A stretch of 64,000 bases of DNA from Spongiibacter thalassae (lineage in GTDB: Bacteria > Pseudomonadota > Gammaproteobacteria > Pseudomonadales > Spongiibacteraceae), in assembly GCF_012272835.1 (NCBI RefSeq), contig NZ_JAAWWK010000002.1, positions 463,451 through 527,450 of the forward strand, given 5' to 3'. Shown in pieces: positions 1-64,000 of this stretch. A program made the position numbers and the translations under genes. Each line of letters opens with the position of its first letter. Positions within the stretch are counted from its first letter, which is position 1. Under the pieces are notes generated by a model that saw only the letters and a program-made list of their open reading frames with translations, had not been told where the DNA came from and did no database searches.

Positions 1-605
1 CCGGTCTGGTTTTCCTGCACGGCGATGTCGCGCAGTGCTTGCAGCAGTTTGTATTCAGTTTTAAAGGTCGCGCCGGGCTTTAACGGGTTGAAGGCGATGG
101 CTGCTTGTCCATCGATATAAGGAGCCCCCAGGGGTACCGGTGGCGCAACGGTAAAGTTGCTGCTGCGAACGTAATCCTGTTGGCCAAAACGATAGGTGGC
201 ATTAATGGTGCCCTGAAGTGGCGAGTCGTTGGTCAGCAGCCGAACACTGCTGATAATATCCTGCACATCACGGAGGCTACCGGCATTGCGAATGTCGTCA
301 GCGAGAGTCGCAACGGCGGGGTCGCGCAGGTTACCGGTGATGGTCCACGAGGCCGCGCGGGTCACGTTCAATTCGGGGCCAAGGTTGGTGTTGAGTTGGT
401 CGGTCTGCAGGCCAAGCAGACGCACGGGAATCATATTGCTGCCGGTGCCGGGCAGTACATTACCGCGGGGGAAATCCAGGCGAAGGGTTTCGGGATCAAG
501 GCGTAAATTCGGGCGGTCGGGGCTCCGGGCGTCGCCACCACCCCCACAAGCTACCAACAAGCTCGATGCGAGCGTCAGTGATAGCGCGAGTCTATTCGAT
601 GTCAT
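1..605 (-). CDS. Lipoprotein of unknown function, 3' end outside the window
   Basis: Reading the minus strand from the ATG at 605-603 gives an open frame that stays open to the window edge, so the C-terminal part is missing. The protein begins MTSNRLALSLTLASSLLVAC followed by four glycines: a classic lipoprotein signal peptide with lipobox LVAC and Cys20 as the lipidation site. A strong ribosome site (GGGAGGGGA) lies a few bases upstream of the ATG. The roughly 180 visible mature residues contain no motif I recognise; they read like an extracytoplasmic beta-rich or proline-spaced domain. It is probably anchored in the outer membrane. Surface or periplasmic lipoprotein is the firm part; function is unknown. 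Confidence 0.75.
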   Translation of the reverse strand, partial: MTSNRLALSLTLASSLLVACGGGGDARSPDRPNLRLDPETLRLDFPRGNVLPGTGSNMIPVRLLGLQTDQLNTNLGPELNVTRAASWTITGNLRDPAVATLADDIRNAGSLRDVQDIISSVRLLTNDSPLQGTINATYRFGQQDYVRSSNFTVAPPVPLGAPYIDGQAAIAFNPLKPGATFKTEYKLLQALRDIAVQENQT

Positions 606-1037
606 TATTTCCCCTCCCGGAGAAGCAGTATTAATGGCCAAAGGTATTCGTAATTGTATGTATGCTTATATCGCTAGTTTCTCGGAACTGCCAGCTAAAA
701 ACAACTGCATACGCCTCTAGGTTTGTATGTTAGAGGCAAATTGGTGAATATTTCTGTGATGTGTTCACTAAAGTACGGTTTTTAAAGCAACTTATGAAGT
801 TCGCGACGGACGAAATTGGTATTTTTAACACTATCCAGATCTGTGGCGCGACTGGCGTCGGAGTGTCGCTTGTTAGGTGTTGTGGGGAAGTCGCGGGGCG
901 TTTTTTAGTGCGTAGACTGTTGCGGGATTGGTGCGCGGTGCGTCGCGGCAGGGCTATGTAATGGGCCCGGGTGGCGAAGGGCGAGCGCGCCACAACCCAG
1001 AGCGGGTTCTAAACCCGTGGGCGTGGCGCAAGACCGG
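606..1037. other. Intergenic region between the edge lipoprotein gene and gcvP
   Basis: No convincing gene is seen on either strand in these 432 bases; the short open frames lack ribosome sites and recognisable products. It should hold the promoter of the lipoprotein gene (leftward) and the 3' end of gcvP. A short perfect hairpin, CGGGTT-CTA-AACCCG at 1003-1017, lies 20 bases beyond the gcvP stop but has no T-run, so it is only a weak terminator candidate. Confidence 0.5.
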
Positions 1038-3914
1038 CTATCGATAGCTCTCGATAGGCGGGCAGGAACAGATCAGATTACGGTCGCCGTACACATTGTC
1101 TATGCGATTGACCGTAGGCCAGTATTTGCCTTCACGCAGGCTGGCAACGGGCCAGGTGGCTTCCTCGCGGCTGTAGGGACGGGTCCAGTCACTGGCGATC
1201 ACATCGTCCTGGGTGTGTGGGGCGTTAACCAGCGGGTTGTTGTCAGCGGGAAGTTGACCGGCTTCTACCCTGGCGATTTCCCGGCGGATGCTGATCATGG
1301 CTTCGCAAAAGCGGTCCAGCTCGCGCAGTGATTCGCTTTCGGTGGGTTCGATCATCAGCGTGCCGGGCACCGGGAAGGACATGGTGGGGGCGTGAAAGCC
1401 ATAGTCCATCAGTCGCTTGGCGATGTCTTCTTCGGTGATACCGCTGCTCTCCTTGAGGGGACGCAGGTCGATTATGCACTCGTGGGCCACGCGGCCATTG
1501 CGTCCGGTGTAGAGCACCGGGTAGTGGTCGCCCAGTCGCTTGGCGACGTAGTTGGCGTTGAGGATGGCGATTTCCGTCGCCCGGCGCAGGCCGGCGCCAC
1601 CCATCATACGGATATACATCCACGAGATCGGCAGAATGCTGGCACTGCCGTAGGTGGCGGCGGAAACGGTGTCGTTGTCTGTATTCAGGCCGTCAATGGG
1701 CTGTACCGGGTGGTTGGGTAAGAAGGGCGCAAGGTGTGCCTTTACGCCGATGGGGCCCATGCCCGGGCCACCGCCGCCGTGGGGAATGCAGAAGGTCTTG
1801 TGCAGGTTAAGGTGGGATACGTCGGCACCGAAGTGGCCGGGGGCCGCCAAACCAACCAATGCGTTCATGTTGGCGCCGTCGACGTAAACCTGACCTCCGT
1901 GTTGGTGGATGATGTCGCAGATTTCCCGAATGCCCTCCTCGAAGACGCCGTGGGTAGAAGGGTAGGTGACCATCAGGGCGGCGAGTTGCTCGCTGTGCTG
2001 CTCGGCTTTATTACGAAGGTCGTCAATATCGACATTGCCGAGTTTGTCGCAGTCGACAATGACTACGCGCATGCTGGCCATGGCAGCAGAGGCCGGGTTG
2101 GTGCCGTGGGCCGAGCTGGGAATCAGGCAGATATCGCGCTGATGGTCGCCGCGACTTTCGTGATAGCGGCGGATTGCCAGCAGTCCGGCGTATTCACCCT
2201 GGGAGCCGGCATTGGGCTGCATGGAGAATTTGTCGTAGCCGGTGCAGGCCACCAGTTGCGCTTCCAGTTCATCGATCAGTTGCAAATAACCGGCGATTTG
2301 TTGTTTCGGCGCAAAGGGGTGGATGCGGCCAAATTCCGGCCAGGTGACGGGAATCATCTCGGCGGTGGCATTCAGCTTCATGGTGCAGGAGCCGAGGGCG
2401 ATCATCGAGTGGTTAAGCGCGATGTCGCGACGCTCCAGGCGGTTCATGTAACGCAGCATCTCCGTTTCGGAGTGGTAGCTGTTAAACACCGGGTGGTCGA
2501 GAATGGCCGAGTGGCGTTGCAGGTCGGCGGGAATGCTGCTCAATGGGGCCAGTTGGGCGTCCACATCGCTCAGCTCAGGCAGTGTGCTGCCCTCGGGGGC
2601 AAACAGCGCCCACAGGGCGCGAATGTCGTCGCTACTGCTGGTTTCGTCAAAGCTGACGCCTAATGTCTGGCTGCCGCGGCGCAGATTGATGCCCTGTGCT
2701 TCGGCGGCATCGGCGATGGCCTGACTGCGGCTGCCAGCGTCGACAGTGATGGTATCGAAGAAGCTGTCAGTGCAGGTATAGCCGAGCTGCTGCAGGCCCT
2801 GTGCAAATACTGCAGCCTGGCGGTTGATCCGCCGGGCGATACGTCCCAGCCCCTCGGGGCCGTGATAAATCGCATAGAACACGGCCATGATCGCCAGCAG
2901 TGCCTGGGAAGTACAAATATTGGATGTCGCTTTTTCCCGGCGGATATGTTGTTCACGGGTTTGCATCGCCATGCGCAGGGCCGGCTTTCCTCGGCTGTCG
3001 ACGGACACGCCGATGATTCGCCCGGGCACCGAGCGCTTGTATTTGTCGCGGGTGGCAAAGAAGGCGGCGTGGGGGCCGCCGAGCCCCATGGGTACGCCAA
3101 AGCGCTGGGCGGAGCCGACGACAATATCGGCACCCTGTTCGCCGGGAGGAGTGAGCAAAACCAGGCTCATAATGTCGGCGGCAACCACCGTCATGCAGTC
3201 TTTTTGCTGGGCGGCGCTGCACAGCTCGCGCAGGTCACGCACCCGGCCATCGGTTTGCGGATATTGCACCAGCAGGCCGAAACACTCCTGTTGGTCGAGG
3301 TCGGCAAAGACATCGCCAACCACCACTTCCAGCCCCAGGGCTTCCGCGCGAGTGTTCAGCACTGCAATGGTTTGCGGGTGGCAGTGGGCATCGACAAAGA
3401 AAACATCGCTCTTGTTCTTGCGCGCAGAGCGCTTGCACATTGCCATCGCTTCCGCTGCGGCGGTGGCCTCATCAAGCAGCGAGGCATTGGCCAGGTCGAG
3501 CCCGGTCAGGTCGATCACCATCTGCTGAAAGTTTAACAGTGCTTCCAGGCGGCCCTGGGCGATCTCGGGCTGATAGGGGGTATAGGCGGTGTACCAGCCC
3601 GGGTTTTCCAGGACATTGCGCAGAATGACATTGGGGGTGATGGTGTCGTAGTAACCCATGCCAATAAAGGACTTGGCGCACTGGTTTTTGGCGGCGATGG
3701 CGCGCAGTTCTGCAAGGGCGTCTACTTCGCTCAGGCCCGCGGGCAGCGGCAGCGACTCACGCAGGATCGCTGCCGGTACAGTGTCTTTGATTAGCGCATC
3801 CAGGTCGCTGTAACCGAGTTTGGCCAGCATTGTGGCGGTGTCCTGCGGGCCAGGGCCGATGTGGCGTTGTTGGAAATTGCCGGAGTCGCTGAGCTGTTCC
3901 AGGGTATGGGTCAT
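1038..3914 (-). CDS. gcvP: Glycine dehydrogenase (decarboxylating), P-protein of the glycine cleavage system
   Basis: This 958-residue protein matches full-length bacterial P-protein. It decarboxylates glycine with PLP and passes the aminomethyl group to the lipoylated H-protein. Typical features are visible: the N-terminal RHIGP motif (about residues 17-21), the domain repeat with [16 protein letters not shown] near the middle, and the PLP lysine in [15 protein letters not shown] (Lys near residue 706). The sequence ends naturally in PPIESYR. The partner genes gcvT and gcvH are not in this window, so the system is split here. The start follows a weak AGGCAG ribosome site. I looked for a glycine riboswitch in the upstream gap and saw none. 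It is transcribed toward the edge lipoprotein gene. The identification is secure. Confidence 0.97.
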
Positions 3915-4192
3915 GGTCGATTGCTGCCTGCACTGGGTTGGGCGTGGAAAAAACGGGCGATATTAAAGCATATTGACCTGGGGTTTTCGCGGCAAAATTC
4001 CCGGTCAATAGTCATATTTTCCCTGCAGATTACCCCATTCAGCGAGCTTATGTTGCGGCTTATACGTATGCGGCGGCTTTTGTGTCGATAGGCTTAAAGC
4101 TTTCGTTATAAACTTTGCGCTTATTTATTACACCGCAACGTCTAGGGCAGTCGCACGGGCCGCCCGGCGTGGTGTGTTTATTCGGGGGAGGT

Positions 4193-5284
4193 ATGAGGGT
4201 GTTTTTTCGGCAGGGATGGCTACTGATAGGGGTGGTGCTGTGCAGCGCCTGCGCCGGTCAACAACATTACCGCGGTGGTCAGGTTGCGCCGGTGCAGGAG
4301 GTCAATTCATCCGCTGGTCGTGTCGCGTCGCTGGAATCCGCCCTTGCTGATGCACTCATCCAGATCGAAAAAATCAAAGCGCAAACCGTCACCGACACCC
4401 TTCCCGATATGCCGCCCAATGCTCGCACCGGGGCCTGCTATGCCAAGATGACGGTGCCTGCCCAGTATATCGAGCGGGAGTCCCAACGTATCGTCAAGGA
4501 AGCCTCGGAAAAAATCGAGGTGAAACCGGCCCGTACCGAGTGGGTAGAGGAGCAGGTTGTCGTCAGCGAAGCCCATACCCGCATCGAGGTGGTGCCCGCC
4601 ACCTACAAATGGGTTGAAGAGCGCACTGAAGTGCTGCCGAGCAAGATTCATCAAAAACTGGTAAGCCCGGCCCGCTATAAAACCGTGAGTGAAAAAATTC
4701 TGGCCAAACCCGCTGAGTGGGTGTGGCGTCCGGGGCGCGGCGATGTTGAAAAAATTGACCCCGAGTCCGGCGAAATTCTGCACTATGTCGAGTTGCCCGC
4801 CGAATATAAAACTGTCGAAAAGCAGGTGCTGGACACGCCGGCGGTCTACGAAAAGGTGGTTGAGCCGGCGGTATTTGAAACAGTGAAAAAACGTGTGGTG
4901 GATCGCCCGGAACACAGCCGCGAAGTGACCGTGCCCGCGGTGTATAAAACCGTGCGGGTGCAAAAGGTGGTTGAGCCAGCCGTTGAGCTGCGGGTGGTGA
5001 TTCCGGCGGAATATGAAAAGTATCGCTACCGGGAAAAGCTCAGCGAGGAAAAGCTGGATTGGCGGGAAATTGTCTGCGAACGGCATCGCGGCCCGGAGCT
5101 GATCCGCTTGGTGCAAAAGGCGCTGACCCAACGTGGATTCCCCACCGGATATGCCGACGGTGTTCTGGGCAAGCGCTCTCTCAAGGCCATTGAAGATTTT
5201 CAGCGTCAACAGGGCCTGGCCACCGGGCGTTTGTCTATTGAAACTCTGGAGGCCCTGGGTGTCGCCTACGTTGGCGGCGCCTGA
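4193..5284 (+). CDS. Repeat-rich envelope lipoprotein with C-terminal peptidoglycan-binding domain
   Basis: The frame is open from 4115, but the ATG at 4193 has the ribosome site (GGGGGAGGT) and opens a signal peptide ending in LCSAC, a plausible though non-standard lipobox. Residues about 75-300 are built from repeated units of the form PAxYxxVxxxVxxxP, roughly eight copies, with the charged and valine-rich pattern expected of an extended or beta-solenoid spacer. The last 60 residues form a PG_binding_1 domain (ELIRLVQKALTQRGF ... YADGVLGKRSLKAIEDFQ). A likely role is a periplasmic strut that links membrane and wall. It is not recognisable as a named protein. It sits alone between divergent gcvP and the downstream glycosylase gene. 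Confidence 0.7.
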   Translation: MRVFFRQGWLLIGVVLCSACAGQQHYRGGQVAPVQEVNSSAGRVASLESALADALIQIEKIKAQTVTDTLPDMPPNARTGACYAKMTVPAQYIERESQRIVKEASEKIEVKPARTEWVEEQVVVSEAHTRIEVVPATYKWVEERTEVLPSKIHQKLVSPARYKTVSEKILAKPAEWVWRPGRGDVEKIDPESGEILHYVELPAEYKTVEKQVLDTPAVYEKVVEPAVFETVKKRVVDRPEHSREVTVPAVYKTVRVQKVVEPAVELRVVIPAEYEKYRYREKLSEEKLDWREIVCERHRGPELIRLVQKALTQRGFPTGYADGVLGKRSLKAIEDFQRQQGLATGRLSIETLEALGVAYVGGA

Positions 5285-5339
5285 AACTCACGCCTGCTGA
5301 GGCGTTGCCCCGGCCTGGTGGCTGGGGCATGATGCGCCA

Positions 5340-5930
5340 ATGGCAACTCTGAATTCCCTTCTCTCTGATATTCGCGCCTGTCGCCTTTGTGACGCACACC
5401 TGCCCGAGGGGCCGCGCCCGGTCGTGGTGGTGAATGGGGCCGCTCGAGTATTGATAATTGGTCAGGCTCCGGGCAGAAAAGTCCATCAATCGGGTGTGCC
5501 CTGGGACGATCCCTCCGGAGATCGCTTGCGCGACTGGATGCAGCTGGATCGCGCCTCATTCTACGGCGACCCAAGACTGAGCATTATGCCGATGGGATTT
5601 TGTTACCCAGGGGCAGGGCGTAGTGGCGATCTGCCGCCGCGACCCGAGTGCGCGGCAACCTGGCATGAGCCGCTGTGGCAGGAAATGCCCCATCTTGAGT
5701 TGGTATTGCTGATTGGGCAGTATGCCCAACGCCACTACGCCGAGAAGCTGGGGGTTGGGACACCCACAGGAACCCTGACCGAGCGCCTGCGGGCTCAGCC
5801 GACGGACAGTCTTGGCTTCTGCTTGCCTCACCCATCGCCGCGCAATATTCGCTGGTTTAAATCCAATTTGTGGTTCGAGCGCGACACGCTGCCCGCGCTG
5901 CGCGCGAGACTGACCCAGGTTTTTTCTTAA
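5340..5930 (+). CDS. Uracil-DNA glycosylase superfamily protein, family 4-like with four-cysteine cluster
   Basis: The 196-residue protein has the superfamily motif GQAPG (residues 41-45, GEAPG in family 4) and the C-terminal motif PHPSPRN. Four cysteines at 14, 17, 88 and 104 are spaced almost like the iron-sulfur ligands of family 4 enzymes (C-x2-C-xn-C-x14-17-C), so an Fe-S cluster is likely. It would excise uracil or a related lesion from DNA in base excision repair. The general acid/base region differs from classical Ung, so substrate range is uncertain. It lies 55 bases after the lipoprotein gene and 10 bases before the Nudix gene, suggesting cotranscription with the latter. Confidence 0.8.
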   Translation: MATLNSLLSDIRACRLCDAHLPEGPRPVVVVNGAARVLIIGQAPGRKVHQSGVPWDDPSGDRLRDWMQLDRASFYGDPRLSIMPMGFCYPGAGRSGDLPPRPECAATWHEPLWQEMPHLELVLLIGQYAQRHYAEKLGVGTPTGTLTERLRAQPTDSLGFCLPHPSPRNIRWFKSNLWFERDTLPALRARLTQVFS

Positions 5931-5940
5931 GGATATTCCA

Positions 5941-6534
5941 ATGCCAAAAACATTAGGGCCGTGGCTTCAGCACAGTAATACCACGGTATATGAGAATCCG
6001 TGGTTGCGTCTGGAACACCATGAAGTGACCACGCCGGGACAGACCCCCGGTATCTACGGCAAGGTGTGCTTTAACACCACCGCAGTGGGGGTGGTGCCCA
6101 TTGATCGTGAGGGTAATACCTGGCTGGTGGGCCAGTATCGTTATCCGCTGGAAAGCTATAGCTGGGAAATTCCCGAGGGTGGCTGTCCGCTGGGGCAAAA
6201 CCCGGAAGATACCGCACGGCGGGAATTGGCTGAGGAGACCGGCCTGCGTTGCACTGGTCTTCATCCCCTGTTGCGATTGCATACCAGTAACTCCTGCACC
6301 GATGAGGTCGCGGATATTTATGTCGCCACCGGGTTGACCGCAGGGGAGGCTGAACCCGAGGACACGGAGCAGCTCGAGGTGCGTAAACTGCCATTGGACG
6401 CAGCCATTGCCATGGCCATGAGCGGCGACATTACCGATTCCATGAGCGTTGCGGCTCTGCTGAAATTGCAGGTGCTGCTGCACCGCAATGGCAATCACGT
6501 CAGCGCGGCGCTTGCGGCCCTTGCCGGGCAGTAA
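5941..6534 (+). CDS. Nudix hydrolase, ADP-ribose pyrophosphatase-like
   Basis: The 197-residue protein carries a Nudix box at about residues 79-101, including RELAEETGL with the metal-binding REXXEE core. The upstream glutamate of the consensus GX5E is replaced by Gln (GQNPED). The preceding strand (VGQYRYPLESYSWEIPEGG) resembles ADP-ribose and ADP-sugar pyrophosphatases. It probably hydrolyses a nucleoside diphosphate-sugar in the cytoplasm. The ATG follows an AAGGA site by a few bases and lies only 10 bases after the glycosylase stop, so the two likely form an operon. Exact substrate cannot be read from the sequence. Confidence 0.85.
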   Translation: MPKTLGPWLQHSNTTVYENPWLRLEHHEVTTPGQTPGIYGKVCFNTTAVGVVPIDREGNTWLVGQYRYPLESYSWEIPEGGCPLGQNPEDTARRELAEETGLRCTGLHPLLRLHTSNSCTDEVADIYVATGLTAGEAEPEDTEQLEVRKLPLDAAIAMAMSGDITDSMSVAALLKLQVLLHRNGNHVSAALAALAGQ

Positions 6535-6540
6535 GTGCCG

Positions 6541-7836
6541 CTAGGTGGTGCCGCTGTCTTCAGTCGCGCTGGCGGCAATATTGACCACGTTGTCATTGGG
6601 CGTATCGGCGCTACCGCTGAGATGGCGTTGGTAGAGTTGGTCTAGATAAAAGCACAGCGCGTTTGCGGTGATCTGCGTGCGACGTGAGTTCATCAGCTCA
6701 AAGGCGTGTTGGGCGTCGGGCAGTTCGGCGTAGGCCACTGGCTGGTGCGAGACTTCCTTAAGCTTGGCATAGAGCAGGCGCGACTCTTCTACCGGCACCA
6801 GGGTGTCCGCTTCGCCGTGAATCAGCAGAAACGGCGGCGCCTGCTCGTTCACCCAGTACAGCGGTGATGCCTGTCGCCACAGGCCGGGGTTTTCGCTGCG
6901 GGTAATTTTCAGCACCTTGTCGGCGACCATTTTCTCCAGTCCGCTGTCGCCGCGCTGGTTTTCGCTGTTGGTGAAGTCGTAAACACCGTAGATCGGCACG
7001 CAGCCCTGAACTCGAGTGTCCATTTGCTCAAAGCCCGGCTGGAATTCCGGGGCGTTGGCGCTGAGGGCGAGCAGGCTGCTCAGGTGGCCGCCCGCAGAGC
7101 CGCCGGTGGCCACGATAAATTCCGGGTTGCCGCCGTAGCGGTGAATGTTTTCCTTCACCCACACCAGGGCTTTTTTGCAGTCGATGATGTGGTCGGGAAA
7201 GGTCGCTTTGGGGCTCAGGCGATACTGCACCGACACGCAGACCCAGCCCTCCAGGGCAAGGCGGCGCATCAGTGGCAGAGCTTGCTGCTCTTTGGAGCCG
7301 AGGTTTTGCAGCCAGGCGCCGCCGTGAATCTGAAAGAGTACCGGGGCGTTTTTCGGGCAGTCCCGGCGCTGGTAAATGTCGACATGCAGCGGCGACCCAG
7401 TGGCATCACAATAGGGAATATTCTGGTGACGCTGCACCAGCGGGTGGCGATAATCGAAGGGGTTGAGCAGGGGCTGGTCTTCGGCAAATGGCGGCGCAAT
7501 GCGGGGGTCGTAGCCGGGGTCGAGCTGGCCCAGTGCGCTGTTGACTGCCTCGCGCAGCACGGGCTCAGCCTGGGCGGCGCGGTCGTGAAACTTCAACAGT
7601 GCCAGCCAGCTTGCCAGAGCGATGCCCAGTGCCAGCGCGTCGCTAAAACCGTTCAAGTCACCAAAGCTAACAACCAGCAGGGTGATGGCGACTTCGGTAG
7701 CGATCAGATGAAGGGGGAGTTCACCGGCGATCAGGCCGAAAATAAAACTGAGTACTCCCATAAATTCGGGTTTGCCCTTCCATGGGTGGTAAGCGTTCCA
7801 GCTCAACCAGGCCCAGAATAGCGACAGCAACAACAT
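6541..7836 (-). CDS. Membrane-anchored alpha/beta hydrolase, hormone-sensitive-lipase-like esterase
   Basis: The 431-residue protein starts with two or three hydrophobic segments (residues 1-75), then a cytoplasmic or periplasmic hydrolase domain. Visible catalytic elements are the oxyanion-hole motif QIHGGAW, the nucleophile elbow GGSAGG, the acid region IHGEADTLVP and the histidine in DAQHAF. This pattern belongs to the HSL/BD-FAE group of carboxylesterases. The order and spacing are normal, so the enzyme should be active on a short-chain or lipid ester. It is convergent with the Nudix gene, whose stop lies only six bases away, and is preceded on its own strand by greB. Confidence 0.85.
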   Translation of the reverse strand: MLLLSLFWAWLSWNAYHPWKGKPEFMGVLSFIFGLIAGELPLHLIATEVAITLLVVSFGDLNGFSDALALGIALASWLALLKFHDRAAQAEPVLREAVNSALGQLDPGYDPRIAPPFAEDQPLLNPFDYRHPLVQRHQNIPYCDATGSPLHVDIYQRRDCPKNAPVLFQIHGGAWLQNLGSKEQQALPLMRRLALEGWVCVSVQYRLSPKATFPDHIIDCKKALVWVKENIHRYGGNPEFIVATGGSAGGHLSSLLALSANAPEFQPGFEQMDTRVQGCVPIYGVYDFTNSENQRGDSGLEKMVADKVLKITRSENPGLWRQASPLYWVNEQAPPFLLIHGEADTLVPVEESRLLYAKLKEVSHQPVAYAELPDAQHAFELMNSRRTQITANALCFYLDQLYQRHLSGSADTPNDNVVNIAASATEDSGTT

Positions 7837-7857
7837 GCGGCGAACTCCCTTGGCGAA

Positions 7858-8352
7858 TTAATAATCGATGGCGACGATAGCATAGTAGCGATCGCCCTTT
7901 GGCGTGCTTACCATAATTTCATCATCCAGGCGTTTGCCGAGCATAGCCCGTGCCAGTGGCGAATCCATTGACAGCTTTCCCGCGCTGACATCGAACTCGT
8001 CGGGACCGACGATGCGGTAGCGGCTTTGTTCGCCGTCTTCGTCCTCAAGGGTAACCCAGGCGGCAAAGAACACCTTGTCGCGGTCTTTGGGTTTTTCATC
8101 GACGACGGTAATTTCCTCAAGGCGTTTGGTTAAAAAACGCACACGGCTGTCAATTTCGCGGAGTCGTTTTTTGCCGTAGATGTAGTCGCCGTTCTCCGAG
8201 CGGTCGCCGTTCTTGGCGGCTTCGTGTACTGTGGCGGTGACCTGGGGGCGCTCTACTTTCCAGAGTTGGCGCAGTTCATTGCGCAACACTGCCTCACCCT
8301 CCGGGGTGATATAACGTGAGCCGCGGGGGCGGGGTGGTCGATACCGACTCAT
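7858..8352 (-). CDS. greB: Transcription elongation factor GreB
   Basis: The 164-residue protein aligns along its whole length with E. coli GreB. It has the N-terminal coiled coil with the acidic tip (AAKNGDRSENGDYIYGKKRLREID), the linker KVFFAAWVTLEDEDGE and the FKBP-like C-terminal domain with IVGPDEFD and the SMDSPLARAMLGK strand. It rescues backtracked RNA polymerase by stimulating transcript cleavage. The slightly longer basic N-terminus (MSRYRPPRPRGSRYITPEG) is typical of marine gammaproteobacterial versions. It is divergent from the M23 peptidase gene, with about 70 bases of shared upstream region. Confidence 0.95.
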   Translation of the reverse strand: MSRYRPPRPRGSRYITPEGEAVLRNELRQLWKVERPQVTATVHEAAKNGDRSENGDYIYGKKRLREIDSRVRFLTKRLEEITVVDEKPKDRDKVFFAAWVTLEDEDGEQSRYRIVGPDEFDVSAGKLSMDSPLARAMLGKRLDDEIMVSTPKGDRYYAIVAIDY

Positions 8353-8422
8353 TGAACACTAACCTCTGAACACTGTGCTGAATGATTTATCATATCGTGT
8401 ATTAACAGACGTGGAGAACTAC

Positions 8423-9268
8423 ATGAGAAAGCGTTTTTCGCTGTTGGCGCTGTGGCTGACCATCGCCGCTGCGCCGCTGTCCGCTGGGCCGGTCACCGAA
8501 GCTGAAGCCGTGGGCTTGAAGGGCTCGCTGATACAGGGCGGTATGATCTGGGGGCGTGTCGCGCCCGGTAGTCGTGTGGAGCTGGGTGCCCACGAGGTCA
8601 AGGTCGGCCCTGACGGTTTGATTGCAGCGGGCTTTGACCGCGATGCTCCGGCGGTGATGCCATTAAAAATATGCGCGTCTGACGGGCAGTGCGAGGTGAC
8701 TGAGCTGGGTATCGAACAGCGGAAGTACAATGTGCAGCGCATCGAAGGGGTGCCGCAGAAAACCGTGACCCCGCCAGCCTCGGTGCTGGCGCGTATTCGC
8801 AAGGAATCGGCGTTGATTGGCAAGGCTCGCAGTAACTACCTGTATCGCAACGACTTTACCAAGCCCTTTATCTGGCCGCTGATTGGGCCGGTAACGGGTG
8901 TTTTCGGTAGCCAGCGTGTCTATAATGGCACCCCCGGTCGCCCCCACTACGGCGTGGATGTGGCCGCGCCGACGGGAACCCGTGTGGTCGCGCCCCAGGA
9001 CGGGGTCGTCACTCTGGCCTATGACGATATGTTCTACTCCGGCGGTACCCTGATTGTGGACCACGGTCAGGGGATTTCATCGACCTTTATTCACCTGAGT
9101 CGAATACTGGTCACCGAGGGGCAGGAGATTAGTCAGGGACAGGAAATCGCTGAGGTTGGCGCCACCGGTCGCGCCACCGGCCCACACCTGGACTGGCGAA
9201 TGAACTGGTTTGGTCAGAAACTGGACCCCGCATTGCTGCTGGGGCCGATGCCGGCATCGGCGCAATAG
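8423..9268 (+). CDS. Secreted M23 (LytM) family peptidase
   Basis: The frame is open from 8375, but the ATG at 8423 after GTGGAGAAC begins a clean signal peptide ([22 protein letters not shown]), giving 281 residues. The C-terminal LytM domain has the zinc ligands His175 and Asp179 (HYGVD) and the final motif GPHLDWRM at 253-260. Here the usual HxH is H-x-D, so the third zinc ligand is Asp257 rather than His. The enzyme should act on peptidoglycan cross-links in the periplasm. The substituted ligand could change metal affinity or make it a regulator of amidases. It is followed closely by the Trm112-like gene. Confidence 0.88.
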
Positions 9269-9300
9269 CGGCCCGGCCGCCTACGAGAATGAGACACGAG

Positions 9301-9486
9301 ATGATTGACAAGAAGTTACTGGAAGTTCTGGTTTGCCCGGTCAGCAAGGCTCCGCTGGAATACAGCGCCGAGAGCAACGAACTCATTTGCCGTGCCAGCG
9401 CATTGGCTTACCCGATTCGCGACGGGATTCCAGTCATGCTGGAGTCGGAGGCCCGCCCCCTGACTACCGACGAAAAGCTCGGTTAA
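9301..9486 (+). CDS. Trm112/YcaR family small protein
   Basis: The 61-residue protein [19 protein letters not shown]... matches the E. coli YcaR family (UPF0434/Trm112p-like): LLE-x3-CP near the N-terminus, [20 protein letters not shown] in the middle and EARPLT near the end. YcaR keeps two cysteines near the start, but here the second has become Ser (CPVSK), so zinc binding is doubtful. I chose the ATG at 9301 over the in-frame ATG at 9289 because family members begin four to six residues before LLE. The cellular role of bacterial members is not well defined. It lies 32 bases after the peptidase gene, so the two are probably cotranscribed. Confidence 0.88.
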
Positions 9487-9493
9487 TCAAGCG

Positions 9494-9522
9494 CATACAA
9501 AATGTGCTGAGTTCGCTATAAT
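9494..9522 (+). promoter_or_regulatory. Probable alaS promoter
   Basis: A perfect -10 box TATAAT occurs at 9517-9522. The hexamer 17 bases upstream (CATACA, 9494-9499) is a poor -35. Transcription would begin near 9529, at the edge of the hairpin that follows. Confidence 0.55.
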
Positions 9523-9531
9523 TTTTCTTTT

Positions 9532-9552
9532 CGCCGGGGCCCACTCCCGGCG
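9532..9552 (+). promoter_or_regulatory. Hairpin at the predicted 5' end of the alaS transcript
   Basis: CGCCGGG (9532-9538) pairs perfectly with CCCGGCG (9546-9552) around a seven-base loop. It sits between the TATAAT box and the alaS start. It could terminate upstream transcription or act as a palindromic operator. In E. coli, AlaRS represses its own gene by binding a palindrome around the transcription start; the same arrangement is possible here. Confidence 0.45.
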
Positions 9553-9585
9553 TTTGTCGTTGTAGACCACGAGTGAGACTGTTTG

Positions 9586-12207
9586 ATGAAAAGCGCTGCG
9601 ATTCGCGATGCCTTTATCCGTTATTTTGAAAGCAAGGGACACCACCCCGTGGCCAGTAGTTCACTGGTGCCGGGTAACGATCCTACTCTGCTGTTTACCA
9701 ATGCGGGTATGGTGCAGTTCAAGGATGTCTTTCTCGGTGAAGACAAGCGCCCCTACACTCGAGCGGTGAGCAGTCAGCGCTGTGTACGCGCCGGGGGCAA
9801 GCACAACGACCTGGAAAATGTCGGCTATACCGCGCGTCACCACACCTTTTTTGAAATGTTGGGTAACTTCAGTTTTGGCGACTACTTCAAGCGCGACGCC
9901 ATTATGTTCGCCTGGGAATTTCTCACCTCAAGTGATTGGCTGGGTATCGACAGCGAACGCCTGTGGGTGACGGTGTATGCCGACGATGATGAAGCCTACA
10001 AAATCTGGAACGAAGAAGTGGGGGTTCCGGCTGAGCGCATGGTACGCATTGGCGACAACAAGGGCGCAAAATATGCCAGCGACAACTTCTGGTCGATGGG
10101 CGACACCGGCCCCTGTGGTCCCTGTACCGAGATCTTCTATGACCACGGCGAAGATGTCGCCGGTGGCCCTCCTGGCAGCCCTGAGGAAGATGGCGACCGT
10201 TACATAGAAATCTGGAACAACGTATTTATGCAGTTCAACCGCGATGCCGACGGCACCATGACCGAACTGCCAGCGCCTTCTGTAGACACCGGTATGGGCC
10301 TTGAGCGCATTTCTGCGGTGATGCAGAACGTGCACAGCAACTATGAAATTGACCTGTTCGACAATTTGATTCGCGCCACCGCCGATGTGCTGGGGGTAGA
10401 AGATCGCAGCCACACCTCGCTGCGGGTGATTGCCGACCATATTCGCTCATGCGCCTTCCTGATTGCCGACGGCGTGCTGCCGTCAAATGAAGGGCGGGGC
10501 TATGTGCTGCGCCGTATTATTCGTCGAGCGGTACGCCACGGTAATAAACTGGGCGCGGCGGAACCCTTCTTTCACCGCCTGGTGGATGCACTGGCCACAG
10601 AAATGGGCGAGGCTTACCCCGAGCTGCGAACCCTGCAATCGCAAATTGAAAAAGCGTTGCTGCAAGAGGAGGAACAGTTTGCCAAGACCCTGGATCAGGG
10701 AATGCGTATTCTTGAGGCCGATCTCAAGGACTTGCAGGGTAGCCAGATTCCCGGCGAGACGGTTTTCCGTCTCTACGACACCTACGGCTTTCCGGTGGAT
10801 CTCACCGCCGACATCGCTCGGGAGCAGAACCTGACCCTGGATATGGACGGCTTCGAAGCCGCGATGGAAGCCCAGCGCCAGCGCGCCCGTTCTGCCTCCA
10901 ACTTCAAAATGGACGCCAATCTGCGTCTGGAGGTAGAGGGTGCCACCGAATTTGCCGGCTACCAGCAGCTCGCCAAAGCCGCAGTTGTCGTGGCCTTGCT
11001 CAAGGGTAATGAGCCGGCGAAAGCCCTGAGCGAAGGCGACGAAGGAGCGCTCGTGCTCGACGCAACGCCGTTCTACGCCGAGTCGGGCGGCCAGGCTGGA
11101 GACAGCGGAGTGATCCTTGGTGAAGGCCTGCGTTTTGAAGTACGCGACACCCAGAAGGCCGGTGCCCACTTTATCCACCTGGGCGTGGTCGCCAGTGGTA
11201 GCGTCAGTGTCGGCCAGGGGGTCAATGCCGAGGTCGATGCCGATATTCGTCAGGCAACGGCGCTCAATCACTCGGCCACGCACTTGCTTCATGCTGCCCT
11301 GCGTCGAGTATTGGGCGAGCACGTTAACCAGAAAGGCTCTCTGGTAACCGCCGAGCGGCTGCGCTTTGACTTCGCCCACCCAGAGGCGGTGAAGGCCGAT
11401 CAGCTGGCGGAAATTGAAGCACTGGTGAACACTGAAATTCGTCGTAACACCGCGGTAGAAACCCTGGAAACCGATATCGAGTCGGCCAAGCAGCGCGGTG
11501 CGATGATGCTGTTTGGCGAAAAATACGGCGACACCGTGCGGGTGCTCAGCATGGGCGGCGACTTCTCTGTTGAGCTGTGTGGTGGTACCCATGTCAGTCG
11601 TACCGGCGATATTGGCCTGATCCGCATTGTCAGCGAATCCGGCGTTGCGGCGGGTGTGCGCCGTATCGAGGCCGTCACCGGTGCGGCGGCGCTGGCGGAG
11701 GCGAATGCCGATCGCGCGCGTTTGCAAGCCGCCTGTGCGGCCCTGAAGACCGGCAGCGATAACTTCGACAGTAAACTGGCTCAACTCCTTGCCAGCCACC
11801 GCGAGCAGCAAAAGGAGCTGGAGCGACTTAAAGCGAAGCTGGCCACTGCTGGCAGTCGCGACCTCGCCGCCGAGGCGGAGGAGATCAACGGTATACGCTT
11901 GCTGGCGGTTAAAATCGACGGAGCAGACCCGAAAACCCTGCGCGACAGTGTCGATCAATTGAAAAACAAGCTCGGTTCAGCGGTGGTCTTGCTGGCGACC
12001 GCCGACGGCGACAAAGTCGCGCTGGTGGCCGGTGTGACCAAAGACCTGGTCGGGCGAGTCAAGGCGGGTGACGTCATGAAAGTTGCCGCCGCTGCCGTTG
12101 GCGGCAAAGGCGGTGGACGGCCAGATATGGCCCAGGGGGGCGGAACAGACGTGAACGCCATCCCAGAGGCGCTAAAAGCCGTAAAAGATTACGTTAATCA
12201 CTTATAG
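9586..12207 (+). CDS. alaS: Alanyl-tRNA synthetase
   Basis: The protein has 873 residues from the ATG at 9586; the frame also reads from a TTG directly before it. It charges tRNA-Ala. It has the class II catalytic core (residues 1-about 240, with the motif 2 region around [35 protein letters not shown]). The editing domain zinc motifs are HSATH (about 562-566) and CGGTH (about 665-669). A C-Ala oligomerisation domain ends in [14 protein letters not shown]. Length and architecture are standard, so it should be fully active with editing. It lies upstream of lysC and csrA, an order common in gammaproteobacteria, although recA/recX, often found upstream, are absent here. Confidence 0.98.
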
Positions 12208-12290
12208 AACGGGCTGTATCATTTCCTTTACCGTAGAGTTGTTGTTTAATGAGCGCCCTCCAACCAAGGCGTTCATTTGCAGATCACAAA

Positions 12291-13520
12291 ATGAGTCTAA
12301 TTGTTCAGAAATTTGGCGGTACCTCAGTTGGTACGGTAGACCGCATCAAGGCCGTTGCTAAAAAAATAGCGGCCTTCAAAGCGCAGGGGCACGACGTTGT
12401 GGTCGTTGTTTCCGCGATGAGCGGTGAAACCAATCGACTGATTGAATTGGCGAAAGCCATGCAGGAGCAACCCACACCAAGGGAGCTGGACGTTCTGGTT
12501 TCGACCGGAGAACAAGTCACCATTTCCCTGCTGTGTATGGCCCTCCATGATCTAGGCTGTGGTGCAAAGTCGTATACGGGAACGCAGGTGCGGATTCTCA
12601 CTGATGAAGCCCACACCAAAGCGCGCATTCGTGAAATCGACGATGAGAAAATGCGCAAGGACCTGGCCGATGGCAATGTTGTTGTCGTGGCCGGATTCCA
12701 GGGCGTCGATCAGGATGGCAATATCACCACCCTGGGTCGAGGCGGATCAGATACCACGGGCGTGGCTTTGGCTGCGGCGCTGAAAGCAGACGAATGTCAG
12801 ATCTACACTGATGTTGACGGGGTTTATACCACTGACCCACGGGTTGTCAGTCAGGCACGACGGCTGGAGCGCATTACCTTTGAAGAAATGCTGGAAATGG
12901 CCAGCCTCGGTTCAAAGGTGTTGCAGATCCGTTCAGTGGAATTTGCGGGCAAATACAACGTCCCGCTTCGTGTTTTACACGCCTTCGAAGAAGGCCCCGG
13001 CACATTGATCAGTCTAGAGGAACAGTCAGATATGGAAAACCCGGCGATTTCGGGTATCGCGTTTACCCGCGACGAAGCAAAGATAACCGTACTGGGCGTG
13101 CCCGACACCCCGGGACTGGCCTACCAGATATTGGGGCCGATCAGCGATGCCAACATCGAAGTTGATGTCATCGTACAAAACGTGGCGGAGGACAAATCCA
13201 CAGATTTGACCTTTACCGTAAGCCGGGGCGACCTGGCCAAGGCCAGCGCAATCGTCAAAAATCTCGTGCAACAAACCGGCGCGAGAGAAGTCAAAACTGA
13301 CGACAAAATCGCGAAAGTGTCCTTGGTAGGTGTCGGCATGCGTTCCCACGCGGGTATTGCGAGCAAAATGTTCAAAACCCTGGCTGAAGAACGCATCAAT
13401 ATTCAGCTGATAACCACGTCGGAAATCAAGATCTCCGTCGTGATCGATGAAAAATACCTGGAGTTGGCAGTACGTGCCCTCCACTCGGCTTTTGATCTGG
13501 ATAAAGAGCCCAACACCTGA
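12291..13520 (+). CDS. lysC: Aspartate kinase
   Basis: The product phosphorylates aspartate, the first step toward lysine, threonine, methionine and diaminopimelate. From the ATG at 12291 it has 409 residues and begins MSLIVQKFGGTSVGTVDRI, the family's N-terminal signature (KFGGTS). The upstream in-frame ATG at 12249 would add 14 residues that relatives lack. The kinase core runs to about residue 245 (GRGGSDTTGVALAAAL, YTDVDGVYTTDPR). Two ACT domains follow (DTPGLAYQILGPISDANIEVDVI and MRSHAGIASKMFKTLAEERINIQLITTSEIKISVVI), so feedback inhibition by lysine and/or threonine is expected. It lies between alaS and csrA on the same strand. Confidence 0.96.
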   Translation: MSLIVQKFGGTSVGTVDRIKAVAKKIAAFKAQGHDVVVVVSAMSGETNRLIELAKAMQEQPTPRELDVLVSTGEQVTISLLCMALHDLGCGAKSYTGTQVRILTDEAHTKARIREIDDEKMRKDLADGNVVVVAGFQGVDQDGNITTLGRGGSDTTGVALAAALKADECQIYTDVDGVYTTDPRVVSQARRLERITFEEMLEMASLGSKVLQIRSVEFAGKYNVPLRVLHAFEEGPGTLISLEEQSDMENPAISGIAFTRDEAKITVLGVPDTPGLAYQILGPISDANIEVDVIVQNVAEDKSTDLTFTVSRGDLAKASAIVKNLVQQTGAREVKTDDKIAKVSLVGVGMRSHAGIASKMFKTLAEERINIQLITTSEIKISVVIDEKYLELAVRALHSAFDLDKEPNT

Positions 13521-13598
13521 AGCTTCAGAGATGTAATGCTACGCTGCACAGGGATACGCACGGGGTATGGAACAGAACTCTGACATGGAGAATTTATT

Positions 13599-13781
13599 AT
13601 GTTGATACTAACTCGTCGTATTGGTGAAACCCTGATGGTTGGTGACGAAGTCACCGTGACAGTGCTGGGGGTAAAAGGAAACCAGGTGCGCCTTGGGGTT
13701 AATGCACCCAAGCACGTCGCCGTGCACCGTGAAGAAATCTATGAGCGCATTCAGGGCGAAAAAGACGGCAACAAAGAATAA
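13599..13781 (+). CDS. csrA: Carbon storage regulator CsrA/RsmA
   Basis: The 60-residue protein begins [18 protein letters not shown] and contains the RNA-binding strand motifs (LTRRIGE and [22 protein letters not shown]), including Arg44 of the RNA-binding pocket region. It is a dimeric RNA-binding protein that represses translation at GGA-containing leaders and controls biofilm, motility and carbon storage. The ATG follows TGGAGAATTTATT, itself a GGA site, consistent with autoregulation. The lysC-csrA-tRNA-Ser order is typical of gammaproteobacteria. In this window it is a plausible regulator of the exopolysaccharide and c-di-GMP genes, which is an inference. Confidence 0.97.
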
Positions 13782-13803
13782 GCGCTTTTTTGCCTAAAGG
13801 ACT

Positions 13804-13830
13804 TTGCAAATGCGCTCAGTGTGGTATCAT
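13804..13830 (+). promoter_or_regulatory. Promoter of the tRNA-Ser gene
   Basis: The hexamers TTGCAA (13804-13809) and TATCAT (13825-13830) are spaced 15-16 bases apart. They are followed by a GC-rich discriminator (GCCGCGCG), as expected for a stringently controlled stable-RNA promoter. Confidence 0.5.
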
Positions 13831-13922
13831 GCCGCGCGTTCATTAGCTAATACAGTCTTTTGAAAACAAGACCTTAGCGAATAAACACGCGGTAGCTGAC
13901 ACGTCAGCAACGCACAATTTCC

Positions 13923-14015
13923 GGAGAGGTGGCCGAGTGGCTGAAGGCGCTCCCCTGCTAAGGGAGTATGGGGTTTATAGCCTCATCGAGGGTTCGAATC
14001 CCTCCTTCTCCGCCA
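13923..14015 (+). tRNA. serV-like: tRNA-Ser (anticodon GCU)
   Basis: The sequence folds as a class II tRNA with a seven-base acceptor stem (GGAGAGG with CTTCTCC, one G-T pair), a D-arm, and an anticodon loop CTGCTAA with anticodon GCT. It has a long variable arm, a T-arm GGTTCGAATCC, discriminator G and an encoded CCA at 14013-14015. It is very close to E. coli tRNA-Ser(GCU). It reads AGC/AGU serine codons. A strong hairpin terminator follows at once. Confidence 0.97.
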
Positions 14016-14024
14016 TTACAAAAC

Positions 14025-14058
14025 AAAAAAGCCCCAGTCGAAAGACTGGGGCTTTTTT
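14025..14058 (+). terminator. Rho-independent terminator after tRNA-Ser
   Basis: A nine-base-pair stem (GCCCCAGTC/GACTGGGGC) with a GAAA loop is flanked by six A's and six T's, giving an intrinsic terminator that would work in both directions. It lies ten bases after the tRNA. Confidence 0.93.
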
Positions 14059-14103
14059 GTTTTGTCTCGGAAAAGTCGGGTGAGAACCCTCCCGTTAGGT
14101 CGA

Positions 14104-14168
14104 GGGGTCTGTCCCCAAGAAAGCGGGGACAGACCCCTTGCGCACCAAATGTAGCGGGGACAGACCCC
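14104..14168. repeat. GGGGTCTGTCCCC inverted-repeat element with an extra half-copy
   Basis: GGGGTCTGTCCCC (14104-14116) and GGGGACAGACCCC (14125-14137) form a perfect 13-base stem around an eight-base loop. A further GGGGACAGACCCC lies at 14156-14168. Degenerate copies occur at 15487-15516 and 39127-39148. This is a REP-like dispersed palindrome. Two of the clusters bracket the single gene at 14579-15469. Confidence 0.8.
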
Positions 14169-14572
14169 GTTGGAAAGCTGTTTCAGTTTTCTTCAGAAAA
14201 TTTGCCGCATTATCGTAAAAATCTACGCCAGGGCGGAAATGTGCTGAATTATTGACGCTGGATGGCAGGCCAACGCTTTGTTTGCACCGGGTCAGTGGCG
14301 CTATTTCCTTATGTTTATTCGATCTTCACTCCCTGGGTCGTTATAATTTTCCCCTTGAGCGGGCGGTCTATTTCTTGCCATCCGCTATCTGGTGACTCGC
14401 GTGGGCTTTCTGACGCGACGGCAGTGGGGCCGTCGACAGCGCCGATAACATTTGGATGTGTGCAGTGTTTCTCGCAGTGCATGGTGCCGTAGGGAGGGGG
14501 CCTGGAATGTTCCAGTCCAGTCGGTCTCTTGCAGACATTGGTGAATGTGCGGAAACCGAAGGTTAAGGGAAA
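14169..14572. other. Intergenic region upstream of the DUF6492-like gene
   Basis: About 400 bases with no supportable gene. The base composition is more AT-rich than the neighbours. It presumably holds the promoter for the following gene, but I see no clear -35/-10 pair. Confidence 0.4.
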
Positions 14573-14578
14573 TTGGGT

Positions 14579-15469
14579 TTGTCAAAAATCAGTGCGGTAT
14601 TACCGGTGACATTGGCGGGGCGGGAAGCTGAGGCACCTTTTGGACTTCTGGATAATTTGTTTTTGTCCCTTAAGAAATTTGCTCAGCCCGGCCTGTTTGA
14701 GCGATTTTTTATTATTGCGCCACCACGCGACGTTGAGCCGCTCAAAGCCTACGCCGAAAAAGTCGATTACGTGAACATCGAGGTGATTGATGAAGTCGCG
14801 TTGGTACCGTCGCTAGCTAACTATGCCGGTATTGTGGACGGCTGGCGGCTTCAGCAAATTCTTAAGCTCGCGATTGCCGAGCGGGTTGCGACGCCTTTTT
14901 ACCTTACCTTTGATCAGGATATATTTTTTACCCACCCGGTAAGTGAAGAAAAGCTGCTGCCTGATGGGAAGGCCTTGACCCAGTATGAGGCGAAGGCTGT
15001 TCATAAAAAATGGTGGCAGTCTTCCGCTTACCACCTAAAGATGAAAACAAGGCTCAACGAAGACGGTATACAGGTGACACCTGCGATTCTGTCTACCGAG
15101 GCGACCCAGGGGCTGATTAAGGAATTGTCGGCAAAAGTCGACTGGGTGGACAAGCTACTCGAGCCGCACCTGCCCACGTCGAAGGCACGGTTTCACCCCC
15201 GCTGGAAGCATCGCCATCGCTGGACAGAATACACCCTGTATTGGTTGTATCTGGAGAAACACAACTTGGTGGAGACCTATCACGCCGACAGCTCTATCGG
15301 CTATACGCTGTTATCGGAGAAGGCGGTGTGGAAAATAGAGGGGCTTGACGGTTGGGACCCCGATGCCTGTTTTGCTGATGGGGATAAGAGTCTGTTTTCT
15401 CTAGTGCAAAGCAGCACGGGAATGCCGTCGAAATTTGTTCTCGATAAGATTAAAAAATATATCTCTTGA
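14579..15469 (+). CDS. Putative glycosyltransferase-like protein (DUF6492-like)
   Basis: The roughly 296-residue frame has no ATG near its start. TTG at 14579 is about eight bases after AAGGGA and is preferred to the TTG at 14573. The N-terminal half (ISAVLPVTLAGREAEAPFGLLDNLFLSLKKF ... FFIIAPPRDVEPLKAY) looks like a nucleotide-sugar Rossmann fold. LTFDQDIFFTHPV holds a DxD-like metal motif of the kind seen in GT-A enzymes and in DUF6492 proteins. It is likely cytoplasmic and may modify a surface glycan. It is bracketed by GGGGTCTGTCCCC repeats next to a tRNA gene, suggesting acquisition or mobility. The family assignment is from memory and tentative. Confidence 0.55.
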   Translation: MSKISAVLPVTLAGREAEAPFGLLDNLFLSLKKFAQPGLFERFFIIAPPRDVEPLKAYAEKVDYVNIEVIDEVALVPSLANYAGIVDGWRLQQILKLAIAERVATPFYLTFDQDIFFTHPVSEEKLLPDGKALTQYEAKAVHKKWWQSSAYHLKMKTRLNEDGIQVTPAILSTEATQGLIKELSAKVDWVDKLLEPHLPTSKARFHPRWKHRHRWTEYTLYWLYLEKHNLVETYHADSSIGYTLLSEKAVWKIEGLDGWDPDACFADGDKSLFSLVQSSTGMPSKFVLDKIKKYIS

Positions 15470-15486
15470 CCGGGTCCTCCAGACCG

Positions 15487-15516
15487 GGTCCATCCCCGTT
15501 TTTTGGGGACAGACCC
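15487..15516. repeat. Degenerate GGGGTCTGTCCCC inverted repeat
   Basis: GGGTCCATCCCC and GGGGACAGACCC face each other around a seven-base GTTTTTT loop. The left arm has two mismatches to the perfect element at 14104-14137. It follows the putative glycosyltransferase stop and lies between convergent genes, where it may also act as a terminator. Confidence 0.65.
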
Positions 15517-15557
15517 TTTTCTTGCCTTTCCTGCCTCCGCGGTGAACACAACGCGAC

Positions 15558-16955
15558 TCAGGCCCGCTCAGCGGTCGCCGCGTTCGCTGTCGTATTCCCG
15601 CTTTGGGGCAAAAAATTTTCATTTCCCCCCCGGAAACTGTGCGGGTCAAGATGGTGCCGGCGCAGCAGGCGATAAAACTCGGTGCGGTTACGGCGCGCGA
15701 GTTGGGCTGCCTGGGTGACGTTGCCGGCGGTCACCTGTAGCACTTCAACCAGATAGTCCCGTTCGAAATGATCCCGGGCATCCACGAAGGGAATAATGCG
15801 GCTTTCGTCTTGTTTGAGCGCTTTTTTCACCAATGTGTCGGGAATAACTGCGGTGTGCGACAGCACCATGGTCTGCTCGACAACATTGCGCAGTTGGCGA
15901 ATATTGCCGGGCCACGTGGCGGAGGCGAGTGTTTCCATGGCGTCGGAGGAAAAGTGCTTCTTGCGCTTTCCGCCTGACAATTGCTCGAGAAAATACTGGG
16001 AGAGCAGGGGGATGTCATCGCGCCGGTTACGCAGCGGTGGTAGCTCCAGCTGAACCACATGCAGGCGGTAATACAGGTCCTGGCGGAACTTGCCTTCTTC
16101 AATCAGTGCTTCCAGATCGCGGTGGGTGGCGGAAATGATTCTGACGTCGAAGGATTTCGTCTCCGTTGCGCCCACCGGGCGAAGTTCGCGCTCCTGTAAT
16201 ACCCGCAGCAGTTTTACCTGGAAGTCCAGCGGCATATCGCCGACCTCGTCGAGGAAGAGGGTGCCGCCGTCGGCGGCCAGCAGCAGGCCCTGGTGGTCGC
16301 GGGTGGCGCCGGTGAAGGCGCCCTTTACATGGCCGAACAGCTCTGACTCCAGTAGCGAGTCGGGCACCGAGCTACAGTTCAGGGCGATAAAGGGTTTGTT
16401 GGCCCTAGGGCTGGCGCGGTGGATCGCTCTGGCCAGTAATTCCTTACCGGTGCCGCTTTCGCTCTGAATCAATACGCTGGCTTCGCTGGCGGCGACCATC
16501 TTGGCCTGCTGCAGGGTCTCAAGCACCGTGGTATTACGGGTAACAATTTCGGCAAAGGGGGAGTCGGCGCCACCTGTCTGGGTGTCGTCACAGCCGGTAA
16601 TTGCCAGTGCGCGGTTCACCTCGTCGAGCAGGGCGTTGCTGTCAAAGGGCTTGGTAACGTAGCTGAATACCCCTTGCTTGGTGGCCTTTATCGCATGGGG
16701 GATAGAACCGTGGGCAGTGATCACAATCACTGGCAATGAGGGTTGGTTGAATTTGAGTTTTTCAAACAGGGTCATTCCATCCATGCCGTCCATGCACAGG
16801 TCGGTGATAACCAGCTGTGGTTGGAAATTGGGCATATAGGCCAGCGCATGTTCGCCGCTTTCGGCGGTTTCTACCTGATGGCCGGCTGATTGCAGACGCA
16901 ATTTCAGCAGATGGAGGATATCGGTATTGTCGTCGACTACCATTATTCTCGGCAT
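15558..16955 (-). CDS. glrR: Sigma-54-dependent response regulator, GlrR (QseF/YfhA) type
   Basis: The 465-residue protein has three parts. A receiver domain (1-about 120) has phospho-acceptor Asp52 in VITDLCMDG. An AAA+ domain (about 140-375) has Walker A ESGTGKELLARAIH, GAFTGA for sigma-54 contact and Walker B LFLDEVGDMP. A Fis-type helix-turn-helix occupies the last 60 residues (GNVTQAAQLARRNRTEFYRLLRRH). It activates sigma-54 promoters after phosphorylation. The neighbours on the same strand, a QseG-like lipoprotein and a GlrK-like kinase, make GlrR the best assignment. In E. coli GlrR activates the small-RNA gene glmY, which leads to GlmS control; here glmS lies just 3.5 kb away. Confidence 0.92.
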   Translation of the reverse strand: MPRIMVVDDNTDILHLLKLRLQSAGHQVETAESGEHALAYMPNFQPQLVITDLCMDGMDGMTLFEKLKFNQPSLPVIVITAHGSIPHAIKATKQGVFSYVTKPFDSNALLDEVNRALAITGCDDTQTGGADSPFAEIVTRNTTVLETLQQAKMVAASEASVLIQSESGTGKELLARAIHRASPRANKPFIALNCSSVPDSLLESELFGHVKGAFTGATRDHQGLLLAADGGTLFLDEVGDMPLDFQVKLLRVLQERELRPVGATETKSFDVRIISATHRDLEALIEEGKFRQDLYYRLHVVQLELPPLRNRRDDIPLLSQYFLEQLSGGKRKKHFSSDAMETLASATWPGNIRQLRNVVEQTMVLSHTAVIPDTLVKKALKQDESRIIPFVDARDHFERDYLVEVLQVTAGNVTQAAQLARRNRTEFYRLLRRHHLDPHSFRGGNENFLPQSGNTTANAATAERA

Positions 16956-16973
16956 GAAAATCTCCGCAAAAGG

Positions 16974-17570
16974 TTATTGTGAGGTGGACAGTGTTTTGGC
17001 ACCGGGGTGGTTGAAGCTGTTTTCGATATACATCAGCTTTTCAATTTTTTGACGCAGCGATAAATTTTCGCTCGCAAGTTGTTGATACTGACCGGCGTTG
17101 TTGAGCAGGAATTCTGCGAGTGTGGCATAGCTGTCGCTGCCACCGGTGAATTGGCCGGGACGGCGATGTGCCGCTGCGGGTGCATGTTTCAAGTAATCAC
17201 GTAAAAGCGTTGTGGCGCGCTGCTGGGTTGCGGGGGACTGCATCAATACAATTGACAGCCATAGCGTGTTGTATCCGTCCTTGTCGGCGCGATAGCGCTG
17301 TTCCGCAAGGGTTTGTTCCTTGGTCAACTGGCTGCGGCTCAGTCCTGTAATGTGATTGGCAAAGGCAACAAGTCCCAGCTCTGTACGGGAGAAGCTTTCC
17401 CCGGATGCGGCAATGGCCTTGCCCGGTACATAAGAAGAAAATTTGCTTGTGGTGCACCCGGATGAGAGCAAAACAAGCAGGATGAATGGCCACAGGTACT
17501 TACGATGGCCGTTCCTGTCGTGGAAGCATAAGGCGTAAGTGGGCGCCGGAATTGCTATCGATGACTTCAA
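16974..17570 (-). CDS. qseG: QseG-like lipoprotein of the GlrKR operon
   Basis: The longest frame is 198 residues and overlaps the end of the kinase gene by 71 bases. Its hydrophobic stretch (RKYLWPFILLVLLSSGC) ends in lipobox LSSGC, with Cys about residue 39. The 20-plus-residue extension before it is unusual, so the true start may lie further in, perhaps at a non-ATG codon; I see no good alternative. The mature part is alpha-helical, with a coiled-coil-like end (YQQLASENLSLRQKIEKLMYIE). Its place between glrK and glrR is that of QseG, an outer-membrane lipoprotein that stimulates the kinase in E. coli. Sequence likeness is weak, so the name rests on context. Confidence 0.65.
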   Translation of the reverse strand: MKSSIAIPAPTYALCFHDRNGHRKYLWPFILLVLLSSGCTTSKFSSYVPGKAIAASGESFSRTELGLVAFANHITGLSRSQLTKEQTLAEQRYRADKDGYNTLWLSIVLMQSPATQQRATTLLRDYLKHAPAAAHRRPGQFTGGSDSYATLAEFLLNNAGQYQQLASENLSLRQKIEKLMYIENSFNHPGAKTLSTSQ

Positions 17571-19047
17571 TGTCCCCTCCGTGTGCGTTGCTATACTGTT
17601 TGGCTAATGACAGCCCGAGCCCGGAGCCCTCTTTGTTGTATTGCATTGAAGAGGGTGACTGGTAAAACGCCTCAAATATTCGAGTGCGCTCTGAACTCGG
17701 AATCCCTGGTCCTTCATCGGCAACATCGACTACCACATTCGTGTCGTTGGTATACAACTTGATCTCGATGTGTCCGCCCTGTGGCGAAAACTTCACAGCA
17801 TTGGAGATCAAGTTATCCAGCACTGTGGTGATCTGCCCGGTGTCGGCGTAGATCGTGACAGCATCAAGTGTGGTGTCTACAGATAACTCTTTGGCACGAA
17901 TTTGCAGCTGATGTTCCCTAGTGACGCCTAAAATTTGTTCATCGAGCCGGAATTCCTGCTGATCGAAGCTCTGGAAGGGCTGCATGGAAACACTGTAGTT
18001 GAGTAAATCATCAATTTGCTGTTGAAGATTGACACAATTGCGCTGAAGAATACCGGCGATTTCCCGTTGTTCGTCGTTCAATGTGCCGGCGATGCCTTCG
18101 GACAGCAGGCTGGTGCCCTCGCGCAAACTGGCCAGGGGAGTTTTCAGTTCATGGGAAAAGTGTTGCAGGAAGCGCTGTTTGCGGCTTTCCAGTAACTGCA
18201 ACTGGCTGCGTAACCATTCCAGTCGAGCGCCGAGTTCTCGAATATCCCGCGGGCCTTTCAATTCTATGGTGTTGTCGAGGTTGCCATTGCCAATCTGAAG
18301 GATGCTGCGGTCTAGATCGCGCACGTAGCGCGATAGTGGTGGAATCACCCAGATGGCGACAAACAGTACCAGCGCAAGGGTAATCGTGCCCTCGAGGAAC
18401 AGTACCTGTCGGGTCGTCGCGGCGGTTTCCTTCATTTCCTTGACGCGTGTCTCGATGGTCTGGCTATTGTGGGCGATCAGCTCGGCGGCAATGTCCCGTA
18501 GCTCGGCGTAGACTTCTACGGTTTTACCGGCCTGTTCTGTGCCGGGACCTTCTGTAGCGAGAATATGGAATGCCAGCTTTTCCTTTTTCAGTAGAGTATC
18601 TATCGATTGCTCAACGCTGTTATTGAATTCAAGGGCCTTCAGATTGCCTGCGGTGTCCTGCAGTTTCTGGCGGAGTTGCGCGTAATTCGCCAGTAGACTT
18701 TCGTTGCCAAGTACCTGATAAATGCGTGCGCTGCGCTCCATGTCCTTGAGTAGCTCGGATAGCATCAGGCTGTGTTGCACGGCCTCGGTGGAATAGATTA
18801 CGGCCTGTTGGCCCTTCGAGGTGGCCTTCTCGAGGTAAACACCGGCGATAACCAGCGCGGTGACCAGCATAAACACCATCGCAAGCATGCTGGCGGAGAT
18901 GAGCTGGGTCAGCGATCTTGGATAAAGGGTCAGACGGCGAGCGGGCGACAGCTTTTGCCATAATCTCCGGTGTACGCGGGACGACTTGATGGGGCCGCTC
19001 TGTGCTACGGGTGTCCTGTCGTTTTCATGGTCAAAAAAAATAGTCAT
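17500..19047 (-). CDS. glrK: Sensor histidine kinase, GlrK (QseE) type
   Basis: I use the ATG at 19047 (515 residues); an upstream GTG at 19089 is possible but has no ribosome site. Two membrane helices (about 62-85 and 240-262) flank a periplasmic helical sensor domain and are followed by a HAMP segment. The dimerisation helix has the phospho-His motif HFSHELKTPLASLREG, nearly identical to that of E. coli GlrK. The HATPase domain has N, G1 and G2 boxes (LDNLISNAVKFS, DEGPGIP, GSGLGLSLAKQY). YPRSLTQLI before the first helix also matches GlrK. It phosphorylates the GlrR-type regulator encoded downstream. The signal is unknown; envelope stress is suggested for the family. Confidence 0.92.
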   Translation of the reverse strand: MTIFFDHENDRTPVAQSGPIKSSRVHRRLWQKLSPARRLTLYPRSLTQLISASMLAMVFMLVTALVIAGVYLEKATSKGQQAVIYSTEAVQHSLMLSELLKDMERSARIYQVLGNESLLANYAQLRQKLQDTAGNLKALEFNNSVEQSIDTLLKKEKLAFHILATEGPGTEQAGKTVEVYAELRDIAAELIAHNSQTIETRVKEMKETAATTRQVLFLEGTITLALVLFVAIWVIPPLSRYVRDLDRSILQIGNGNLDNTIELKGPRDIRELGARLEWLRSQLQLLESRKQRFLQHFSHELKTPLASLREGTSLLSEGIAGTLNDEQREIAGILQRNCVNLQQQIDDLLNYSVSMQPFQSFDQQEFRLDEQILGVTREHQLQIRAKELSVDTTLDAVTIYADTGQITTVLDNLISNAVKFSPQGGHIEIKLYTNDTNVVVDVADEGPGIPSSERTRIFEAFYQSPSSMQYNKEGSGLGLSLAKQYSNAHGGDIEVIDSNSGAHLRLMLPRQERPS

Positions 19048-19201
19048 AGCATTGTCCGGAATGGGTGTTGTCGCAGTGGATAACTCCACAGCATCGCCAT
19101 CTTTATTCTGACTTTTGCCTGACAGCTGGTTCCGCTACGACAACGGTGAGTGCGTCGGGTTCCCCTCATTCGGGTTGGGGCAAAGGTGGCTCTGATGGTC
19201 A

Positions 19202-20404
19202 TCAAAGCCGCTTCGCCAGGTAATCCAGCACCTCCTCGGGGGGCGATTGCGGGGTAAAACTTGCGCCGCCGTGGCTGATGCCGCGACTCCAGGCCCAGAT
19301 GGCATTGCCGAGAAACAATGGGTTGTCCCGGGCACCGCTGCTGTCCAGGGCGGTGATAACAGATTTAACGTAGGCGAGCTGTGAGGTCGCTGCTGCCTTA
19401 CTGTTTCGGCAAGGGGGGCCATTGCAGCCGACATACTCATGGACCGACGCAGCAGCGGGAATGCCGATCTTGAATGGCACCTTGGCCTGGTTCGCCCAAT
19501 CGTTGAGCTGGCTGAGCTGCTGCATCGCCATACGCGAATAATCGCTGACCGACGTCGCGTGGCCGAGGGGGCTGGCGTCCAGGTCGTAAATCGGCGCAAT
19601 CATATAGCCGTTGCGGTGAGTGTTAACAATTTCCGCCATATTGGCTGCGCTCAGGCTGTTTGGGGCCAACGCGCGTACTGGCGCGAACACGGAAAAAAAC
19701 CGTCCCTCCGGGTGGGCCGATGTCTTGCAGTTCACCCCTGCCAAGGAGCGGGTGCCGGAAAAGTTTTCGGCGATGCGCCGATAAAAGTAATACTGGCCAT
19801 TTTTGGTATCGAGATTGAGCGGCTCAATATCAAACTGTACGCCGTCTATCGTTGGGTCGGCGCACAGGCTGGCGCTGACTTTGTCGGCGAAGCCTTCTGC
19901 GAGGTGGCGGGGCAATTCGTTGAATCCTTCCAGACTGCCTTCATAGTCGCCGTTAACCACGCCGTCAATAACCGCCACGGCGGCCACACGGTGGCTGTCA
20001 TCCTGAGGTTTAACCCCTTGTCGGTAATGGGCCAGGCTGCTGCCCTTGTCGCTATCGCCCCGGCCCCTTTTTACAGGGGTGGCCAGACTCAGGATCAACT
20101 GGTCTTCTTTGCAGCGCTTGGCGTTTTTACCGGGGCAATACATCTCCAGACTGCCGTGATAGCTGTACACCGCGCTGAGGCGCTGGTGCTTGCCAGCGCG
20201 CCGGTTGTAGTCGTTAATCGCGTCAATGTGGTAGCCCGGTTGCAGCTGCCGGGGTTTTCCCGGCAGGTTCAGGCTGTCGTAAATCCAGGCACTATGGCCG
20301 GCGAGGCTGCTGTGGCGCTCGCCGGGGTTGGACGCGTAGCTGATCGCGCCCCCTATACCGAGTGCGCAGATGGCCGCAGCCGTCACGCGCTTGCTCCATT
20401 TCAT
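19202..20404 (-). CDS. Secreted GH18-like (chitinase-fold) protein cotranscribed with glmS
   Basis: The 400-residue protein has a signal peptide (residues 1-24). The segment DGVQFDIE (187-194) matches the GH18 DxxDxDxE catalytic motif, with the first Asp, third Asp and catalytic Glu194 present but the middle Asp replaced by Gln190. The surrounding pattern (AAVAVIDGVV ... NMAEIVNTHRNGYMIAPIYDLD ... WAWSRG) fits a TIM barrel with strand-end tryptophans. A substrate containing N-acetylglucosamine would be logical. Its start lies only ten bases after the glmS stop, so it is almost surely translated from the glmS message. Family assignment is moderate; activity is uncertain because of the Gln. Confidence 0.55.
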   Translation of the reverse strand: MKWSKRVTAAAICALGIGGAISYASNPGERHSSLAGHSAWIYDSLNLPGKPRQLQPGYHIDAINDYNRRAGKHQRLSAVYSYHGSLEMYCPGKNAKRCKEDQLILSLATPVKRGRGDSDKGSSLAHYRQGVKPQDDSHRVAAVAVIDGVVNGDYEGSLEGFNELPRHLAEGFADKVSASLCADPTIDGVQFDIEPLNLDTKNGQYYFYRRIAENFSGTRSLAGVNCKTSAHPEGRFFSVFAPVRALAPNSLSAANMAEIVNTHRNGYMIAPIYDLDASPLGHATSVSDYSRMAMQQLSQLNDWANQAKVPFKIGIPAAASVHEYVGCNGPPCRNSKAAATSQLAYVKSVITALDSSGARDNPLFLGNAIWAWSRGISHGGASFTPQSPPEEVLDYLAKRL

Positions 20405-20414
20405 TGCTGCTCTC

Positions 20415-22247
20415 CTATTCCACTGTCACGGATTTGGCGAGGTTGCGGGGTTGGTCTACGTTGTTACCCCGCATTACCGAGACGTGATATGCCAGCAGCT
20501 GCAGCGGAATGGTATACACCAGCGGCGCGAGGACCTCGTCCACCGTCGGCATGGTTAATACCTGACAGTCGTGGCTGGTGGAAAATTCCTCGGGCTTGTC
20601 GGTGAGAATAAACAATTGACCGCCCCGGGCAGCGACCTCCTGCAAGTTGCCCTGCATTTTCGCAAACAGCTTGCCGCCGGGGGCTGCTGCGATGATGGGC
20701 ATGTTCTCGTCGACCAGCGCCAGTGGCCCATGCTTCAGCTCTCCGCCGGGGTAGGCTTCGGCGTGGATGTAGGAGATCTCCTTCAGCTTGAGTGCGCCTT
20801 CCAGGGCAATGGGGTACATCACGCCGCGTCCGAGGAACAGGCTGTGCTCGCGATCCACCAGTTGTTCAGCCACCTCACTGATTTTGTCGTCCAGTGCGAG
20901 TGCCGCATCTACCGCAAAGCAGGCCTGTTTCAGTGATGTATTGGTGATGTCAGCTTCGACCTGGGGATCGAGTCCGTTTCGCCGAGCGAGAAACAGCGAC
21001 ACAATATTGAGTGCCAGCAATTGGGTGGTAAAGGCCTTGGTAGAAGCCACGCCGATTTCAGGTCCGGCCTGGGTGAGGAAGCTCAGATCGCTTTCCCGTA
21101 CCAGCGAACTGCTGCCGACATTACAGATGGCCAAGGTGGCGTGATAACCGGCTTCCCTGGCGTAGCGCAGCGCGGCCAGGGTGTCGGCGGTTTCGCCCGA
21201 CTGGGATAACACCACAAACAGGGTGTTGGCCGGCACCACAGGGCTGCGGTAGCGGAATTCGCTGGCGTGCTCGACCCCGCAGGGGATTTTGGCCAGTGAT
21301 TCAATGAGGTAGCGGCCGACCATTCCGGCATGATAGCTGGTGCCGCAGGCGCAAATTTGCACGGCCTTTACGCCGTCGAGCAGGGTGGACGCGGAGTCGC
21401 CCAGACAGCTTTCGTCGAGCCGGTCATTACTCAGCGCCGGGCTGAGGGTCTGACGAATCGCGGTGCTCTGCTCAAAAATTTCCTTCAGCATATAGTGGGG
21501 ATACTCCCCTTTGCTGACCGCGTTTTTTTCCAGCGTCGAGGTTTGAATCGGGCGCTCCGCCAGACGGTTGTAACGGTTGTAGACCTTGACCTCGTCGCCG
21601 GTAATATCGGCGACGTCGCCTTCCTCCAGATATATAAACCGTCGGGTTTCCGAGAGCAGCGCCGTCACGTCCGAGGCGACAAAGTTTTCCTTGTCGCCGA
21701 TTCCCACCACCAGGGGGCTGCCCAGACGGGCGGCAATCATGCGACCGGGCTCATCACTGCTGATCGCGGCAATGGCAAACGCGCCTTCCAGTTCGGGTAG
21801 GGTCGCTTGCACCGCGGCACGGAGCGAGCCCTCCCGCTGCAGGTGATAGTGAATACGGTGGGCGATCACTTCAGTGTCGGTTTGGGAGTCAAAGCGATAG
21901 CCGAGTTTGCTTAATTCTTCGCGCAACGGCTGATAGTTTTCGATAATGCCATTGTGAACCACAGCCACCATTTCAGTGGAAACATGGGGGTGGGCGTTGT
22001 GCTCCAGCGGCGAGCCATGGGTGGCCCAACGCGTATGGCCTATGCCCATAGTGCCAGACATGCCTGTTGCGGCGAGTTGTTTGGCAAGTTCGTCTACCTT
22101 GCCCACGGCGCGTTGTTTCGACAGTCCCGCACCGTTCAGCGTGGCGATGCCCGCAGAGTCGTAACCTCGATATTCGAGATTACGCAGGCCATCAACCAGA
22201 AGAGGGATAACATCGCGATTTGCGATTGCACCGACCAGTCCACACAT
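20415..22247 (-). CDS. glmS: Glutamine--fructose-6-phosphate aminotransferase (isomerizing)
   Basis: The 610-residue protein makes glucosamine-6-phosphate, the entry to peptidoglycan and lipopolysaccharide amino sugars. The N-terminal glutaminase domain begins MCGLVGAIANRDV, with Cys at position 2 becoming the N-terminal nucleophile. Two SIS isomerase domains follow (CGTSYHAGMVGRYLIESLA, SQSGETADTLAALRYA), and the protein ends in LAKSVTVE as in E. coli GlmS. Length is exactly typical. It is followed after ten bases by the GH18-like gene and, 3 kb on, by the GlrK/QseG/GlrR genes. I see no ribozyme-like leader, as expected for a gammaproteobacterium. Confidence 0.98.
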   Translation of the reverse strand: MCGLVGAIANRDVIPLLVDGLRNLEYRGYDSAGIATLNGAGLSKQRAVGKVDELAKQLAATGMSGTMGIGHTRWATHGSPLEHNAHPHVSTEMVAVVHNGIIENYQPLREELSKLGYRFDSQTDTEVIAHRIHYHLQREGSLRAAVQATLPELEGAFAIAAISSDEPGRMIAARLGSPLVVGIGDKENFVASDVTALLSETRRFIYLEEGDVADITGDEVKVYNRYNRLAERPIQTSTLEKNAVSKGEYPHYMLKEIFEQSTAIRQTLSPALSNDRLDESCLGDSASTLLDGVKAVQICACGTSYHAGMVGRYLIESLAKIPCGVEHASEFRYRSPVVPANTLFVVLSQSGETADTLAALRYAREAGYHATLAICNVGSSSLVRESDLSFLTQAGPEIGVASTKAFTTQLLALNIVSLFLARRNGLDPQVEADITNTSLKQACFAVDAALALDDKISEVAEQLVDREHSLFLGRGVMYPIALEGALKLKEISYIHAEAYPGGELKHGPLALVDENMPIIAAAPGGKLFAKMQGNLQEVAARGGQLFILTDKPEEFSTSHDCQVLTMPTVDEVLAPLVYTIPLQLLAYHVSVMRGNNVDQPRNLAKSVTVE

Positions 22248-22474
22248 AGTATTTCCTCAGTATTGCCAGTTATGCCGAGCGTCAGTGCTGCGGCTGATAC
22301 CGTTTACCGCCGAATCGATTGGCGGTGCCCGTGTTCAGCAGCCACAACGCAAACGATATGCCAGCAGCTTGCAAGCCAGAGCTGCCGGGCCTTTGGTAAG
22401 CACTGGGAAATATTTGCTGCATCTGATTCCCGGTTTTTGTCGCCGGATTGTGACAATGCCGCGAGTGAGAGGAC

Positions 22475-23227
22475 TTATCGGCGGCTGTTTCGCCGCCTTT
22501 TGAGTTGATGAATTTGTGCTTTAAAGTGGCGATCGACAATCACTTCGTCGAGATTTCGTTTGTTGACCTGGACAGTGCTATTGACATCAATATCATTGAT
22601 TTGGTCGCGTAACTCCTGGCGCATAGCCAGTTCTGTGCGCTGAAAGTTCTGCAAAATCGCCAGCTGTCGATCGCGGTAAATCGGATCGATGTGATGGTCG
22701 CCGGTGGTGTTTTCTTCGTTCTGCTCCGGGCGATAAATTCCGTGTCGCCGTATCCAAACAAGCTCCGCTTCCAAATGCTTCTCGGCAATATTGAGGTGGC
22801 GAATCGCGCGGGCGCGTCGTTTTATCAGTTCGTCAGCTTCAGCCCGGCGTGAGCGGAAATGCCACAGGCCGGTAAGAAATCCTTCGCCGCTGACTTTATC
22901 GTTGTAGTCGTTAATGTCGGCGACGATGAGTCCGAGTCGGGATTTCGCCTGGGCCATTCGCTGTTCAGCAGCCTGTAGTCGCTGTTGGGCAACAGGGTTG
23001 AGTTTTGCCCAGTCGGTGGGGGACAAAATTTGTGAAGGGCGGTTAATGGGAAGGTTGCTATTGAATCGGCCGGGGCGTCGCTGATGTAGTAATTCAGTTT
23101 GTCGTTGAAAGAAATGAATTTCGGCGTCCAGCGCCTTCATTAATTCTGAAAGCGGTACCCGCCACTCCGGGCGTTTCTCAAGTGCTTTGGCGTTGTCGTT
23201 ATCCAGTGTTTTTCGTTGTAGTTTCAC
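22475..23227 (-). CDS. Hypothetical helical protein
   Basis: The 250-residue protein is not one I recognise. It is highly charged and helical, with coiled-coil-like stretches (for example PVAQQRLQAAEQRMAQAKSR and RRAEADELIKRRARAIRHLNIAEKHLEAELVWIRR). It has no signal peptide or membrane segment. It ends in a basic tail (QLKRRRNSRR). It is likely cytoplasmic and could bind nucleic acid or a partner protein. It is read in the same direction as glmS, 227 bases upstream of it, and is divergent from the exopolysaccharide operon, so it could share a control region with either. Coding potential is good: a long frame with a consistent codon pattern. Confidence 0.6.
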   Translation of the reverse strand: MKLQRKTLDNDNAKALEKRPEWRVPLSELMKALDAEIHFFQRQTELLHQRRPGRFNSNLPINRPSQILSPTDWAKLNPVAQQRLQAAEQRMAQAKSRLGLIVADINDYNDKVSGEGFLTGLWHFRSRRAEADELIKRRARAIRHLNIAEKHLEAELVWIRRHGIYRPEQNEENTTGDHHIDPIYRDRQLAILQNFQRTELAMRQELRDQINDIDVNSTVQVNKRNLDEVIVDRHFKAQIHQLKRRRNSRR

Positions 23228-23456
23228 TGTGAATTCAGTCCCGTTAACTATTGAGCGCTAACCCTGCGCAGCGCATTGACCGTGTTGTTGTTTAAGCAAT
23301 TGCAGTCATTACAGATGCAAGAATCGGGCGAGGTTTTTGGCTGATTTCCGCAAAATTACCGCAAATCAATCTGTCCTCAGGGGCAAAAAACACGGCTTTT
23401 CTATTGCTGAAAATAGCGATTGTCGCCGATTGGCGACGCAATAAATGATAATAAAA

Positions 23457-23475
23457 ACATATAGATACGATATGT
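23457..23475. promoter_or_regulatory. Palindrome, candidate activator site
   Basis: ACATAT-AGATACG-ATATGT is a perfect six-base inverted repeat in an AT-rich stretch about 110 bases upstream of the sigma-54 promoter. Its position suits an enhancer-binding protein. No known consensus is matched. Confidence 0.4.
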
Positions 23476-23579
23476 CTTCCAGGTGGGTGTGCCGCTTTGG
23501 CAACAACCTGGGCGCCAATGTGTCAGGGAACTAATTGCTATGCCGTGTTAAACCCTGTGCCCACTGGGATTTCTGTCCC

Positions 23580-23595
23580 TTGGCACACTCTTTGC
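23580..23595 (+). promoter_or_regulatory. Sigma-54 (-24/-12) promoter
   Basis: T-TGGCAC-ACTCT-TTGC matches the sigma-54 consensus TGGCAC-N5-TTGC at every conserved base, with GG and GC exactly 12 bases apart. Transcription would begin near 23607 and run into the TolC-like gene at 23799. It predicts dependence on RpoN and on an AAA+ activator. One such activator, the GlrR type, is encoded 7 kb away, but its known TGTC-N10-GACA site is not seen here. Confidence 0.7.
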
Positions 23596-23798
23596 CCTTG
23601 CTTGGCCAACAGTGCGGATGTAGCGGTTTGCAATACCACCCCACATCACGCTGCGGGAGTCGTCGGAAAATTTTTCGACCCATCCCAACAACATCCCGGA
23701 ACTGGGTAGCTGAATGTTTAGTGCCCTCGACAGAAAGGGCGCGGCGAACAGCAGGATAGGCACCTCAACATGAATTCAGTAATGGGAGCGGTTATTAA

Positions 23799-25214
23799 AT
23801 GAAAAAAGTATACGGAGCATTATCGCTGGCAGTTGCCGTCGCGCTGAGCGGCGCCAGCATTTCGGCGATGGCGCAGGATGTGCCTGCTGGGCAAGCAGCG
23901 GCCAGCCCTGAAAGTCAGAGTCAGAGTGAAATGCCTTGGGCGGCGTTTCTGGAGCAGTTGCGCGAAGTGGCGATGTCTTCGCCGGCAATGATGGCGGAAT
24001 CGTCATTGCTCGAAGCTGAGCGGCAGAATTACTACGCAGAGCGTGGTGATCTGGGGCTTAATTTAAGCGTTAGTCATACGCGCTTTCCTGAAAGCTCAGG
24101 GTCAGAAATTGATGATGGTGCGGTCAGCGAGCTGGAAGAGTACTCCGAAGCTCGGTTGTCGCTCGACCTGATGCACCTGCTGGCGCGACGGGGTTCAGCG
24201 GTAGACGGCGCCAAAGCGAGAGTTGAAAGCGCGGAGTATGAAATGGCGCTGAAGGCGAACCAAGCCGCGGTAAATCTGATGGAAGACGCGGTGACTGCAT
24301 GGACCTATCGCTACCGCCGCGAGGCTTTGCGCAATGCACTGGCCGGAGTGGAAAGCGCCAAAGGAAAACTGCGTTTGTCGGAAAGTGCGGCGATGCCGGA
24401 AATTACCAAGGCGACGCCGGTGAAAGTGGCCGAGGCGATTATTCTGCACAGTGAGGTGAAGAATAAGCTCGATTCAATTTCTCCGTTGATTCCCAATATT
24501 CCCACGCCACCCGGTGATTTTTCCATGTTGCCGCTGACGCCTCCCAGTGGCGATGAGATTAACCAAGTGGCGAATCAGGATCTGAATGCACAGCGACTGC
24601 GTGCTGAATCCATGGCCTTCGCCGAAGAGGCGGAGTCGCTGCGTGGCAATGGCATGGCCCTGTCAATTTTCGGTGGATATGTCGAGAGAAAGAGCAGTCC
24701 CACCGACATTGACAGCGATACGGCGGCCAGCACCAGCGGGCCACAGTACGGGGTGCAATTGAATATCCCTCTGGGCAGCCGCCAATACCACCAACGCCGT
24801 GCGGCAGAGTACCAGGCCCACGCTGCTACGCTGGGGGCTAACGCGGCGGTTCGTCAAAGTCAGCGGGCGCTGGTGAAGCTGCGCGACCAATGGGCAGAGT
24901 CGGTGGCTCGGTTGAATCAGGCGCAGGAGTATATGCGTCAGCAAGCCACCCTGTTATCGCAAATGAAAAAGCGCTCGCGCTCACCCGGCTCGGGCCGTGC
25001 ACCGGAACCCTGGGAAGTGGATATGCAGGAAACGGTGTTCTGGAACGCTGTGGCCGACGTCTGGGAAGAACGCGCCCAGTGGATTCAGAACGCGCTCACC
25101 TGGGGTCTGTTAAACCCGCAGTATTTACACGCGCATAGCCGTGAACCGAATCCGGAAAGCAGCTACACGTTGTGCGCTCCCTATGGTGCCTGCGAAGACA
25201 TCGCTGGCCTGTAA
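23799..25214 (+). CDS. TolC-like outer-membrane efflux protein of the exopolysaccharide operon
   Basis: The 471-residue protein has a signal peptide (residues 1-25, cleavage after SAMA). It is mostly long heptad-like helices with two short strand regions (RGDLGLNLSVSHTRFP and GMALSIFGGYVERK ... YGVQLNIPLG), the pattern of TolC-family channels. The internal duplication typical of TolC is discernible: helix-strand-helix twice, each followed by AAV-rich helices. It should form a trimeric outer-membrane exit duct. A TolC-type duct next to a processive glycosyltransferase and an HlyD-like adaptor is unusual; alginate and similar systems use AlgE- or AlgK-type exits. It is the first gene after the sigma-54 promoter and 27 bases before the next gene. 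Confidence 0.75.
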   Translation: MKKVYGALSLAVAVALSGASISAMAQDVPAGQAAASPESQSQSEMPWAAFLEQLREVAMSSPAMMAESSLLEAERQNYYAERGDLGLNLSVSHTRFPESSGSEIDDGAVSELEEYSEARLSLDLMHLLARRGSAVDGAKARVESAEYEMALKANQAAVNLMEDAVTAWTYRYRREALRNALAGVESAKGKLRLSESAAMPEITKATPVKVAEAIILHSEVKNKLDSISPLIPNIPTPPGDFSMLPLTPPSGDEINQVANQDLNAQRLRAESMAFAEEAESLRGNGMALSIFGGYVERKSSPTDIDSDTAASTSGPQYGVQLNIPLGSRQYHQRRAAEYQAHAATLGANAAVRQSQRALVKLRDQWAESVARLNQAQEYMRQQATLLSQMKKRSRSPGSGRAPEPWEVDMQETVFWNAVADVWEERAQWIQNALTWGLLNPQYLHAHSREPNPESSYTLCAPYGACEDIAGL

Positions 25215-25241
25215 AACCCGAACGAAACAAGGTGTAACGCA

Positions 25242-26663
25242 ATGGATCTTTCATTAAGTAAGCGAACAAGCCGCCAGCCGGGCGAAGGACGATTGAAGCA
25301 ATTCCAGCTTCTGGAACTTCGCGAGTTTGATCGAGGCACCGATGAGGCGGTGGCGGTTAAAGCCGTTCTCGGCGAGCCGCTGGCGCAGCTGGGTGATCGC
25401 GATGTCGCGCAGGTTCCGCTGGTGATCGTCGGTTATGACCATCTCAAGATCGAACAGCTTTTGATTGAGCAGCGCGAGGGCTTCTCTGCGCTGCGCCCGA
25501 TTGCTGTGGTTGGCCTCGATGGCGCAAAACTGACAGCCAATATTGTCCAGTTGGCAGATATTGTGTTGCCCCCGCACCCACGGGAAGATGACCTGGTCAG
25601 CACGGCGGCGACCCTGTCTACCCTGGCCACTCATATTGAGCGCCTGCCGCGTGCTCCCAGAGATTCGGCGCTGACCATGTTGCAGTTCCTCTACACACGC
25701 GGGCGCGATATCGAGGCCGAGGTCGATGCCGACAGCCCCATCGCTTACCGCTATCCCCTTGCGGAAACCCTGCTGCAAAGCGATGTGCTGGAGTCCAACT
25801 CCATTTTGCAGGACATGGCGTCGCGGGGCTTGCTGCAAGGGCGTCACGTCGATCGTCTGTTCACCTGTCCGTCATGCGAAAGTTATCAGGTTCCGGTGAA
25901 GGAGCTGTGCCCCGAGTGCAAGTCGACTCACCTGGGGGTTGAAGAGTCGATACATCATTTCCGCTGTGGCTATGTTGGGCCGGAGTCGGAGTTTACCGTG
26001 AACGGCACAAATCAATGCCCGAAGTGCTTTTCGGCCATTCGGCATATCGGCGTCGAGTATAACCGTCCGGGGCGTTTTTCGATCTGCCGCCAGTGTAATT
26101 TCTGGGCGGCCGATCCCGACCTCGCGGCCTGGTGCGCCAACTGCAATGAGTACCATTCTCCCGCAGACCTGAAGCCGGTCAATATCAACACCTTTGTGCT
26201 GGGGCAGGCCGGTGTCAATGTGGCACGTATAGGCCGGTGGGGTGGTCCCGCTCTGGCCGATGGCCGCGATATAGGCGACGAGCTGGGCGTGCCGGAGGGG
26301 CGCAGCAGCGAACAGCTGGAGCAGGACTACAGCAAGGCCCTGGCCCTGAAGGTGGTCGAGCTGGCGCAGCAGAGCGGTCGCTCAATGACGATTTATAAAG
26401 CCTCGCTAAAACACAGTGATGTGGACGCTGAGGAACTGCAGGAGATGCTCTCCCAAACCCGCGAGGTGCTGCGGGAGGTGCTGCGGGAATCTGATGTCGT
26501 GGTCAATACCAGCGATGCCGACTTTCTCATTCTACTGCCCGCCGGCGACGATATTCCAACGATGAAGGAAATGCAGGACTACGTGTATCGCCGGGCTGGC
26601 CTGACGATTGACATCGTGACGATCAGTGGTGCTGAGCCCCTCGGTCGGGCAGCGAGGCTGTGA
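25242..26663 (+). CDS. TackOD1-domain zinc-ribbon signalling protein with degenerate GGDEF-like C-terminus
   Basis: The 473-residue soluble protein has three parts. Residues 20-115 resemble a receiver-like alpha/beta domain (VPLVIVGYDHLKIEQLLIEQREGFSALRPIAVVGLDG) without clear acidic phospho-site residues. Residues about 170-310 form a TackOD1 metal-binding domain with five CxxC pairs (209/212, 223/226, 259/262, 282/285, 298/301) plus Cys242 in the diagnostic HHFRCGYVGPESEF. Residues about 375-465 look like the second half of a GGDEF fold, but the signature is TSDADF, so cyclase activity is not expected. It probably senses or relays a signal to the synthase complex, perhaps c-di-GMP or redox/zinc. 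Gaps to neighbours are 27 and 39 bases, so it is part of the operon. Confidence 0.7.
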   Translation: MDLSLSKRTSRQPGEGRLKQFQLLELREFDRGTDEAVAVKAVLGEPLAQLGDRDVAQVPLVIVGYDHLKIEQLLIEQREGFSALRPIAVVGLDGAKLTANIVQLADIVLPPHPREDDLVSTAATLSTLATHIERLPRAPRDSALTMLQFLYTRGRDIEAEVDADSPIAYRYPLAETLLQSDVLESNSILQDMASRGLLQGRHVDRLFTCPSCESYQVPVKELCPECKSTHLGVEESIHHFRCGYVGPESEFTVNGTNQCPKCFSAIRHIGVEYNRPGRFSICRQCNFWAADPDLAAWCANCNEYHSPADLKPVNINTFVLGQAGVNVARIGRWGGPALADGRDIGDELGVPEGRSSEQLEQDYSKALALKVVELAQQSGRSMTIYKASLKHSDVDAEELQEMLSQTREVLREVLRESDVVVNTSDADFLILLPAGDDIPTMKEMQDYVYRRAGLTIDIVTISGAEPLGRAARL

Positions 26664-26702
26664 TATGGCCGCTAATGGATTATCAGGGAAAGGAGGACTG
26701 AC

Positions 26703-28022
26703 ATGACCGATATTATCAATATGGTTGTCGGCTATGTTGAAGCCAGTCTGGCGATGTTGTTTGCGCTGACACCCTGGCAACTGGTCATGTTGATGTGGCC
26801 CTTCCTGCTGCTGACCGTGCCGCGCTTTGTGTTGACCGAGCTGTTCGCTCTTTATCAGGGCTTGCGTCCCGAGCCGGAGGAAAAAACCCGCTTTCGCCAG
26901 CGCCTGCAAGTGAACCCGCCACTGGTGTCGGTACTGCTGCCCGGCTACAACGAGCGCGACACGCTGGAAACCACGGTGTTGTCACTGCGTGAGCAGAGTT
27001 ATCCGAATCTGGAGATCATCGTGGTCAACGACGGCTCCACTGATGGTATGGGCGAGGTCGGCCGCAAGCTGGCTAACCGCGGCTGGGTGCGCTACTTCGA
27101 GCATCGCATGCGCGGTGGCAAGTCGTCGGCGGCCAACTTTGCCCTGAACGCGGCGCGGGGCGAATTCATCGTAATTTGCGATGCCGACTCCACCTTCGAT
27201 ACCGATTCCATCTGGCATCTGCTGGTCGAGTTTTATCGCCCGGAGGTGTCGGCGGTGGCGGGTAACCTGCGCGTGCGTAACGCCGATAGCAATCTGCTGA
27301 CGCGCTTGCAGGCCATGCAATATGTGTTTGGCATCGGTGTGGGTCGTCGGGTGTCGGCGATGCTGGGCATATTGTTTATCGTGTCCGGTGCCTTCGGTGC
27401 GCTGCGACGCTCGACGGTGGTGGGCACCGGCGGTTGGGAAACCGGACCCGGTGAAGACGGCGATGTCACGGTGAAAAACCGCGTTGCAGGGGGAGATGTG
27501 GCCTTTGCACCGGAGGCCATGTGCATGACTGATGCACCGGATTCCTGGTGGCCCTATTACCGTCAGCAATTGCGCTGGAACCGCAGCATGATCCGTTTCA
27601 ATGTGCGCAAATACGGCTGGCTGTTTAATCCCTTTCGCCGTCCCTTCGATATTCGCAATCTCATTGCCAATATCGACACGGTGGTTTACCAGCTGGTATT
27701 GAGCATCACCTTTCCGATCTATCTCGTGTGGCTCTACATGACCCACAACGAGATTTTCTACCCGCTGATGCTGGTGATATTGATTTTATATACCGCGCTT
27801 AACTATGTGCATTTCGTTGTCGCATTGGCCTTGAGTGAACGGCCCTGGGTCGATCTGAAAATGCTGCCATACATTCCCCTGTATGGCCTTTTCATGGGCT
27901 TTTACCTGAGAATCGTGCGGCTTATCGCCTACGCTGACGAATATTTCCTGCGCACCTCGTACTACGAAACCTATGTGCCAGAACATGTTCAGAAACAATC
28001 AAGGATGTATGATCCATGGTGA
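26703..28022 (+). CDS. Processive-type family 2 glycosyltransferase (polysaccharide synthase)
   Basis: The 439-residue membrane protein has two N-terminal helices (about 12-50) and a cytoplasmic GT2 domain. Its catalytic signatures are all present: Asp110 (VVNDGST), DAD at 160-162, EDGD at 251-254 in the TED position and QQLRW at 288-292. Three or four C-terminal helices follow (about 325-411). This is the cellulose/alginate/hyaluronan synthase arrangement, polymerising a sugar at the inner membrane and passing the chain outward. It lacks its own PilZ domain. A strong AAAGGAGG site precedes the ATG, and its TGA overlaps the start of the adaptor gene (ATGGTGA), so both are made together. The sugar cannot be read from sequence. 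Confidence 0.88.
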   Translation: MTDIINMVVGYVEASLAMLFALTPWQLVMLMWPFLLLTVPRFVLTELFALYQGLRPEPEEKTRFRQRLQVNPPLVSVLLPGYNERDTLETTVLSLREQSYPNLEIIVVNDGSTDGMGEVGRKLANRGWVRYFEHRMRGGKSSAANFALNAARGEFIVICDADSTFDTDSIWHLLVEFYRPEVSAVAGNLRVRNADSNLLTRLQAMQYVFGIGVGRRVSAMLGILFIVSGAFGALRRSTVVGTGGWETGPGEDGDVTVKNRVAGGDVAFAPEAMCMTDAPDSWWPYYRQQLRWNRSMIRFNVRKYGWLFNPFRRPFDIRNLIANIDTVVYQLVLSITFPIYLVWLYMTHNEIFYPLMLVILILYTALNYVHFVVALALSERPWVDLKMLPYIPLYGLFMGFYLRIVRLIAYADEYFLRTSYYETYVPEHVQKQSRMYDPW

Positions 28023-29392
28023 ATAAAATGATTAAAAGCGATATGAGAGATGATGCCGGTAATGGCCGGTATCCCGACAAAATTGTTCCCGAGCGTCGCG
28101 ATCCCAGCGTCTACGGGCGACAGCCCGTCAACTCGGTACAGGCGCGCCCCTGGCGCCAGTGGCATACCGCGGCGAGCCCGCAACCCGCTGCTGCGCTGGA
28201 GGTCGCTCAGCCGCGCAAGCCCCAGTGGGGACGCTGGATTTACTTCGCGATTTTGCTCGGCATTGCCTATATCGCCCTGCGCTTTGTCTACCTGAATTTC
28301 TTCTGGTTTTCGGCCAGTGGTTTTATCAATGGCACGCAATACAATGTCGCGCCGTCGGACACAGTGTCGATCAAGGAGATTTTGGTTTCCCCGTCAGACA
28401 CGGTCGAAGAGGGCGACCTGCTCGCCAAGCTCAGTTCTCCGGCCCTGGTGCAGTCACTGGCCAAAAACGAAGCGGAAATGGCCCGCTTGCAAAGTGACCT
28501 GGCACAGCGCTCGGTAACCAGCTCGGGTAACGAGTCGCAGTTGCAGGCTGAAGTGCAATCCTTGCAGGCTGAAATGGAGTATCTGGAGTCCCAGTATTTC
28601 CAGGAGACCCAGCAGCTCAATGCCCTGCGTGAACTGGTCGAAGCCGGTGCGACGCAGCGCGGCAACCTCGACCAGCTGCAAAGTCAGCACAATAAAACCT
28701 GGGCGGAATATCGTCGGGTGGAGGCCCAGCTGGCCTCGACACGTAGCCAGCTGGCGACGCTTCGCGGCAGCAAGGAATCTTCTGGCGCGCCGGAGCTGTC
28801 CCAACGATTAGCGGCACTGAAAGAGCTGCACACCTCCATTGAGGACCAGCTTGCGGCACTGGAGCTGCGCGCGCCGATGGCGGGCACCGTGTCGCGGGTG
28901 CCGGTATCGAAGGGCGATGTTCTGCGCGCGGGCGAGCCCGCGGTTGAAATCGTCGATAAAAACCAGCTGCGCGCTTATCTGTATTTCCCTCCCGCGGCAC
29001 AGGGCAAGTTGCAGAAGGACATGGTCATTCCGGTGTCCCGCGCCGATGGTTCGAAGTTGGAGCTGGTGGTAAATAAAGTGTATCCGTCGATGGAATCGCT
29101 ACCCGAGGAATTGCAGCGCAACTACCGGCCCGGCAGCTCTGCCATTGTTGTTGAGGCGCGGCCCAAGGACGACAAAACCTTTGCCCTGGATATGACCTCC
29201 GGTACCCCCATCGAGGGCCGCATTCCGCGATGGTCGCTGCCGACCACAGTGACAGAGCCTTTCGAGCGGGTGGCCGATGAAACGTCCACCGGGGCGAAAA
29301 AAGCGGTACAGGATGCCAAGCTCTCGCTGGAGTCAGCGGTGGAGAAAAGCGGCGTACTGTCGAACCTGACGACGGCGGCTGCAAAACAATAA
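28016..29392 (+). CDS. HlyD/Alg44-like membrane fusion protein coupled to the glycosyltransferase
   Basis: The 458-residue protein has a 70-residue cytoplasmic tail and one membrane helix (about 72-96). A biotinyl-lipoyl half follows (VSIKEILVSPSDTVEEGDLLAKLSSP), then a long coiled coil (about 145-295) and the second lipoyl half (LRAPMAGTVSRVPVSKGDVLRAGEPAVEIV). A beta-barrel and a helical tail complete it. This is an HlyD-type periplasmic adaptor. It resembles Alg44, the alginate copolymerase partner of Alg8, in topology and in its place next to the GT2, but has no PilZ domain. It would bridge the synthase to the TolC-like channel. Translation is coupled to the glycosyltransferase by a seven-base overlap. 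It is the last gene of the operon. Confidence 0.85.
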   Translation: MVNKMIKSDMRDDAGNGRYPDKIVPERRDPSVYGRQPVNSVQARPWRQWHTAASPQPAAALEVAQPRKPQWGRWIYFAILLGIAYIALRFVYLNFFWFSASGFINGTQYNVAPSDTVSIKEILVSPSDTVEEGDLLAKLSSPALVQSLAKNEAEMARLQSDLAQRSVTSSGNESQLQAEVQSLQAEMEYLESQYFQETQQLNALRELVEAGATQRGNLDQLQSQHNKTWAEYRRVEAQLASTRSQLATLRGSKESSGAPELSQRLAALKELHTSIEDQLAALELRAPMAGTVSRVPVSKGDVLRAGEPAVEIVDKNQLRAYLYFPPAAQGKLQKDMVIPVSRADGSKLELVVNKVYPSMESLPEELQRNYRPGSSAIVVEARPKDDKTFALDMTSGTPIEGRIPRWSLPTTVTEPFERVADETSTGAKKAVQDAKLSLESAVEKSGVLSNLTTAAAKQ

Positions 29393-29566
29393 TATTCTCC
29401 ATGGGGCCCGGGTAGCGACCTCGGCCCCATTGGTGTTATCCCCATTGATCGGAAAGCGATTTTTCGAGTATAAAAAATATCGCCAATAGTGCTAATAATT
29501 CTTTTCAGTGGCCTGTGGTTCGGAATATATTTGCGCCCAATTTCCCTCCTTTGAAGTAGTACAAAT

Positions 29567-31333
29567 ATGGATTGGCAAGCATGGCTGGTACTGTCACTCA
29601 CGGTGGCGGCGTTGCTGTGTCTGATATTCAGCCACGTGGCGCCCTATCTGGTGATGATGGGGGTGATGACACTGCTCAGTGTGTCAGGGGTTATCAGCCC
29701 CGCAGAGGCGCTTTCCGGCTTTGCCAATCCGGGGCTGATTACCGTGGCGGCGATGTTTGTTGTCGCGGCCGGGGTGCACGCCTCGGGCGGTATTGACCTG
29801 CTTGGCCATCGCTTGCTGGGACAACCGACCAGCCAGCGTGGGGCCCTGTTGCGTATTTTCGCGCCCGTGGCGGCGCTCAGTGCTTTTGTCAATAACACGC
29901 CGCTGGTTGCGACAATGATTCCCGTGGTTCACAGTTGGTCGCGGCGAATCAATATTCCCGCCAGTAAACTGATGATCCCGCTGAGTTATACCGCCATCCT
30001 GGGCGGGACGTTGACGATGATTGGCACCAGTACCAATCTGGTGGTCAATGGTCAGTATCAGGCGTTGACAGGGGACGAAGGCTTTTCGCTGTTTTCAATC
30101 ACTCTGGTCGGATTGCCGGTCGCCGTCGCCGGCATGGCCTTTATGTGGCTGTTTTTCCCCCGCCTGCTGCCGCATCGACAAAATGATGCTCTGTTGTCCA
30201 ACCTGCGTGAGTTTACCCTTGAGGTCAGCGTGGCCGAGGGTGGCCCTCTGGTAGGCAAGAGTATTACCGCCGCGGGACTGCGCAATCTAAAACGCATTTA
30301 TCTGGTAGAAATTGATCGAGGCGGGGTGATTCACAGTCCCGTGGCCCCTGAAGAGGTGTTATGCAGCGGCGATCGTCTGGTGTTTGCCGGCGACACTGAT
30401 GCCATTTCCGACCTGCTGCGCATTAAGGGCATCGCCGCATCAGATCAGCAGCCGGACAGTCGCCGACGCGCTGAACGGCGTCTGGTCGAGGTGGCGGTGT
30501 CCTCCCAGTGTGAGGCAATAGGTCAGTCGCTGCGGCGCAGCGGCTTTCGCGAACGTTACGGGGCGGCGGTGCTTGCGGTGGCCCGTGGCGGCGAGCGGGT
30601 CAAGGGCAATCTTGGCACCACTACATTGGAAGCCGGGGATATTCTGCTGCTGGAAACCGGGCCGGGATTTATCGATGCCCAGCGTCGCCACCGGGACTTT
30701 TTACTGGTGAGCGATCTCGGCCAGGAAGCGCCGCGTCACGATCGCGCCTGGCTGTCGCTGGCAATTCTGGTAGCCGTGGTGGGATCAGCGGGAGTGGGGG
30801 TATTGTCGATGCTGAATGCCGCGCTGATTGGTGCGGGGCTGATGATCGCCTGCGGGTGTTGTTCGCTAAAACAGGCGGAGCGGAGTTTGGACTTAACCGT
30901 TATTCTAACGATTGCGGCCTCCTTTGCACTCGGCGCCGCGCTGGAAAAAACCGGTGTGGCGAAGGTGATCGCCGAAAATATCGTCGCCCTGAGCTTCGGC
31001 CAAGCGTGGCTGATGCTGGCGTTGACCTATATTGCCGTGTCATTACTCACCGAGACTATCAGTAATAACGCGGCGGCGGTCATTATGTTGCCCATCGCGC
31101 TGGGAATCTGTGAGAGTTCCGGCTTGAACCCGGAGCCCTTTGTGTTTGCCATTATGATGGCTGCGTCAGCCAGTTTCGCTACGCCCCTGGGTTACCAGAC
31201 CAACCTGATGGTGCTGGGGCCGGGGGACTATCGCTTTGCGGATTTTGTCAGGGTGGGGGTGCCAATGAATATATTTGTGGGCGTGATCACCCTTGTCGTG
31301 CTGCTGGTGGGCTGGCCGCTCTACCTCGAATAA
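29567..31333 (+). CDS. SLC13/DASS-family anion transporter with two RCK_C domains
   Basis: The 588-residue protein has membrane helices at both ends. The first DASS half holds the signature SNT-like motifs (FVNNTPLVATMIP and GTSTNLVVNG), and the second half holds the mirrored ETISNNAAAVIMLP and ATPLGYQTNLMVLGPG. Two TrkA-C/RCK_C domains are inserted between them (about 210-290 and 305-385). This domain order is that of bacterial and algal SLC13 proteins involved in sulfate or related anion uptake. Substrate is therefore probably sulfate, another sulfur oxyanion or a dicarboxylate. It follows the adaptor gene by 174 bases on the same strand and converges with the SQD1-like fusion gene. Confidence 0.88.
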   Translation: MDWQAWLVLSLTVAALLCLIFSHVAPYLVMMGVMTLLSVSGVISPAEALSGFANPGLITVAAMFVVAAGVHASGGIDLLGHRLLGQPTSQRGALLRIFAPVAALSAFVNNTPLVATMIPVVHSWSRRINIPASKLMIPLSYTAILGGTLTMIGTSTNLVVNGQYQALTGDEGFSLFSITLVGLPVAVAGMAFMWLFFPRLLPHRQNDALLSNLREFTLEVSVAEGGPLVGKSITAAGLRNLKRIYLVEIDRGGVIHSPVAPEEVLCSGDRLVFAGDTDAISDLLRIKGIAASDQQPDSRRRAERRLVEVAVSSQCEAIGQSLRRSGFRERYGAAVLAVARGGERVKGNLGTTTLEAGDILLLETGPGFIDAQRRHRDFLLVSDLGQEAPRHDRAWLSLAILVAVVGSAGVGVLSMLNAALIGAGLMIACGCCSLKQAERSLDLTVILTIAASFALGAALEKTGVAKVIAENIVALSFGQAWLMLALTYIAVSLLTETISNNAAAVIMLPIALGICESSGLNPEPFVFAIMMAASASFATPLGYQTNLMVLGPGDYRFADFVRVGVPMNIFVGVITLVVLLVGWPLYLE

Positions 31334-31348
31334 TATCTGGGTAGAGAA

Positions 31349-31379
31349 GCTGCAGAGTTCTCTGTGAGCGCTCTGCAGC
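31349..31379. terminator. Hairpin between convergent genes
   Basis: GCTGCAGAG (31349-31357) and CTCTGCAGC (31371-31379) form a perfect nine-base stem with a 13-base loop between the convergent SLC13 and fusion genes. There is no T-run, so it may need Rho or act only as an mRNA end stabiliser. Confidence 0.5.
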
Positions 31380-31392
31380 CTATGGCCAGCGA

Positions 31393-33867
31393 CTAGTGCA
31401 ATGGCGCGCGTTGTCCCGCCACGACAAATTTGCCCGACAGACTGACCTGCTTCATACACTGATCCATCACCGAGAGCGCGTGTTCCAGGCGGCTTTCGGT
31501 TTCATAGAACGGCACGCCAAAGCGCAGTAGTTGTCGCGGCTCACCTTGCTTGCAGGTGTCCTTAATGCACTTGCAATGTACCCCTCGGGCATTCATGGCG
31601 TTGTACAGGGGGTAGGGGTCGTAGTCGTCAAAGGCGACGGTTAACACGCCGGCTTCGCAGCTCAGGGCATACTGCTGATTAAGGAATCGGTGGGCGATAC
31701 CGTACTCCTCCAGCAGTTGGTCCAGACCGGCGCGCAAACGGCTGGCAAGGTAGCGTCCCCGCTGTCGGATCGTCGCTTCACCGACTTTTGTATGTAACGA
31801 CAATGCCGCGTGAACCCCGGCGAATACCGAAAAGTCCATGCCTCCCGCCGGTGAAAAGCCAATTGCCGTGGCGTCATTCACCAGGGGCAGGCCCGACCAG
31901 TTCAACCCGCCGGAGCGCTCGCGAAAGGCCTCGCTGGTCCACATCAGACCGCTGCCCCGTGGGCCAAACAACCACTTATGACAGCTGCCAAAGACCACAT
32001 CGGCGTGCGCCATCGGCGGCGTCATCAAGCCCAGAGACTGGGAAACATCGTAAAGCACCCAACACTCCGGCACCATTTCCTTGACGATGCGACCCCATTC
32101 GCTGACCGGGAAAATATGGCCGTTGTCGTAGGCGATATGGGAAAAGAACACCACATCCGGGCGCTGCACATACACCGCATGGGCGAAGGCCTCAATGCTG
32201 TTGAGCTGTTCGGTGGTGAGATAGCGAACGTCAAACTCGGGCAGCCGTTCAAAGGCCCCGGTGCCGCCGATGTGCTCGTGGGGCGTGGTGAGTACCTTCA
32301 GTTTGCGCTCTGTTGTCCGACACATGCGCAACAAATTCAGCGCGAGAATATTGGAGCACTGGGAGGCGCCGGCGCTCACCTGCAGCTGGTGATCTGGGCT
32401 GGGCCAGAGCGCGTTGGCGGTGTCGACGGCGCGCTTGAGTGCCGCCCGTCCCTCGCCGTATTGGCCGATGGGAAAGGCCATTACATCGCTGTTTTCAAAG
32501 TCCCGTTGCGCCGCTAACACCGAGGCAGCAGGGCTGCCGAGGGTGCCGGGATTGAGGTTGATATGTCGATAGGGAAACTCGGTGCGACGGAAGTGTTCCC
32601 AGCGACTGTCACTGTCGTCACCCTGAGGAGTAATGTTCAGCGCTACGATATCGGCACCCCGTTGCTGCTCTGTGGTGGCCTCCCGCTGCCAGCCGTGTCT
32701 GGGCTGGAACAGCTCGGCATTGATCGCATTGCGAAAGGGCAGCAGAATTTTCAGGGTTTTTGCCACGACCTGTTCCAGAGTTTCGTGCTCACCGCGACTT
32801 TTAACGTAGTGCCGCTCGACGTTGTACTCCAGTTTGCTGGTTTCATTCTCGCTGCGTGGGTCGAAGCGACCGCGTTGAATATCCACCTCATAGCCCGCCT
32901 TGCCGGCCAGTTCACGGATGGTATCGGCCAGCTCATTAATCGAGAACGACTCCTCGGTGAGGTGATTGATGACCCGGTGTTGGCCCTTGTCAGGGCTCTG
33001 TTGCCACAGCTCCGACATTGACACCACCGAGTCATTCAGCGACATCAACCCCGTGCGTTGGTGGCCGCTGCCGTACACCGTAAGAGGCATGCCGCACAAC
33101 GCCTGGGTCAGGAAGCGATTGACCACCGTGCCAAAGAACTCATCGTAGTCCAGCCGGGTATACAAGGACGGGTGCCCGGCGGCGTCTTCTGTCCAGGCCC
33201 CGAACACGGTGGATTGCATAATGTCGGTAATACGCAGCCCCCAATGCCGACAGGCGATGGAAATATAGTTGGTGTCGTTGATTTTGGACGCGTGATAAAA
33301 ATCATCGGACTGACGTGGGTAGGGCACCGGACGCTCGGCGACTTTGCCATTGTAGCTCGGGGTAAAATAACCCTCGGCGATATCCAGACCTGATTTGGCG
33401 TATTCACCAAAGGTGCCCAGCTTAATAATATGGCATTCAGGGGCGTAGTCCTTCACCGCCCATAGCAGCCGCATATTACCTTCTTCGTTGTTGCGCAGGG
33501 TCATCAGAGCATCATCCCTGCTGCGCATCGACAGCGGCGCAGAACACTGCTGGGCCAGGTGGTATACCGCCGCGGGTTGTTGGGAGCGAATCAGTGCGGT
33601 CAGCGAGTCGCTGTTCACATCGAGGTGGATAAATTCCAGATTGGTGACGTTGTGAATGGCCCGAGCGGCGGCGAGCCGGTCACTGGGGCTGCCAATGGGG
33701 ATCAGGCTGTCTGAGCCTACCCCCTTTACCCAGCGCCGCCGTGCGAGGTTGTCGGCGATGATAATGTTGCGGTGGCGGTTTTCCCGGGCGAGTCGCAGTG
33801 CCAGCGGCCACCCGATATAGCCGTCCCCGCCCAGGACTATGATGGGTGCAGTACTGTTTTTTACCAT
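31393..33867 (-). CDS. Fusion of SQD1-like (UDP-sulfoquinovose synthase) and SufS-like class V PLP domains
   Basis: From the ATG at 33867, set by GGAGGATC eight bases upstream, the protein has 824 residues. Residues 1-390 are an NAD-dependent SDR closely patterned on SQD1. They have GGDGYIGW (13-20), DNLARRRW, the SQD1-type catalytic Thr152 (KLGTFGEY), Tyr191 and Lys195 (YHASK), and RLDYDEFFGTVVNRF. SQD1 makes UDP-sulfoquinovose from UDP-glucose and sulfite. Residues about 430-800 are a class V aminotransferase/cysteine desulfurase fold. They have Asp607 and Gln610, PLP lysine Lys631 (CHKWLFGPRG) and RGVHCKC (761-767), which falls where SufS has its catalytic cysteine, before the substrate arginine in LLRFGVPFYET. 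The fusion may couple sulfur release to sugar sulfonation. The domains are clear; the combined reaction is inferred. Confidence 0.8.
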   Translation of the reverse strand: MVKNSTAPIIVLGGDGYIGWPLALRLARENRHRNIIIADNLARRRWVKGVGSDSLIPIGSPSDRLAAARAIHNVTNLEFIHLDVNSDSLTALIRSQQPAAVYHLAQQCSAPLSMRSRDDALMTLRNNEEGNMRLLWAVKDYAPECHIIKLGTFGEYAKSGLDIAEGYFTPSYNGKVAERPVPYPRQSDDFYHASKINDTNYISIACRHWGLRITDIMQSTVFGAWTEDAAGHPSLYTRLDYDEFFGTVVNRFLTQALCGMPLTVYGSGHQRTGLMSLNDSVVSMSELWQQSPDKGQHRVINHLTEESFSINELADTIRELAGKAGYEVDIQRGRFDPRSENETSKLEYNVERHYVKSRGEHETLEQVVAKTLKILLPFRNAINAELFQPRHGWQREATTEQQRGADIVALNITPQGDDSDSRWEHFRRTEFPYRHINLNPGTLGSPAASVLAAQRDFENSDVMAFPIGQYGEGRAALKRAVDTANALWPSPDHQLQVSAGASQCSNILALNLLRMCRTTERKLKVLTTPHEHIGGTGAFERLPEFDVRYLTTEQLNSIEAFAHAVYVQRPDVVFFSHIAYDNGHIFPVSEWGRIVKEMVPECWVLYDVSQSLGLMTPPMAHADVVFGSCHKWLFGPRGSGLMWTSEAFRERSGGLNWSGLPLVNDATAIGFSPAGGMDFSVFAGVHAALSLHTKVGEATIRQRGRYLASRLRAGLDQLLEEYGIAHRFLNQQYALSCEAGVLTVAFDDYDPYPLYNAMNARGVHCKCIKDTCKQGEPRQLLRFGVPFYETESRLEHALSVMDQCMKQVSLSGKFVVAGQRAPLH

Positions 33868-34449
33868 TGTTGATCCTCCGAATCGTGGTGTCCCGTTCCT
33901 TTGCGCTGAGTACCCCCTAGGCGCCAATCGAGATCTGTGTCTCCTGGTGGGCAATAGCGCAAATGCTATGCCAATTAAAAAGTTGTTTAAAAACAGTTGG
34001 TTGCGACTGCGTGTGCGCGGAGGCGCATGTGGAGGAGGGATATCTGTTGCTGAAACCCAACAGTCATAGGGCGCTTGCTGGCGAGTGGGTGTAAAAGTGG
34101 GAGCTTCCGACTTGCCGGGTGCTCCCGGAAGTGGGGAAATGCCCGGTGCTGCGGCCTTATGGCCGCGGAGAGGAGCGCACGGTGTGGAATCGTTGAGCTT
34201 GTTACCAATAAGCGACAGTGGATCCGGGCCGTCGGCCCATGACGGAGCCCCCGGTGGAGGAGGGTGGCGTGAGGCATTTCCCTCTAAATCAAGGGTTTAA
34301 GCCGTAACCTGTCCGAATATTAATCCAAACAGATGACCCCGCCTGATATGCTTCACCCCTGAATAAACTGTCCTGTGTGACAACTCGCGATGCGCCGTCT
34401 TCCGGTCGCGATGTTTGGTATTAGCACCACCGAGAGAAAAGGAACTCCG
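33868..34449. other. Gene-free region with several hairpins between divergent transcription units
   Basis: No gene is supported in 582 bases. Between 34100 and 34240 there are three strong hairpin candidates: CTTCCG/CGGAAG (34104-34131, or CCGGG-TGCT-CCCGG inside it), GCGGCC-TTAT-GGCCGC (34151-34166) and GGGCC-GTC-GGCCC (34226-34238). The promoters for the fusion gene (leftward) and the RND operon (rightward) must lie here, but I cannot place them with confidence. Confidence 0.45.
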
Positions 34450-35601
34450 ATGACCAAGCGAATGATGATTATGCTGCTGATTACCGGTGCGGTGTTTGGC
34501 AGCGTATTCGGCTTAAAGGCATTCAGCACCAATATGCTGAATGAGATTGTTGATGCGATGCCAACGCCCCCTGAGACCATCAGCTCCGCTGCGGTAGAGC
34601 GGCATGAATGGGAGCAGTATGTGGATGCGGTAGGGACGCTTGTCGCCGTGCACGGTGCTGACCTGACTGCCGAAACCGATGGCACGATCACAGAGATCGC
34701 CTTTGAATCGGGGCAGGAGGTTGAAAAAGGACAGCTGCTGCTGACCTTCGACTCGGCGGTCGAGCAGGGCGAACTGGCGCGGCTGGAGGCCCAGGCCGAA
34801 CTGGTGGAAATCGAGCGCCGCCGTCGGGAAAAATTGTACAAGCGCGGCACCATTTCCAAGTCGGAATACGATGCGGCGCTTGCTGAAACCAACGGCGCCA
34901 AAGCCGCGGTAGCGGCGCAACGAGGTCGCCTGGCGAAAAAAGTACTGCGCGCCCCCTTCAGCGGTACGTTGGGTATACGCCGGGTCGCGGCGGGGCAGTA
35001 TGTGCGGGCGGGCACCGCGATTGTCACACTGCAAGCCCTCGATCCGATTGAGCTGGACTTCTCTCTGCCTGAGCGCTTGTTAAACAAGGTTGCTACGGGG
35101 AGAGAAATCAGCGCCCGTATTGACGCATTTCCCGGGGAGCGCTTCACCGGAAAAATCCTCGCGATTGAGCCCAAAATCAATCCCGATACCCGCAATTTCG
35201 ACGTGCGTGCGCGACTGGCAAATCCTGAGCTGAAGCTCAAGCCGGGCCTGTTTGCCAAAATTCGGGTTCAGTACGGCGCGGCGAGGGAGCTGCTCGTGGT
35301 GCCCCGTACCGCAATTAAATACAGCTCTTATGGTGATTCGGTATTTGTGTTGCAAGAGCGTGAGCAGGTAGCGTCTGCTGACGGCGACGCGACAAGCCAG
35401 GAACCCACGCTCGAGGTCGTTCAGCGCTTCGTCAAGCTGGGTGAAGTGCGCGGTGATTTTGTAGAAGTAAAACAAGGATTGGAGGCAGATGACGTGGTGG
35501 CGGGCAGTGGATTGCTCAAATTGCGCAGCCACGTACCGGTAGTGATTGAAAATGCCCTGGCACCCACGGCGGAACTATCACCGATGCCGCCCAAGGGCTG
35601 A
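34450..35601 (+). CDS. RND efflux periplasmic adaptor (membrane fusion protein)
   Basis: The ATG at 34450 follows GAAAAGGAACTCCG and begins a membrane anchor (MTKRMMIMLLITGAVFGSVFGLKAF), giving 383 residues. Lipoyl halves (DGTITEIAFESGQEVEKGQLLLTFDS and LRAPFSGTLGIRRVAAGQYVRAG) flank a short helical hairpin. The beta-barrel and membrane-proximal domains follow. It connects the RND pump to an outer-membrane channel, possibly the TolC-like protein encoded 10 kb upstream or another elsewhere. It lies 43 bases before the pump gene and clearly forms an operon with it. The nearest described class is the MexE/VexE-like adaptors of single-component multidrug pumps. Confidence 0.93.
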   Translation: MTKRMMIMLLITGAVFGSVFGLKAFSTNMLNEIVDAMPTPPETISSAAVERHEWEQYVDAVGTLVAVHGADLTAETDGTITEIAFESGQEVEKGQLLLTFDSAVEQGELARLEAQAELVEIERRRREKLYKRGTISKSEYDAALAETNGAKAAVAAQRGRLAKKVLRAPFSGTLGIRRVAAGQYVRAGTAIVTLQALDPIELDFSLPERLLNKVATGREISARIDAFPGERFTGKILAIEPKINPDTRNFDVRARLANPELKLKPGLFAKIRVQYGAARELLVVPRTAIKYSSYGDSVFVLQEREQVASADGDATSQEPTLEVVQRFVKLGEVRGDFVEVKQGLEADDVVAGSGLLKLRSHVPVVIENALAPTAELSPMPPKG

Positions 35602-35644
35602 GTCATTATCCGTATCCGTCGATGCCCCGTTAAGGAAGATATAA

Positions 35645-38600
35645 ATGCAATTTACTGATGTGTTCATAAAGCGCCCGGTGCTGGCGGTAGTGGTCAGCCT
35701 GGTCATTTTTCTGCTGGGGGTGCGTGCGGCGAATGAGCTGAGTGTGCGTGAATACCCGGAAATGCAAAACTCCAAAATTGATGTCACGGTGATATACCCG
35801 GGGGCGTCACCGGAGCTGATTGAGGGATTTATTACCACGCCCATTGAGCGGGAAATGGCCTCGGCAGATGGCATCGACTTTCTCACCTCGATTTCTTCCC
35901 AGGGAATGGCGGTAATTACCGCTAACCTGGCGATTGACAAAGACCCTAACGAGGCGCTTACCGAGATATCCTCCAAGGTCAACAAATTGCGCAGCCAGCT
36001 GCCCGAAGGCAGCGAAGATCCGATTATCGCGCCGGGGATCGGCAGTAGTACTGCGGCAATGTACCTTTCCTTCAGCTCCAAGAGCCTGACAGCAGCGCAG
36101 TTGACTGACTACGTTAGCCGGGTCGTCGAGCCGGAGCTGGCCTCCATACCCGGCGTCAAACGCGCCATGATTATGGGAGGGCGAACCTATGCTATGCGTA
36201 TCTGGTTGGATGCAGATCGCCTGGCCGCCCACAACCTCACGCCCAGCGAAGTACACGGCGCGATCAAACGCCAGAATGTGCTGTCGACGGTGGGAACTGC
36301 CAATGGTCAGAATGTTAAGGTTGGCATAGCTGCCCGTACCGACCTCGGCCATGCGGATGAATTTCGCGCGCTGGCGATAAAGAATGATGGCGACCAGGTG
36401 GTAAGGCTGGGAGATGTCGCCGATGTTGAGGTTGGCGATGAGTCCTACGATGCCCTGTCGTTCTGGGACGCCGAGCCGACTGTTTTCATTGGGCTGGATG
36501 CCATGCCCGACGCAAATTTGCTGGATGTTATTGAGCGGGTGAGGCAAAAGTGGCCCGCGGTGGTGGAAGCGCTGCCGGACGCAATAGAAGCTGAGATTGC
36601 CTTCGATTCTACGATTTATGTCAATGCTGCCATTGGCGATGTATTGCAAACGCTGGTCGAGGCGGTACTGATTGTTGTTTTGGTGATCTTCCTCTTCCTC
36701 GGCTCGGTGCGCAGCTCGCTGATTCCGGCGGTCACCGTGCCGCTGTCGCTGGTCGGCGGGATATTCCTTATGTTTGTGCTGGGCTTTTCCCTGAACCTGC
36801 TGACCATGCTGGCGATGGTGCTGGCCATTGGTATGGTGGTGGACGACGCCATTATTGTATTGGAGAACATTCACCGCCACATTGAAGAGGGCATGACTCC
36901 GCTGGATGCTTCAATCAAGGGGGCAAGAGAGTTAGTTGGGCCAGTGGTTGCCATGACCATTACCTTGGTGGCTGTGTACGCGCCCATCGGCTTTCTCACC
37001 GGTATGACCGGCACCCTGTTCACCGAGTTTGCCTTTACCCTGGCGGGAGCGGTGTTGATCTCCGGAGTGATTGCGCTGACCTTGACGCCAATGATGTGCT
37101 CAAAGATTTTGCACAGCCCCCGTGAGGGGGAGACCGCCAGCCGCCTGGAAACCTTCCTCGACGAAAGGTTTGAATTCTGGCGTCAGGGCTATAAACAGCA
37201 GCTCCACGCGACGATGAATCAGGTGCACGTGGTAGGCGTGTTTGGCCTAATTGTACTGGTGTCCTGTGTCTTCCTTTACCGCACCAGCGCTTCGGAACTG
37301 GCGCCGATGGAAGACCTGGGTTTCGGTGGCATCATGGTTGAGGCGGATGGTTATGCCTCCAATGAGTATTTTGTAAAGCCGTTTCTGGCTTCCCAGCAAA
37401 CCGCACTGGCCCACGAGGCAACGGCCAATACCTTTGCGTTTAACTTTCCGGAAATGGGGTCGACCAACAAGGGGTTTATCGGTGTTATTGGTCGCCCCTG
37501 GGATGATCGCGACAAGCCCATGAGCCAGGTGCTCGAAGAGATAGGCGAGTCCCTTAAAGCTCTGGGGCCAGTAAAGGTCGCGACCTTTACTCCGCCGCCA
37601 TTGCCCACGCCGGGGCAGGGCTTCCCCGTTGAGTTTGTGCTGAAATCGACGACGTCTCCGGAATTGATGGCCAAAATCGGCGAAGAAGTTGTCGCCCGCG
37701 CCTACGAGACCAAGCGGTTTTTCTATCTCGCGCCGAGCTTGCAGTACGATCGGCCCGAGGCTGTGTTAGAAATCGACCGTGACAAGGCCGCGGCGATGGG
37801 AGTAGATATGGCGACATTAAGCGCTGATCTGGCCACGATGATGGCCGGTGCTGAGGTAAATCGCTACGCTTATATGGGCCGCTCGTACAAAGTGATGACC
37901 CAGGTCCAGCGCAAGGATCGGCTCGACCCCTCGCAACTGGAACAGTTTTATACCCGTACCAAAAACGGTGAGCTGGTGCAGCTGTCAACGCTGGTGAGCA
38001 TCACCTACACGACCAAGCCCCAGTCGATTTCCCACGCCCAGCAAATGAACTCCAACGTGATTTCGGCGGTGCCCCGACCCGATGTCTCCCAGGGCGAGGC
38101 GCTGGAAATTCTGGAGAATATCGCCAGAGAGGTAATGCCCAAGGATTTTCAGCTGGATTATGCCGGCGCCTCTCGTCAATTCAAGGAAGAGGGTAGTGCT
38201 CTGGTTGCCACATTTATGTTCGCGATCGTGATTATCTACCTGGTATTGGCCGCGCAGTTTGAGTCCTTCCGCGACCCTTTGATTATTCTGGTGACAGTGC
38301 CGATGTCGGTGTGCGGCGCGCTGTTGACGATGAATGTTTTGGCGTTGACGAATTTTATGCAGTTGACGAATTTTCCCGGTATGACCTTGAATATCTACAC
38401 CCAGGTCGGTCTGGTGACCCTGATTGGAGTGATCTCCAAGCACGGTATACTGATCGTTGACTTCGCCAACCGCTTGCAACAGGAAGGCGCAAGCAAACGC
38501 GAGGCGATTGAAGAGGCCGCTTCGGTGCGCCTTCGTCCGATACTGATGACGACTGCGGCATTGGTGATGGCGATGGTGCCGCTGTTGTTTGCCGACGGTG

Positions 38601-38770
38601 CCGGGGCCTCCTCCCGCTTTGCGCTGGGTATGGTGATAGCCTCGGGCATGACCATTGGCACCCTGTTCACCCTGTTTGTTGTGCCGGCGATGTATCTGTA
38701 TATCGGTCGTGACTACAGCAAATTAGTCGCCCAGGGCAAACTGCCTGCGACGGCTGTGTCCAACAGCTGA
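35645..38770 (+). CDS. RND family multidrug/solute efflux pump, inner-membrane subunit
   Basis: The 1041-residue protein has the AcrB-type twelve-helix layout with two large periplasmic loops. It begins MQFTDVFIKRPVLAVVVSLVIF, the standard RND start. The proton-relay motif GMVVDDAIIVLENIHRHIEEG lies in helix 4, and the second half has GVISKHGILIVDFANRLQQEG and the ending typical of the family. The ATG follows AAGGAAGATATAA. It is an antiporter that extrudes drugs, solvents or lipids from the periplasm. No outer-membrane factor or regulator is adjacent. Substrate is unknown. A GC-rich hairpin just after the stop probably ends the operon. Confidence 0.95.
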   Translation: MQFTDVFIKRPVLAVVVSLVIFLLGVRAANELSVREYPEMQNSKIDVTVIYPGASPELIEGFITTPIEREMASADGIDFLTSISSQGMAVITANLAIDKDPNEALTEISSKVNKLRSQLPEGSEDPIIAPGIGSSTAAMYLSFSSKSLTAAQLTDYVSRVVEPELASIPGVKRAMIMGGRTYAMRIWLDADRLAAHNLTPSEVHGAIKRQNVLSTVGTANGQNVKVGIAARTDLGHADEFRALAIKNDGDQVVRLGDVADVEVGDESYDALSFWDAEPTVFIGLDAMPDANLLDVIERVRQKWPAVVEALPDAIEAEIAFDSTIYVNAAIGDVLQTLVEAVLIVVLVIFLFLGSVRSSLIPAVTVPLSLVGGIFLMFVLGFSLNLLTMLAMVLAIGMVVDDAIIVLENIHRHIEEGMTPLDASIKGARELVGPVVAMTITLVAVYAPIGFLTGMTGTLFTEFAFTLAGAVLISGVIALTLTPMMCSKILHSPREGETASRLETFLDERFEFWRQGYKQQLHATMNQVHVVGVFGLIVLVSCVFLYRTSASELAPMEDLGFGGIMVEADGYASNEYFVKPFLASQQTALAHEATANTFAFNFPEMGSTNKGFIGVIGRPWDDRDKPMSQVLEEIGESLKALGPVKVATFTPPPLPTPGQGFPVEFVLKSTTSPELMAKIGEEVVARAYETKRFFYLAPSLQYDRPEAVLEIDRDKAAAMGVDMATLSADLATMMAGAEVNRYAYMGRSYKVMTQVQRKDRLDPSQLEQFYTRTKNGELVQLSTLVSITYTTKPQSISHAQQMNSNVISAVPRPDVSQGEALEILENIAREVMPKDFQLDYAGASRQFKEEGSALVATFMFAIVIIYLVLAAQFESFRDPLIILVTVPMSVCGALLTMNVLALTNFMQLTNFPGMTLNIYTQVGLVTLIGVISKHGILIVDFANRLQQEGASKREAIEEAASVRLRPILMTTAALVMAMVPLLFADGAGASSRFALGMVIASGMTIGTLFTLFVVPAMYLYIGRDYSKLVAQGKLPATAVSNS

Positions 38771-38779
38771 CACGACTGG

Positions 38780-38799
38780 CGCGCCCGCCAGCGGGCGCG
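38780..38799 (+). terminator. Terminator-like hairpin after the RND operon
   Basis: CGCGCCCG and CGGGCGCG form an eight-base GC stem around a CCAG loop, ten bases beyond the pump stop. CTTTTT follows only after 11 more bases, so termination strength is uncertain. Confidence 0.55.
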
Positions 38800-38831
38800 T
38801 ATCATTGCCGCTTTTTCGAGCGAGCCTTGCC

Positions 38832-39113
38832 ATGATTAAACACAACAGCTACTTCGACAACAACGTCCAGTCACTGGGCTTTCAGGGCGAATCACAGCCG
38901 GTTTCCGTCGGCGTTATGGCGGTGGGCGAATATCGCTTCGGCACCGAAGCCGCCGAGCGTATGGTGGTGACCAGTGGCGCGTTGACCGTCCTGCTGCCCG
39001 GCAGTGAGAACTGGCAGACTTTCGCGGCCGGTGAAGAATTCCATGTGCCCGCCAACAGCAGCTTCGACCTGAAAATCGAGCAGACCAGTTCCTACGCCTG
39101 TTTCTACGGCTAA
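38832..39113 (+). CDS. ppnP: Pyrimidine/purine nucleoside phosphorylase
   Basis: The 93-residue protein matches E. coli PpnP (YaiE, DUF1255): MIKHNSYFDNNVQSLGFQGE, then VGVMAVGEYRFGT, MVVTSGALTVLLPG and FHVPANSSFDLKIEQTSSYACFYG. It forms a small cupin-like barrel and splits nucleosides with phosphate. An earlier in-frame TTG would add nine residues not found in relatives. The gene is convergent with the DUF1704 gene, whose stop lies eight bases away. Confidence 0.95.
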   Translation: MIKHNSYFDNNVQSLGFQGESQPVSVGVMAVGEYRFGTEAAERMVVTSGALTVLLPGSENWQTFAAGEEFHVPANSSFDLKIEQTSSYACFYG

Positions 39114-39121
39114 GGCTAAGG

Positions 39122-40435
39122 CTATAGGTCTGCCCTCGGGGACAGACCTTGAAACAGATTGTGGAAATGGGCCTGGATGCTGTCCAGATTGACGTTGGAT
39201 ATGCCACTGGAAAAACCAAACCACACATATAGCCCGTTGAGGTCGCGAAACATCGGCGGCAGGTATTGGGGCATCTGGATAACGCCCTCGGTGACGTAGC
39301 GATACAGTACCGGCACATCGTCCAGCGAGACCTTGCCGACGAAAAGCAGTGGCAGGATCTGCGGCACGTCGGACAGTATTGCGCTGCGGATAAAATTCAC
39401 CGTTTCGATAAAGCCTTTCACGTAGGACAAGTCTTTGGTGAAGCAGCTGCCGCCGGCGACGTTGCCGCCGCGAAATACCCGCTGGGCAATTTTGTAGCTT
39501 TCCTTCGGGGTCAGTCCCTGGCCGACAAAGTGGCGATACACCTGAATAAAATCCGCGCCCTGTTCGGCCATGTCGATGGCAACCACGCGGTCGCTGATTT
39601 TACGTGCGCGCCCCGGGTAAGAGGAAAAGGTGAGGGTTTCGGTCAGCACCGCCAGGCCCTCTTGCAGGGCCGTAATCCGCGGCGAGCCGACACTCAACCA
39701 CGTCGCCCAGGGCTGGTTGCGGCCATTCAGTGTGGTGCCGACGTGCACCCAGCCTTCGTGCACTTCCAGTACCTGTATATCGAGGCTGGAAAAACGGGCA
39801 TGGGTGTTGACCTTGATACAGTCGCCTCCGGCAGAGGCATCGGACACGATGCCGTCGGTTTCCCTGACGTTGAACGGACTGTTGTGAAAGAAAGGTTGTA
39901 GCCGAGCCTGCAGTTGCCGCACGGCCTCGTCGGCGGCAATATTTTTGGGGTAGGCCGAGGCCAGGTGTGTGGCCGCCGGCAGCGAAAAAATATCGCACAG
40001 GCGTTTGCTCATATCGATCAGGCTGAGCTTGTCGCCGCGCAGATGGTCCCGGGCCGAGCCATACAGTTGCTGGCTGGCGGCCATAAAGCCCGGAGTACCG
40101 CGCGCGTCGATCATATCGACCACCACCCGATACTGGGCGACCGTCTCGCTCAAAATGCGGCCAAGTGGATCGCCGTCACCCAGTGTATGACGAATTTTAC
40201 CCTGCAAGTCTTCCAGCTCGCGTTTTTTGCTGTCGGGGTCAAAGCTCAGCGGATTGCTGCGCAAATAGTCCTCGCGGCTAACCTCCGGAAGGCGTTGGGC
40301 TCCCTGTTCGAAAAAGCGCGTTTCCATCGACTGGGGCCATTTGATGGAGTCCAGAATCAGAATTGGTTTTTGGATGCGAATCAGTTCGTCCGACAGCGTG
40401 CGCAGCGCGGTGCCATAGTGTTGCTCATCATTCAT
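39122..40435 (-). CDS. DUF1704 (MATCAP-like, 'QEGLA') putative metallo-carboxypeptidase
   Basis: The ATG at 40435 with AGGAG upstream gives 437 residues; the longer frame includes an artefactual 83-residue lead. The protein carries HExxxH at residues 226-231 (VHEGWVH) and the second-shell motif ALQEGLAVLTE with Glu259, the probable third zinc ligand. This is the DUF1704 family, often labelled 'flavohemoglobin expression-modulating QEGLA motif protein'. Its eukaryotic relatives (MATCAP/KIAA0895) are carboxypeptidases that trim the C-terminal tyrosine of tubulin. A peptide-tail-trimming role is plausible. It is 22 bases after the GNAT-C39 gene, in one operon, facing a divergent RimK-like ligase. 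Its last codons lie in a GGGTCTG-type repeat. Confidence 0.85.
   Translation of the reverse strand: MNDEQHYGTALRTLSDELIRIQKPILILDSIKWPQSMETRFFEQGAQRLPEVSREDYLRSNPLSFDPDSKKRELEDLQGKIRHTLGDGDPLGRILSETVAQYRVVVDMIDARGTPGFMAASQQLYGSARDHLRGDKLSLIDMSKRLCDIFSLPAATHLASAYPKNIAADEAVRQLQARLQPFFHNSPFNVRETDGIVSDASAGGDCIKVNTHARFSSLDIQVLEVHEGWVHVGTTLNGRNQPWATWLSVGSPRITALQEGLAVLTETLTFSSYPGRARKISDRVVAIDMAEQGADFIQVYRHFVGQGLTPKESYKIAQRVFRGGNVAGGSCFTKDLSYVKGFIETVNFIRSAILSDVPQILPLLFVGKVSLDDVPVLYRYVTEGVIQMPQYLPPMFRDLNGLYVWFGFSSGISNVNLDSIQAHFHNLFQGLSPRADL
39127..39148. repeat. Third copy of the GGTCTG...CAGACC inverted repeat, overlapping the DUF1704 3' end
   Basis: GGTCTGCCCTCGGGGACAGACC is a degenerate copy of the element at 14104-14137. 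It supplies the last codons of the DUF1704 gene (the GLSPRADL end) and could form the terminator between the convergent genes. Confidence 0.6.
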
Positions 40436-40457
40436 GGGAACTCCTGTCTCAGTGCGC

Positions 40458-41585
40458 TTACAGGGCGGTAATGGCCAACAGGCAGCGCAGGCGGCGACGG
40501 CCAAAGCTGGCCATGGCGGTGAAATCGTCGATGGCCAAGGGCACGTGGCGGAAATCGCTCTCGGACTGCCAGTGAGAGTCCGTTCGCGCCGGGTTGATAT
40601 GGTTGCCATCGGGGTCGTGCATGTACACATAGTGCTGGTCGGCGCGATGCACGTAAACCCAGTGTGGTGATCGATTTCGGTCAAGTGCCCAGGTGCTGAT
40701 CAGGGCGATCATATCGTCGTGGGTGTCCAGCAGTTGCTTGAACTGCTGCTTGTCCAGCGGCGACACCGTCACCTGGGCGCCGTAGTCGGCGAGCTGGGCC
40801 ACGAAGTCTCGGTGTACCTCTTCCATCACCGCGCGCTTTTCCGGCTGGCGAACACTGTCGATAAAGGGGGTGCCGTTGTCGCTGATATACAACTGCACGC
40901 GAAACTGTCGGCGCAGTGCCGCCAGTGCCAGGCCGTGGGGGGAGCAGCCGCCGTGTCCACTGCACATATATATGGTGGTGGCTTCGCGCCAGAGTTGCAA
41001 TTCTTCCCGCCGGTTCATTGCGAGTTCAGGTCGCTGGCGGTGCATGGCCATCAGCAGGGCCGCCGGCCCGCAGGTGAACTCGGTGGTTTGCCGGTAGTAG
41101 TCCGGGGCCTGGGCAACCAGACTGGCATCGTGGGCGGGCAGCAGGGGCTTTTCCATGCGCAGCGCCGAGCAGCCGTCTTCGTAGTAATCCTCGACCACGT
41201 CAAAATGGGTGTAGCCGAGTTTTTCATAGAGGCGAATGGCGCCGGGATTGTCGCTGCGAACCTCCAGACGCAAAAACAGACAGCCACGGGCGCGGGCCCG
41301 CTTCTCGGCATCGGCCATCAGCCTTTGGGCGAGTCCGCGCCCGCGAAAGTCGGCGTGCAGCGCCAGCGAATACAGTCGCGACAGCAGTGTGCCTCGGCGA
41401 AACAGCAACAGGCTGTAGGCGACAATGCGCTCGTCGCAGGTCAATACCACCAGTAAATGGGCGCCTTCGCGGATAAACCCCTTGATGCTGCGGGCAGAGA
41501 GCCTGTCGCCCTCGAAACAGCGCTCTTCCAGGGCGACAAGCGCCGGGAGATCGGCCGCTTTGGCGAGGCGGATGTCCGTGCTCAT
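40458..41585 (-). CDS. GNAT acetyltransferase fused to C39-like peptidase
   Basis: The 375-residue protein joins two domains. Residues 1-148 are a RimI-like GNAT fold with the acetyl-CoA loop DFRGRGLAQRLM (79-90). Residues 160-375 are a C39-type cysteine peptidase with Cys172 (TTEFTCGPAALLMAM) and His308 (SPHWVYVH), followed by an Asp-containing loop. The pair is known as 'GNAT/peptidase C39' and is described next to RimK-type ATP-grasp ligases. It is thought to take part in peptide synthesis or protein tail modification. It heads the minus-strand operon with the DUF1704 gene and is divergent from the RimK-like gene over 247 bases. Confidence 0.88.
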   Translation of the reverse strand: MSTDIRLAKAADLPALVALEERCFEGDRLSARSIKGFIREGAHLLVVLTCDERIVAYSLLLFRRGTLLSRLYSLALHADFRGRGLAQRLMADAEKRARARGCLFLRLEVRSDNPGAIRLYEKLGYTHFDVVEDYYEDGCSALRMEKPLLPAHDASLVAQAPDYYRQTTEFTCGPAALLMAMHRQRPELAMNRREELQLWREATTIYMCSGHGGCSPHGLALAALRRQFRVQLYISDNGTPFIDSVRQPEKRAVMEEVHRDFVAQLADYGAQVTVSPLDKQQFKQLLDTHDDMIALISTWALDRNRSPHWVYVHRADQHYVYMHDPDGNHINPARTDSHWQSESDFRHVPLAIDDFTAMASFGRRRLRCLLAITAL

Positions 41586-41696
41586 CGGGGCAGCGGTTGC
41601 ACTGTTGGCTTGTGTTGTAGAGGGGCTTGCAGCATGGTGGTGGCCTGTTTTTCATCGCCGCGGAATAAGCGGCTTATGTGGCGGATCATACTGCGC

Positions 41697-41744
41697 ATTA
41701 TTTACCGACTACAATCTAATAATTCACTTGTGAAGGTAAATAAT
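41697..41744. promoter_or_regulatory. Nested inverted repeats in the divergent control region
   Basis: ATTATTTACC (41697-41706) and GGTAAATAAT (41735-41744) are perfect ten-base inverted repeats 28 bases apart. Inside lies TTCAC-TT-GTGAA (41723-41734). Their position between the divergent GNAT-C39 and RimK-like genes suggests an operator for a dimeric regulator that controls both units. Confidence 0.5.
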
Positions 41745-41832
41745 TGGCCGCAGAATGCCGCCAAACAGTCCGCACAGAGGAGTCCCCCTCGCCGCGCCCT
41801 ATCGCCTTGCCACTGAGGAATCATAACGCCCA

Positions 41833-43299
41833 ATGTCCCGATTTTACGTAGTGCTCGACGAGCAAAAGGACTGGTCTCCCTACTACCCGAGCCAGGATGT
41901 TGTCAGTTTCGATGAATACCTGGAAACCGCCGGTCGCGACGGGGGAGAGCGGGTGCGGGTAGTGAATCTGTGTCGATCCTATCGCTATTTGGGAACCGGC
42001 TATTACTGCTCGCTGCTGGCCGAGGCCCGGGGCCACAATGTGATTCCCTCGGTGAAAACCCTGAGTGAGATGGAGCGTAAAACCCTGTCTGCGATACAGT
42101 GGCAGGGGGTCGCCCCTGAATTGAAAAAACTGCACGATGGGGAGGCCGGGGAGCAGCGGCGTCTGATGTGCTGGTTTGGCGAGTGCCTCGACAGTCAGTA
42201 CGCGGCCTTCTGCAAGGCGATTTTCGAGTATTTCCCCTGCCCGCTGATTGAGCTTACTCTGGAGTTCAAGGACGGCTGGCACATAAAGAAATTGCAGGCT
42301 GTCGGCTTGAAGGCGCTGAAAACTGCCGAGGAGCAGGAAGCCTTCGCCAGTCGTTTTGAGTCCTTCAGCAGTAAAATGTGGCGCAAGCCTCCGGCGCGGA
42401 AAAGCTTTCGCTACGACCTGGCGATATTGACAGACCCCAAGGAAAAGCTGCCCCCCAGCGACGGTGTCGCGCTGCGCAAGTTCATTAAAGCGGCTGCCCA
42501 GCTGGGAATCTCCGCCGAGTTGATCACCAGAAAGGACTACGGTCGGTTGGCGGAATATGACGGGCTGTTTATCCGCGAAACGACGTCGGTGGATCACCAC
42601 ACCTACCGCTTCGCTAAAAAGGCGGAATCAGAGGGGCTGGTGGTAATGGATGACTCCCAGTCGATTCTGCGTTGTACCAATAAAATCTATCTGGCGGATC
42701 TGCTGCGCAGCAATAAGGTGCCGGTGCCCCGCACCGAGTTTCTGCGGCGCAACAAGGCCGGAGAGCTGGAGCGCCTGGTGGAAAGCCTGGGACTGCCAAT
42801 GGTGTTGAAGGTGCCCGACGGCGCGTTTTCAAAGGGCGTGGTCAAGGTGGAAACCTGGGAGGAGCTTCAGGCAGAAAGCGAGCGACTGCTGGAAAAGTCC
42901 GCGCTGTTGCTGGCCCAGGAGTTTATGTATACCGATTACGATTGGCGCATCGGGGTGATTGATGGCAAGCCCCTGTACGCCTGCCGTTATTATATGGTTC
43001 ACAACCACTGGCAGATCTACAAGCACGGCAGCAGTCGCAGCCAGTCAGGGGGCTTTGATACGATGCCCACCTACGAGGCACCGAAGAAGGTACTCGAGGC
43101 AGCCGTCAAGGCCTGCAAACTGATCGGCAACGGTTTCTATGGTGTTGATCTTAAGCAAAAGGGCGGTCAGGTTGTGGTGATAGAGGTGAACGACAACCCG
43201 AGCATCGACTCCGGTGTGGAAGACAAATTTATGGGCGATGGTCTGTATAAAGCGGTGATGGAGGTGTTTCTCCAGCGCATGGAGACCCGAGGGCGCTAG
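41833..43299 (+). CDS. RimK-like ATP-grasp ligase with N-terminal RLAN domain
   Basis: The 488-residue protein is longer than RimK. Residues 1-about 200 match the RimK-like ATP-grasp N-terminal (RLAN) domain (MSRFYVVLDEQKDW, NLCRSYRYLGTGYYCSLLAEARGHNVIPS). The rest is an ATP-grasp fold with the ATP-binding VLKVPDGAFSKGVVKV and the metal-binding end VVIEVNDNPSIDSGVEDK. It would join an amino acid or amine to a peptide carboxylate with ATP. Its neighbours (GNAT-C39 peptidase, DUF1704 carboxypeptidase) form a conserved set whose substrate is unknown. The start follows TGAGGAATCA. A perfect hairpin lies just after the stop. Confidence 0.88.
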   Translation: MSRFYVVLDEQKDWSPYYPSQDVVSFDEYLETAGRDGGERVRVVNLCRSYRYLGTGYYCSLLAEARGHNVIPSVKTLSEMERKTLSAIQWQGVAPELKKLHDGEAGEQRRLMCWFGECLDSQYAAFCKAIFEYFPCPLIELTLEFKDGWHIKKLQAVGLKALKTAEEQEAFASRFESFSSKMWRKPPARKSFRYDLAILTDPKEKLPPSDGVALRKFIKAAAQLGISAELITRKDYGRLAEYDGLFIRETTSVDHHTYRFAKKAESEGLVVMDDSQSILRCTNKIYLADLLRSNKVPVPRTEFLRRNKAGELERLVESLGLPMVLKVPDGAFSKGVVKVETWEELQAESERLLEKSALLLAQEFMYTDYDWRIGVIDGKPLYACRYYMVHNHWQIYKHGSSRSQSGGFDTMPTYEAPKKVLEAAVKACKLIGNGFYGVDLKQKGGQVVVIEVNDNPSIDSGVEDKFMGDGLYKAVMEVFLQRMETRGR

Positions 43300-43315
43300 T
43301 ACTTGCCGTGAGTTC

Positions 43316-43341
43316 CGGCTTTGCCTGCTGAGGCAAAGCCG
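43316..43341 (+). terminator. Hairpin after the RimK-like gene
   Basis: CGGCTTTGCCT and AGGCAAAGCCG form a perfect 11-base stem with a GCTG loop, 16 bases past the stop. It has no clear T-run, so it could be a terminator or an mRNA-stabilising end. Confidence 0.6.
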
Positions 43342-43455
43342 CTACAATTCCACCCATCATTACGTTGACCCCTCTCTGCTGCTATTGATCGGTCATCGCC
43401 AGCCGATGGCGCTACGCTTATTGGCACTTTCATTTCCGGTAATATCGAGGGCCCG

Positions 43456-44157
43456 ATGTCCGCCAGCATAATCGCCATTCTTGGCATGGGTCTTTCCCTG
43501 GGATTTGTTCACGCGCTTGATGCTGACCACGTTATGGCGGTGTCTGCGCTGAGCAGCGCGCGGCGCAATTCCCGTCATATCTTCCTGCGCAGTTTGCGTT
43601 ACTGCGGCTTCTGGGCATTGGGCCATGGCGCGGTACTGATGGTCGCCGCCCTGTTGTTGTTTGGTCTGGGATTGGGGTTGCCAGTTGGCCTTCAGCGCTT
43701 TGCTGAGCAATCGGTAGGACTTGTGTTGATCGCGATCGGCCTGCTGTTACTGCGCCAATTGCGTCAGGAGCAATTATCGCTGCACCGCCACAACCACGGT
43801 GATGTCGAGCACACCCATTTGGTCGATCACCGCCGCCAGGCTGCTCACGCCAGCCTTCCCGGTGACTCCCGAGCGCATTTTCCGGCGCTGGTGGGGGTGT
43901 TGCACGGTTTGGCCGGCAGCGCACCGGCGTTGGCGTTGGTGCCGGTGGCCAGCGGCATGGGCGGCGGGTGGGCGGTGGCCTATGTCGCGGTGTTCTCCCT
44001 GTCGGTGCTGCTGGGAATGTTGGCGGTGGGCGCTGGACTGGGTGGTCTGCAGCGTTTTCTGGCTAACCGCGGCACACGACTGCTATTGTGGTTTCGCCGG
44101 TTTCTGGCCCTGTCGACTGTGGGTTTTGGCGCGTACTGGTTCGCCCAAGCGCTGTGA
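43456..44157 (+). CDS. Nickel/cobalt transporter (NiCoT/NicO-like)
   Basis: The 233-residue membrane protein has about six helices. It carries the metal-binding signature HALDADH (residues 19-25), the HX4DH motif of NiCoT-type permeases. A His-rich cytoplasmic loop (LHRHNHGDVEHTHLVDHRRQAAH) and a second HGLAGSAPA motif that mirrors the first half are also visible. It probably moves cobalt, given that cobK follows by 67 bases on the same strand. Direction of transport is not certain because some relatives are exporters. I searched the 156-base upstream gap for a cobalamin riboswitch and saw none. Confidence 0.8.
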   Translation: MSASIIAILGMGLSLGFVHALDADHVMAVSALSSARRNSRHIFLRSLRYCGFWALGHGAVLMVAALLLFGLGLGLPVGLQRFAEQSVGLVLIAIGLLLLRQLRQEQLSLHRHNHGDVEHTHLVDHRRQAAHASLPGDSRAHFPALVGVLHGLAGSAPALALVPVASGMGGGWAVAYVAVFSLSVLLGMLAVGAGLGGLQRFLANRGTRLLLWFRRFLALSTVGFGAYWFAQAL

Positions 44158-44224
44158 GGGGCAGGTCGCGGCTCATGGCCAACTGCCTCGCAAAGATGTG
44201 TGTTGAATCGTTCAGGATCTGGCT

Positions 44225-45013
44225 ATGGGCGGCGATAAGTCGATAAGAGTTCTGGTACTTGGCGGCACCTCGGAAGGGAGGGAGATCGCCCGTCGTTTGT
44301 CGATGGCAGGGCTGTCGGTCACCTACAGTATGGCCGGCCTGGTCAGGCAGGCTAAATTGGGTTGTGAGCAGCTCACCGGCGGGTTTTCGCGCTACGGCGG
44401 CGTCGGCAGCTGGCTGGAGGCCGAGGATGTCGACGCGGTCGTCGATGCCACTCATCCCTATGCGCAGCGTATGAGTGAGGCTGCGGCGCGGGAGTGCCTG
44501 CGTCTGGGAATTCCCTGCGTGCGTTTTGATCGCCCGCCATGGCAGCCAACCGATGATGACGAGTGGATCGGATTTAACGACTATGCCGATTTGCAGCGCA
44601 AGATTAACCATCGATTCCCAGAGGGCGACGCACGGTTATTCTTCAGTGTTGGACAGATGCAATACCCGCAATTAAAGACCTTTGATGCGTCCTTTATGCT
44701 GGTCAGGTCGGCGGTGCCGGTGCAGAATTTGCCGCCGCGGTGTGAGTATGTCCTCGGTGTCGGTCCCTTTGACGTGGGTGATGAAGTCTTCCTGCTAGCG
44801 GACTATCGTATCAACGGGCTGGTATGTCGCAATACCGGTGGCCGCGCCCTGGAGGCAAAGTATCTGGCGGCCCGCCACCTCGGTGTGCCGGTATTTATGC
44901 AGAACCGGCCGCAGTTTGATGCCAGCGACGCGGTGACTCAGCGCTTTCAGCAGGTCGATGATTTACTGCTGACGGTATTGCAACGCTTCGACCAATCCGG
45001 CCATCATCAATAG
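44225..45013 (+). CDS. cobK: Cobalt-precorrin-6A (precorrin-6X) reductase
   Basis: The 262-residue protein has the CobK/CbiJ pattern: VLVLGGTSEGREIARRL at the N-terminus, VVDATHPYAQRMSEAAARECLRLGIPCVRFDRP in the middle and GLVCRNTGGRALEAKYLAARHLGVPVFMQNRP near the end. It reduces the corrin ring with NADPH during cobalamin synthesis. No other cob genes are in the window, so it may act with genes elsewhere. The preceding NiCoT-type transporter points to cobalt supply. Its 3' end overlaps the convergent acyl-CoA dehydrogenase gene by seven bases. Confidence 0.93.
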   Translation: MGGDKSIRVLVLGGTSEGREIARRLSMAGLSVTYSMAGLVRQAKLGCEQLTGGFSRYGGVGSWLEAEDVDAVVDATHPYAQRMSEAAARECLRLGIPCVRFDRPPWQPTDDDEWIGFNDYADLQRKINHRFPEGDARLFFSVGQMQYPQLKTFDASFMLVRSAVPVQNLPPRCEYVLGVGPFDVGDEVFLLADYRINGLVCRNTGGRALEAKYLAARHLGVPVFMQNRPQFDASDAVTQRFQQVDDLLLTVLQRFDQSGHHQ

Positions 45014-46146
45014 CCGCACAGTGTGGCATAGCGGTCGCGGTGGAAGCCGGAGCTGCCCAGCTGCTGAGTAGCCATACGCGATCGCTTCAGAAACAGGCCG
45101 ATGTCCAGCTCGTCGGTAACGCCGATGCCGCCGTGCATTTGCACCGCTTCGCTGGTAACCAGCTCAAAAACATCGTTGCAAAGGGCTTTGGCGAGGCTGG
45201 CCAGCTGGGGTAGGTCAGCGCGCTTTTCGTCGATGGCGGATAGCGCGTCGAGCACGACAGATTTGGTGAGCTGCAACTCGATGTACATCAGCGATGCGCG
45301 GTGTTGAAGTGCCTGGAAACTGCCGATTTTAACTCCGAATTGCTCCCGCTCCTTCAGGTAATCCACCGTGCGTTCAAAGCACTCCAGCGCACCGCCGAAC
45401 ATTTCTGCGCCGAGGCAGATTCGCGCGCAGTCCAGTGCCAGCTCCAGTGGCGGTGTGCCGCCGCGCAGGTCGCCAAGAAGGGCGGATGCGGGCAGACGGA
45501 TATCGTCGAAGCTTATACTTGCCGCCGCGCGGCTGTCGGCAAAGCAGCGGGGCTGTTTGGTCAGTCCAGCCTGGTCGCCGTCGACCAGTACCAGCGACAG
45601 GCCTTCTGCCTGGCCTGCCGAACCTGCGCTGCGGGCAACGACAATCAGTTTGTCGGCGGCGAAGCCGTCGGCGACAAAGCTCTTGGTGCCGCTCAGGACA
45701 AAGCCGTCGCCGTCGGCGACGAGGTTGGTGTTGCCCGGGTAGGGATCGTGGTGGTGGCCTTCTTCCAGTGCCACCGCGACGGTTAATTCACCTGAGGCAA
45801 TGGCGGGGAGTAATTGTTCGCGCTGTTGTGCCGACCCGGCTTGCAATATCAGTGTGGCACCCATTACCACGCTGCTCAGCAGCGGGCTGGGGGCGAGGGT
45901 GCGGCCCCCTTCCTCCAGAATGGCGCCCAGCCCCATATAACCGAAGTCCAGGCCGCCGTATTCCTCGGGCAATACGATACCCGCCCAGCCCAGCTCATTC
46001 ATTTTCTGCCAGTCTTCGTTCCGGTAGCCGACGGGGCATTTCCCGGCACGGAGTTGCCGCAGGACGTCGACCGGCATCTGTGTGCGGAAAAATTCCCGCG
46101 CGGTTTCTTTCAAATATCGTTGTTCTTCGTTCAGTACCAGGGCCAT
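45007..46146 (-). CDS. Acyl-CoA dehydrogenase, small subunit type
   Basis: The 379-residue flavoprotein has the acyl-CoA dehydrogenase N-terminal helices, a middle beta domain (GFVLSGTKSFVADGFAADKLIVVAR) and the C-terminal helical bundle. It contains the diagnostic AVQMHGGIGVTDELDIGLFLKR. It lacks an obvious catalytic Glu in the usual place, as is common in one partner of heteromeric enzymes. The next gene upstream encodes a second, complete-looking dehydrogenase with 31 bases between them, so an alpha2beta2 enzyme is likely, as for steroid and side-chain CoA esters in actinobacteria. Substrate is unknown. Confidence 0.9.
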   Translation of the reverse strand: MALVLNEEQRYLKETAREFFRTQMPVDVLRQLRAGKCPVGYRNEDWQKMNELGWAGIVLPEEYGGLDFGYMGLGAILEEGGRTLAPSPLLSSVVMGATLILQAGSAQQREQLLPAIASGELTVAVALEEGHHHDPYPGNTNLVADGDGFVLSGTKSFVADGFAADKLIVVARSAGSAGQAEGLSLVLVDGDQAGLTKQPRCFADSRAAASISFDDIRLPASALLGDLRGGTPPLELALDCARICLGAEMFGGALECFERTVDYLKEREQFGVKIGSFQALQHRASLMYIELQLTKSVVLDALSAIDEKRADLPQLASLAKALCNDVFELVTSEAVQMHGGIGVTDELDIGLFLKRSRMATQQLGSSGFHRDRYATLCGY

Positions 46147-46177
46147 GAATGTGTTCTCTTGTTAGCGGCGCGCTCGA

Positions 46178-47377
46178 CTATTGTTGGGGCAGGCCAAGCA
46201 CTCGCTTGGCGATAATATTCAGTTGCACTTCGGAGCTGCCGCCGGCAATTGACAGCGCTTTGCTGAACAGCCAGCCCCGGGTGGTGAGGAGTTCATCGCT
46301 GTTGAAACCGTCGCCCTCCCAGCCAAGCCCCTGAAAGCCGAGCAGGGCGACCAGCAGTTCGTCCTTGCGTTTGCCTTCCTCGGTGCCGACGTATTTCATA
46401 ATCAGCGGCACATTGCTGTCGGTCTGACCGCTGATGCGTTCTTCAAAGGTGCGAAAGTGGGTGAGTCCCACCGCGCGGTAGGCCATCTCGTGGCGCACCA
46501 GTTGCTCGCGCAGAGCCGGGTCTCTCAGTTTTCCCGATGCGTCACAGCCCACGTAGTGCAGTGCAGCCTGTACCGGGCCGAAACTGGGCCCGGGGGTGTC
46601 GCCACCAATCTCGGCCATCAGTTTGCGCTCGTGGCGCAGCAAGGCCTTGGCCACTGACCAGCCCTGATTCAGTTCACCAATCAGATTCCGCTTGGGTACT
46701 TTTACATTGTCGAAAAAGGTCTGACAGAATTCCGACTCGCCGCTGATCAGCTCGATCGGCGAAGTGGTGATGCCGGGGTCGGCCATATCGATCAGCAGGA
46801 AGCTGATGCCCTCCTGCTTTTTGGCGTCGGGGTCAGTGCGTACGAGGCAGAATATCCAGTCGGACTTGTCGGCGTTGGTGGTCCATATTTTTGAGCCATT
46901 GACCAGAAAGTGGTCGCCGCAGTCTTCTGCGCGGGTACGCAGGCTGGCGAGGTCCGAGCCCGCTGAGGGTTCGGAGTAGCCCTGGCACCAGCGCACTTCG
47001 CCGCGGGCGATGCGGGGGATATGCTCGCGTTTCTGCTCCTCAGTGCCAAACTCCAGCACTGCTGGGCCAAGCATCCAAATGCCAATGTCGTAGAGCGGCG
47101 TGCGGCAGCCGAGCTGCTTCATTTCGTCCCGCAAAATCTTGCTCTGTTGTTCATTCAGGCCACCGCCGCCGAGTTCCGCAGGCCAGTCGGGCACTGTCCA
47201 GCCGCGATCGCGCATCCGCTCAAACCAGAGTTTGGCGTCCTCACTGGGGAACTGCATATTGCGCCCGGCCCAGACCTGCTCTTCACGGGTAATCGGCTGG
47301 CGCTGGGAGGGGGGGCAGTTATCGCTAAGCCATTGGCGAACGTCGAGGCGAAATTGGTCGAGGTCGAGATCGGCCAC
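46178..47377 (-). CDS. Acyl-CoA dehydrogenase, large partner
   Basis: I set the start at GTG 47377, six bases after AGGAG; the longer frame adds 28 unlikely residues. The 399-residue protein has the FAD/acyl-CoA signature GYSEPSAGSDLASLRTRAEDCGDHFLVNGSKIWTTNADKSD and a C-terminal ALSIAGGSSEVQLNIIAKRVLGLP, which contacts FAD in the dimer. It oxidises an acyl-CoA to an enoyl-CoA and passes electrons to electron-transfer flavoprotein. It is the first gene of a two-gene unit with the smaller dehydrogenase and is divergent from glpK. Confidence 0.93.
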   Translation of the reverse strand: MADLDLDQFRLDVRQWLSDNCPPSQRQPITREEQVWAGRNMQFPSEDAKLWFERMRDRGWTVPDWPAELGGGGLNEQQSKILRDEMKQLGCRTPLYDIGIWMLGPAVLEFGTEEQKREHIPRIARGEVRWCQGYSEPSAGSDLASLRTRAEDCGDHFLVNGSKIWTTNADKSDWIFCLVRTDPDAKKQEGISFLLIDMADPGITTSPIELISGESEFCQTFFDNVKVPKRNLIGELNQGWSVAKALLRHERKLMAEIGGDTPGPSFGPVQAALHYVGCDASGKLRDPALREQLVRHEMAYRAVGLTHFRTFEERISGQTDSNVPLIMKYVGTEEGKRKDELLVALLGFQGLGWEGDGFNSDELLTTRGWLFSKALSIAGGSSEVQLNIIAKRVLGLPQQ

Positions 47378-47590
47378 ATTGCTCTCCTGTGGGTGATATT
47401 GGATTGCGCAGTTAACAGCGCGTGAATACTCGCAGCATAGCGCGGGTAGTGGGGCAGACAAGGGCGAAACGCGTCCACGCCAGTGACAATTCGGGTCAGT
47501 GGCGGTTCAGAGGGCGTGTTGTGCTTGTTTCTCCCTGCTGCTCTGAGTAGTCTCAACGGAGTATTTCAGGCTTAGGGAGAGCGGGTGTCT

Positions 47591-49063
47591 ATGGGTGATT
47601 ACATACTGTCGGTGGATCAGGGTACAACAAGCAGTCGTGCCATTGTGTTTGATCGCGCCGGCCGAATTTGTGGCTCCGGCCAGCAGGAGTTTCAGCAGTT
47701 TTACCCCCGGGATGGCTGGGTGGAGCACGACCCGGAAGAAATCTGGGCGACCACCCTGGCAAGCTGTGAGGCGGCATTATCGGCGGCGTCGTTGAATGCT
47801 GGCGACATCGCCGGAATCGGCATTACCAATCAGCGGGAGACAACAATTGTCTGGGACCGGGCGACCGGCGAGGCTATTTACCCTGCGATTGTCTGGCAGG
47901 ATCGGCGCACCGCGAACTGGACAGCAGAACTCAAAGAGAAGGGGTTGGAGGCGACAGTCAGCAAACGCACCGGTCTGTTGCTCGACCCGTATTTCTCCGG
48001 GTCAAAACTGACCTGGATTCTGGACAATGTTGCCGGTGCGCGCCAGCGCGCGGAGGCGGGGGAGCTCGCCTTTGGCACCGTTGACAGCTATTTGCTCTGG
48101 CGGCTGACGGAAGGACGCAGCCACGCGACGGATGCAACTAACGCCTCCCGTACCCTGTTGTTTAATATTCATACCCAGCAGTGGGACGACGAACTGCTCA
48201 ACCTGTTCAATATTCCCCGCGCCCTGCTACCAGAGGTGAAGGACAGCGCCGATGACTTTGGCGTTTGCAGCCTGTTCGGTGCAGCGATACCGATTGCTTC
48301 GATGATTGGCGACCAGCAAGCGGCTACCGTGGGACAGGCCTGCTTTGAACCGGGAATGGCGAAGAGCACCTATGGCACGGGCTGTTTTGTGGTGTTGAAC
48401 ACCGGTGACAAGGCGCTTAACTCTCAGCATCGCCTGTTGACCACGGTAGCTTACCGCCTTGCTGGCAAGGTGACCTACGCACTGGAGGGCAGCATTTTTG
48501 TTGCCGGTGCGGCGGTGCAGTGGTTGCGCGACGGATTGCATTTAATTGGCTCGGCGGCGGAAACCCAGGCGCTGGCAGAAAGTGTGCCCAGTGCCAACGG
48601 GGTGTATTTGGTGCCGGCCTTTACCGGGCTGGGGGCACCCTATTGGGACCCGGATGCGCGGGGCGCGATTCTTGGTCTGACCCGCGACACCGGTATACCC
48701 CATATCGCCCGGGCCTGTCTGGAGTCGGTGTGCTACCAAACCCGCGACTTGCTGGAAGCGATGGCGGGTGACGGTGCAAGTATTGAAAATTTGCGGGTCG
48801 ACGGCGGCATGGTGGTAAATAATTGGTTGATGCAGCGCCTTGCCGATACCCTGGCCTGCCACTGTCAACGCCCTGAGATCACTGAAACGACGGCACTGGG
48901 GGCGGCTTATCTGGCTGGCTTGCAGTTAGGCTTGTACCGCTCGCTGGAGGAGATTGCATCCTTGTGGCAGCAGGAGCACAGTTTTGCACCAACGATGAGT
49001 GAAATGGATCGGGAAACCCGCTACCACGGCTGGTTGCGCGCGGTAGGCCGGGTGCGTAGCTAA
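47591..49063 (+). CDS. glpK: Glycerol kinase
   Basis: The 490-residue protein begins [21 protein letters not shown], with the phosphate-1 loop of the FGGY family. It contains [28 protein letters not shown], the C-terminal FGGY segment [18 protein letters not shown] and the adenosine motif [15 protein letters not shown]. It phosphorylates glycerol to glycerol-3-phosphate. I prefer the ATG at 47591, nine bases after GGAGAG, to the GTG at 47585. No glpF or glpD is adjacent. Its 3' end overlaps the convergent GGDEF/EAL gene by four bases. Confidence 0.97.
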
Positions 49064-51849
49064 ATTTTCAGCGCCAGGTTCAGCGCATCAATCGGTACAG
49101 GGCGACTGAGGTAGTAGCCCTGTACGTAGTCCACCCGCATGGCTTTCAGCATGTCCAGAGCCTCTTTTGTCTCGACGCCTTCGGCGATGATTTTTTTGCC
49201 GAGGGAGTGACCCATTTCTATCATCGAGCGGACCAGTGCCTGGTCGTTTTCCCGCTCGTGGATAAAGCGGATAAAGGCCTGATCTATTTTGATGTAGTCC
49301 ACCGGGAGTTCGCGGACATACTCAAAGGAGGTGAAGCCGATACCGAAGTCGTCGAGGGCGATGCGCGAACCTACATTTTTAAATTGTCCCAATAATTTTT
49401 CCGCGTTGTCGATGTTTTCCAGTGCGTCGGTTTCCACCAGTTCGAAGATCAGTCGCTCGGGGTCGGCCTCGGTGTGTTTCACAATCTCTGCGAGGCGTTT
49501 GGCAAAGTCGGGCTGTTCAAGGGTGGGGGCGGTGATATTAATACTCAGACCAACGTCGATACCTTGCTTGCGCCACAGGCTCTGCTGCTGCATGGCTTTT
49601 TCCAGCACGATAAAATCCAGACGTGGCATAAGGTTCGCCTCGGCGGCGATACCCAGAAATTCCCCAGGTGGGACAAAGTTGCCGTTGGCATCGAGCATGC
49701 GTACCAGGCACTCACAGTGACTGACGCGTTCTTCTTCGAGGCTGTAGATCGGTTGGAAGAACAGCACCAGGCGATTATTGTCCAGTGCCTGGGCCAGGGC
49801 CTCTTTCATCTGGTATTTTTCCTGGCGGCTGTCCCGGGTGTCGGTGTCTTCCGCGTGGTAAACGTGTCCTTTGGCCTTGTTTTTCACTCGCCGCATGGTC
49901 GAGGTGCTATTGGCGAGCATGTCGCCGACGCTGGTGAAGTTGTCGTCGTACTCGTCGATCACAATCGTCACCGAGGTATTTTCGCTGTACTGTTCGTCGT
50001 CAATACTGATTCGAGTCAGGCTGGGAAGCACCGTGTCGAGATGGCTGATCGCGTTATTGTCCCGGACCAGTATCACGCAAAACTCGCCGGAGCCGGTGCG
50101 GGCAATCAGGGCAGCATCGGAAAGTTCGGCTTCGAGGCGCGAGGCAAACTGCTTGAGGAGTTTGTCGCCGCTGTCAAAACCGAAGCGGTCGTTGAACTCG
50201 GCGAAGTTGTCGATATCCAGCAATATCAGGTCAATGCGATGGCCGAGGGCAAGGCTGGTCAGGAGTCGTTCCGCCTCGTCGATAAACGTGGCGCGGTTGT
50301 AGAGGCCCGTGACGCGGTCGTGGGCACCCAGCCAGCGCAGGCTTTCCTCGGCGCGGCGGTGTTCAGTAATGTCGATGCCCAGTGAAAGAATTTGGCGCTG
50401 ATTCTGTAAGTGAATAGTGGTGTGAATCCACAGAAAGTCGTAGCTTTTGCCATCGGCGGCGAAAAATGGCATTTCGTTTTGCTGGCGACGGCCGGGGAGA
50501 CGGTGGAGGCTGGCCGTGGCTTCAGAGAGTGAAATATCGCGACGGGGATCGTGTACCCAGTGGTTGATATTGGCCCCGGGGTCAATGGTTGTGCCCAAGC
50601 CACTGAGTGCCCTGCCCATCGCGTTAAGGTTTTGGATGTTGCCTTCGCTGTCGTGAATAACAATGACCATGGGTGAGGTGTCGAGGAGCATATCGTTAAA
50701 GTTGTTTGCCTCCGTGAGCGCCGAAATCTTGCTTTGCAATGCACTACGGTGTTCTTCTACGCTGCTTGCCATCTCTTTCAACGCGCGGTTTACATCGAGG
50801 AGTACATCGCGCAGAACGTCTATTTCGTCGCGTAGAAAACGATTGGTCGCGACCGACTCTATCCCTTCCTGCGCCCGCTGGAATTCGTTTTTTGCCAACA
50901 TGGGTAACAAATCCGTCAGTGCCACGAGGCGGCTCAGGGGCGGTCTGAGTATCACCACAATTATCAGAATCAGCACAAGGGATGACAGTACGGCGGCAGC
51001 GACGATATCCCTGATGGTTGCGCTGACAATGGCGGTTATATTGGATTCGTCGCTGATTAGCGCAATATGCAGACCGCTATTGTCTTTCAATGGAAAAAAA
51101 TGCGCGCCGTAGTAGCCGCCTGAAGCCGGGCCAAAATATTGCTCATCGTCGGTATATTTCAGGTGCGCATTTGCAGTAATTTCGGTGAGAATGGGAACAA
51201 TGGACTGCTTGTGACTCGCCAGGTACACCTTCCCTGTGTCCGGGGCAAACAGTGCAATATCGGTGTGAGTAAAATTATAGAAATCCTGTAGTATGCCCGC
51301 CGCATTGCGATTGATATTGATAATAAGTTCACGACCGTCGTCACTGATAATTGGGATGAAAACACTTTCAGCGCATTCGTCGTTATTGCAGGTGATAGAG
51401 GCCTGTGGTCGTTGTGTGCTGGCGATATTGCGCAATGCCTTGGCGGTATGAGTGAGACTGGGCTGCATGGTCACACCGTCCAGTGCTGCGCTGGCCAGTA
51501 CTCTTCCTGTCGTGTCGAAAAAGGTGACCGAATCGATACCTGACAGCAAACTGGGGGCGCGGATCTCGTTGCGCTCCAGTTCAGTGCCGCTCGGCAATCG
51601 ATAGTGAGCGGCGCTGCGAAATAGCTCTTCGTGGGAGCGATTGGTAAGGTTGTCAAACACCTCCCGCAAAAACAGCATATTTTCCAGTACTGCCTGTCGG
51701 TGGCTGTCCATGGTTTTCAAGTAGCCCAGGTAGCCGCGGCCCGACATAATCACGATCAGTGCGACAAAAATAATGGCACTGAGTTTTTGCAGCAGGCTGT
51801 GACGCCCGACAATGGTTGCGATGGCAGCCTTGTCAGTAGAGGCGCGCAC
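49060..51849 (-). CDS. Membrane GGDEF/EAL regulator with extracytoplasmic sensor and PAS domain
   Basis: The 929-residue protein starts at a GTG that overlaps the porin stop (TAGTG). It has two membrane helices (about 22-45 and 283-306) around a dCache-like sensor domain, then a HAMP-like segment and a PAS domain (about 395-505). The GGDEF domain has the signature degenerated to GSGEF, so cyclase activity is doubtful. The EAL domain has the signature ECL but keeps [23 protein letters not shown] and AEGVET, so phosphodiesterase activity is likely. It probably lowers c-di-GMP in response to a periplasmic cue. The overlap with the porin and the PstS-like gene suggests that those proteins supply the cue. 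Confidence 0.88.
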
Positions 51850-53015
51850 TAGAAGCGATATCCGACCATAACGGAGAAGATTTCCGTGCGCTCATTGGTG
51901 CCCTGGGGGTTGTCCACGCCAGGTATGCCTCCGGTGCCGCGCACGCCAATAATGTCGGTGGCTATAATCCACTGTGGATCGGGTGTCCAGCGCAGACCGA
52001 GTACCAGCTGCGAGCTATCCTGCTCATTGCGATTGTCGCGATCGTAGGTGCTGTATTCAATGCGGCTGTGGGCGCTGACTCGGGGGGTAAAACGGTATTG
52101 GGCCTGGGCGTAAAGCCCTTCGACTGTTATGCCGGCTCCTGAGCTGAACAGCCCGTTGTACTTAACGCTCACCTGGCTGTATTCGGAGGTGAATGACCAC
52201 TGTTGTAAATTATGTTGGATAGAAGTCACAAAACCGTTGGCATCAAGGGTCATTTCGCTCACAGCTGTGGGGGTATGTATGTCAAATTCCAGGGCAATGG
52301 CGAGGGTGGATAATGCCAGGCGGGTTTTACCGCCATTCAAGTTGGTACCTAACTGGCTGTAAACCGGATTTAACTGACGGGCATAGCGCACGGCGCTGGC
52401 AAAGCGCGGGCCGAGAATATTGCGGACAACGTCCCGGGGAATGCTTTTGTCGCGGCCCATGGTAATTGACAGATAGGTATTCTGGTCGTCGTTATCCCAG
52501 TAGCTGTACAGCTGGACGCCATCGGAGGAAAACAGAAGTTCCCGCAGGCCGTTACCTTCGAAGTAGACGGCCTGAGGCATAAAGATACTGGGGCGGGTGA
52601 ACAGGATGTCACGGGTCTCGTTGTAAAAGCCAAAGGCATTGCGCACGCGTCCAAAACGAAAGCCCAGGCCGGTTTCATCGGACTCAATAGCTTTGTAATC
52701 GGCGAAGAGGTAGTCCACTTTCACCGCACCATTGTCTGTCGCCCCCGCGTCGCGGCTGATTAATTGGCCGGCGACATTGAGTTTGCTGTTCGCCTGCCAG
52801 TTGCCATTGATACCCAGCTCAGTGAATTCGGTGGAGCCACGCTGGCTGTCGCCATAAATATTGTTACCGTCGCTCAACAGGTAGGCTTGGGAAGCGAAGC
52901 CGTGTATTTGTACATCGCCGACTTGATAGGCATATACGGGAGACACCAATGCGGCGGCCAGAATGAGGGCAGCGGCGGTTCTGATGCCACGTACAGTGTT
53001 ACCGTGCAGGTTCAT
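51849..53015 (-). CDS. Outer-membrane beta-barrel porin-like protein
   Basis: The ATG at 53015 gives 388 residues with a signal peptide ending near SPVYA. The rest is alternating amphipathic strands ending in an aromatic (FSVMVGYRF), the C-terminal signature of outer-membrane proteins. The first strands (GDVQIHGFASQAYLLSDGNNIYG, STEFTELGINGNWQANSKLNVAGQLISRDAG) resemble the DcaP-like/porin group found beside signalling proteins. It overlaps the PstS-like gene by 17 bases and the GGDEF/EAL gene by one base, so the three are translated together. Substrate is unknown. Confidence 0.82.
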   Translation of the reverse strand: MNLHGNTVRGIRTAAALILAAALVSPVYAYQVGDVQIHGFASQAYLLSDGNNIYGDSQRGSTEFTELGINGNWQANSKLNVAGQLISRDAGATDNGAVKVDYLFADYKAIESDETGLGFRFGRVRNAFGFYNETRDILFTRPSIFMPQAVYFEGNGLRELLFSSDGVQLYSYWDNDDQNTYLSITMGRDKSIPRDVVRNILGPRFASAVRYARQLNPVYSQLGTNLNGGKTRLALSTLAIALEFDIHTPTAVSEMTLDANGFVTSIQHNLQQWSFTSEYSQVSVKYNGLFSSGAGITVEGLYAQAQYRFTPRVSAHSRIEYSTYDRDNRNEQDSSQLVLGLRWTPDPQWIIATDIIGVRGTGGIPGVDNPQGTNERTEIFSVMVGYRF

Positions 53016-53523
53016 AAGCTGGGCTTCCCGCATGTGTCTGAAGATAATTGCTGGCGATATAGCCAATGGCGCCAGGTGTGTTTTCTACAGCCTGCTTCAG
53101 CTGCTGAATATTTTTCACGACGGTAGGTGGCGTGCCTATGCCACTGAAAATGGCGCGATCCCATTGGTCTCGCAATACATAGGGGTAAACCTTGAGTAGA
53201 GACTTGCAGAAATTTTCGTGCAGAGGGTGGTTGTCGGGGAGCACAAACACTCTGATGGGAATGTTATTGTCCCAGCTACGTTTGCGCAGCGAAAATATCG
53301 CGCGCAATTTCGCGGTAGACAGCTCACCGGCTTGAATACTGTCGTGGGTGAAGACCCGTATACTCTGCGTCTCTCCGGAGGGTGTCTCTCCGGAGACTTG
53401 TGCCACACTGTTTGACCCCACCGTCAAGCTAGCGATCAGTATCAGCAGAGAAAACCACTGGACGCCGCGGAGTGAGCTGCTCACAACGCCTCCAGTGCTT
53501 TTGTCTTTATACCATGACGCCAT
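52999..53523 (-). CDS. Small periplasmic PstS-like substrate-binding protein
   Basis: The ATG at 53523 (AGGAAG upstream) gives 174 residues with a signal or anchor helix at about 20-42. The mature part (SIQAGELSTAKLRAIFSLRKRSWDNNIPIRVFVLPDNHPLHENFCKSLLKVYPYVLRDQWDRAIFSG) resembles the single-lobed PBP-like domain of phosphate-binding proteins. NTPGAIGYIASNYLQ is a typical end. It lacks the partner transporter genes. It heads an overlapping operon with a porin and a GGDEF/EAL protein, so a sensory ligand-binding role is more likely than transport. The ligand is unknown. Confidence 0.75.
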   Translation of the reverse strand: MASWYKDKSTGGVVSSSLRGVQWFSLLILIASLTVGSNSVAQVSGETPSGETQSIRVFTHDSIQAGELSTAKLRAIFSLRKRSWDNNIPIRVFVLPDNHPLHENFCKSLLKVYPYVLRDQWDRAIFSGIGTPPTVVKNIQQLKQAVENTPGAIGYIASNYLQTHAGSPAYEPAR

Positions 53524-53637
53524 CGGTGTCTTCCTGTTTGTCACCTTGCAGCTCACAGTCTGCCGTGGGTGTTTATTGTTTTATCATAAGCAGCATAGTC
53601 CAGTCCCAGCTATTGGTATATGTGACTACTCCTGTTT

Positions 53638-54342
53638 TTACTTGAGATGGTTTTCGATCAGTTCGATAAACTGCGTGACGCGACGGGCATTGGCCCCGAG
53701 GTCCCCCCGGCCCACCCGTGAAGATGAGCGCAGGTCGATTTTGCTACCCCCTGCGGTGGCCTGTATACGAATCACTACGTCGTCAACAAAGCCAAACCAC
53801 AGACTGGTCACGGTGGCCTCCACATGCCCATCCTGCTGATATTTGACTTCCCAGCCGAGGGCTTCGGCAGCGTCCACGGCCAATGTTTGTGCCTCCGACT
53901 TGGGCAGCGGCAGCTTTATCGAACGTAAGTCCGGGTAGTATTGCTGTTGCTGCTGGATCACTGCCGGGCTCAGATCAAAGGCGTTGTCATCGGGGCCGCG
54001 CGCTGTGGTTGCCCACTTGAACTCCGGTGGATGCGACACGTCGGTGCTGACTTCGTGTATCGCCGGGCTGCCCTGTGCGGCAAAAAAATTGACGCTGAAG
54101 GCGAGAACGACAGGCAGAGATACGAAAGCGGCGCGATTGAGCTTTTTACGCTGGGTTTCATCGCAGCGGCGGCTGAAAACCGCAGAAATGGTGATCGCGA
54201 TAAGAGCCAGAATCAAGCCGACAACAAAGGCGGCCAGCCCCAGACGAAAATGACTTAAGCCCAAACGTACCGATAACACCGCAAGCAGGGGTAGCAATAA
54301 AGAGGAGTAGGCGAGCTTTTCAGCTACCGAAACAATACGCAT
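53638..54342 (-). CDS. DUF1499 family membrane protein
   Basis: The 234-residue protein has three hydrophobic segments in the first 95 residues. A soluble DUF1499 domain follows (FKWATTARGPDDNAF near its start, YQQDGHVEATVTSLWFGFVDDVVIRI and KIDLRSSSRVGRGDLGANARRVTQFI). The function of DUF1499 proteins is not established. It is probably in the inner membrane with the domain in the periplasm. It lies 114 bases upstream of the PstS-like gene on the same strand. Confidence 0.85.
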   Translation of the reverse strand: MRIVSVAEKLAYSSLLLPLLAVLSVRLGLSHFRLGLAAFVVGLILALIAITISAVFSRRCDETQRKKLNRAAFVSLPVVLAFSVNFFAAQGSPAIHEVSTDVSHPPEFKWATTARGPDDNAFDLSPAVIQQQQQYYPDLRSIKLPLPKSEAQTLAVDAAEALGWEVKYQQDGHVEATVTSLWFGFVDDVVIRIQATAGGSKIDLRSSSRVGRGDLGANARRVTQFIELIENHLK

Positions 54343-54625
54343 TGATCAGGTCCAGTTATTTATATTACGCGATAATTTATCGGTCACGGCGCAGCGCCGC
54401 CAGTGATTTTTGCCATTATTGCGCGCGACCACGACCTCTGCATGCAGGTGCTTTGGGGAGAGAGCATTCGCGCCTGCACAAGTGTAGACCATAGATACAC
54501 GCGGAAAAGCATTTTTGTGAACAGGCACTAGGTTTGTGCACACCGGCTTTCAGCCAGGCGTGATTGCGCTAATCTTCTGTGGCGGATTCCCGCATACTTA
54601 TCTGAACATTGACGGAATTTCGAGC

Positions 54626-55321
54626 ATGACGAAACACCAGGTATTACTCTGGGCGCCCGCTGCGGATCAGGGCTATTTTTCCTATTTGCTGCAATCGGTG
54701 GCAACGCGTTTACTGGACTTGCCGGGCGTTGCTCGCCTGCAATTCAATCTGGCAGATGAGGCGGTGGCTGCCGCCGCAGACAAGCGGATTTCAGGGTATG
54801 ACACCCTGTTTGACGCCATGTGCAGCTTTGTCGCCGCCGATGATGCGACGGTCAGTGAAGCGCTGGCGGTGCTCAGCGATGGCGCTGAGCGGATTGCGGT
54901 GTATCGTGTGGAGGAGGAAGAGCCTCTGCCCAATAAACTTCATTGGACAGCGCCAGGTGAACGAACGCCGGGCTTTAGCCAGCTGGCGCTGTTGCATTGC
55001 CCTTCGTCGATGGCCTACGAGGAGTGGTTGAGCTACTGGAAGCAGACTCATACCGAGATTGCTATCGCCACCCAGTCGACCTTTCGCTATGTGCAAAACC
55101 GGGTGTTGTCGGGGCTAAACTCTGCTGGTGGCGCCTATAGCGCGATTGTAGAAGAGTGTTTTCCCGCCGAGGCGATGACCAGTGCCGAAGTGTTCTACGC
55201 GGCCCCGGGCAAGCCTGATCTGTGTCAGCGCCACATGCAGGAAATGATGGAAAGCTGCACCAAATTTATCGATTTTAGTGAAATTGAAGTGCTGCCAACC
55301 AGTGAGTATTGCTTCTATTAG
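54626..55321 (+). CDS. EthD-domain protein
   Basis: The ATG at 54626 gives 231 residues with no signal peptide. Two ferredoxin-like halves are visible; the second (FSQLALLHCPSSMAYEEWLSYWKQTHTEIAIATQSTFRYVQNRV) is the EthD pattern. EthD-type proteins are small dimeric alpha-beta barrels found in degradation pathways for ethers, sterols and aromatics. It converges with the MerR gene, six bases apart. The exact reaction is unknown. Confidence 0.72.
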   Translation: MTKHQVLLWAPAADQGYFSYLLQSVATRLLDLPGVARLQFNLADEAVAAAADKRISGYDTLFDAMCSFVAADDATVSEALAVLSDGAERIAVYRVEEEEPLPNKLHWTAPGERTPGFSQLALLHCPSSMAYEEWLSYWKQTHTEIAIATQSTFRYVQNRVLSGLNSAGGAYSAIVEECFPAEAMTSAEVFYAAPGKPDLCQRHMQEMMESCTKFIDFSEIEVLPTSEYCFY

Positions 55322-55327
55322 CCTGCG

Positions 55328-56155
55328 CTATTCCTCGGGCAGCTGCTTCATAATGGATTCCAGTTTGTCCGCAAGGAAGCGGCTGGCGGCGATATCCATC
55401 GAGCGGCCCAACTCCGCATCAACCACAATCTGCGCCAGCGGTCGCAAGCGCCAGACCAGCTCGGCAATTTGAGGAAACTCCTCTCGGGGGGGAAGGGCTT
55501 GGTCGCCGTAGGGCTCCAGCACGTGGTGGGTCACCAGTTTTACGAAGGCGTCGGCCACTGGTTGCACCTTGCCGCGCATCATCGCGAGTATTTCCAGTAA
55601 CTCCTCAAGGGGAATGCCGGTGGCGCAGAGCTCCTCTGCTGCTTTGAGGGTGTTCATGCTGCTCACCCGTAACTGACTGCCATTCACGCTGAACAGCCCG
55701 AGATCCGAGGCCTTTTTAATCGCGTTGGGGGTGAGTTTGGTGCCAAACATTTTTACCAGTGTGGGCATGCTGACATTCACCGGGGCTTCATTACCCCAGG
55801 GAGAGTTGATGGCAGACTCCATGCCAAGCACTTCACTCAAGCCGATGCCCTGGGCCATGGCGTCGAGTAGCTCGCGGATACTCGACAGGGTGTAGCCGCG
55901 CTCCAGCAGATTGGCGATCAGTCGCAGTCGCGACAGGTGCTGATTATTGTAAATACCCTTGCGGCCGCGCAGTTCGGGGGGCGGCAGCACACCGCGGTCC
56001 TGGTAGGCGCGAATATTTCGCACGGTGGTATTCGCCGCCAGAGCCAGTTCTTCTACGCTGTATTCCTTTTTTTGCTCAATGCTATCGTCAGCGGCCTCGG
56101 CGCTTTGGGGAAGGTACTGGGCCATCGTGTTTATGGTGTTTTCGGGGAAACGCAT
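55328..56155 (-). CDS. MerR-family transcription regulator
   Basis: From the ATG at 56155 it has 275 residues; a TTG two codons earlier is possible. The winged-helix DNA-binding domain lies at about 33-102 (YSVEELALAANTTVRNIRAYQDRGVLPPPELRGRKGIYNNQHLSRLRLIANLLERGYTLSSIRELL). A long C-terminal effector domain without metal-binding cysteines follows, so it senses something other than metal. It is divergent from the TonB receptor gene with 212 bases between, and probably controls that gene and itself. Confidence 0.88.
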   Translation of the reverse strand: MRFPENTINTMAQYLPQSAEAADDSIEQKKEYSVEELALAANTTVRNIRAYQDRGVLPPPELRGRKGIYNNQHLSRLRLIANLLERGYTLSSIRELLDAMAQGIGLSEVLGMESAINSPWGNEAPVNVSMPTLVKMFGTKLTPNAIKKASDLGLFSVNGSQLRVSSMNTLKAAEELCATGIPLEELLEILAMMRGKVQPVADAFVKLVTHHVLEPYGDQALPPREEFPQIAELVWRLRPLAQIVVDAELGRSMDIAASRFLADKLESIMKQLPEE

Positions 56156-56289
56156 AGTCAATTACAGCTCTGGTTCGCGCGGGTTACTCGGTGGCGCCGA
56201 CATTTTAAAGAATTTTACCCTTGAGCCATAGCGCGGCGCACAAAAGTACGCGAGGTATGAACTTACTACGCATTTTTACTCGGGCTATG

Positions 56290-56318
56290 TTGACATTGAT
56301 TGCACATCGCATTATGTT
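56290..56318 (+). promoter_or_regulatory. Sigma-70 promoter for the TonB-dependent receptor
   Basis: TTGACA (56290-56295), a 17-base spacer and TATGTT (56313-56318) make a near-consensus promoter 50 bases before the ATG. Confidence 0.72.
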
Positions 56319-56340
56319 CCATTAAATAATGTCACATAAT
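56311..56340. promoter_or_regulatory. Inverted repeat over the -10 box, candidate operator
   Basis: ATTATGT (56311-56317) and ACATAAT (56334-56340) are perfect inverted repeats 16 bases apart. They span the -10 box and start point of the receptor promoter and would suit a repressor. Confidence 0.45.
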
Positions 56341-56367
56341 AAAGCGACTTAGTAAGGGTCTGTCATA

Positions 56368-58842
56368 ATGTTCAGTTTTAACACATCCCGTATCAGTGTC
56401 ATAGCCATCGCCTGCGGTGTTTCCTTGTCCGGCCACGCTGCAAAGCTGGAAGAGGTCGTTGTTACGGCGCAGCACCGCGAGCAGAGTCTGCAGGATGTTC
56501 CAGTGTCGGTGAGCGCGATCGGTGGAGAAAAAATGCTGGAGGCGGGCATCAATCGTATGGAGGATCTGCAGGCCTACGTGCCTAACCTCACAGTGACCGA
56601 AAGCGGGATCAGTACCGATATTTATGTCCGTGGCATCGGTACTGGAATGAACCAGGGCTTCGAGCAGTCCGTAGGGATGTACGTAGACGGTATCTACTAT
56701 GGTCGCGCTCAGCTGGCGCGGGCACCCTTTCTGGATCTGGCACGGGTGGAGGTGTTGCGCGGCCCGCAAAATATTTTACAGGGTAAAAACAGTATCGCCG
56801 GGGCAATCAATATTGTCACGGCCTCGCCCGGGAATGAGTTTGAGGGCATGGTATCCGCCCTTTATGAGCCGGATTTCGGCGAGCAGGTACTCGACGTGAT
56901 GCTGTCTGGCCCGGTCAGCGATAGCGTCGGGGTGAGGTTTGCTGCGCGCTGGCGGGAATACGATGGCTATATGGAAAATATTTTATTGGACGAGCGTTCG
57001 CCGCAATACGATCAAGCCACGTATCGGTTTAAGGCGATGTGGGACGTGAACGACGATACCCAGGTGGAAGTAAAGTACGAGCGGGGCAGTTTTGACACGG
57101 TGGGGCGTCACGCAGAAATCATCAATGACGAGCCCTCTACCTCGGACAATTTCGTGCTGGCGGGGCGGACTCAGGCGGAAATTCTTGATCGCAGTTTCTA
57201 TCCTCCATTTCTCGATGTCGACACCCACGATTCGGTACGCAATAACTATCAGGACTACAAACAAGGCTCCAACGGCAATTACAGCCTGAACGACACCAAT
57301 AATCTGACGCTGAACGTGAGCTGGGTGAATCCCGAGGGACACGAATTCCGGGCAATCACCGGTGTACTGATGTATGAATATGAAGACCTGTGTGACTGCG
57401 ATGCAACCTCTGCGGAGCTGTTTAAATTTGAAATGGCAGAGGATTACAGCCAACTCAGCCAGGAATTTCGCTGGTTATCCCCCGGTGGTGAGCGAGTCGA
57501 CTATATCGGCGGTCTCTACTTTCAGACCAATACGCTGAAATTTCGCGATAAGCTGGTGCAGGACTCCAATCTGGTGGTGGAGCTGCTCAACGCAGCAGAC
57601 TTTATTGAAGGCGGTGCGCGGGGGGACTTCGACCCGGCCGGGGGCACCGGGGACCAGTATGAGGCGCTGGGCTTTGGTGACGCGGGGAATGCCATTCGCG
57701 ATATTACCGGGCCGCGGGATTTTCGCAGTGAATCGCGAATTGCCTCGGCGTTTTTACAATCGACAATCAATGTGAACGATACCCTGAGGTTGACCCTCGG
57801 TGGGCGCTATACCTACGAAAATAAAAAAGGGCGGCGGCATTTGACGATCGCCGATCTTGCCGGCAATGAATTACCCCGAGGCGAAGTGGATACCGTGGCG
57901 GCAATTACCTTTGCCATGGAGCGACACAATCTGAAGGGCGAACGCAGTGAGAGCCAGTTTTCGCCGCTGATAAACCTGCAATGGGATTACTCCGCCGACG
58001 GCATGGCCTATGTCACCGCCACCAAGGGTTTTAAAGCCGGTGGCTTCGATGCGCGCTCCAATGCAACGCCGGATGATGAGCTCACCTATCGCAATTCCGC
58101 GGCGGTATCGCCCAATCAAACAATACTTGAGGGCACCTTTGAGTACGACGAAGAAGAGGCGATGAGTTATGAGGCCGGTGTCAAAACCGGCCTGCTGGAC
58201 GGCGCGGCAGAGATTAATGTAGCGGCGTTTTATACCGAGTACAGTAACCTGCAAATCAGTATTTTCGACGGCAGTATCGGCTTCAAGGTCGGTAATGCCA
58301 AAGAGGCGGTCACCATGGGTATCGAGGTGGATGGGCGCTGGCAGCTTACGGAGTATCTAAGCCTGGGCGGCGCTCTGGCACTGCTCGACTTCGAGTTCAA
58401 GGATTTTAAAAATGGCCAGTGTCGGCAGGATCAGACGCCGGACGCCGCCAACGGTCGCGACTGCGATTACACCGGCTGGTCTAACCAGTATGTATCGGAC
58501 TGGTCGGGTACCTTCCTGATTGGCTACCTGCGCCCGATCAGTCCCACTTTGGGTATTGGTGCGTCGCTGGATGTGGTGTTTACCGATAACTACAACCCAT
58601 CGAGCAACCTCGATCCGCGGGTTGAGCAGGACGGCTTTTATAAATTCAATGGTCGTCTCGGTCTGGGCGCCATCGACAAGACCTGGGAGCTGTCGCTATT
58701 GGGCAAGAATCTGACCGACGAGGTGATAATTGTCTACGCAGCGGACACTCCCTTGGCCAAAACCCTGTTCGGCACCACCAGCCACACCGGCTTTATCGAA
58801 GCGCCACGCTCTGTGGCTTTGCAATTTACCTACCGTATGTAA
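56368..58842 (+). CDS. TonB-dependent receptor
   Basis: The 824-residue outer-membrane protein has a signal peptide (about 1-24) and a TonB box (EEVVVTAQ, 28-35). A plug domain follows (VPVSVSAIGGEKMLEAG ... VRGIGTGMN ... VEVLRGPQNILQGKNSIAGAINIVTASP). The beta-barrel ends in FIEAPRSVALQFTYRM with an aromatic near the end. It imports a scarce substrate, energised by TonB. The sequence resembles the receptors near sterol, terpene and lipid catabolic genes in marine bacteria more than siderophore receptors, an inference from context. It is followed by a START-domain gene after 59 bases. Confidence 0.93.
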   Translation: MFSFNTSRISVIAIACGVSLSGHAAKLEEVVVTAQHREQSLQDVPVSVSAIGGEKMLEAGINRMEDLQAYVPNLTVTESGISTDIYVRGIGTGMNQGFEQSVGMYVDGIYYGRAQLARAPFLDLARVEVLRGPQNILQGKNSIAGAINIVTASPGNEFEGMVSALYEPDFGEQVLDVMLSGPVSDSVGVRFAARWREYDGYMENILLDERSPQYDQATYRFKAMWDVNDDTQVEVKYERGSFDTVGRHAEIINDEPSTSDNFVLAGRTQAEILDRSFYPPFLDVDTHDSVRNNYQDYKQGSNGNYSLNDTNNLTLNVSWVNPEGHEFRAITGVLMYEYEDLCDCDATSAELFKFEMAEDYSQLSQEFRWLSPGGERVDYIGGLYFQTNTLKFRDKLVQDSNLVVELLNAADFIEGGARGDFDPAGGTGDQYEALGFGDAGNAIRDITGPRDFRSESRIASAFLQSTINVNDTLRLTLGGRYTYENKKGRRHLTIADLAGNELPRGEVDTVAAITFAMERHNLKGERSESQFSPLINLQWDYSADGMAYVTATKGFKAGGFDARSNATPDDELTYRNSAAVSPNQTILEGTFEYDEEEAMSYEAGVKTGLLDGAAEINVAAFYTEYSNLQISIFDGSIGFKVGNAKEAVTMGIEVDGRWQLTEYLSLGGALALLDFEFKDFKNGQCRQDQTPDAANGRDCDYTGWSNQYVSDWSGTFLIGYLRPISPTLGIGASLDVVFTDNYNPSSNLDPRVEQDGFYKFNGRLGLGAIDKTWELSLLGKNLTDEVIIVYAADTPLAKTLFGTTSHTGFIEAPRSVALQFTYRM

Positions 58843-58901
58843 TCGGCTTGTCCGGCGGCTTACCCTTGCCGCCGGACCTTTTTCTACTGAGGTGTTCGCC
58901 T

Positions 58902-59576
58902 ATGTTGTCACTTGTTGCACGCTATCTGATCTTTTCCTTTCTCTGTTTGCTCAACGCAATGCAGCTTCATGCGGAAGCCCCGAAGTGGCGAGAGGAGCAA
59001 AACAAAGACGGCATTCGCGTAGCTACCGCATCGCGAGAGGGGTCGCCCTATCGGGCATTTCGCGGTGAAGTGGTCATCGACGCGGGCCTGAATTCGCTGA
59101 TGGCGGTGCTGGACGATACCGATGGATTTACCCGCTGGATGTTCAACTGCAAAGAGGCGCGGCTGATATATAAACCGTCCTTGCTCGACCGCTACCAGTA
59201 TTTGGTCAACGACTTTCCCTGGCCCGCTGCGGACCGGGAAATGCTGATTCGCAACCGGATTTCCCAGGATCCGGAGACCCGTGTGGTATCGGTGAGTCTG
59301 GAGGCCTATGCCGCAGAGTCGCTGCCGGAATCAGTGAGGGGGCGACTGCCCGCCGGCAAGGGACTGGTCAGAGTCGAGGAGCTTGCGGGTCATTTTGTGC
59401 TGACGCCGCTGGCAGATAGCCGCACCGCCGTTGAATTTCAGTTGCACCTGGACCCCAATGGTGATTTGCCGGCGGGTATCGTGAACGCATTGATTGTGGA
59501 AAATCCCTACGAAACTCTCAAGGGGCTCCGCGAGTTAGCGACGCTCCCCAAGTACCAGCACTTCAACCCCTTTTAA
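58902..59576 (+). CDS. Secreted START-domain lipid-binding protein
   Basis: The ATG at 58902 (GAGG upstream) gives 224 residues with a signal peptide (residues 1-25). The domain shows the START/polyketide-cyclase pattern (GIRVATASREGSPYRAFRGEVVIDAGLNSLMAVLDDTDGFTRWMFNCKEARLI ... FPWPAADREMLIRNRI ... FVLTPLADSRTAVEFQLHLDPNGDLPAGIVNALI). It should bind a hydrophobic ligand in the periplasm. It probably shares a transcript with the TonB receptor, which hints at a lipid as the imported substrate. Confidence 0.85.
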   Translation: MLSLVARYLIFSFLCLLNAMQLHAEAPKWREEQNKDGIRVATASREGSPYRAFRGEVVIDAGLNSLMAVLDDTDGFTRWMFNCKEARLIYKPSLLDRYQYLVNDFPWPAADREMLIRNRISQDPETRVVSVSLEAYAAESLPESVRGRLPAGKGLVRVEELAGHFVLTPLADSRTAVEFQLHLDPNGDLPAGIVNALIVENPYETLKGLRELATLPKYQHFNPF

Positions 59577-59611
59577 TTGTGTCGGGTGAAGCACATTCCA
59601 GATGATTTAAT

Positions 59612-59654
59612 TTGACATCGCTTGATGTAACAGTAATTATACATCAAATGATGT
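59612..59654 (+). promoter_or_regulatory. Promoter with two ACATC-N4-GATGT operators
   Basis: TTGACA (59612-59617) and AATTAT (59635-59640) form a promoter with a 17-base spacer. One palindrome, ACATC-GCTT-GATGT (59615-59628), overlaps the -35. A second, ACATC-AAAT-GATGT (59641-59654), covers the start point. Their centres are 26 bases apart. A repressor, probably TetR-like in view of the site type, would shut off the following operon; its gene is not in the window. Confidence 0.65.
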
Positions 59655-59696
59655 AACATAAATATGTGAAACATAGCGTATGCAGGAGCGTTTACC

Positions 59697-60551
59697 ATGA
59701 CTGTTGACATTACCCCGGTTCGTCGCAATCTCGAATTTCATCTCCCCGAAGAACGTATTGGCGACTGGCACGGCAAGGGCACTCACGTCAGTCACTTCTT
59801 TAATGCCATGTCGCTGTTCTTTCCCGACGGTGAGCGCTTTTTCATCGATAGTGTTCGCGCCTATCGCGACGATATTACCGATCCGAACCTGAAAGAGGCT
59901 GTGCGAGGTTTTATTGGTCAGGAGGCGATGCACGGTCGTGAACATGAAGAGTACAACGAGGCATTGGAAAAACGCGGAATGCCCGCTCGTCGTTATACCG
60001 CGCTGATTCTCAAATTGTTGAACGTGGTGCGCCGGATAGAGCCCAAGGGCGGGCAGTTGGCGGTGACGATTGCGCTGGAGCATTTAACCGCCATTTTGGC
60101 CGATGTCGTGCTCAGAGAGCCACGTACCCTCGAGGGAAGCGAGCAGCGTTTTGCCGCACTGTGGCGTTGGCATGCGCTGGAAGAAACCGAGCATAAAGCG
60201 GTGGCATTTGACGTGTACCAACAGACCGTCGGCACCGGAGTTTTGGCCTATCTGCGCCGCTGTTTTGCGCTGCTGGCGTCAACCTTTTTGTTCTGGGCGA
60301 TGGTGATTCCCATTCATATCAGTCTGGTGCGCAGGGAGGGGAAATTGTTCGATCTTCGCGGTTGGATGACGGCGGTCAACTTTTTGTGGGGGCGTCCGGG
60401 TACCTTGCGGCGGGTGATTCCCGATTGGCTGGATTTCTTCAAACCGGGCTTTCATCCCTGGCACCACGACAACCGCCGTTACCTGGCCGAAGTCGATGAG
60501 CTGGTGGTTGAGGTTGAGGGCTTTAACAAGGCGGCGGGAGCCTCGGTGTGA
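59697..60551 (+). CDS. Metal-dependent hydrolase of the PF10118/COG3687 type
   Basis: The 284-residue protein has a conserved His/Glu pattern within helices: RGFIGQEAMHGREHEEYNEAL (about 70-90), TIALEHLTAI (about 122-131) and WRWHALEETEHKAVAFDVYQ (about 155-175). These are the likely ligands of a diiron centre. The family is annotated as predicted metal-dependent hydrolase. A membrane-like segment (LLASTFLFWAMVIPIHISLV) suggests membrane association. It is the first gene of the operon controlled by the two palindromes, and its stop overlaps the next start (GTGA). Confidence 0.82.
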   Translation: MTVDITPVRRNLEFHLPEERIGDWHGKGTHVSHFFNAMSLFFPDGERFFIDSVRAYRDDITDPNLKEAVRGFIGQEAMHGREHEEYNEALEKRGMPARRYTALILKLLNVVRRIEPKGGQLAVTIALEHLTAILADVVLREPRTLEGSEQRFAALWRWHALEETEHKAVAFDVYQQTVGTGVLAYLRRCFALLASTFLFWAMVIPIHISLVRREGKLFDLRGWMTAVNFLWGRPGTLRRVIPDWLDFFKPGFHPWHHDNRRYLAEVDELVVEVEGFNKAAGASV

Positions 60552-61567
60552 GTGGGTATAACGCAGAGTCCGGGTTGGCAGAACTGCGCGCGATGCAACA
60601 GGTTTTCGAGTCCGGGCCGTTGGTGCGAGCCACGGCTCAGGGACTGGAAAGCTGGCAGCCGCTGAACCGCTCTTTGTGGCGCTACCTACAGCCATTCATG
60701 ACGCTGCAGGCTGGGCAGACAGGGCGTTGTCGCAGGATTGACGGCCACGATATTCACTACTGGGAGGGGGGGAATCCCGAAGGCCCCACGTTGGTGTTGT
60801 TACATGGTTTCGGCGCGTGTAAGGAAAACTGGGCATTTCTGGCGCCCCGCCTGGCGTCGCGCTTTCATCTGTTGATGCCGGATTTGCCCGGTTTCGGCCT
60901 CAGCAGCTTTGTCAGCACCGCCGATTACAGCCTTGCCGCGCAGGCCGACCGCCTTGCTCAATGGTTGATCGCGCTTGGCCGTGACAATGTCTTTGTGACC
61001 GGTAGTTCAATGGGCGGGGCTATCGCGGCACTGTTGGCGGCCCGTCACCCCGGGTTGGTGGCGGCGGTGTGTCTGATGAACGCCGCAGGTGCCCCGGCAC
61101 TGCATATGAGCATGTTGGAAAGCGGCATCGCCGCGGGTCGAAATTATCTGGTGCCGGCCCGGCGCAGCGAGGTTGCCCAGGTGTTTGGTATCTGCTTGCA
61201 TCGTCGTCAGCGGGCACTCGGCGCTTTTCTTGCGCTGGCAATGGCGGGGGAAATGGCGCACCGATTGCCGCTGAATCAGTACCTGTTTTCCTGCATGGTG
61301 GCGTCTCTGGGCGAGGTCTGGCAGAGCCTGCCGACGATTCGCCAGCCGACCTTAATCCTTTGGGGCGACAGCGACCGGGTGCTGGATGTGACCTGTGGAG
61401 ACGCCCTTGCCGGTCAGCTCGACAATGCCCGGATGATGGTTTTGCCCCAGGTGGGGCATTTGCCCATGCTGGAGGAGCCACGTACCACCGGGCAGGTAAT
61501 GGCGGATTTTTGGCTGAGTCATCATTCCGGCATCGCGGCGACTCCCGCTGATGCGCTGCAGATATAA
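60548..61567 (+). CDS. Alpha/beta hydrolase
   Basis: The 339-residue protein starts at a GTG that overlaps the upstream TGA. It has the oxyanion motif LLHGFGACKENW, the nucleophile elbow GSSMGG, the acid in WGDSDRVL and the catalytic His in GHLPMLEEP. It probably hydrolyses the ester formed by the monooxygenase encoded next. The long N-terminal stretch (residues 1-55) before the fold may be a membrane-contact element. Confidence 0.88.
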   Translation: MSGYNAESGLAELRAMQQVFESGPLVRATAQGLESWQPLNRSLWRYLQPFMTLQAGQTGRCRRIDGHDIHYWEGGNPEGPTLVLLHGFGACKENWAFLAPRLASRFHLLMPDLPGFGLSSFVSTADYSLAAQADRLAQWLIALGRDNVFVTGSSMGGAIAALLAARHPGLVAAVCLMNAAGAPALHMSMLESGIAAGRNYLVPARRSEVAQVFGICLHRRQRALGAFLALAMAGEMAHRLPLNQYLFSCMVASLGEVWQSLPTIRQPTLILWGDSDRVLDVTCGDALAGQLDNARMMVLPQVGHLPMLEEPRTTGQVMADFWLSHHSGIAATPADALQI

Positions 61568-61576
61568 GGTCGAGAT

Positions 61577-63112
61577 ATGGGTGCAAAACTGAATGAACAG
61601 GGCCGCGGCGTCATCGATGTGGCGATTATCGGCGCGGGTTTTGGTGGTCTTGGGCTGGCGATTCGCTTGCAGCAGCAGGGTGGGTGCAATTACCGGATTT
61701 TTGAGCGGGCCAGCGAGGTCGGCGGGGTATGGCGAGACAATATCTACCCCGGTGCGGCCTGCGATGTGCCGTCGCATTTATACTCGTTTTCCTTCGCGCC
61801 GAACCCGCGCTGGGGAAGGCTGTATAGCCCACAGCAGGAAATTCATCGCTACCTGCGCCACTGTGCTGACAAGTATGATCTACGCCGGCACATCAGCTTC
61901 GGCTGGACGCTCGAAGCGGCGGACTATGATGAGGCACAGGGCCTGTGGAGCCTGAGCTTCGATGGCGGTCGCCAGCAGCAAGCGCGAATGGTGGTAATGG
62001 CCATTGGCGCATTGAATATTCCCAAATACCCCGATATTCCCGGCCTGGACGAATTTCGCGGCAAGGTGATGCACACGGCAGAGTGGGATGCCGCCTATTC
62101 CCTGCGTGGCAAGCGAGTGGCGGTTGTTGGTACCGGGGCCAGTGCGATTCAGGTCATTCCCGCTGTGCAGCCCGAGGTGGAATCGCTCACGGTCTTTCAG
62201 CGTACCCCGCCTTGGGTGCTGCCGAAGCGCGATCGACCCCTGCAGTCGAGAGAGCAGCGCCGTTTCGCACGGTGGCCCTGGTTGCAGCGGCTTGCTCGCT
62301 CGCTGCAATACCTGAGAATGGAAAGTGTGCTGCCAGTCTTTATCTGGGACAGCCTGTTCACCCGTTTTGGCGAGCGCCTCGGCCGGCGTTATCTGCGCTC
62401 AATGATTCGCGACACGACACTGCGCCGCCAGCTCACACCGGATTATTCGATGGGCTGCAAAAGGGTGCTGTTGTCAGACGATTACTATCCCGCATTGTGT
62501 CGCGACAATGTAGAGGTGATTGCCGATGGCGTCGCGGCGCTGGAAGCCAACGCCATTGTCAGTCGCAGTGGCGAGCGTCGTGAGGTGGATGCGGTGATTC
62601 TGGCCACCGGGTTCAAGGTGCCTGCCGCCGGCGCGCCGCTGCCGATCAAGGGTTTGGGTGGCCGTCAGTTGGCTCAGGACTGGGCGGATGCAGCGGAAGC
62701 CTATAAAGGCGTGGCGATAAGCGGATACCCCAATCTTCTTTACATTATGGGGCCCAATACGGGGCCGGGAAATACCTCGGTAATTTTCTATATTGAGTCG
62801 CAGATTCGCTATATCTCGCAGTATTGGCAGGCCTTGCAGCAGACCCCGTCGGGCAGCTTTGATCTGCGTCCGGAGGTTCACCGAGCTTACAACGACAAAA
62901 TTCAGCGCATGTTCAAGGGCACCACCTGGGTGTCGGGTTGCAACAGCTGGTATCTCACCAAAGATGGCCGAAACACCACGCTGTGGCCGGGCTTCTCGTG
63001 GCGTTACCGAATGATTACCCGGCGGTTTTCCCTTGCGGATTATGAGCTGCTGCGTGCCTCGGGCGCTGCAGCGCAGTCATCGCCGGAGTGCGGCTCAACG
63101 GCTATTTCTTAA
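61577..63112 (+). CDS. Flavin-dependent monooxygenase, Baeyer-Villiger type
   Basis: The 511-residue protein has an FAD-binding GAGFGG (19-24) and an NADPH-binding GTGASA (185-190). Between them lies the Baeyer-Villiger fingerprint FRGKVMHTAEWD (160-171; FxGxxxHTxxWD). It would insert oxygen next to a ketone carbonyl, giving an ester or lactone. The order with an alpha/beta hydrolase, a short-chain dehydrogenase and the PF10118 protein resembles operons for lipid or ketone oxidation in Acinetobacter and mycobacteria. Substrate is unknown. Confidence 0.9.
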   Translation: MGAKLNEQGRGVIDVAIIGAGFGGLGLAIRLQQQGGCNYRIFERASEVGGVWRDNIYPGAACDVPSHLYSFSFAPNPRWGRLYSPQQEIHRYLRHCADKYDLRRHISFGWTLEAADYDEAQGLWSLSFDGGRQQQARMVVMAIGALNIPKYPDIPGLDEFRGKVMHTAEWDAAYSLRGKRVAVVGTGASAIQVIPAVQPEVESLTVFQRTPPWVLPKRDRPLQSREQRRFARWPWLQRLARSLQYLRMESVLPVFIWDSLFTRFGERLGRRYLRSMIRDTTLRRQLTPDYSMGCKRVLLSDDYYPALCRDNVEVIADGVAALEANAIVSRSGERREVDAVILATGFKVPAAGAPLPIKGLGGRQLAQDWADAAEAYKGVAISGYPNLLYIMGPNTGPGNTSVIFYIESQIRYISQYWQALQQTPSGSFDLRPEVHRAYNDKIQRMFKGTTWVSGCNSWYLTKDGRNTTLWPGFSWRYRMITRRFSLADYELLRASGAAAQSSPECGSTAIS

Positions 63113-63121
63113 GGAACCACA

Positions 63122-63934
63122 ATGAACACACAGCAACAGGTATATGCCATCACCGGGGGCGCCTCCGGCATGGGACTGGCGATGGTGCGGCAATTACTGG
63201 AGCAGGGGTACTGTGTCGCGGCAGCGGACGTTTCGGCAGAGGGGGGCGAGGCATTGCGGAGCCTGGCGGATGAGGGGCAATTGATGCTGACCACCCTGGA
63301 TGTTGCCGACCGCGAAGGGGTCAGCGACTGGGCTGCTGCTGTGGTTGCGCATTTCGGCGGGGTGGACGTTGTGATTAACAACGCCGGGGTGTCGCTGAGT
63401 TGCCACGCGGGGGAGCAGGCCCGGGAACACTTTGAATGGTTGATGAATATTAATTTCTGGGGGGTAGTGAATGGGTGCGAAGCCTTTCTACCCTATCTGA
63501 AATCCCGTCCGGCGGGCTGCATAGTGAACATCAGCAGCCTGTTCGGATTGATCGCCATGCCTTCGCAATCTGCCTACAACGCCGCGAAATTTGCGGTGCG
63601 GGGCTATTCCGAATCGCTGCGCCAGGATTTGCGCAATACCAGTGTGAGTGTTGTCACCGTGCACCCAGGAGGGATCAAGACCAATATCGCCCGCAACGGC
63701 CGTCACTTCCACAATTTGCACGGGGAACGCAGCGACGGCGACACCATGGCCGCGTCCTTCGACGAGGTTGCACGAACCAGTGCCGACAGTGCCGCCGCGC
63801 AGATTTTACGCGCGGCGCAACGTCGGCGCCGTCGCTTGTTGATCGGGGCCGATGCGAAATTGCTCGACTGGGTGCAGCGCTGCTTTCCGGCGAGTTATGA
63901 CCGCTTGTTGCGCCCATTGCTTGAGCGGGCCTGA
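63122..63934 (+). CDS. Short-chain dehydrogenase/reductase
   Basis: The 270-residue protein has the NAD(P) motif GGASGMG (residues about 12-18), NNAG, and the catalytic Ser-Tyr-Lys set (NISSLFGLIAMPSQSAYNAAK). It belongs to the classical SDR group. In this operon it would oxidise an alcohol to the ketone used by the monooxygenase, or reduce the product. It is ten bases after the monooxygenase gene and ends the operon within the window. Confidence 0.93.
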   Translation: MNTQQQVYAITGGASGMGLAMVRQLLEQGYCVAAADVSAEGGEALRSLADEGQLMLTTLDVADREGVSDWAAAVVAHFGGVDVVINNAGVSLSCHAGEQAREHFEWLMNINFWGVVNGCEAFLPYLKSRPAGCIVNISSLFGLIAMPSQSAYNAAKFAVRGYSESLRQDLRNTSVSVVTVHPGGIKTNIARNGRHFHNLHGERSDGDTMAASFDEVARTSADSAAAQILRAAQRRRRRLLIGADAKLLDWVQRCFPASYDRLLRPLLERA

Positions 63935-64000
63935 TCGCACAGCTTGTTCCAGGCATTGATTGCGCTATCATGCGCCCGGGAAAGCAGTGGGTGAGGGGAG

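Follow-up and report, generated by a model that had tools for sequence, protein, structure and literature searches.

The window analysed here, 64,000 nucleotides of Spongiibacter thalassae DNA, contains a gene in which an SQD1-like SDR domain is fused to a class-V PLP domain, and the membership of this gene in an exopolysaccharide regulon is reported as new. The exopolysaccharide role is well supported. The protein is tentatively regarded as a bifunctional enzyme that may supply a secreted amino-sugar polymer with a UDP-sugar modified at C6, probably by sulfur, its sulfur chemistry being the part that we infer.

The fusion gene and its distribution

The fusion gene occupies positions 31393..33867 on the minus strand (ATG at 33867, stop at 31393-31395) and is preceded by the ribosome-binding site GGAGGA (33879-33874, minus strand). 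It is real and consists of one uninterrupted open reading frame of 824 amino acids, in agreement with the preliminary description of a single protein joining SQD1-like and PLP halves. Residues 1-420 (32608..33867, minus strand) form the SQD1-type SDR domain, or N-half, and residues 421-824 (31396..32607, minus strand) the class-V PLP domain, or C-half. All the signatures named in that description were found, namely GGDGYIGW, DNLARR, T152, Y191 and K195 in the N-half, K631 and C765 (in RGVHCKC) in the C-half. Three further landmarks are used below: the C108 codon (33544..33546), the codon of the PLP lysine K631 in the SxHK motif (31975..31977) and the C765-K766-C767 codons (31567..31575), all on the minus strand.

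A full-length fusion is carried by 7 of the 21 family genomes, the window's own included. The six other proteins are 54-77% identical to that of the window, and in both halves dN lies below dS, which is at or close to saturation. The fusion is therefore no accident of assembly, and an assembly error, considered as its origin, was ruled out by the seven full-length copies. The search elsewhere was successful within the family, and no full-length copy from outside it was present among the matches listed. In a class sample of 369 genomes, with at most two candidates scored per genome, a second full-length fusion was likewise absent among the matches listed. The C-half profile, applied at E 1e-12 to a phylum sample (398 genomes), retrieved the own genome and one match of 60.7 bits (G604), read as a stand-alone PvdN-like protein; applied to an order sample (390 genomes), it retrieved five fusions, all within the family, and three more matches at 48-50 bits. 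A scan of genome contigs with two short peptides only gave three loci, taken as those of G001-G003. Among 72,556 plasmid records, tblastn matched 26, with query coverage below 80% in each case, and viral contigs, probed only weakly with exact peptides from a single sequence, revealed no fusion. The enzyme had been thought undescribed, and no description of it was found in the open-licence literature.

In the sister genus, a 361-aa gene precedes the fusion. This gene is absent from the window's genus, and its product displays neither a Pfam family nor a solved relative and gives a poor model (pLDDT 56.6).

The exopolysaccharide cluster and its sigma-54 promoters

The strongest evidence on the function of the fusion is its amino-sugar exopolysaccharide context under sigma-54. 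On the plus strand, an operon begins with an OEP outer-membrane efflux-type protein (23799..25214), followed by a TackOD1-domain protein (25242..26663), a PgaC-like family 2 glycosyltransferase of the polysaccharide synthase type (26703..28022; 166.6 bits against the PgaC family TIGR03937, below its cut-off of 422.3) and a HlyD/EmrA-like adaptor (28016..29392). The minus strand carries a second GlmS, or glucosamine-6-phosphate synthase (20415..22247), a conserved cluster protein of unassigned family (19202..20404) whose best solved relative, a GH18 chitinase, is not significant (E 0.012), and a row of three genes. This row comprises a histidine kinase in the QseE/GlrK position (17500..19089), a small protein in the QseG position between kinase and regulator (16974..17570), with a lipoprotein-like signal recognised by eye and no family match, and a GlrR/QseF-like sigma-54-dependent response regulator (15558..16955). 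The same row was found in the window, G001, G002, G003 (locus L048) and G004. No sulfur genes were recognised in the cluster, which was read by similarity to the window genes; this counts against the sulfur chemistry proposed below.

The second GlmS is present in 7/7 fusion-positive and 0/14 fusion-negative genomes, the PgaC-like synthase in 6/7 and 0/14, respectively; these counts are not independent because the fusion-positive genomes are related and the genes linked. In all six genomes having both, the synthase lies 3-13 kb from the fusion. The genome devoid of a synthase match (G003) is 70% complete, with a fusion contig of 17.8 kb. The gene order around the fusion is partly kept across genomes.

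A sigma-54-type promoter, TGGCATAGCATTTGCG, is located upstream of the fusion gene (33958..33973, minus strand), with an equivalent in 7/7 genomes starting 101-138 bp before the ATG. A candidate GlrR/QseF enhancer, matching TGTC-N10-GACA with one mismatch, lies further upstream (34200..34217). Similar pairs precede the second glmS (promoter 22348..22363, minus strand, equivalent in 7/7 genomes; exact TGTC-N10-GACA candidate enhancer 22438..22455) and the export/synthase operon (promoter 23581..23596, plus strand, equivalent in the 6/6 genomes tested; candidate enhancer with one mismatch 23421..23438), so that all 20 upstream regions of these three units carry such sites. With two mismatches allowed, the plain sigma-54 pattern shows no enrichment, occurring 34 times in the window against an expectation of 44. 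A stricter score retains these three sites only in the window, 1.07 being expected; its weights are our own, and the sites had been noticed in the looser list before it was written. Enhancers with one mismatch occur often (the window has 30, against 20.5 expected), and no inverted repeats were found upstream. Of the 23 exact sigma-54 sites in the entire genome, only three are preceded by a GlrR/QseF-type enhancer, and these are the fusion, glmS and operon sites. The promoter claim rests on the conservation in other genomes, the stricter score and this genome-wide control. The arrangement known from QseEGF/GlrK-YfhG-GlrR was thus found both in the gene row and in the sigma-54 promoters with TGTN12ACA-type candidate enhancers, with a GlrR family score of the regulator (571.3 bits) below the cut-off of 763. 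The amino-sugar polymer pathway is probably under GlrR/QseF-type sigma-54 control, and the neighbours and shared control signals suggest that the fusion prepares an unusual, perhaps sulfur-bearing, building block of a secreted slime.

The two halves of the protein

The N-half has the SQD1 fold. The domain search recovered SQD1 (1i24) with E 9.6e-79, a profile match to it reached E 1.5e-87, and Foldseek comparison of the predicted model gave target TM scores of 0.90-0.91 to 1qrr, 1i24 and 1i2b. SQD1 is nearest, not an ordinary UDP-glucose epimerase clade; an ordinary epimerase was rejected as the identity of this half, the UDP-sulfoquinovose synthase model far outscoring GalE-like families. The Thr-Tyr-Lys triad of UDP-sulfoquinovose synthase is present, T152 (Ser in one of the seven fusions), Y191 and K195 being kept together with E155 and Y156. 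The position of Arg101 is occupied by Cys108 in 7/7 fusions (the 35 other SQD1-like proteins have Arg, in 19, or Pro, in 16), that of Met146 in the TMG motif by F153 in 7/7 (Met in 30/35 others) and that of Ser180 by Asp (D189) in the fusion clade, where 13 positions besides Arg101 differ from residues conserved elsewhere. In the tree, all seven fusions form a separate clade on a long branch (0.80, support 1.0). This separate long-branched clade and the Cys108, Phe and Asp replacements argue that the N-half is not an ordinary UDP-sulfoquinovose synthase, and the score against NF041015 is 348.9 bits for a cut-off of 575. Given these changes, the sulfite requirement of SQD1, invoked in the preliminary description, does not transfer to the fusion without reservation. 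In the archaeal Agl3, R101A is inactive, T144A remains active and Glu147/Tyr148 matter for dehydration (PMC4388408). The same source reports that plant SQD1 copurifies with ferredoxin-dependent glutamate synthase, so that sulfur partnering fits SQD1.

The C-half is a class-V PLP domain, though a divergent one, and its site is of the desulfurase type. It matches Pfam Aminotran_5 with 52.8 bits (cut-off 21.5), and of the 32 solved proteins related to it by profile, 28 bear the name of a cysteine desulfurase or of a C-S or sulfoxide lyase. PvdN (1.7e-10) and Nfs1 (1.6e-9) come first, a cysteine/cystine C-S lyase (3.9e-9) and the sulfoxide lyase Egt2 (1.1e-6) follow, and SufS is last (8.4e-4 and 9.2e-4). 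The predicted fold matches the sulfoxide lyase 8irz and the persulfide form of NifS 5wt6, both with TM 0.75. The model of the whole fusion is moderate (pLDDT 75.9, pTM 0.50) and provides no domain-domain geometry. Scores against curated families are low: 32.9 bits for the cysteine desulfurase model TIGR01977 (cut-off 377), 49.8 for EgtE (400) and 26.2 for PvdN (650). The E-H pair (E531-H532), D-x-x-Q (D607, Q610), S-x-H-K (K631) and Arg782 are invariant in 7/7 fusions and align with IscS and SufS; we take them to play the roles assigned in desulfurases, those of stacking His, D-x-x-Q, PLP lysine and carboxylate Arg. Where the IscS and SufS used for comparison share an Asn (H-x-x-N), the fusions carry Tyr or Phe, a point against the sulfur chemistry. 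With SufS ranking last of the 32 relatives, the label 'SufS-like' is loose.

C765 had been placed at the SufS nucleophile. In 16 alignments with E. coli SufS and the IscS of the window's genome, the nucleophile falls on C765 in 8, on C767 in 7 and on neither in one; a 17th, including PvdN-like proteins, also gives neither for SufS. One of these two cysteines, both invariant in 7/7 fusions, would thus occupy the nucleophile place by alignment (15/17), the choice between them depending on the alignment used; with identity as low as about 17%, the match may merely reflect the tendency of one Cys to be aligned with another. An alignment into which class-V proteins were mixed misplaced those proteins and was set aside. 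Neither outcome named in advance as contradicting the preliminary description was observed, the N-half being nearest to SQD1 and the C-half having a desulfurase-type PLP site and an aligned cysteine. AbmM of albomycin, considered as a desulfurase, was discarded, being called a radical SAM enzyme (PMC12691670).

Proposed reaction, alternatives and known systems

The fusion would act as a bifunctional enzyme on nucleotide sugars, within an exopolysaccharide system of its own that is under sigma-54 control, and the proposed reaction can be summarized as follows. The NAD-dependent N-half would oxidise a UDP-hexose, either UDP-glucose or UDP-GlcNAc, at C4 and then, by analogy with SQD1/Agl3, eliminate water across C5-C6 in order to give a reactive 5,6-ene. 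The product may be a different one since the sugar pocket is remodelled. The C-half would bind an alpha-amino acid, most likely cysteine or oxidised cysteine, and free a sulfur nucleophile beside the 5,6-ene within the same protein; this nucleophile would attack C6 before the C4 ketone is reduced back. The C6-sulfur UDP-sugar would finally be polymerised by the neighbouring PgaC-like synthase or attached to its polymer. In a speculative and rather unlikely version, a covalent relay would operate: the PLP half makes a persulfide on C765/C767 from cysteine and passes it to C108, which, standing in place of the SQD1 active-site arginine, delivers reduced sulfur as C108-SSH to C6 of the UDP-hexose-5,6-ene. 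The product would be a UDP-6-thio sugar, an activated thiosugar obtained in one step from common metabolites and destined for an exopolysaccharide that bears thiols. If sulfur is indeed transferred, the enzyme is self-contained, needing no free sulfite to sulfurate an activated sugar, and suggests that marine bacteria make an exopolysaccharide containing sulfur. Even otherwise, a pathway for an amino-sugar polymer has taken up an SQD1 fold whose active site is rebuilt.

An SDR and a PLP enzyme acting in pair on one sugar follow a well-known logic, dehydratase and aminotransferase being separate proteins in PglF/PglE or PseB/PseC. The N-half could accordingly yield a 4-keto-6-deoxy UDP-sugar that the PLP half transaminates into an amino sugar for the polymer, and the changes at R101, M146 and S180 could convert a 5,6- into a 4,6-dehydratase. 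Amination is also favoured by the amino-sugar nature of the cluster and by a DegT aminotransferase gene two genes away from a single-domain SQD1-like relative (L017). Known NDP-sugar aminotransferases belong however to the DegT/DnrJ family, whereas the matches of the C-half are to class-V and sulfur enzymes and not to DegT, and the invariant C108, C765 and C767 are left without explanation; we consider amination unlikely.

A UDP-sulfoquinovose synthase with its own sulfite supply, in which a cysteine sulfinate desulfinase half feeds an otherwise ordinary SQD1 half, is the idea of the preliminary description and would agree with the fold, the triad and the class-V PLP site. Natrinema L065, the sole haloarchaeal relative examined, has Pro for Arg101, and haloarchaeal proteins are counted among UDP-sulfoquinovose synthases (PMC4388408). 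This reading is nevertheless improbable: the Cys in 7/7 fusions stands where R101A abolishes Agl3 activity (PMC4388408), the score and the long branch separate the fusions from the family, and the cluster is of the amino-sugar polysaccharide type.

Alternatively, the thiol of cysteine itself could attack the ene at C6, the adduct then being cleaved to a 6-thio sugar through beta-elimination by the PLP half, although we know of no S-sugar-cysteine adduct of this kind. No protein nucleophile is required, C-S lyases are among the near fold and profile relatives (8irz, cysteine/cystine lyase, Egt2), and LmbF provides a precedent on S-glycosyl-cysteine (PMC11794154). LmbF however stacks a Trp on PLP where the fusion has the desulfurase E-H pair (PMC11794154), and C765/C767 would have no role, which makes the scheme quite improbable. 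A PLP half reduced to a dimerising or regulatory domain would agree with its divergence, which outpaces that of the N-half in 18 of 21 pairs (dN 0.08-0.53 vs 0.10-0.41), but is very improbable given PLP-site residues invariant in 7/7 fusions and a dN well below dS.

The proposed sulfur-transferring enzyme differs from each of its known relatives. It shares the fold, the NAD site, the triad and the Glu-Tyr pair following Thr with SQD1/SqdB/Agl3, and departs from them by C108 for Arg101, F for M146, D for S180, T for R263 and H for Q293, by a score below the family cut-off, by being fused and by its amino-sugar polymer context. The gammaproteobacterial SQD1-like proteins of surface polysaccharides (e.g. 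L017, L022, L024) similarly lack Arg101 (Pro) and adjoin polysaccharide genes (Polysacc_synt_2 in 6 loci, NeuB in 2); unlike the fusion, to which they are 33-38% identical, they are single-domain and keep M146 and S180, and the aminotransferase near L017 is not of class V. The PLP Lys, His, D-x-x-Q and Arg are common to NifS/IscS/SufS, but the fusion is only about 17% identical to the IscS and SufS compared, has Tyr/Phe for the Asn of H-x-x-N and is joined to an SDR. PvdN, to which the C-half is closest among solved proteins by profile, is no desulfurase and carries D-G-V-H where the fusion carries D-V-S-Q; the C-half is far under the curated cut-offs of both PvdN and EgtE/Egt2. LmbF, the lincomycin C-S lyase, is a PLP fold-type-I enzyme that leaves sulfur on the sugar and, compared here by description, is a stand-alone protein with S-glycosyl-cysteine as substrate and a Trp on its PLP (PMC11794154). 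As for regulation, QseE/QseG/QseF (GlrK/YfhG/GlrR), described with glmY, displays the same row of kinase, small gene and sigma-54 regulator, a link to GlmS and TGTN12ACA enhancers (PMC6075780). In contrast to QseEGF, the regulator is located here within a polysaccharide cluster having its own glmS, and this GlrR/QseF-like regulator probably drives the cluster.

The fusion gene and its two folds

The open reading frame runs on the minus strand from an ATG at 33867 to a stop codon at 31393-31395 and encodes 824 residues, in agreement with the preliminary description. GGAGGA lies six bases 5' of the ATG, and the plus-strand frame read at these coordinates is interrupted by stops. All the residues previously named, including T152, Y191, K195, K631 and C765, were found in place in the translation. 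The NCBIfam UDP-sulfoquinovose synthase model covers residues 9-393 at 348.9 bits, below its cut-off of 575; solved SQD1 aligns to residues 8-395 (E 9.6e-79), and Pfam Aminotran_5 to residues 499-792 (52.8 bits). The C-half also weakly matches the curated families EgtE, a cysteine desulfurase family and PvdN. A profile built from the seven orthologous C-halves matched 32 solved sequences (accepted at E 0.001), of which 28 are named cysteine desulfurase or C-S or sulfoxide lyase; PvdN ranked first (E 1.7e-10), followed by Nfs1 and a cysteine/cystine C-S lyase, then Egt2, IscS and lastly SufS. The fusion was modeled with AlphaFold2 from 22 sequences (pLDDT 75.9, pTM 0.50, at which the mutual placement of the halves is not readable). 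Among the 50 matches listed, TM-scores by target were 0.90-0.91 between the modeled N-half and SQD1 and, for the C-half, 0.74-0.77 with a carbon-sulfoxide lyase, 0.72-0.75 with NifS-type proteins and 0.65-0.71 with cysteine desulfurases.

The N-halves of the seven fusions were aligned with 35 other SQD1-like proteins, namely SQD1 itself, 28 from the class search (two nearly identical) and six from plasmids, including one from Sinorhizobium meliloti. The fusions group as a single clade (support 1.0) whose branch measures 0.80 substitutions per site. SQD1 position 101 is Cys in all of them, compared with Arg in 19 and Pro in 16 of the others. Thirteen further positions (L22, Q106, N131, R133, F153, A157, D189, I204, S219, T272, S283, L287 and H302) hold one residue fixed in the fusions and absent from the 35, at least 80% of which share another. 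F153 replaces Met146 of SQD1 and D189 replaces Ser180. A review gives the SQD1/Agl3 motif as [ST]MG and reports 5,6-dehydration without sulfite (PMC8987622). In Agl3, R101A and M145A abolish activity, S180A impairs it, T144A leaves the enzyme active, and E147A and Y148A retain 12-15% (PMC4388408). The Glu-Tyr pair is retained in the fusion as E155 and Y156. Taken together, these observations make a dehydrating SDR likely, probably acting on a sugar or acceptor other than the usual one.

Pro-101 occurs in the single-domain SQD1-like proteins of loci L017, L018, L022, L023, L024, L026 and L031, and Pro-101 loci adjoin Polysacc_synt_2 (6 loci) or NeuB (2 loci) genes; the product of these proteins may be other than sulfoquinovose. 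On a Pseudonocardia autotrophica plasmid (L064), an SQD1-like gene is followed, about 1.2 kb on, by a gene of the PLP-dependent cysteine synthase family, and also by an MFS transporter, which may again tie the SQD1 fold to cysteine.

The PLP site of the C-half comprises E531-H532, D607-x-x-Q610, S628-x-H630-K631 and R782, the named residues being invariant in all seven fusions and aligning with those of IscS and SufS. The Asn of H-x-x-N, common to IscS and SufS, is Tyr or Phe in the fusions. Five cysteines are invariant (C108, C145, C765, C767 and C804) and eight more vary. The preliminary description placed C765 at the SufS nucleophile. Upon comparison with E. coli SufS and the IscS of the window genome, C765 fell on SufS C364 and IscS C328 in all four profile alignments and in four of twelve MAFFT comparisons; C767 took this position in seven and neither in one. 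In a further alignment including PvdN-like proteins, neither fell on SufS C364. An invariant cysteine, either C765 or C767, thus probably occupies the position of the desulfurase nucleophile. At the end of the Litorivivens fusion, on the opposite strand, a small protein (L047:11241-11642, minus) weakly resembles the pyridoxamine-phosphate-oxidase type (E 1.5e-4, below cut-off).

Distribution and genomic neighborhood

The full-length fusion was found in 7/21 genomes of the family: four of the 18 in the genus of the window, its own included, and all three of the sister genus (Litorivivens lipolytica and two Spongiibacteraceae MAGs). Among the matches listed, none lay outside the family in the class sample (369 genomes), in the phylum sample (398 genomes) or in the order sample (390 genomes), whose five strong matches are all family members; nor did any come from 72,556 plasmid records. 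The other fusions are 54-77% identical to the window protein. With dN of 0.08-0.53 against dS of 1.36 or more (saturated or nearly), both halves are under purifying selection. In line with the earlier statement that no such enzyme was known, titles and abstracts of the open-licence literature on the fusion and on thiosugar enzymes with desulfurases gave no description of it.

The window carries, at 15.5-29.4 kb, a GlrR-like sigma-54 regulator, a small gene, a histidine kinase, a protein of unknown family and GlmS, followed on the other strand by an outer-membrane efflux-type protein, a TackOD1 protein, a PgaC-like family 2 glycosyltransferase and an HlyD-like adaptor. These genes recur around the fusion in G004 and in G001 and G002 of the sister genus (the middle small gene of the latter two being assigned by position alone), and most are present within the stretches read of G016 and G019. 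The order glmS, unknown, kinase, small gene, regulator, fusion is colinear in G004 and the three sister-genus genomes (G001, G002 and G003); G016, G019 and the window itself have the fusion on the opposite side, past the HlyD gene. Six of the 21 family genomes, each of them fusion-positive, encode the PgaC-like synthase (E at most 1e-100), 3-13 kb away from the fusion; it is missing from the seventh carrier of the fusion, G003, which is 70% complete and whose fusion contig ends early. GlmS is present in two copies in 7/7 fusion-positive genomes and in one in the 14 others; these co-occurrence counts are not independent, given the relatedness of the genomes and the linkage of the genes.

Several neighboring genes were also recorded. 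In the window, a transporter of the CitMHS/DASS type that contains two TrkA-C stretches (29567-31333, plus) separates the HlyD gene from the fusion, and no counterpart was seen beside the fusion in the stretches read of other genomes. Only the sister genus has an additional gene of 356-366 aa between regulator and fusion (L047:7263-8345, L046:7077-8144, L048:7285-8382), whose product begins AISAHGxGHLGQ and looks glycosyltransferase-like by eye; family and structure searches returned no match. At 39122-43299 of the window, translations read by eye place RimK/ATP-grasp-like, GNAT plus C39-peptidase-like and large DUF1704-like proteins together.

Sigma-54 sites

Promoters were scanned with a weighted motif of the sigma-54 consensus, TGGCAYR-N4-TTGCW, using weights set by the author (maximum 20.9). 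Sites scoring at least 19.7 precede the fusion and the second glmS in 7/7 genomes each and the export/synthase operon in 6/6 (G003 left out), a score attained by at most 0.4% of 500 single-base shuffles. The 64-kb window holds three such sites, exactly these, with 1.07 expected per window (30 simulated windows, at most 4). Of 45 window ORFs of at least 150 aa that were tested, no others had such a site in the 450 bp upstream, their best score being 19.4. The exact pattern occurs 23 times in the complete genome against once for the reversed control, and several other exact sites precede proteins which, from their first residues read by eye, look flagellar- and nitrogen-like; flagellar and nitrogen genes are known sigma-54 targets. 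TGTC-N10-GACA (at most one mismatch, within 320 bp upstream) accompanies three of the 23 exact sites, all in the cluster. This enhancer is less regular in the other genomes than in that of the window, with none found upstream of 3/7 fusions, 1/7 glmS genes and 1/6 operons. QseF, as GlrR is called in E. coli, recognizes TGTN12ACA and switches on glmY (PMC6075780), which in turn regulates glmS (PMC7073468), and sigma-54 has been tied to exopolysaccharide genes in general (PMC3162934).

Proposed role and known systems

As facts of sequence, the fusion and its regulon are solid. The fusion likely serves in making an exopolysaccharide precursor, for which a sulfur-bearing product is our best guess. 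In this protein a PLP domain handling an alpha-amino acid is tied to an Agl3/SQD1-type enzyme, and its simplest role would be to provide the nucleophile that attacks C6. Sulfur from cysteine would be the obvious choice, because desulfurases and C-S lyases are the closest neighbors and the desulfurase nucleophile aligns with an invariant cysteine; it might be delivered as persulfide, sulfide, sulfite or a cysteine adduct. The main competing reading is a dehydratase-aminotransferase, and a DegT aminotransferase gene near L017, a single-domain SQD1-like relative, favors such pairings. The position of C108, in place of the Arg required by Agl3, suggests a covalent step, offered only as an idea. 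Agl3 yields UDP-glucose-5,6-ene without sulfite and plant SQD1 likewise works with a partner protein (PMC4388408). LmbF is a PLP enzyme whose action can leave a sugar carrying a thiol (PMC11794154).
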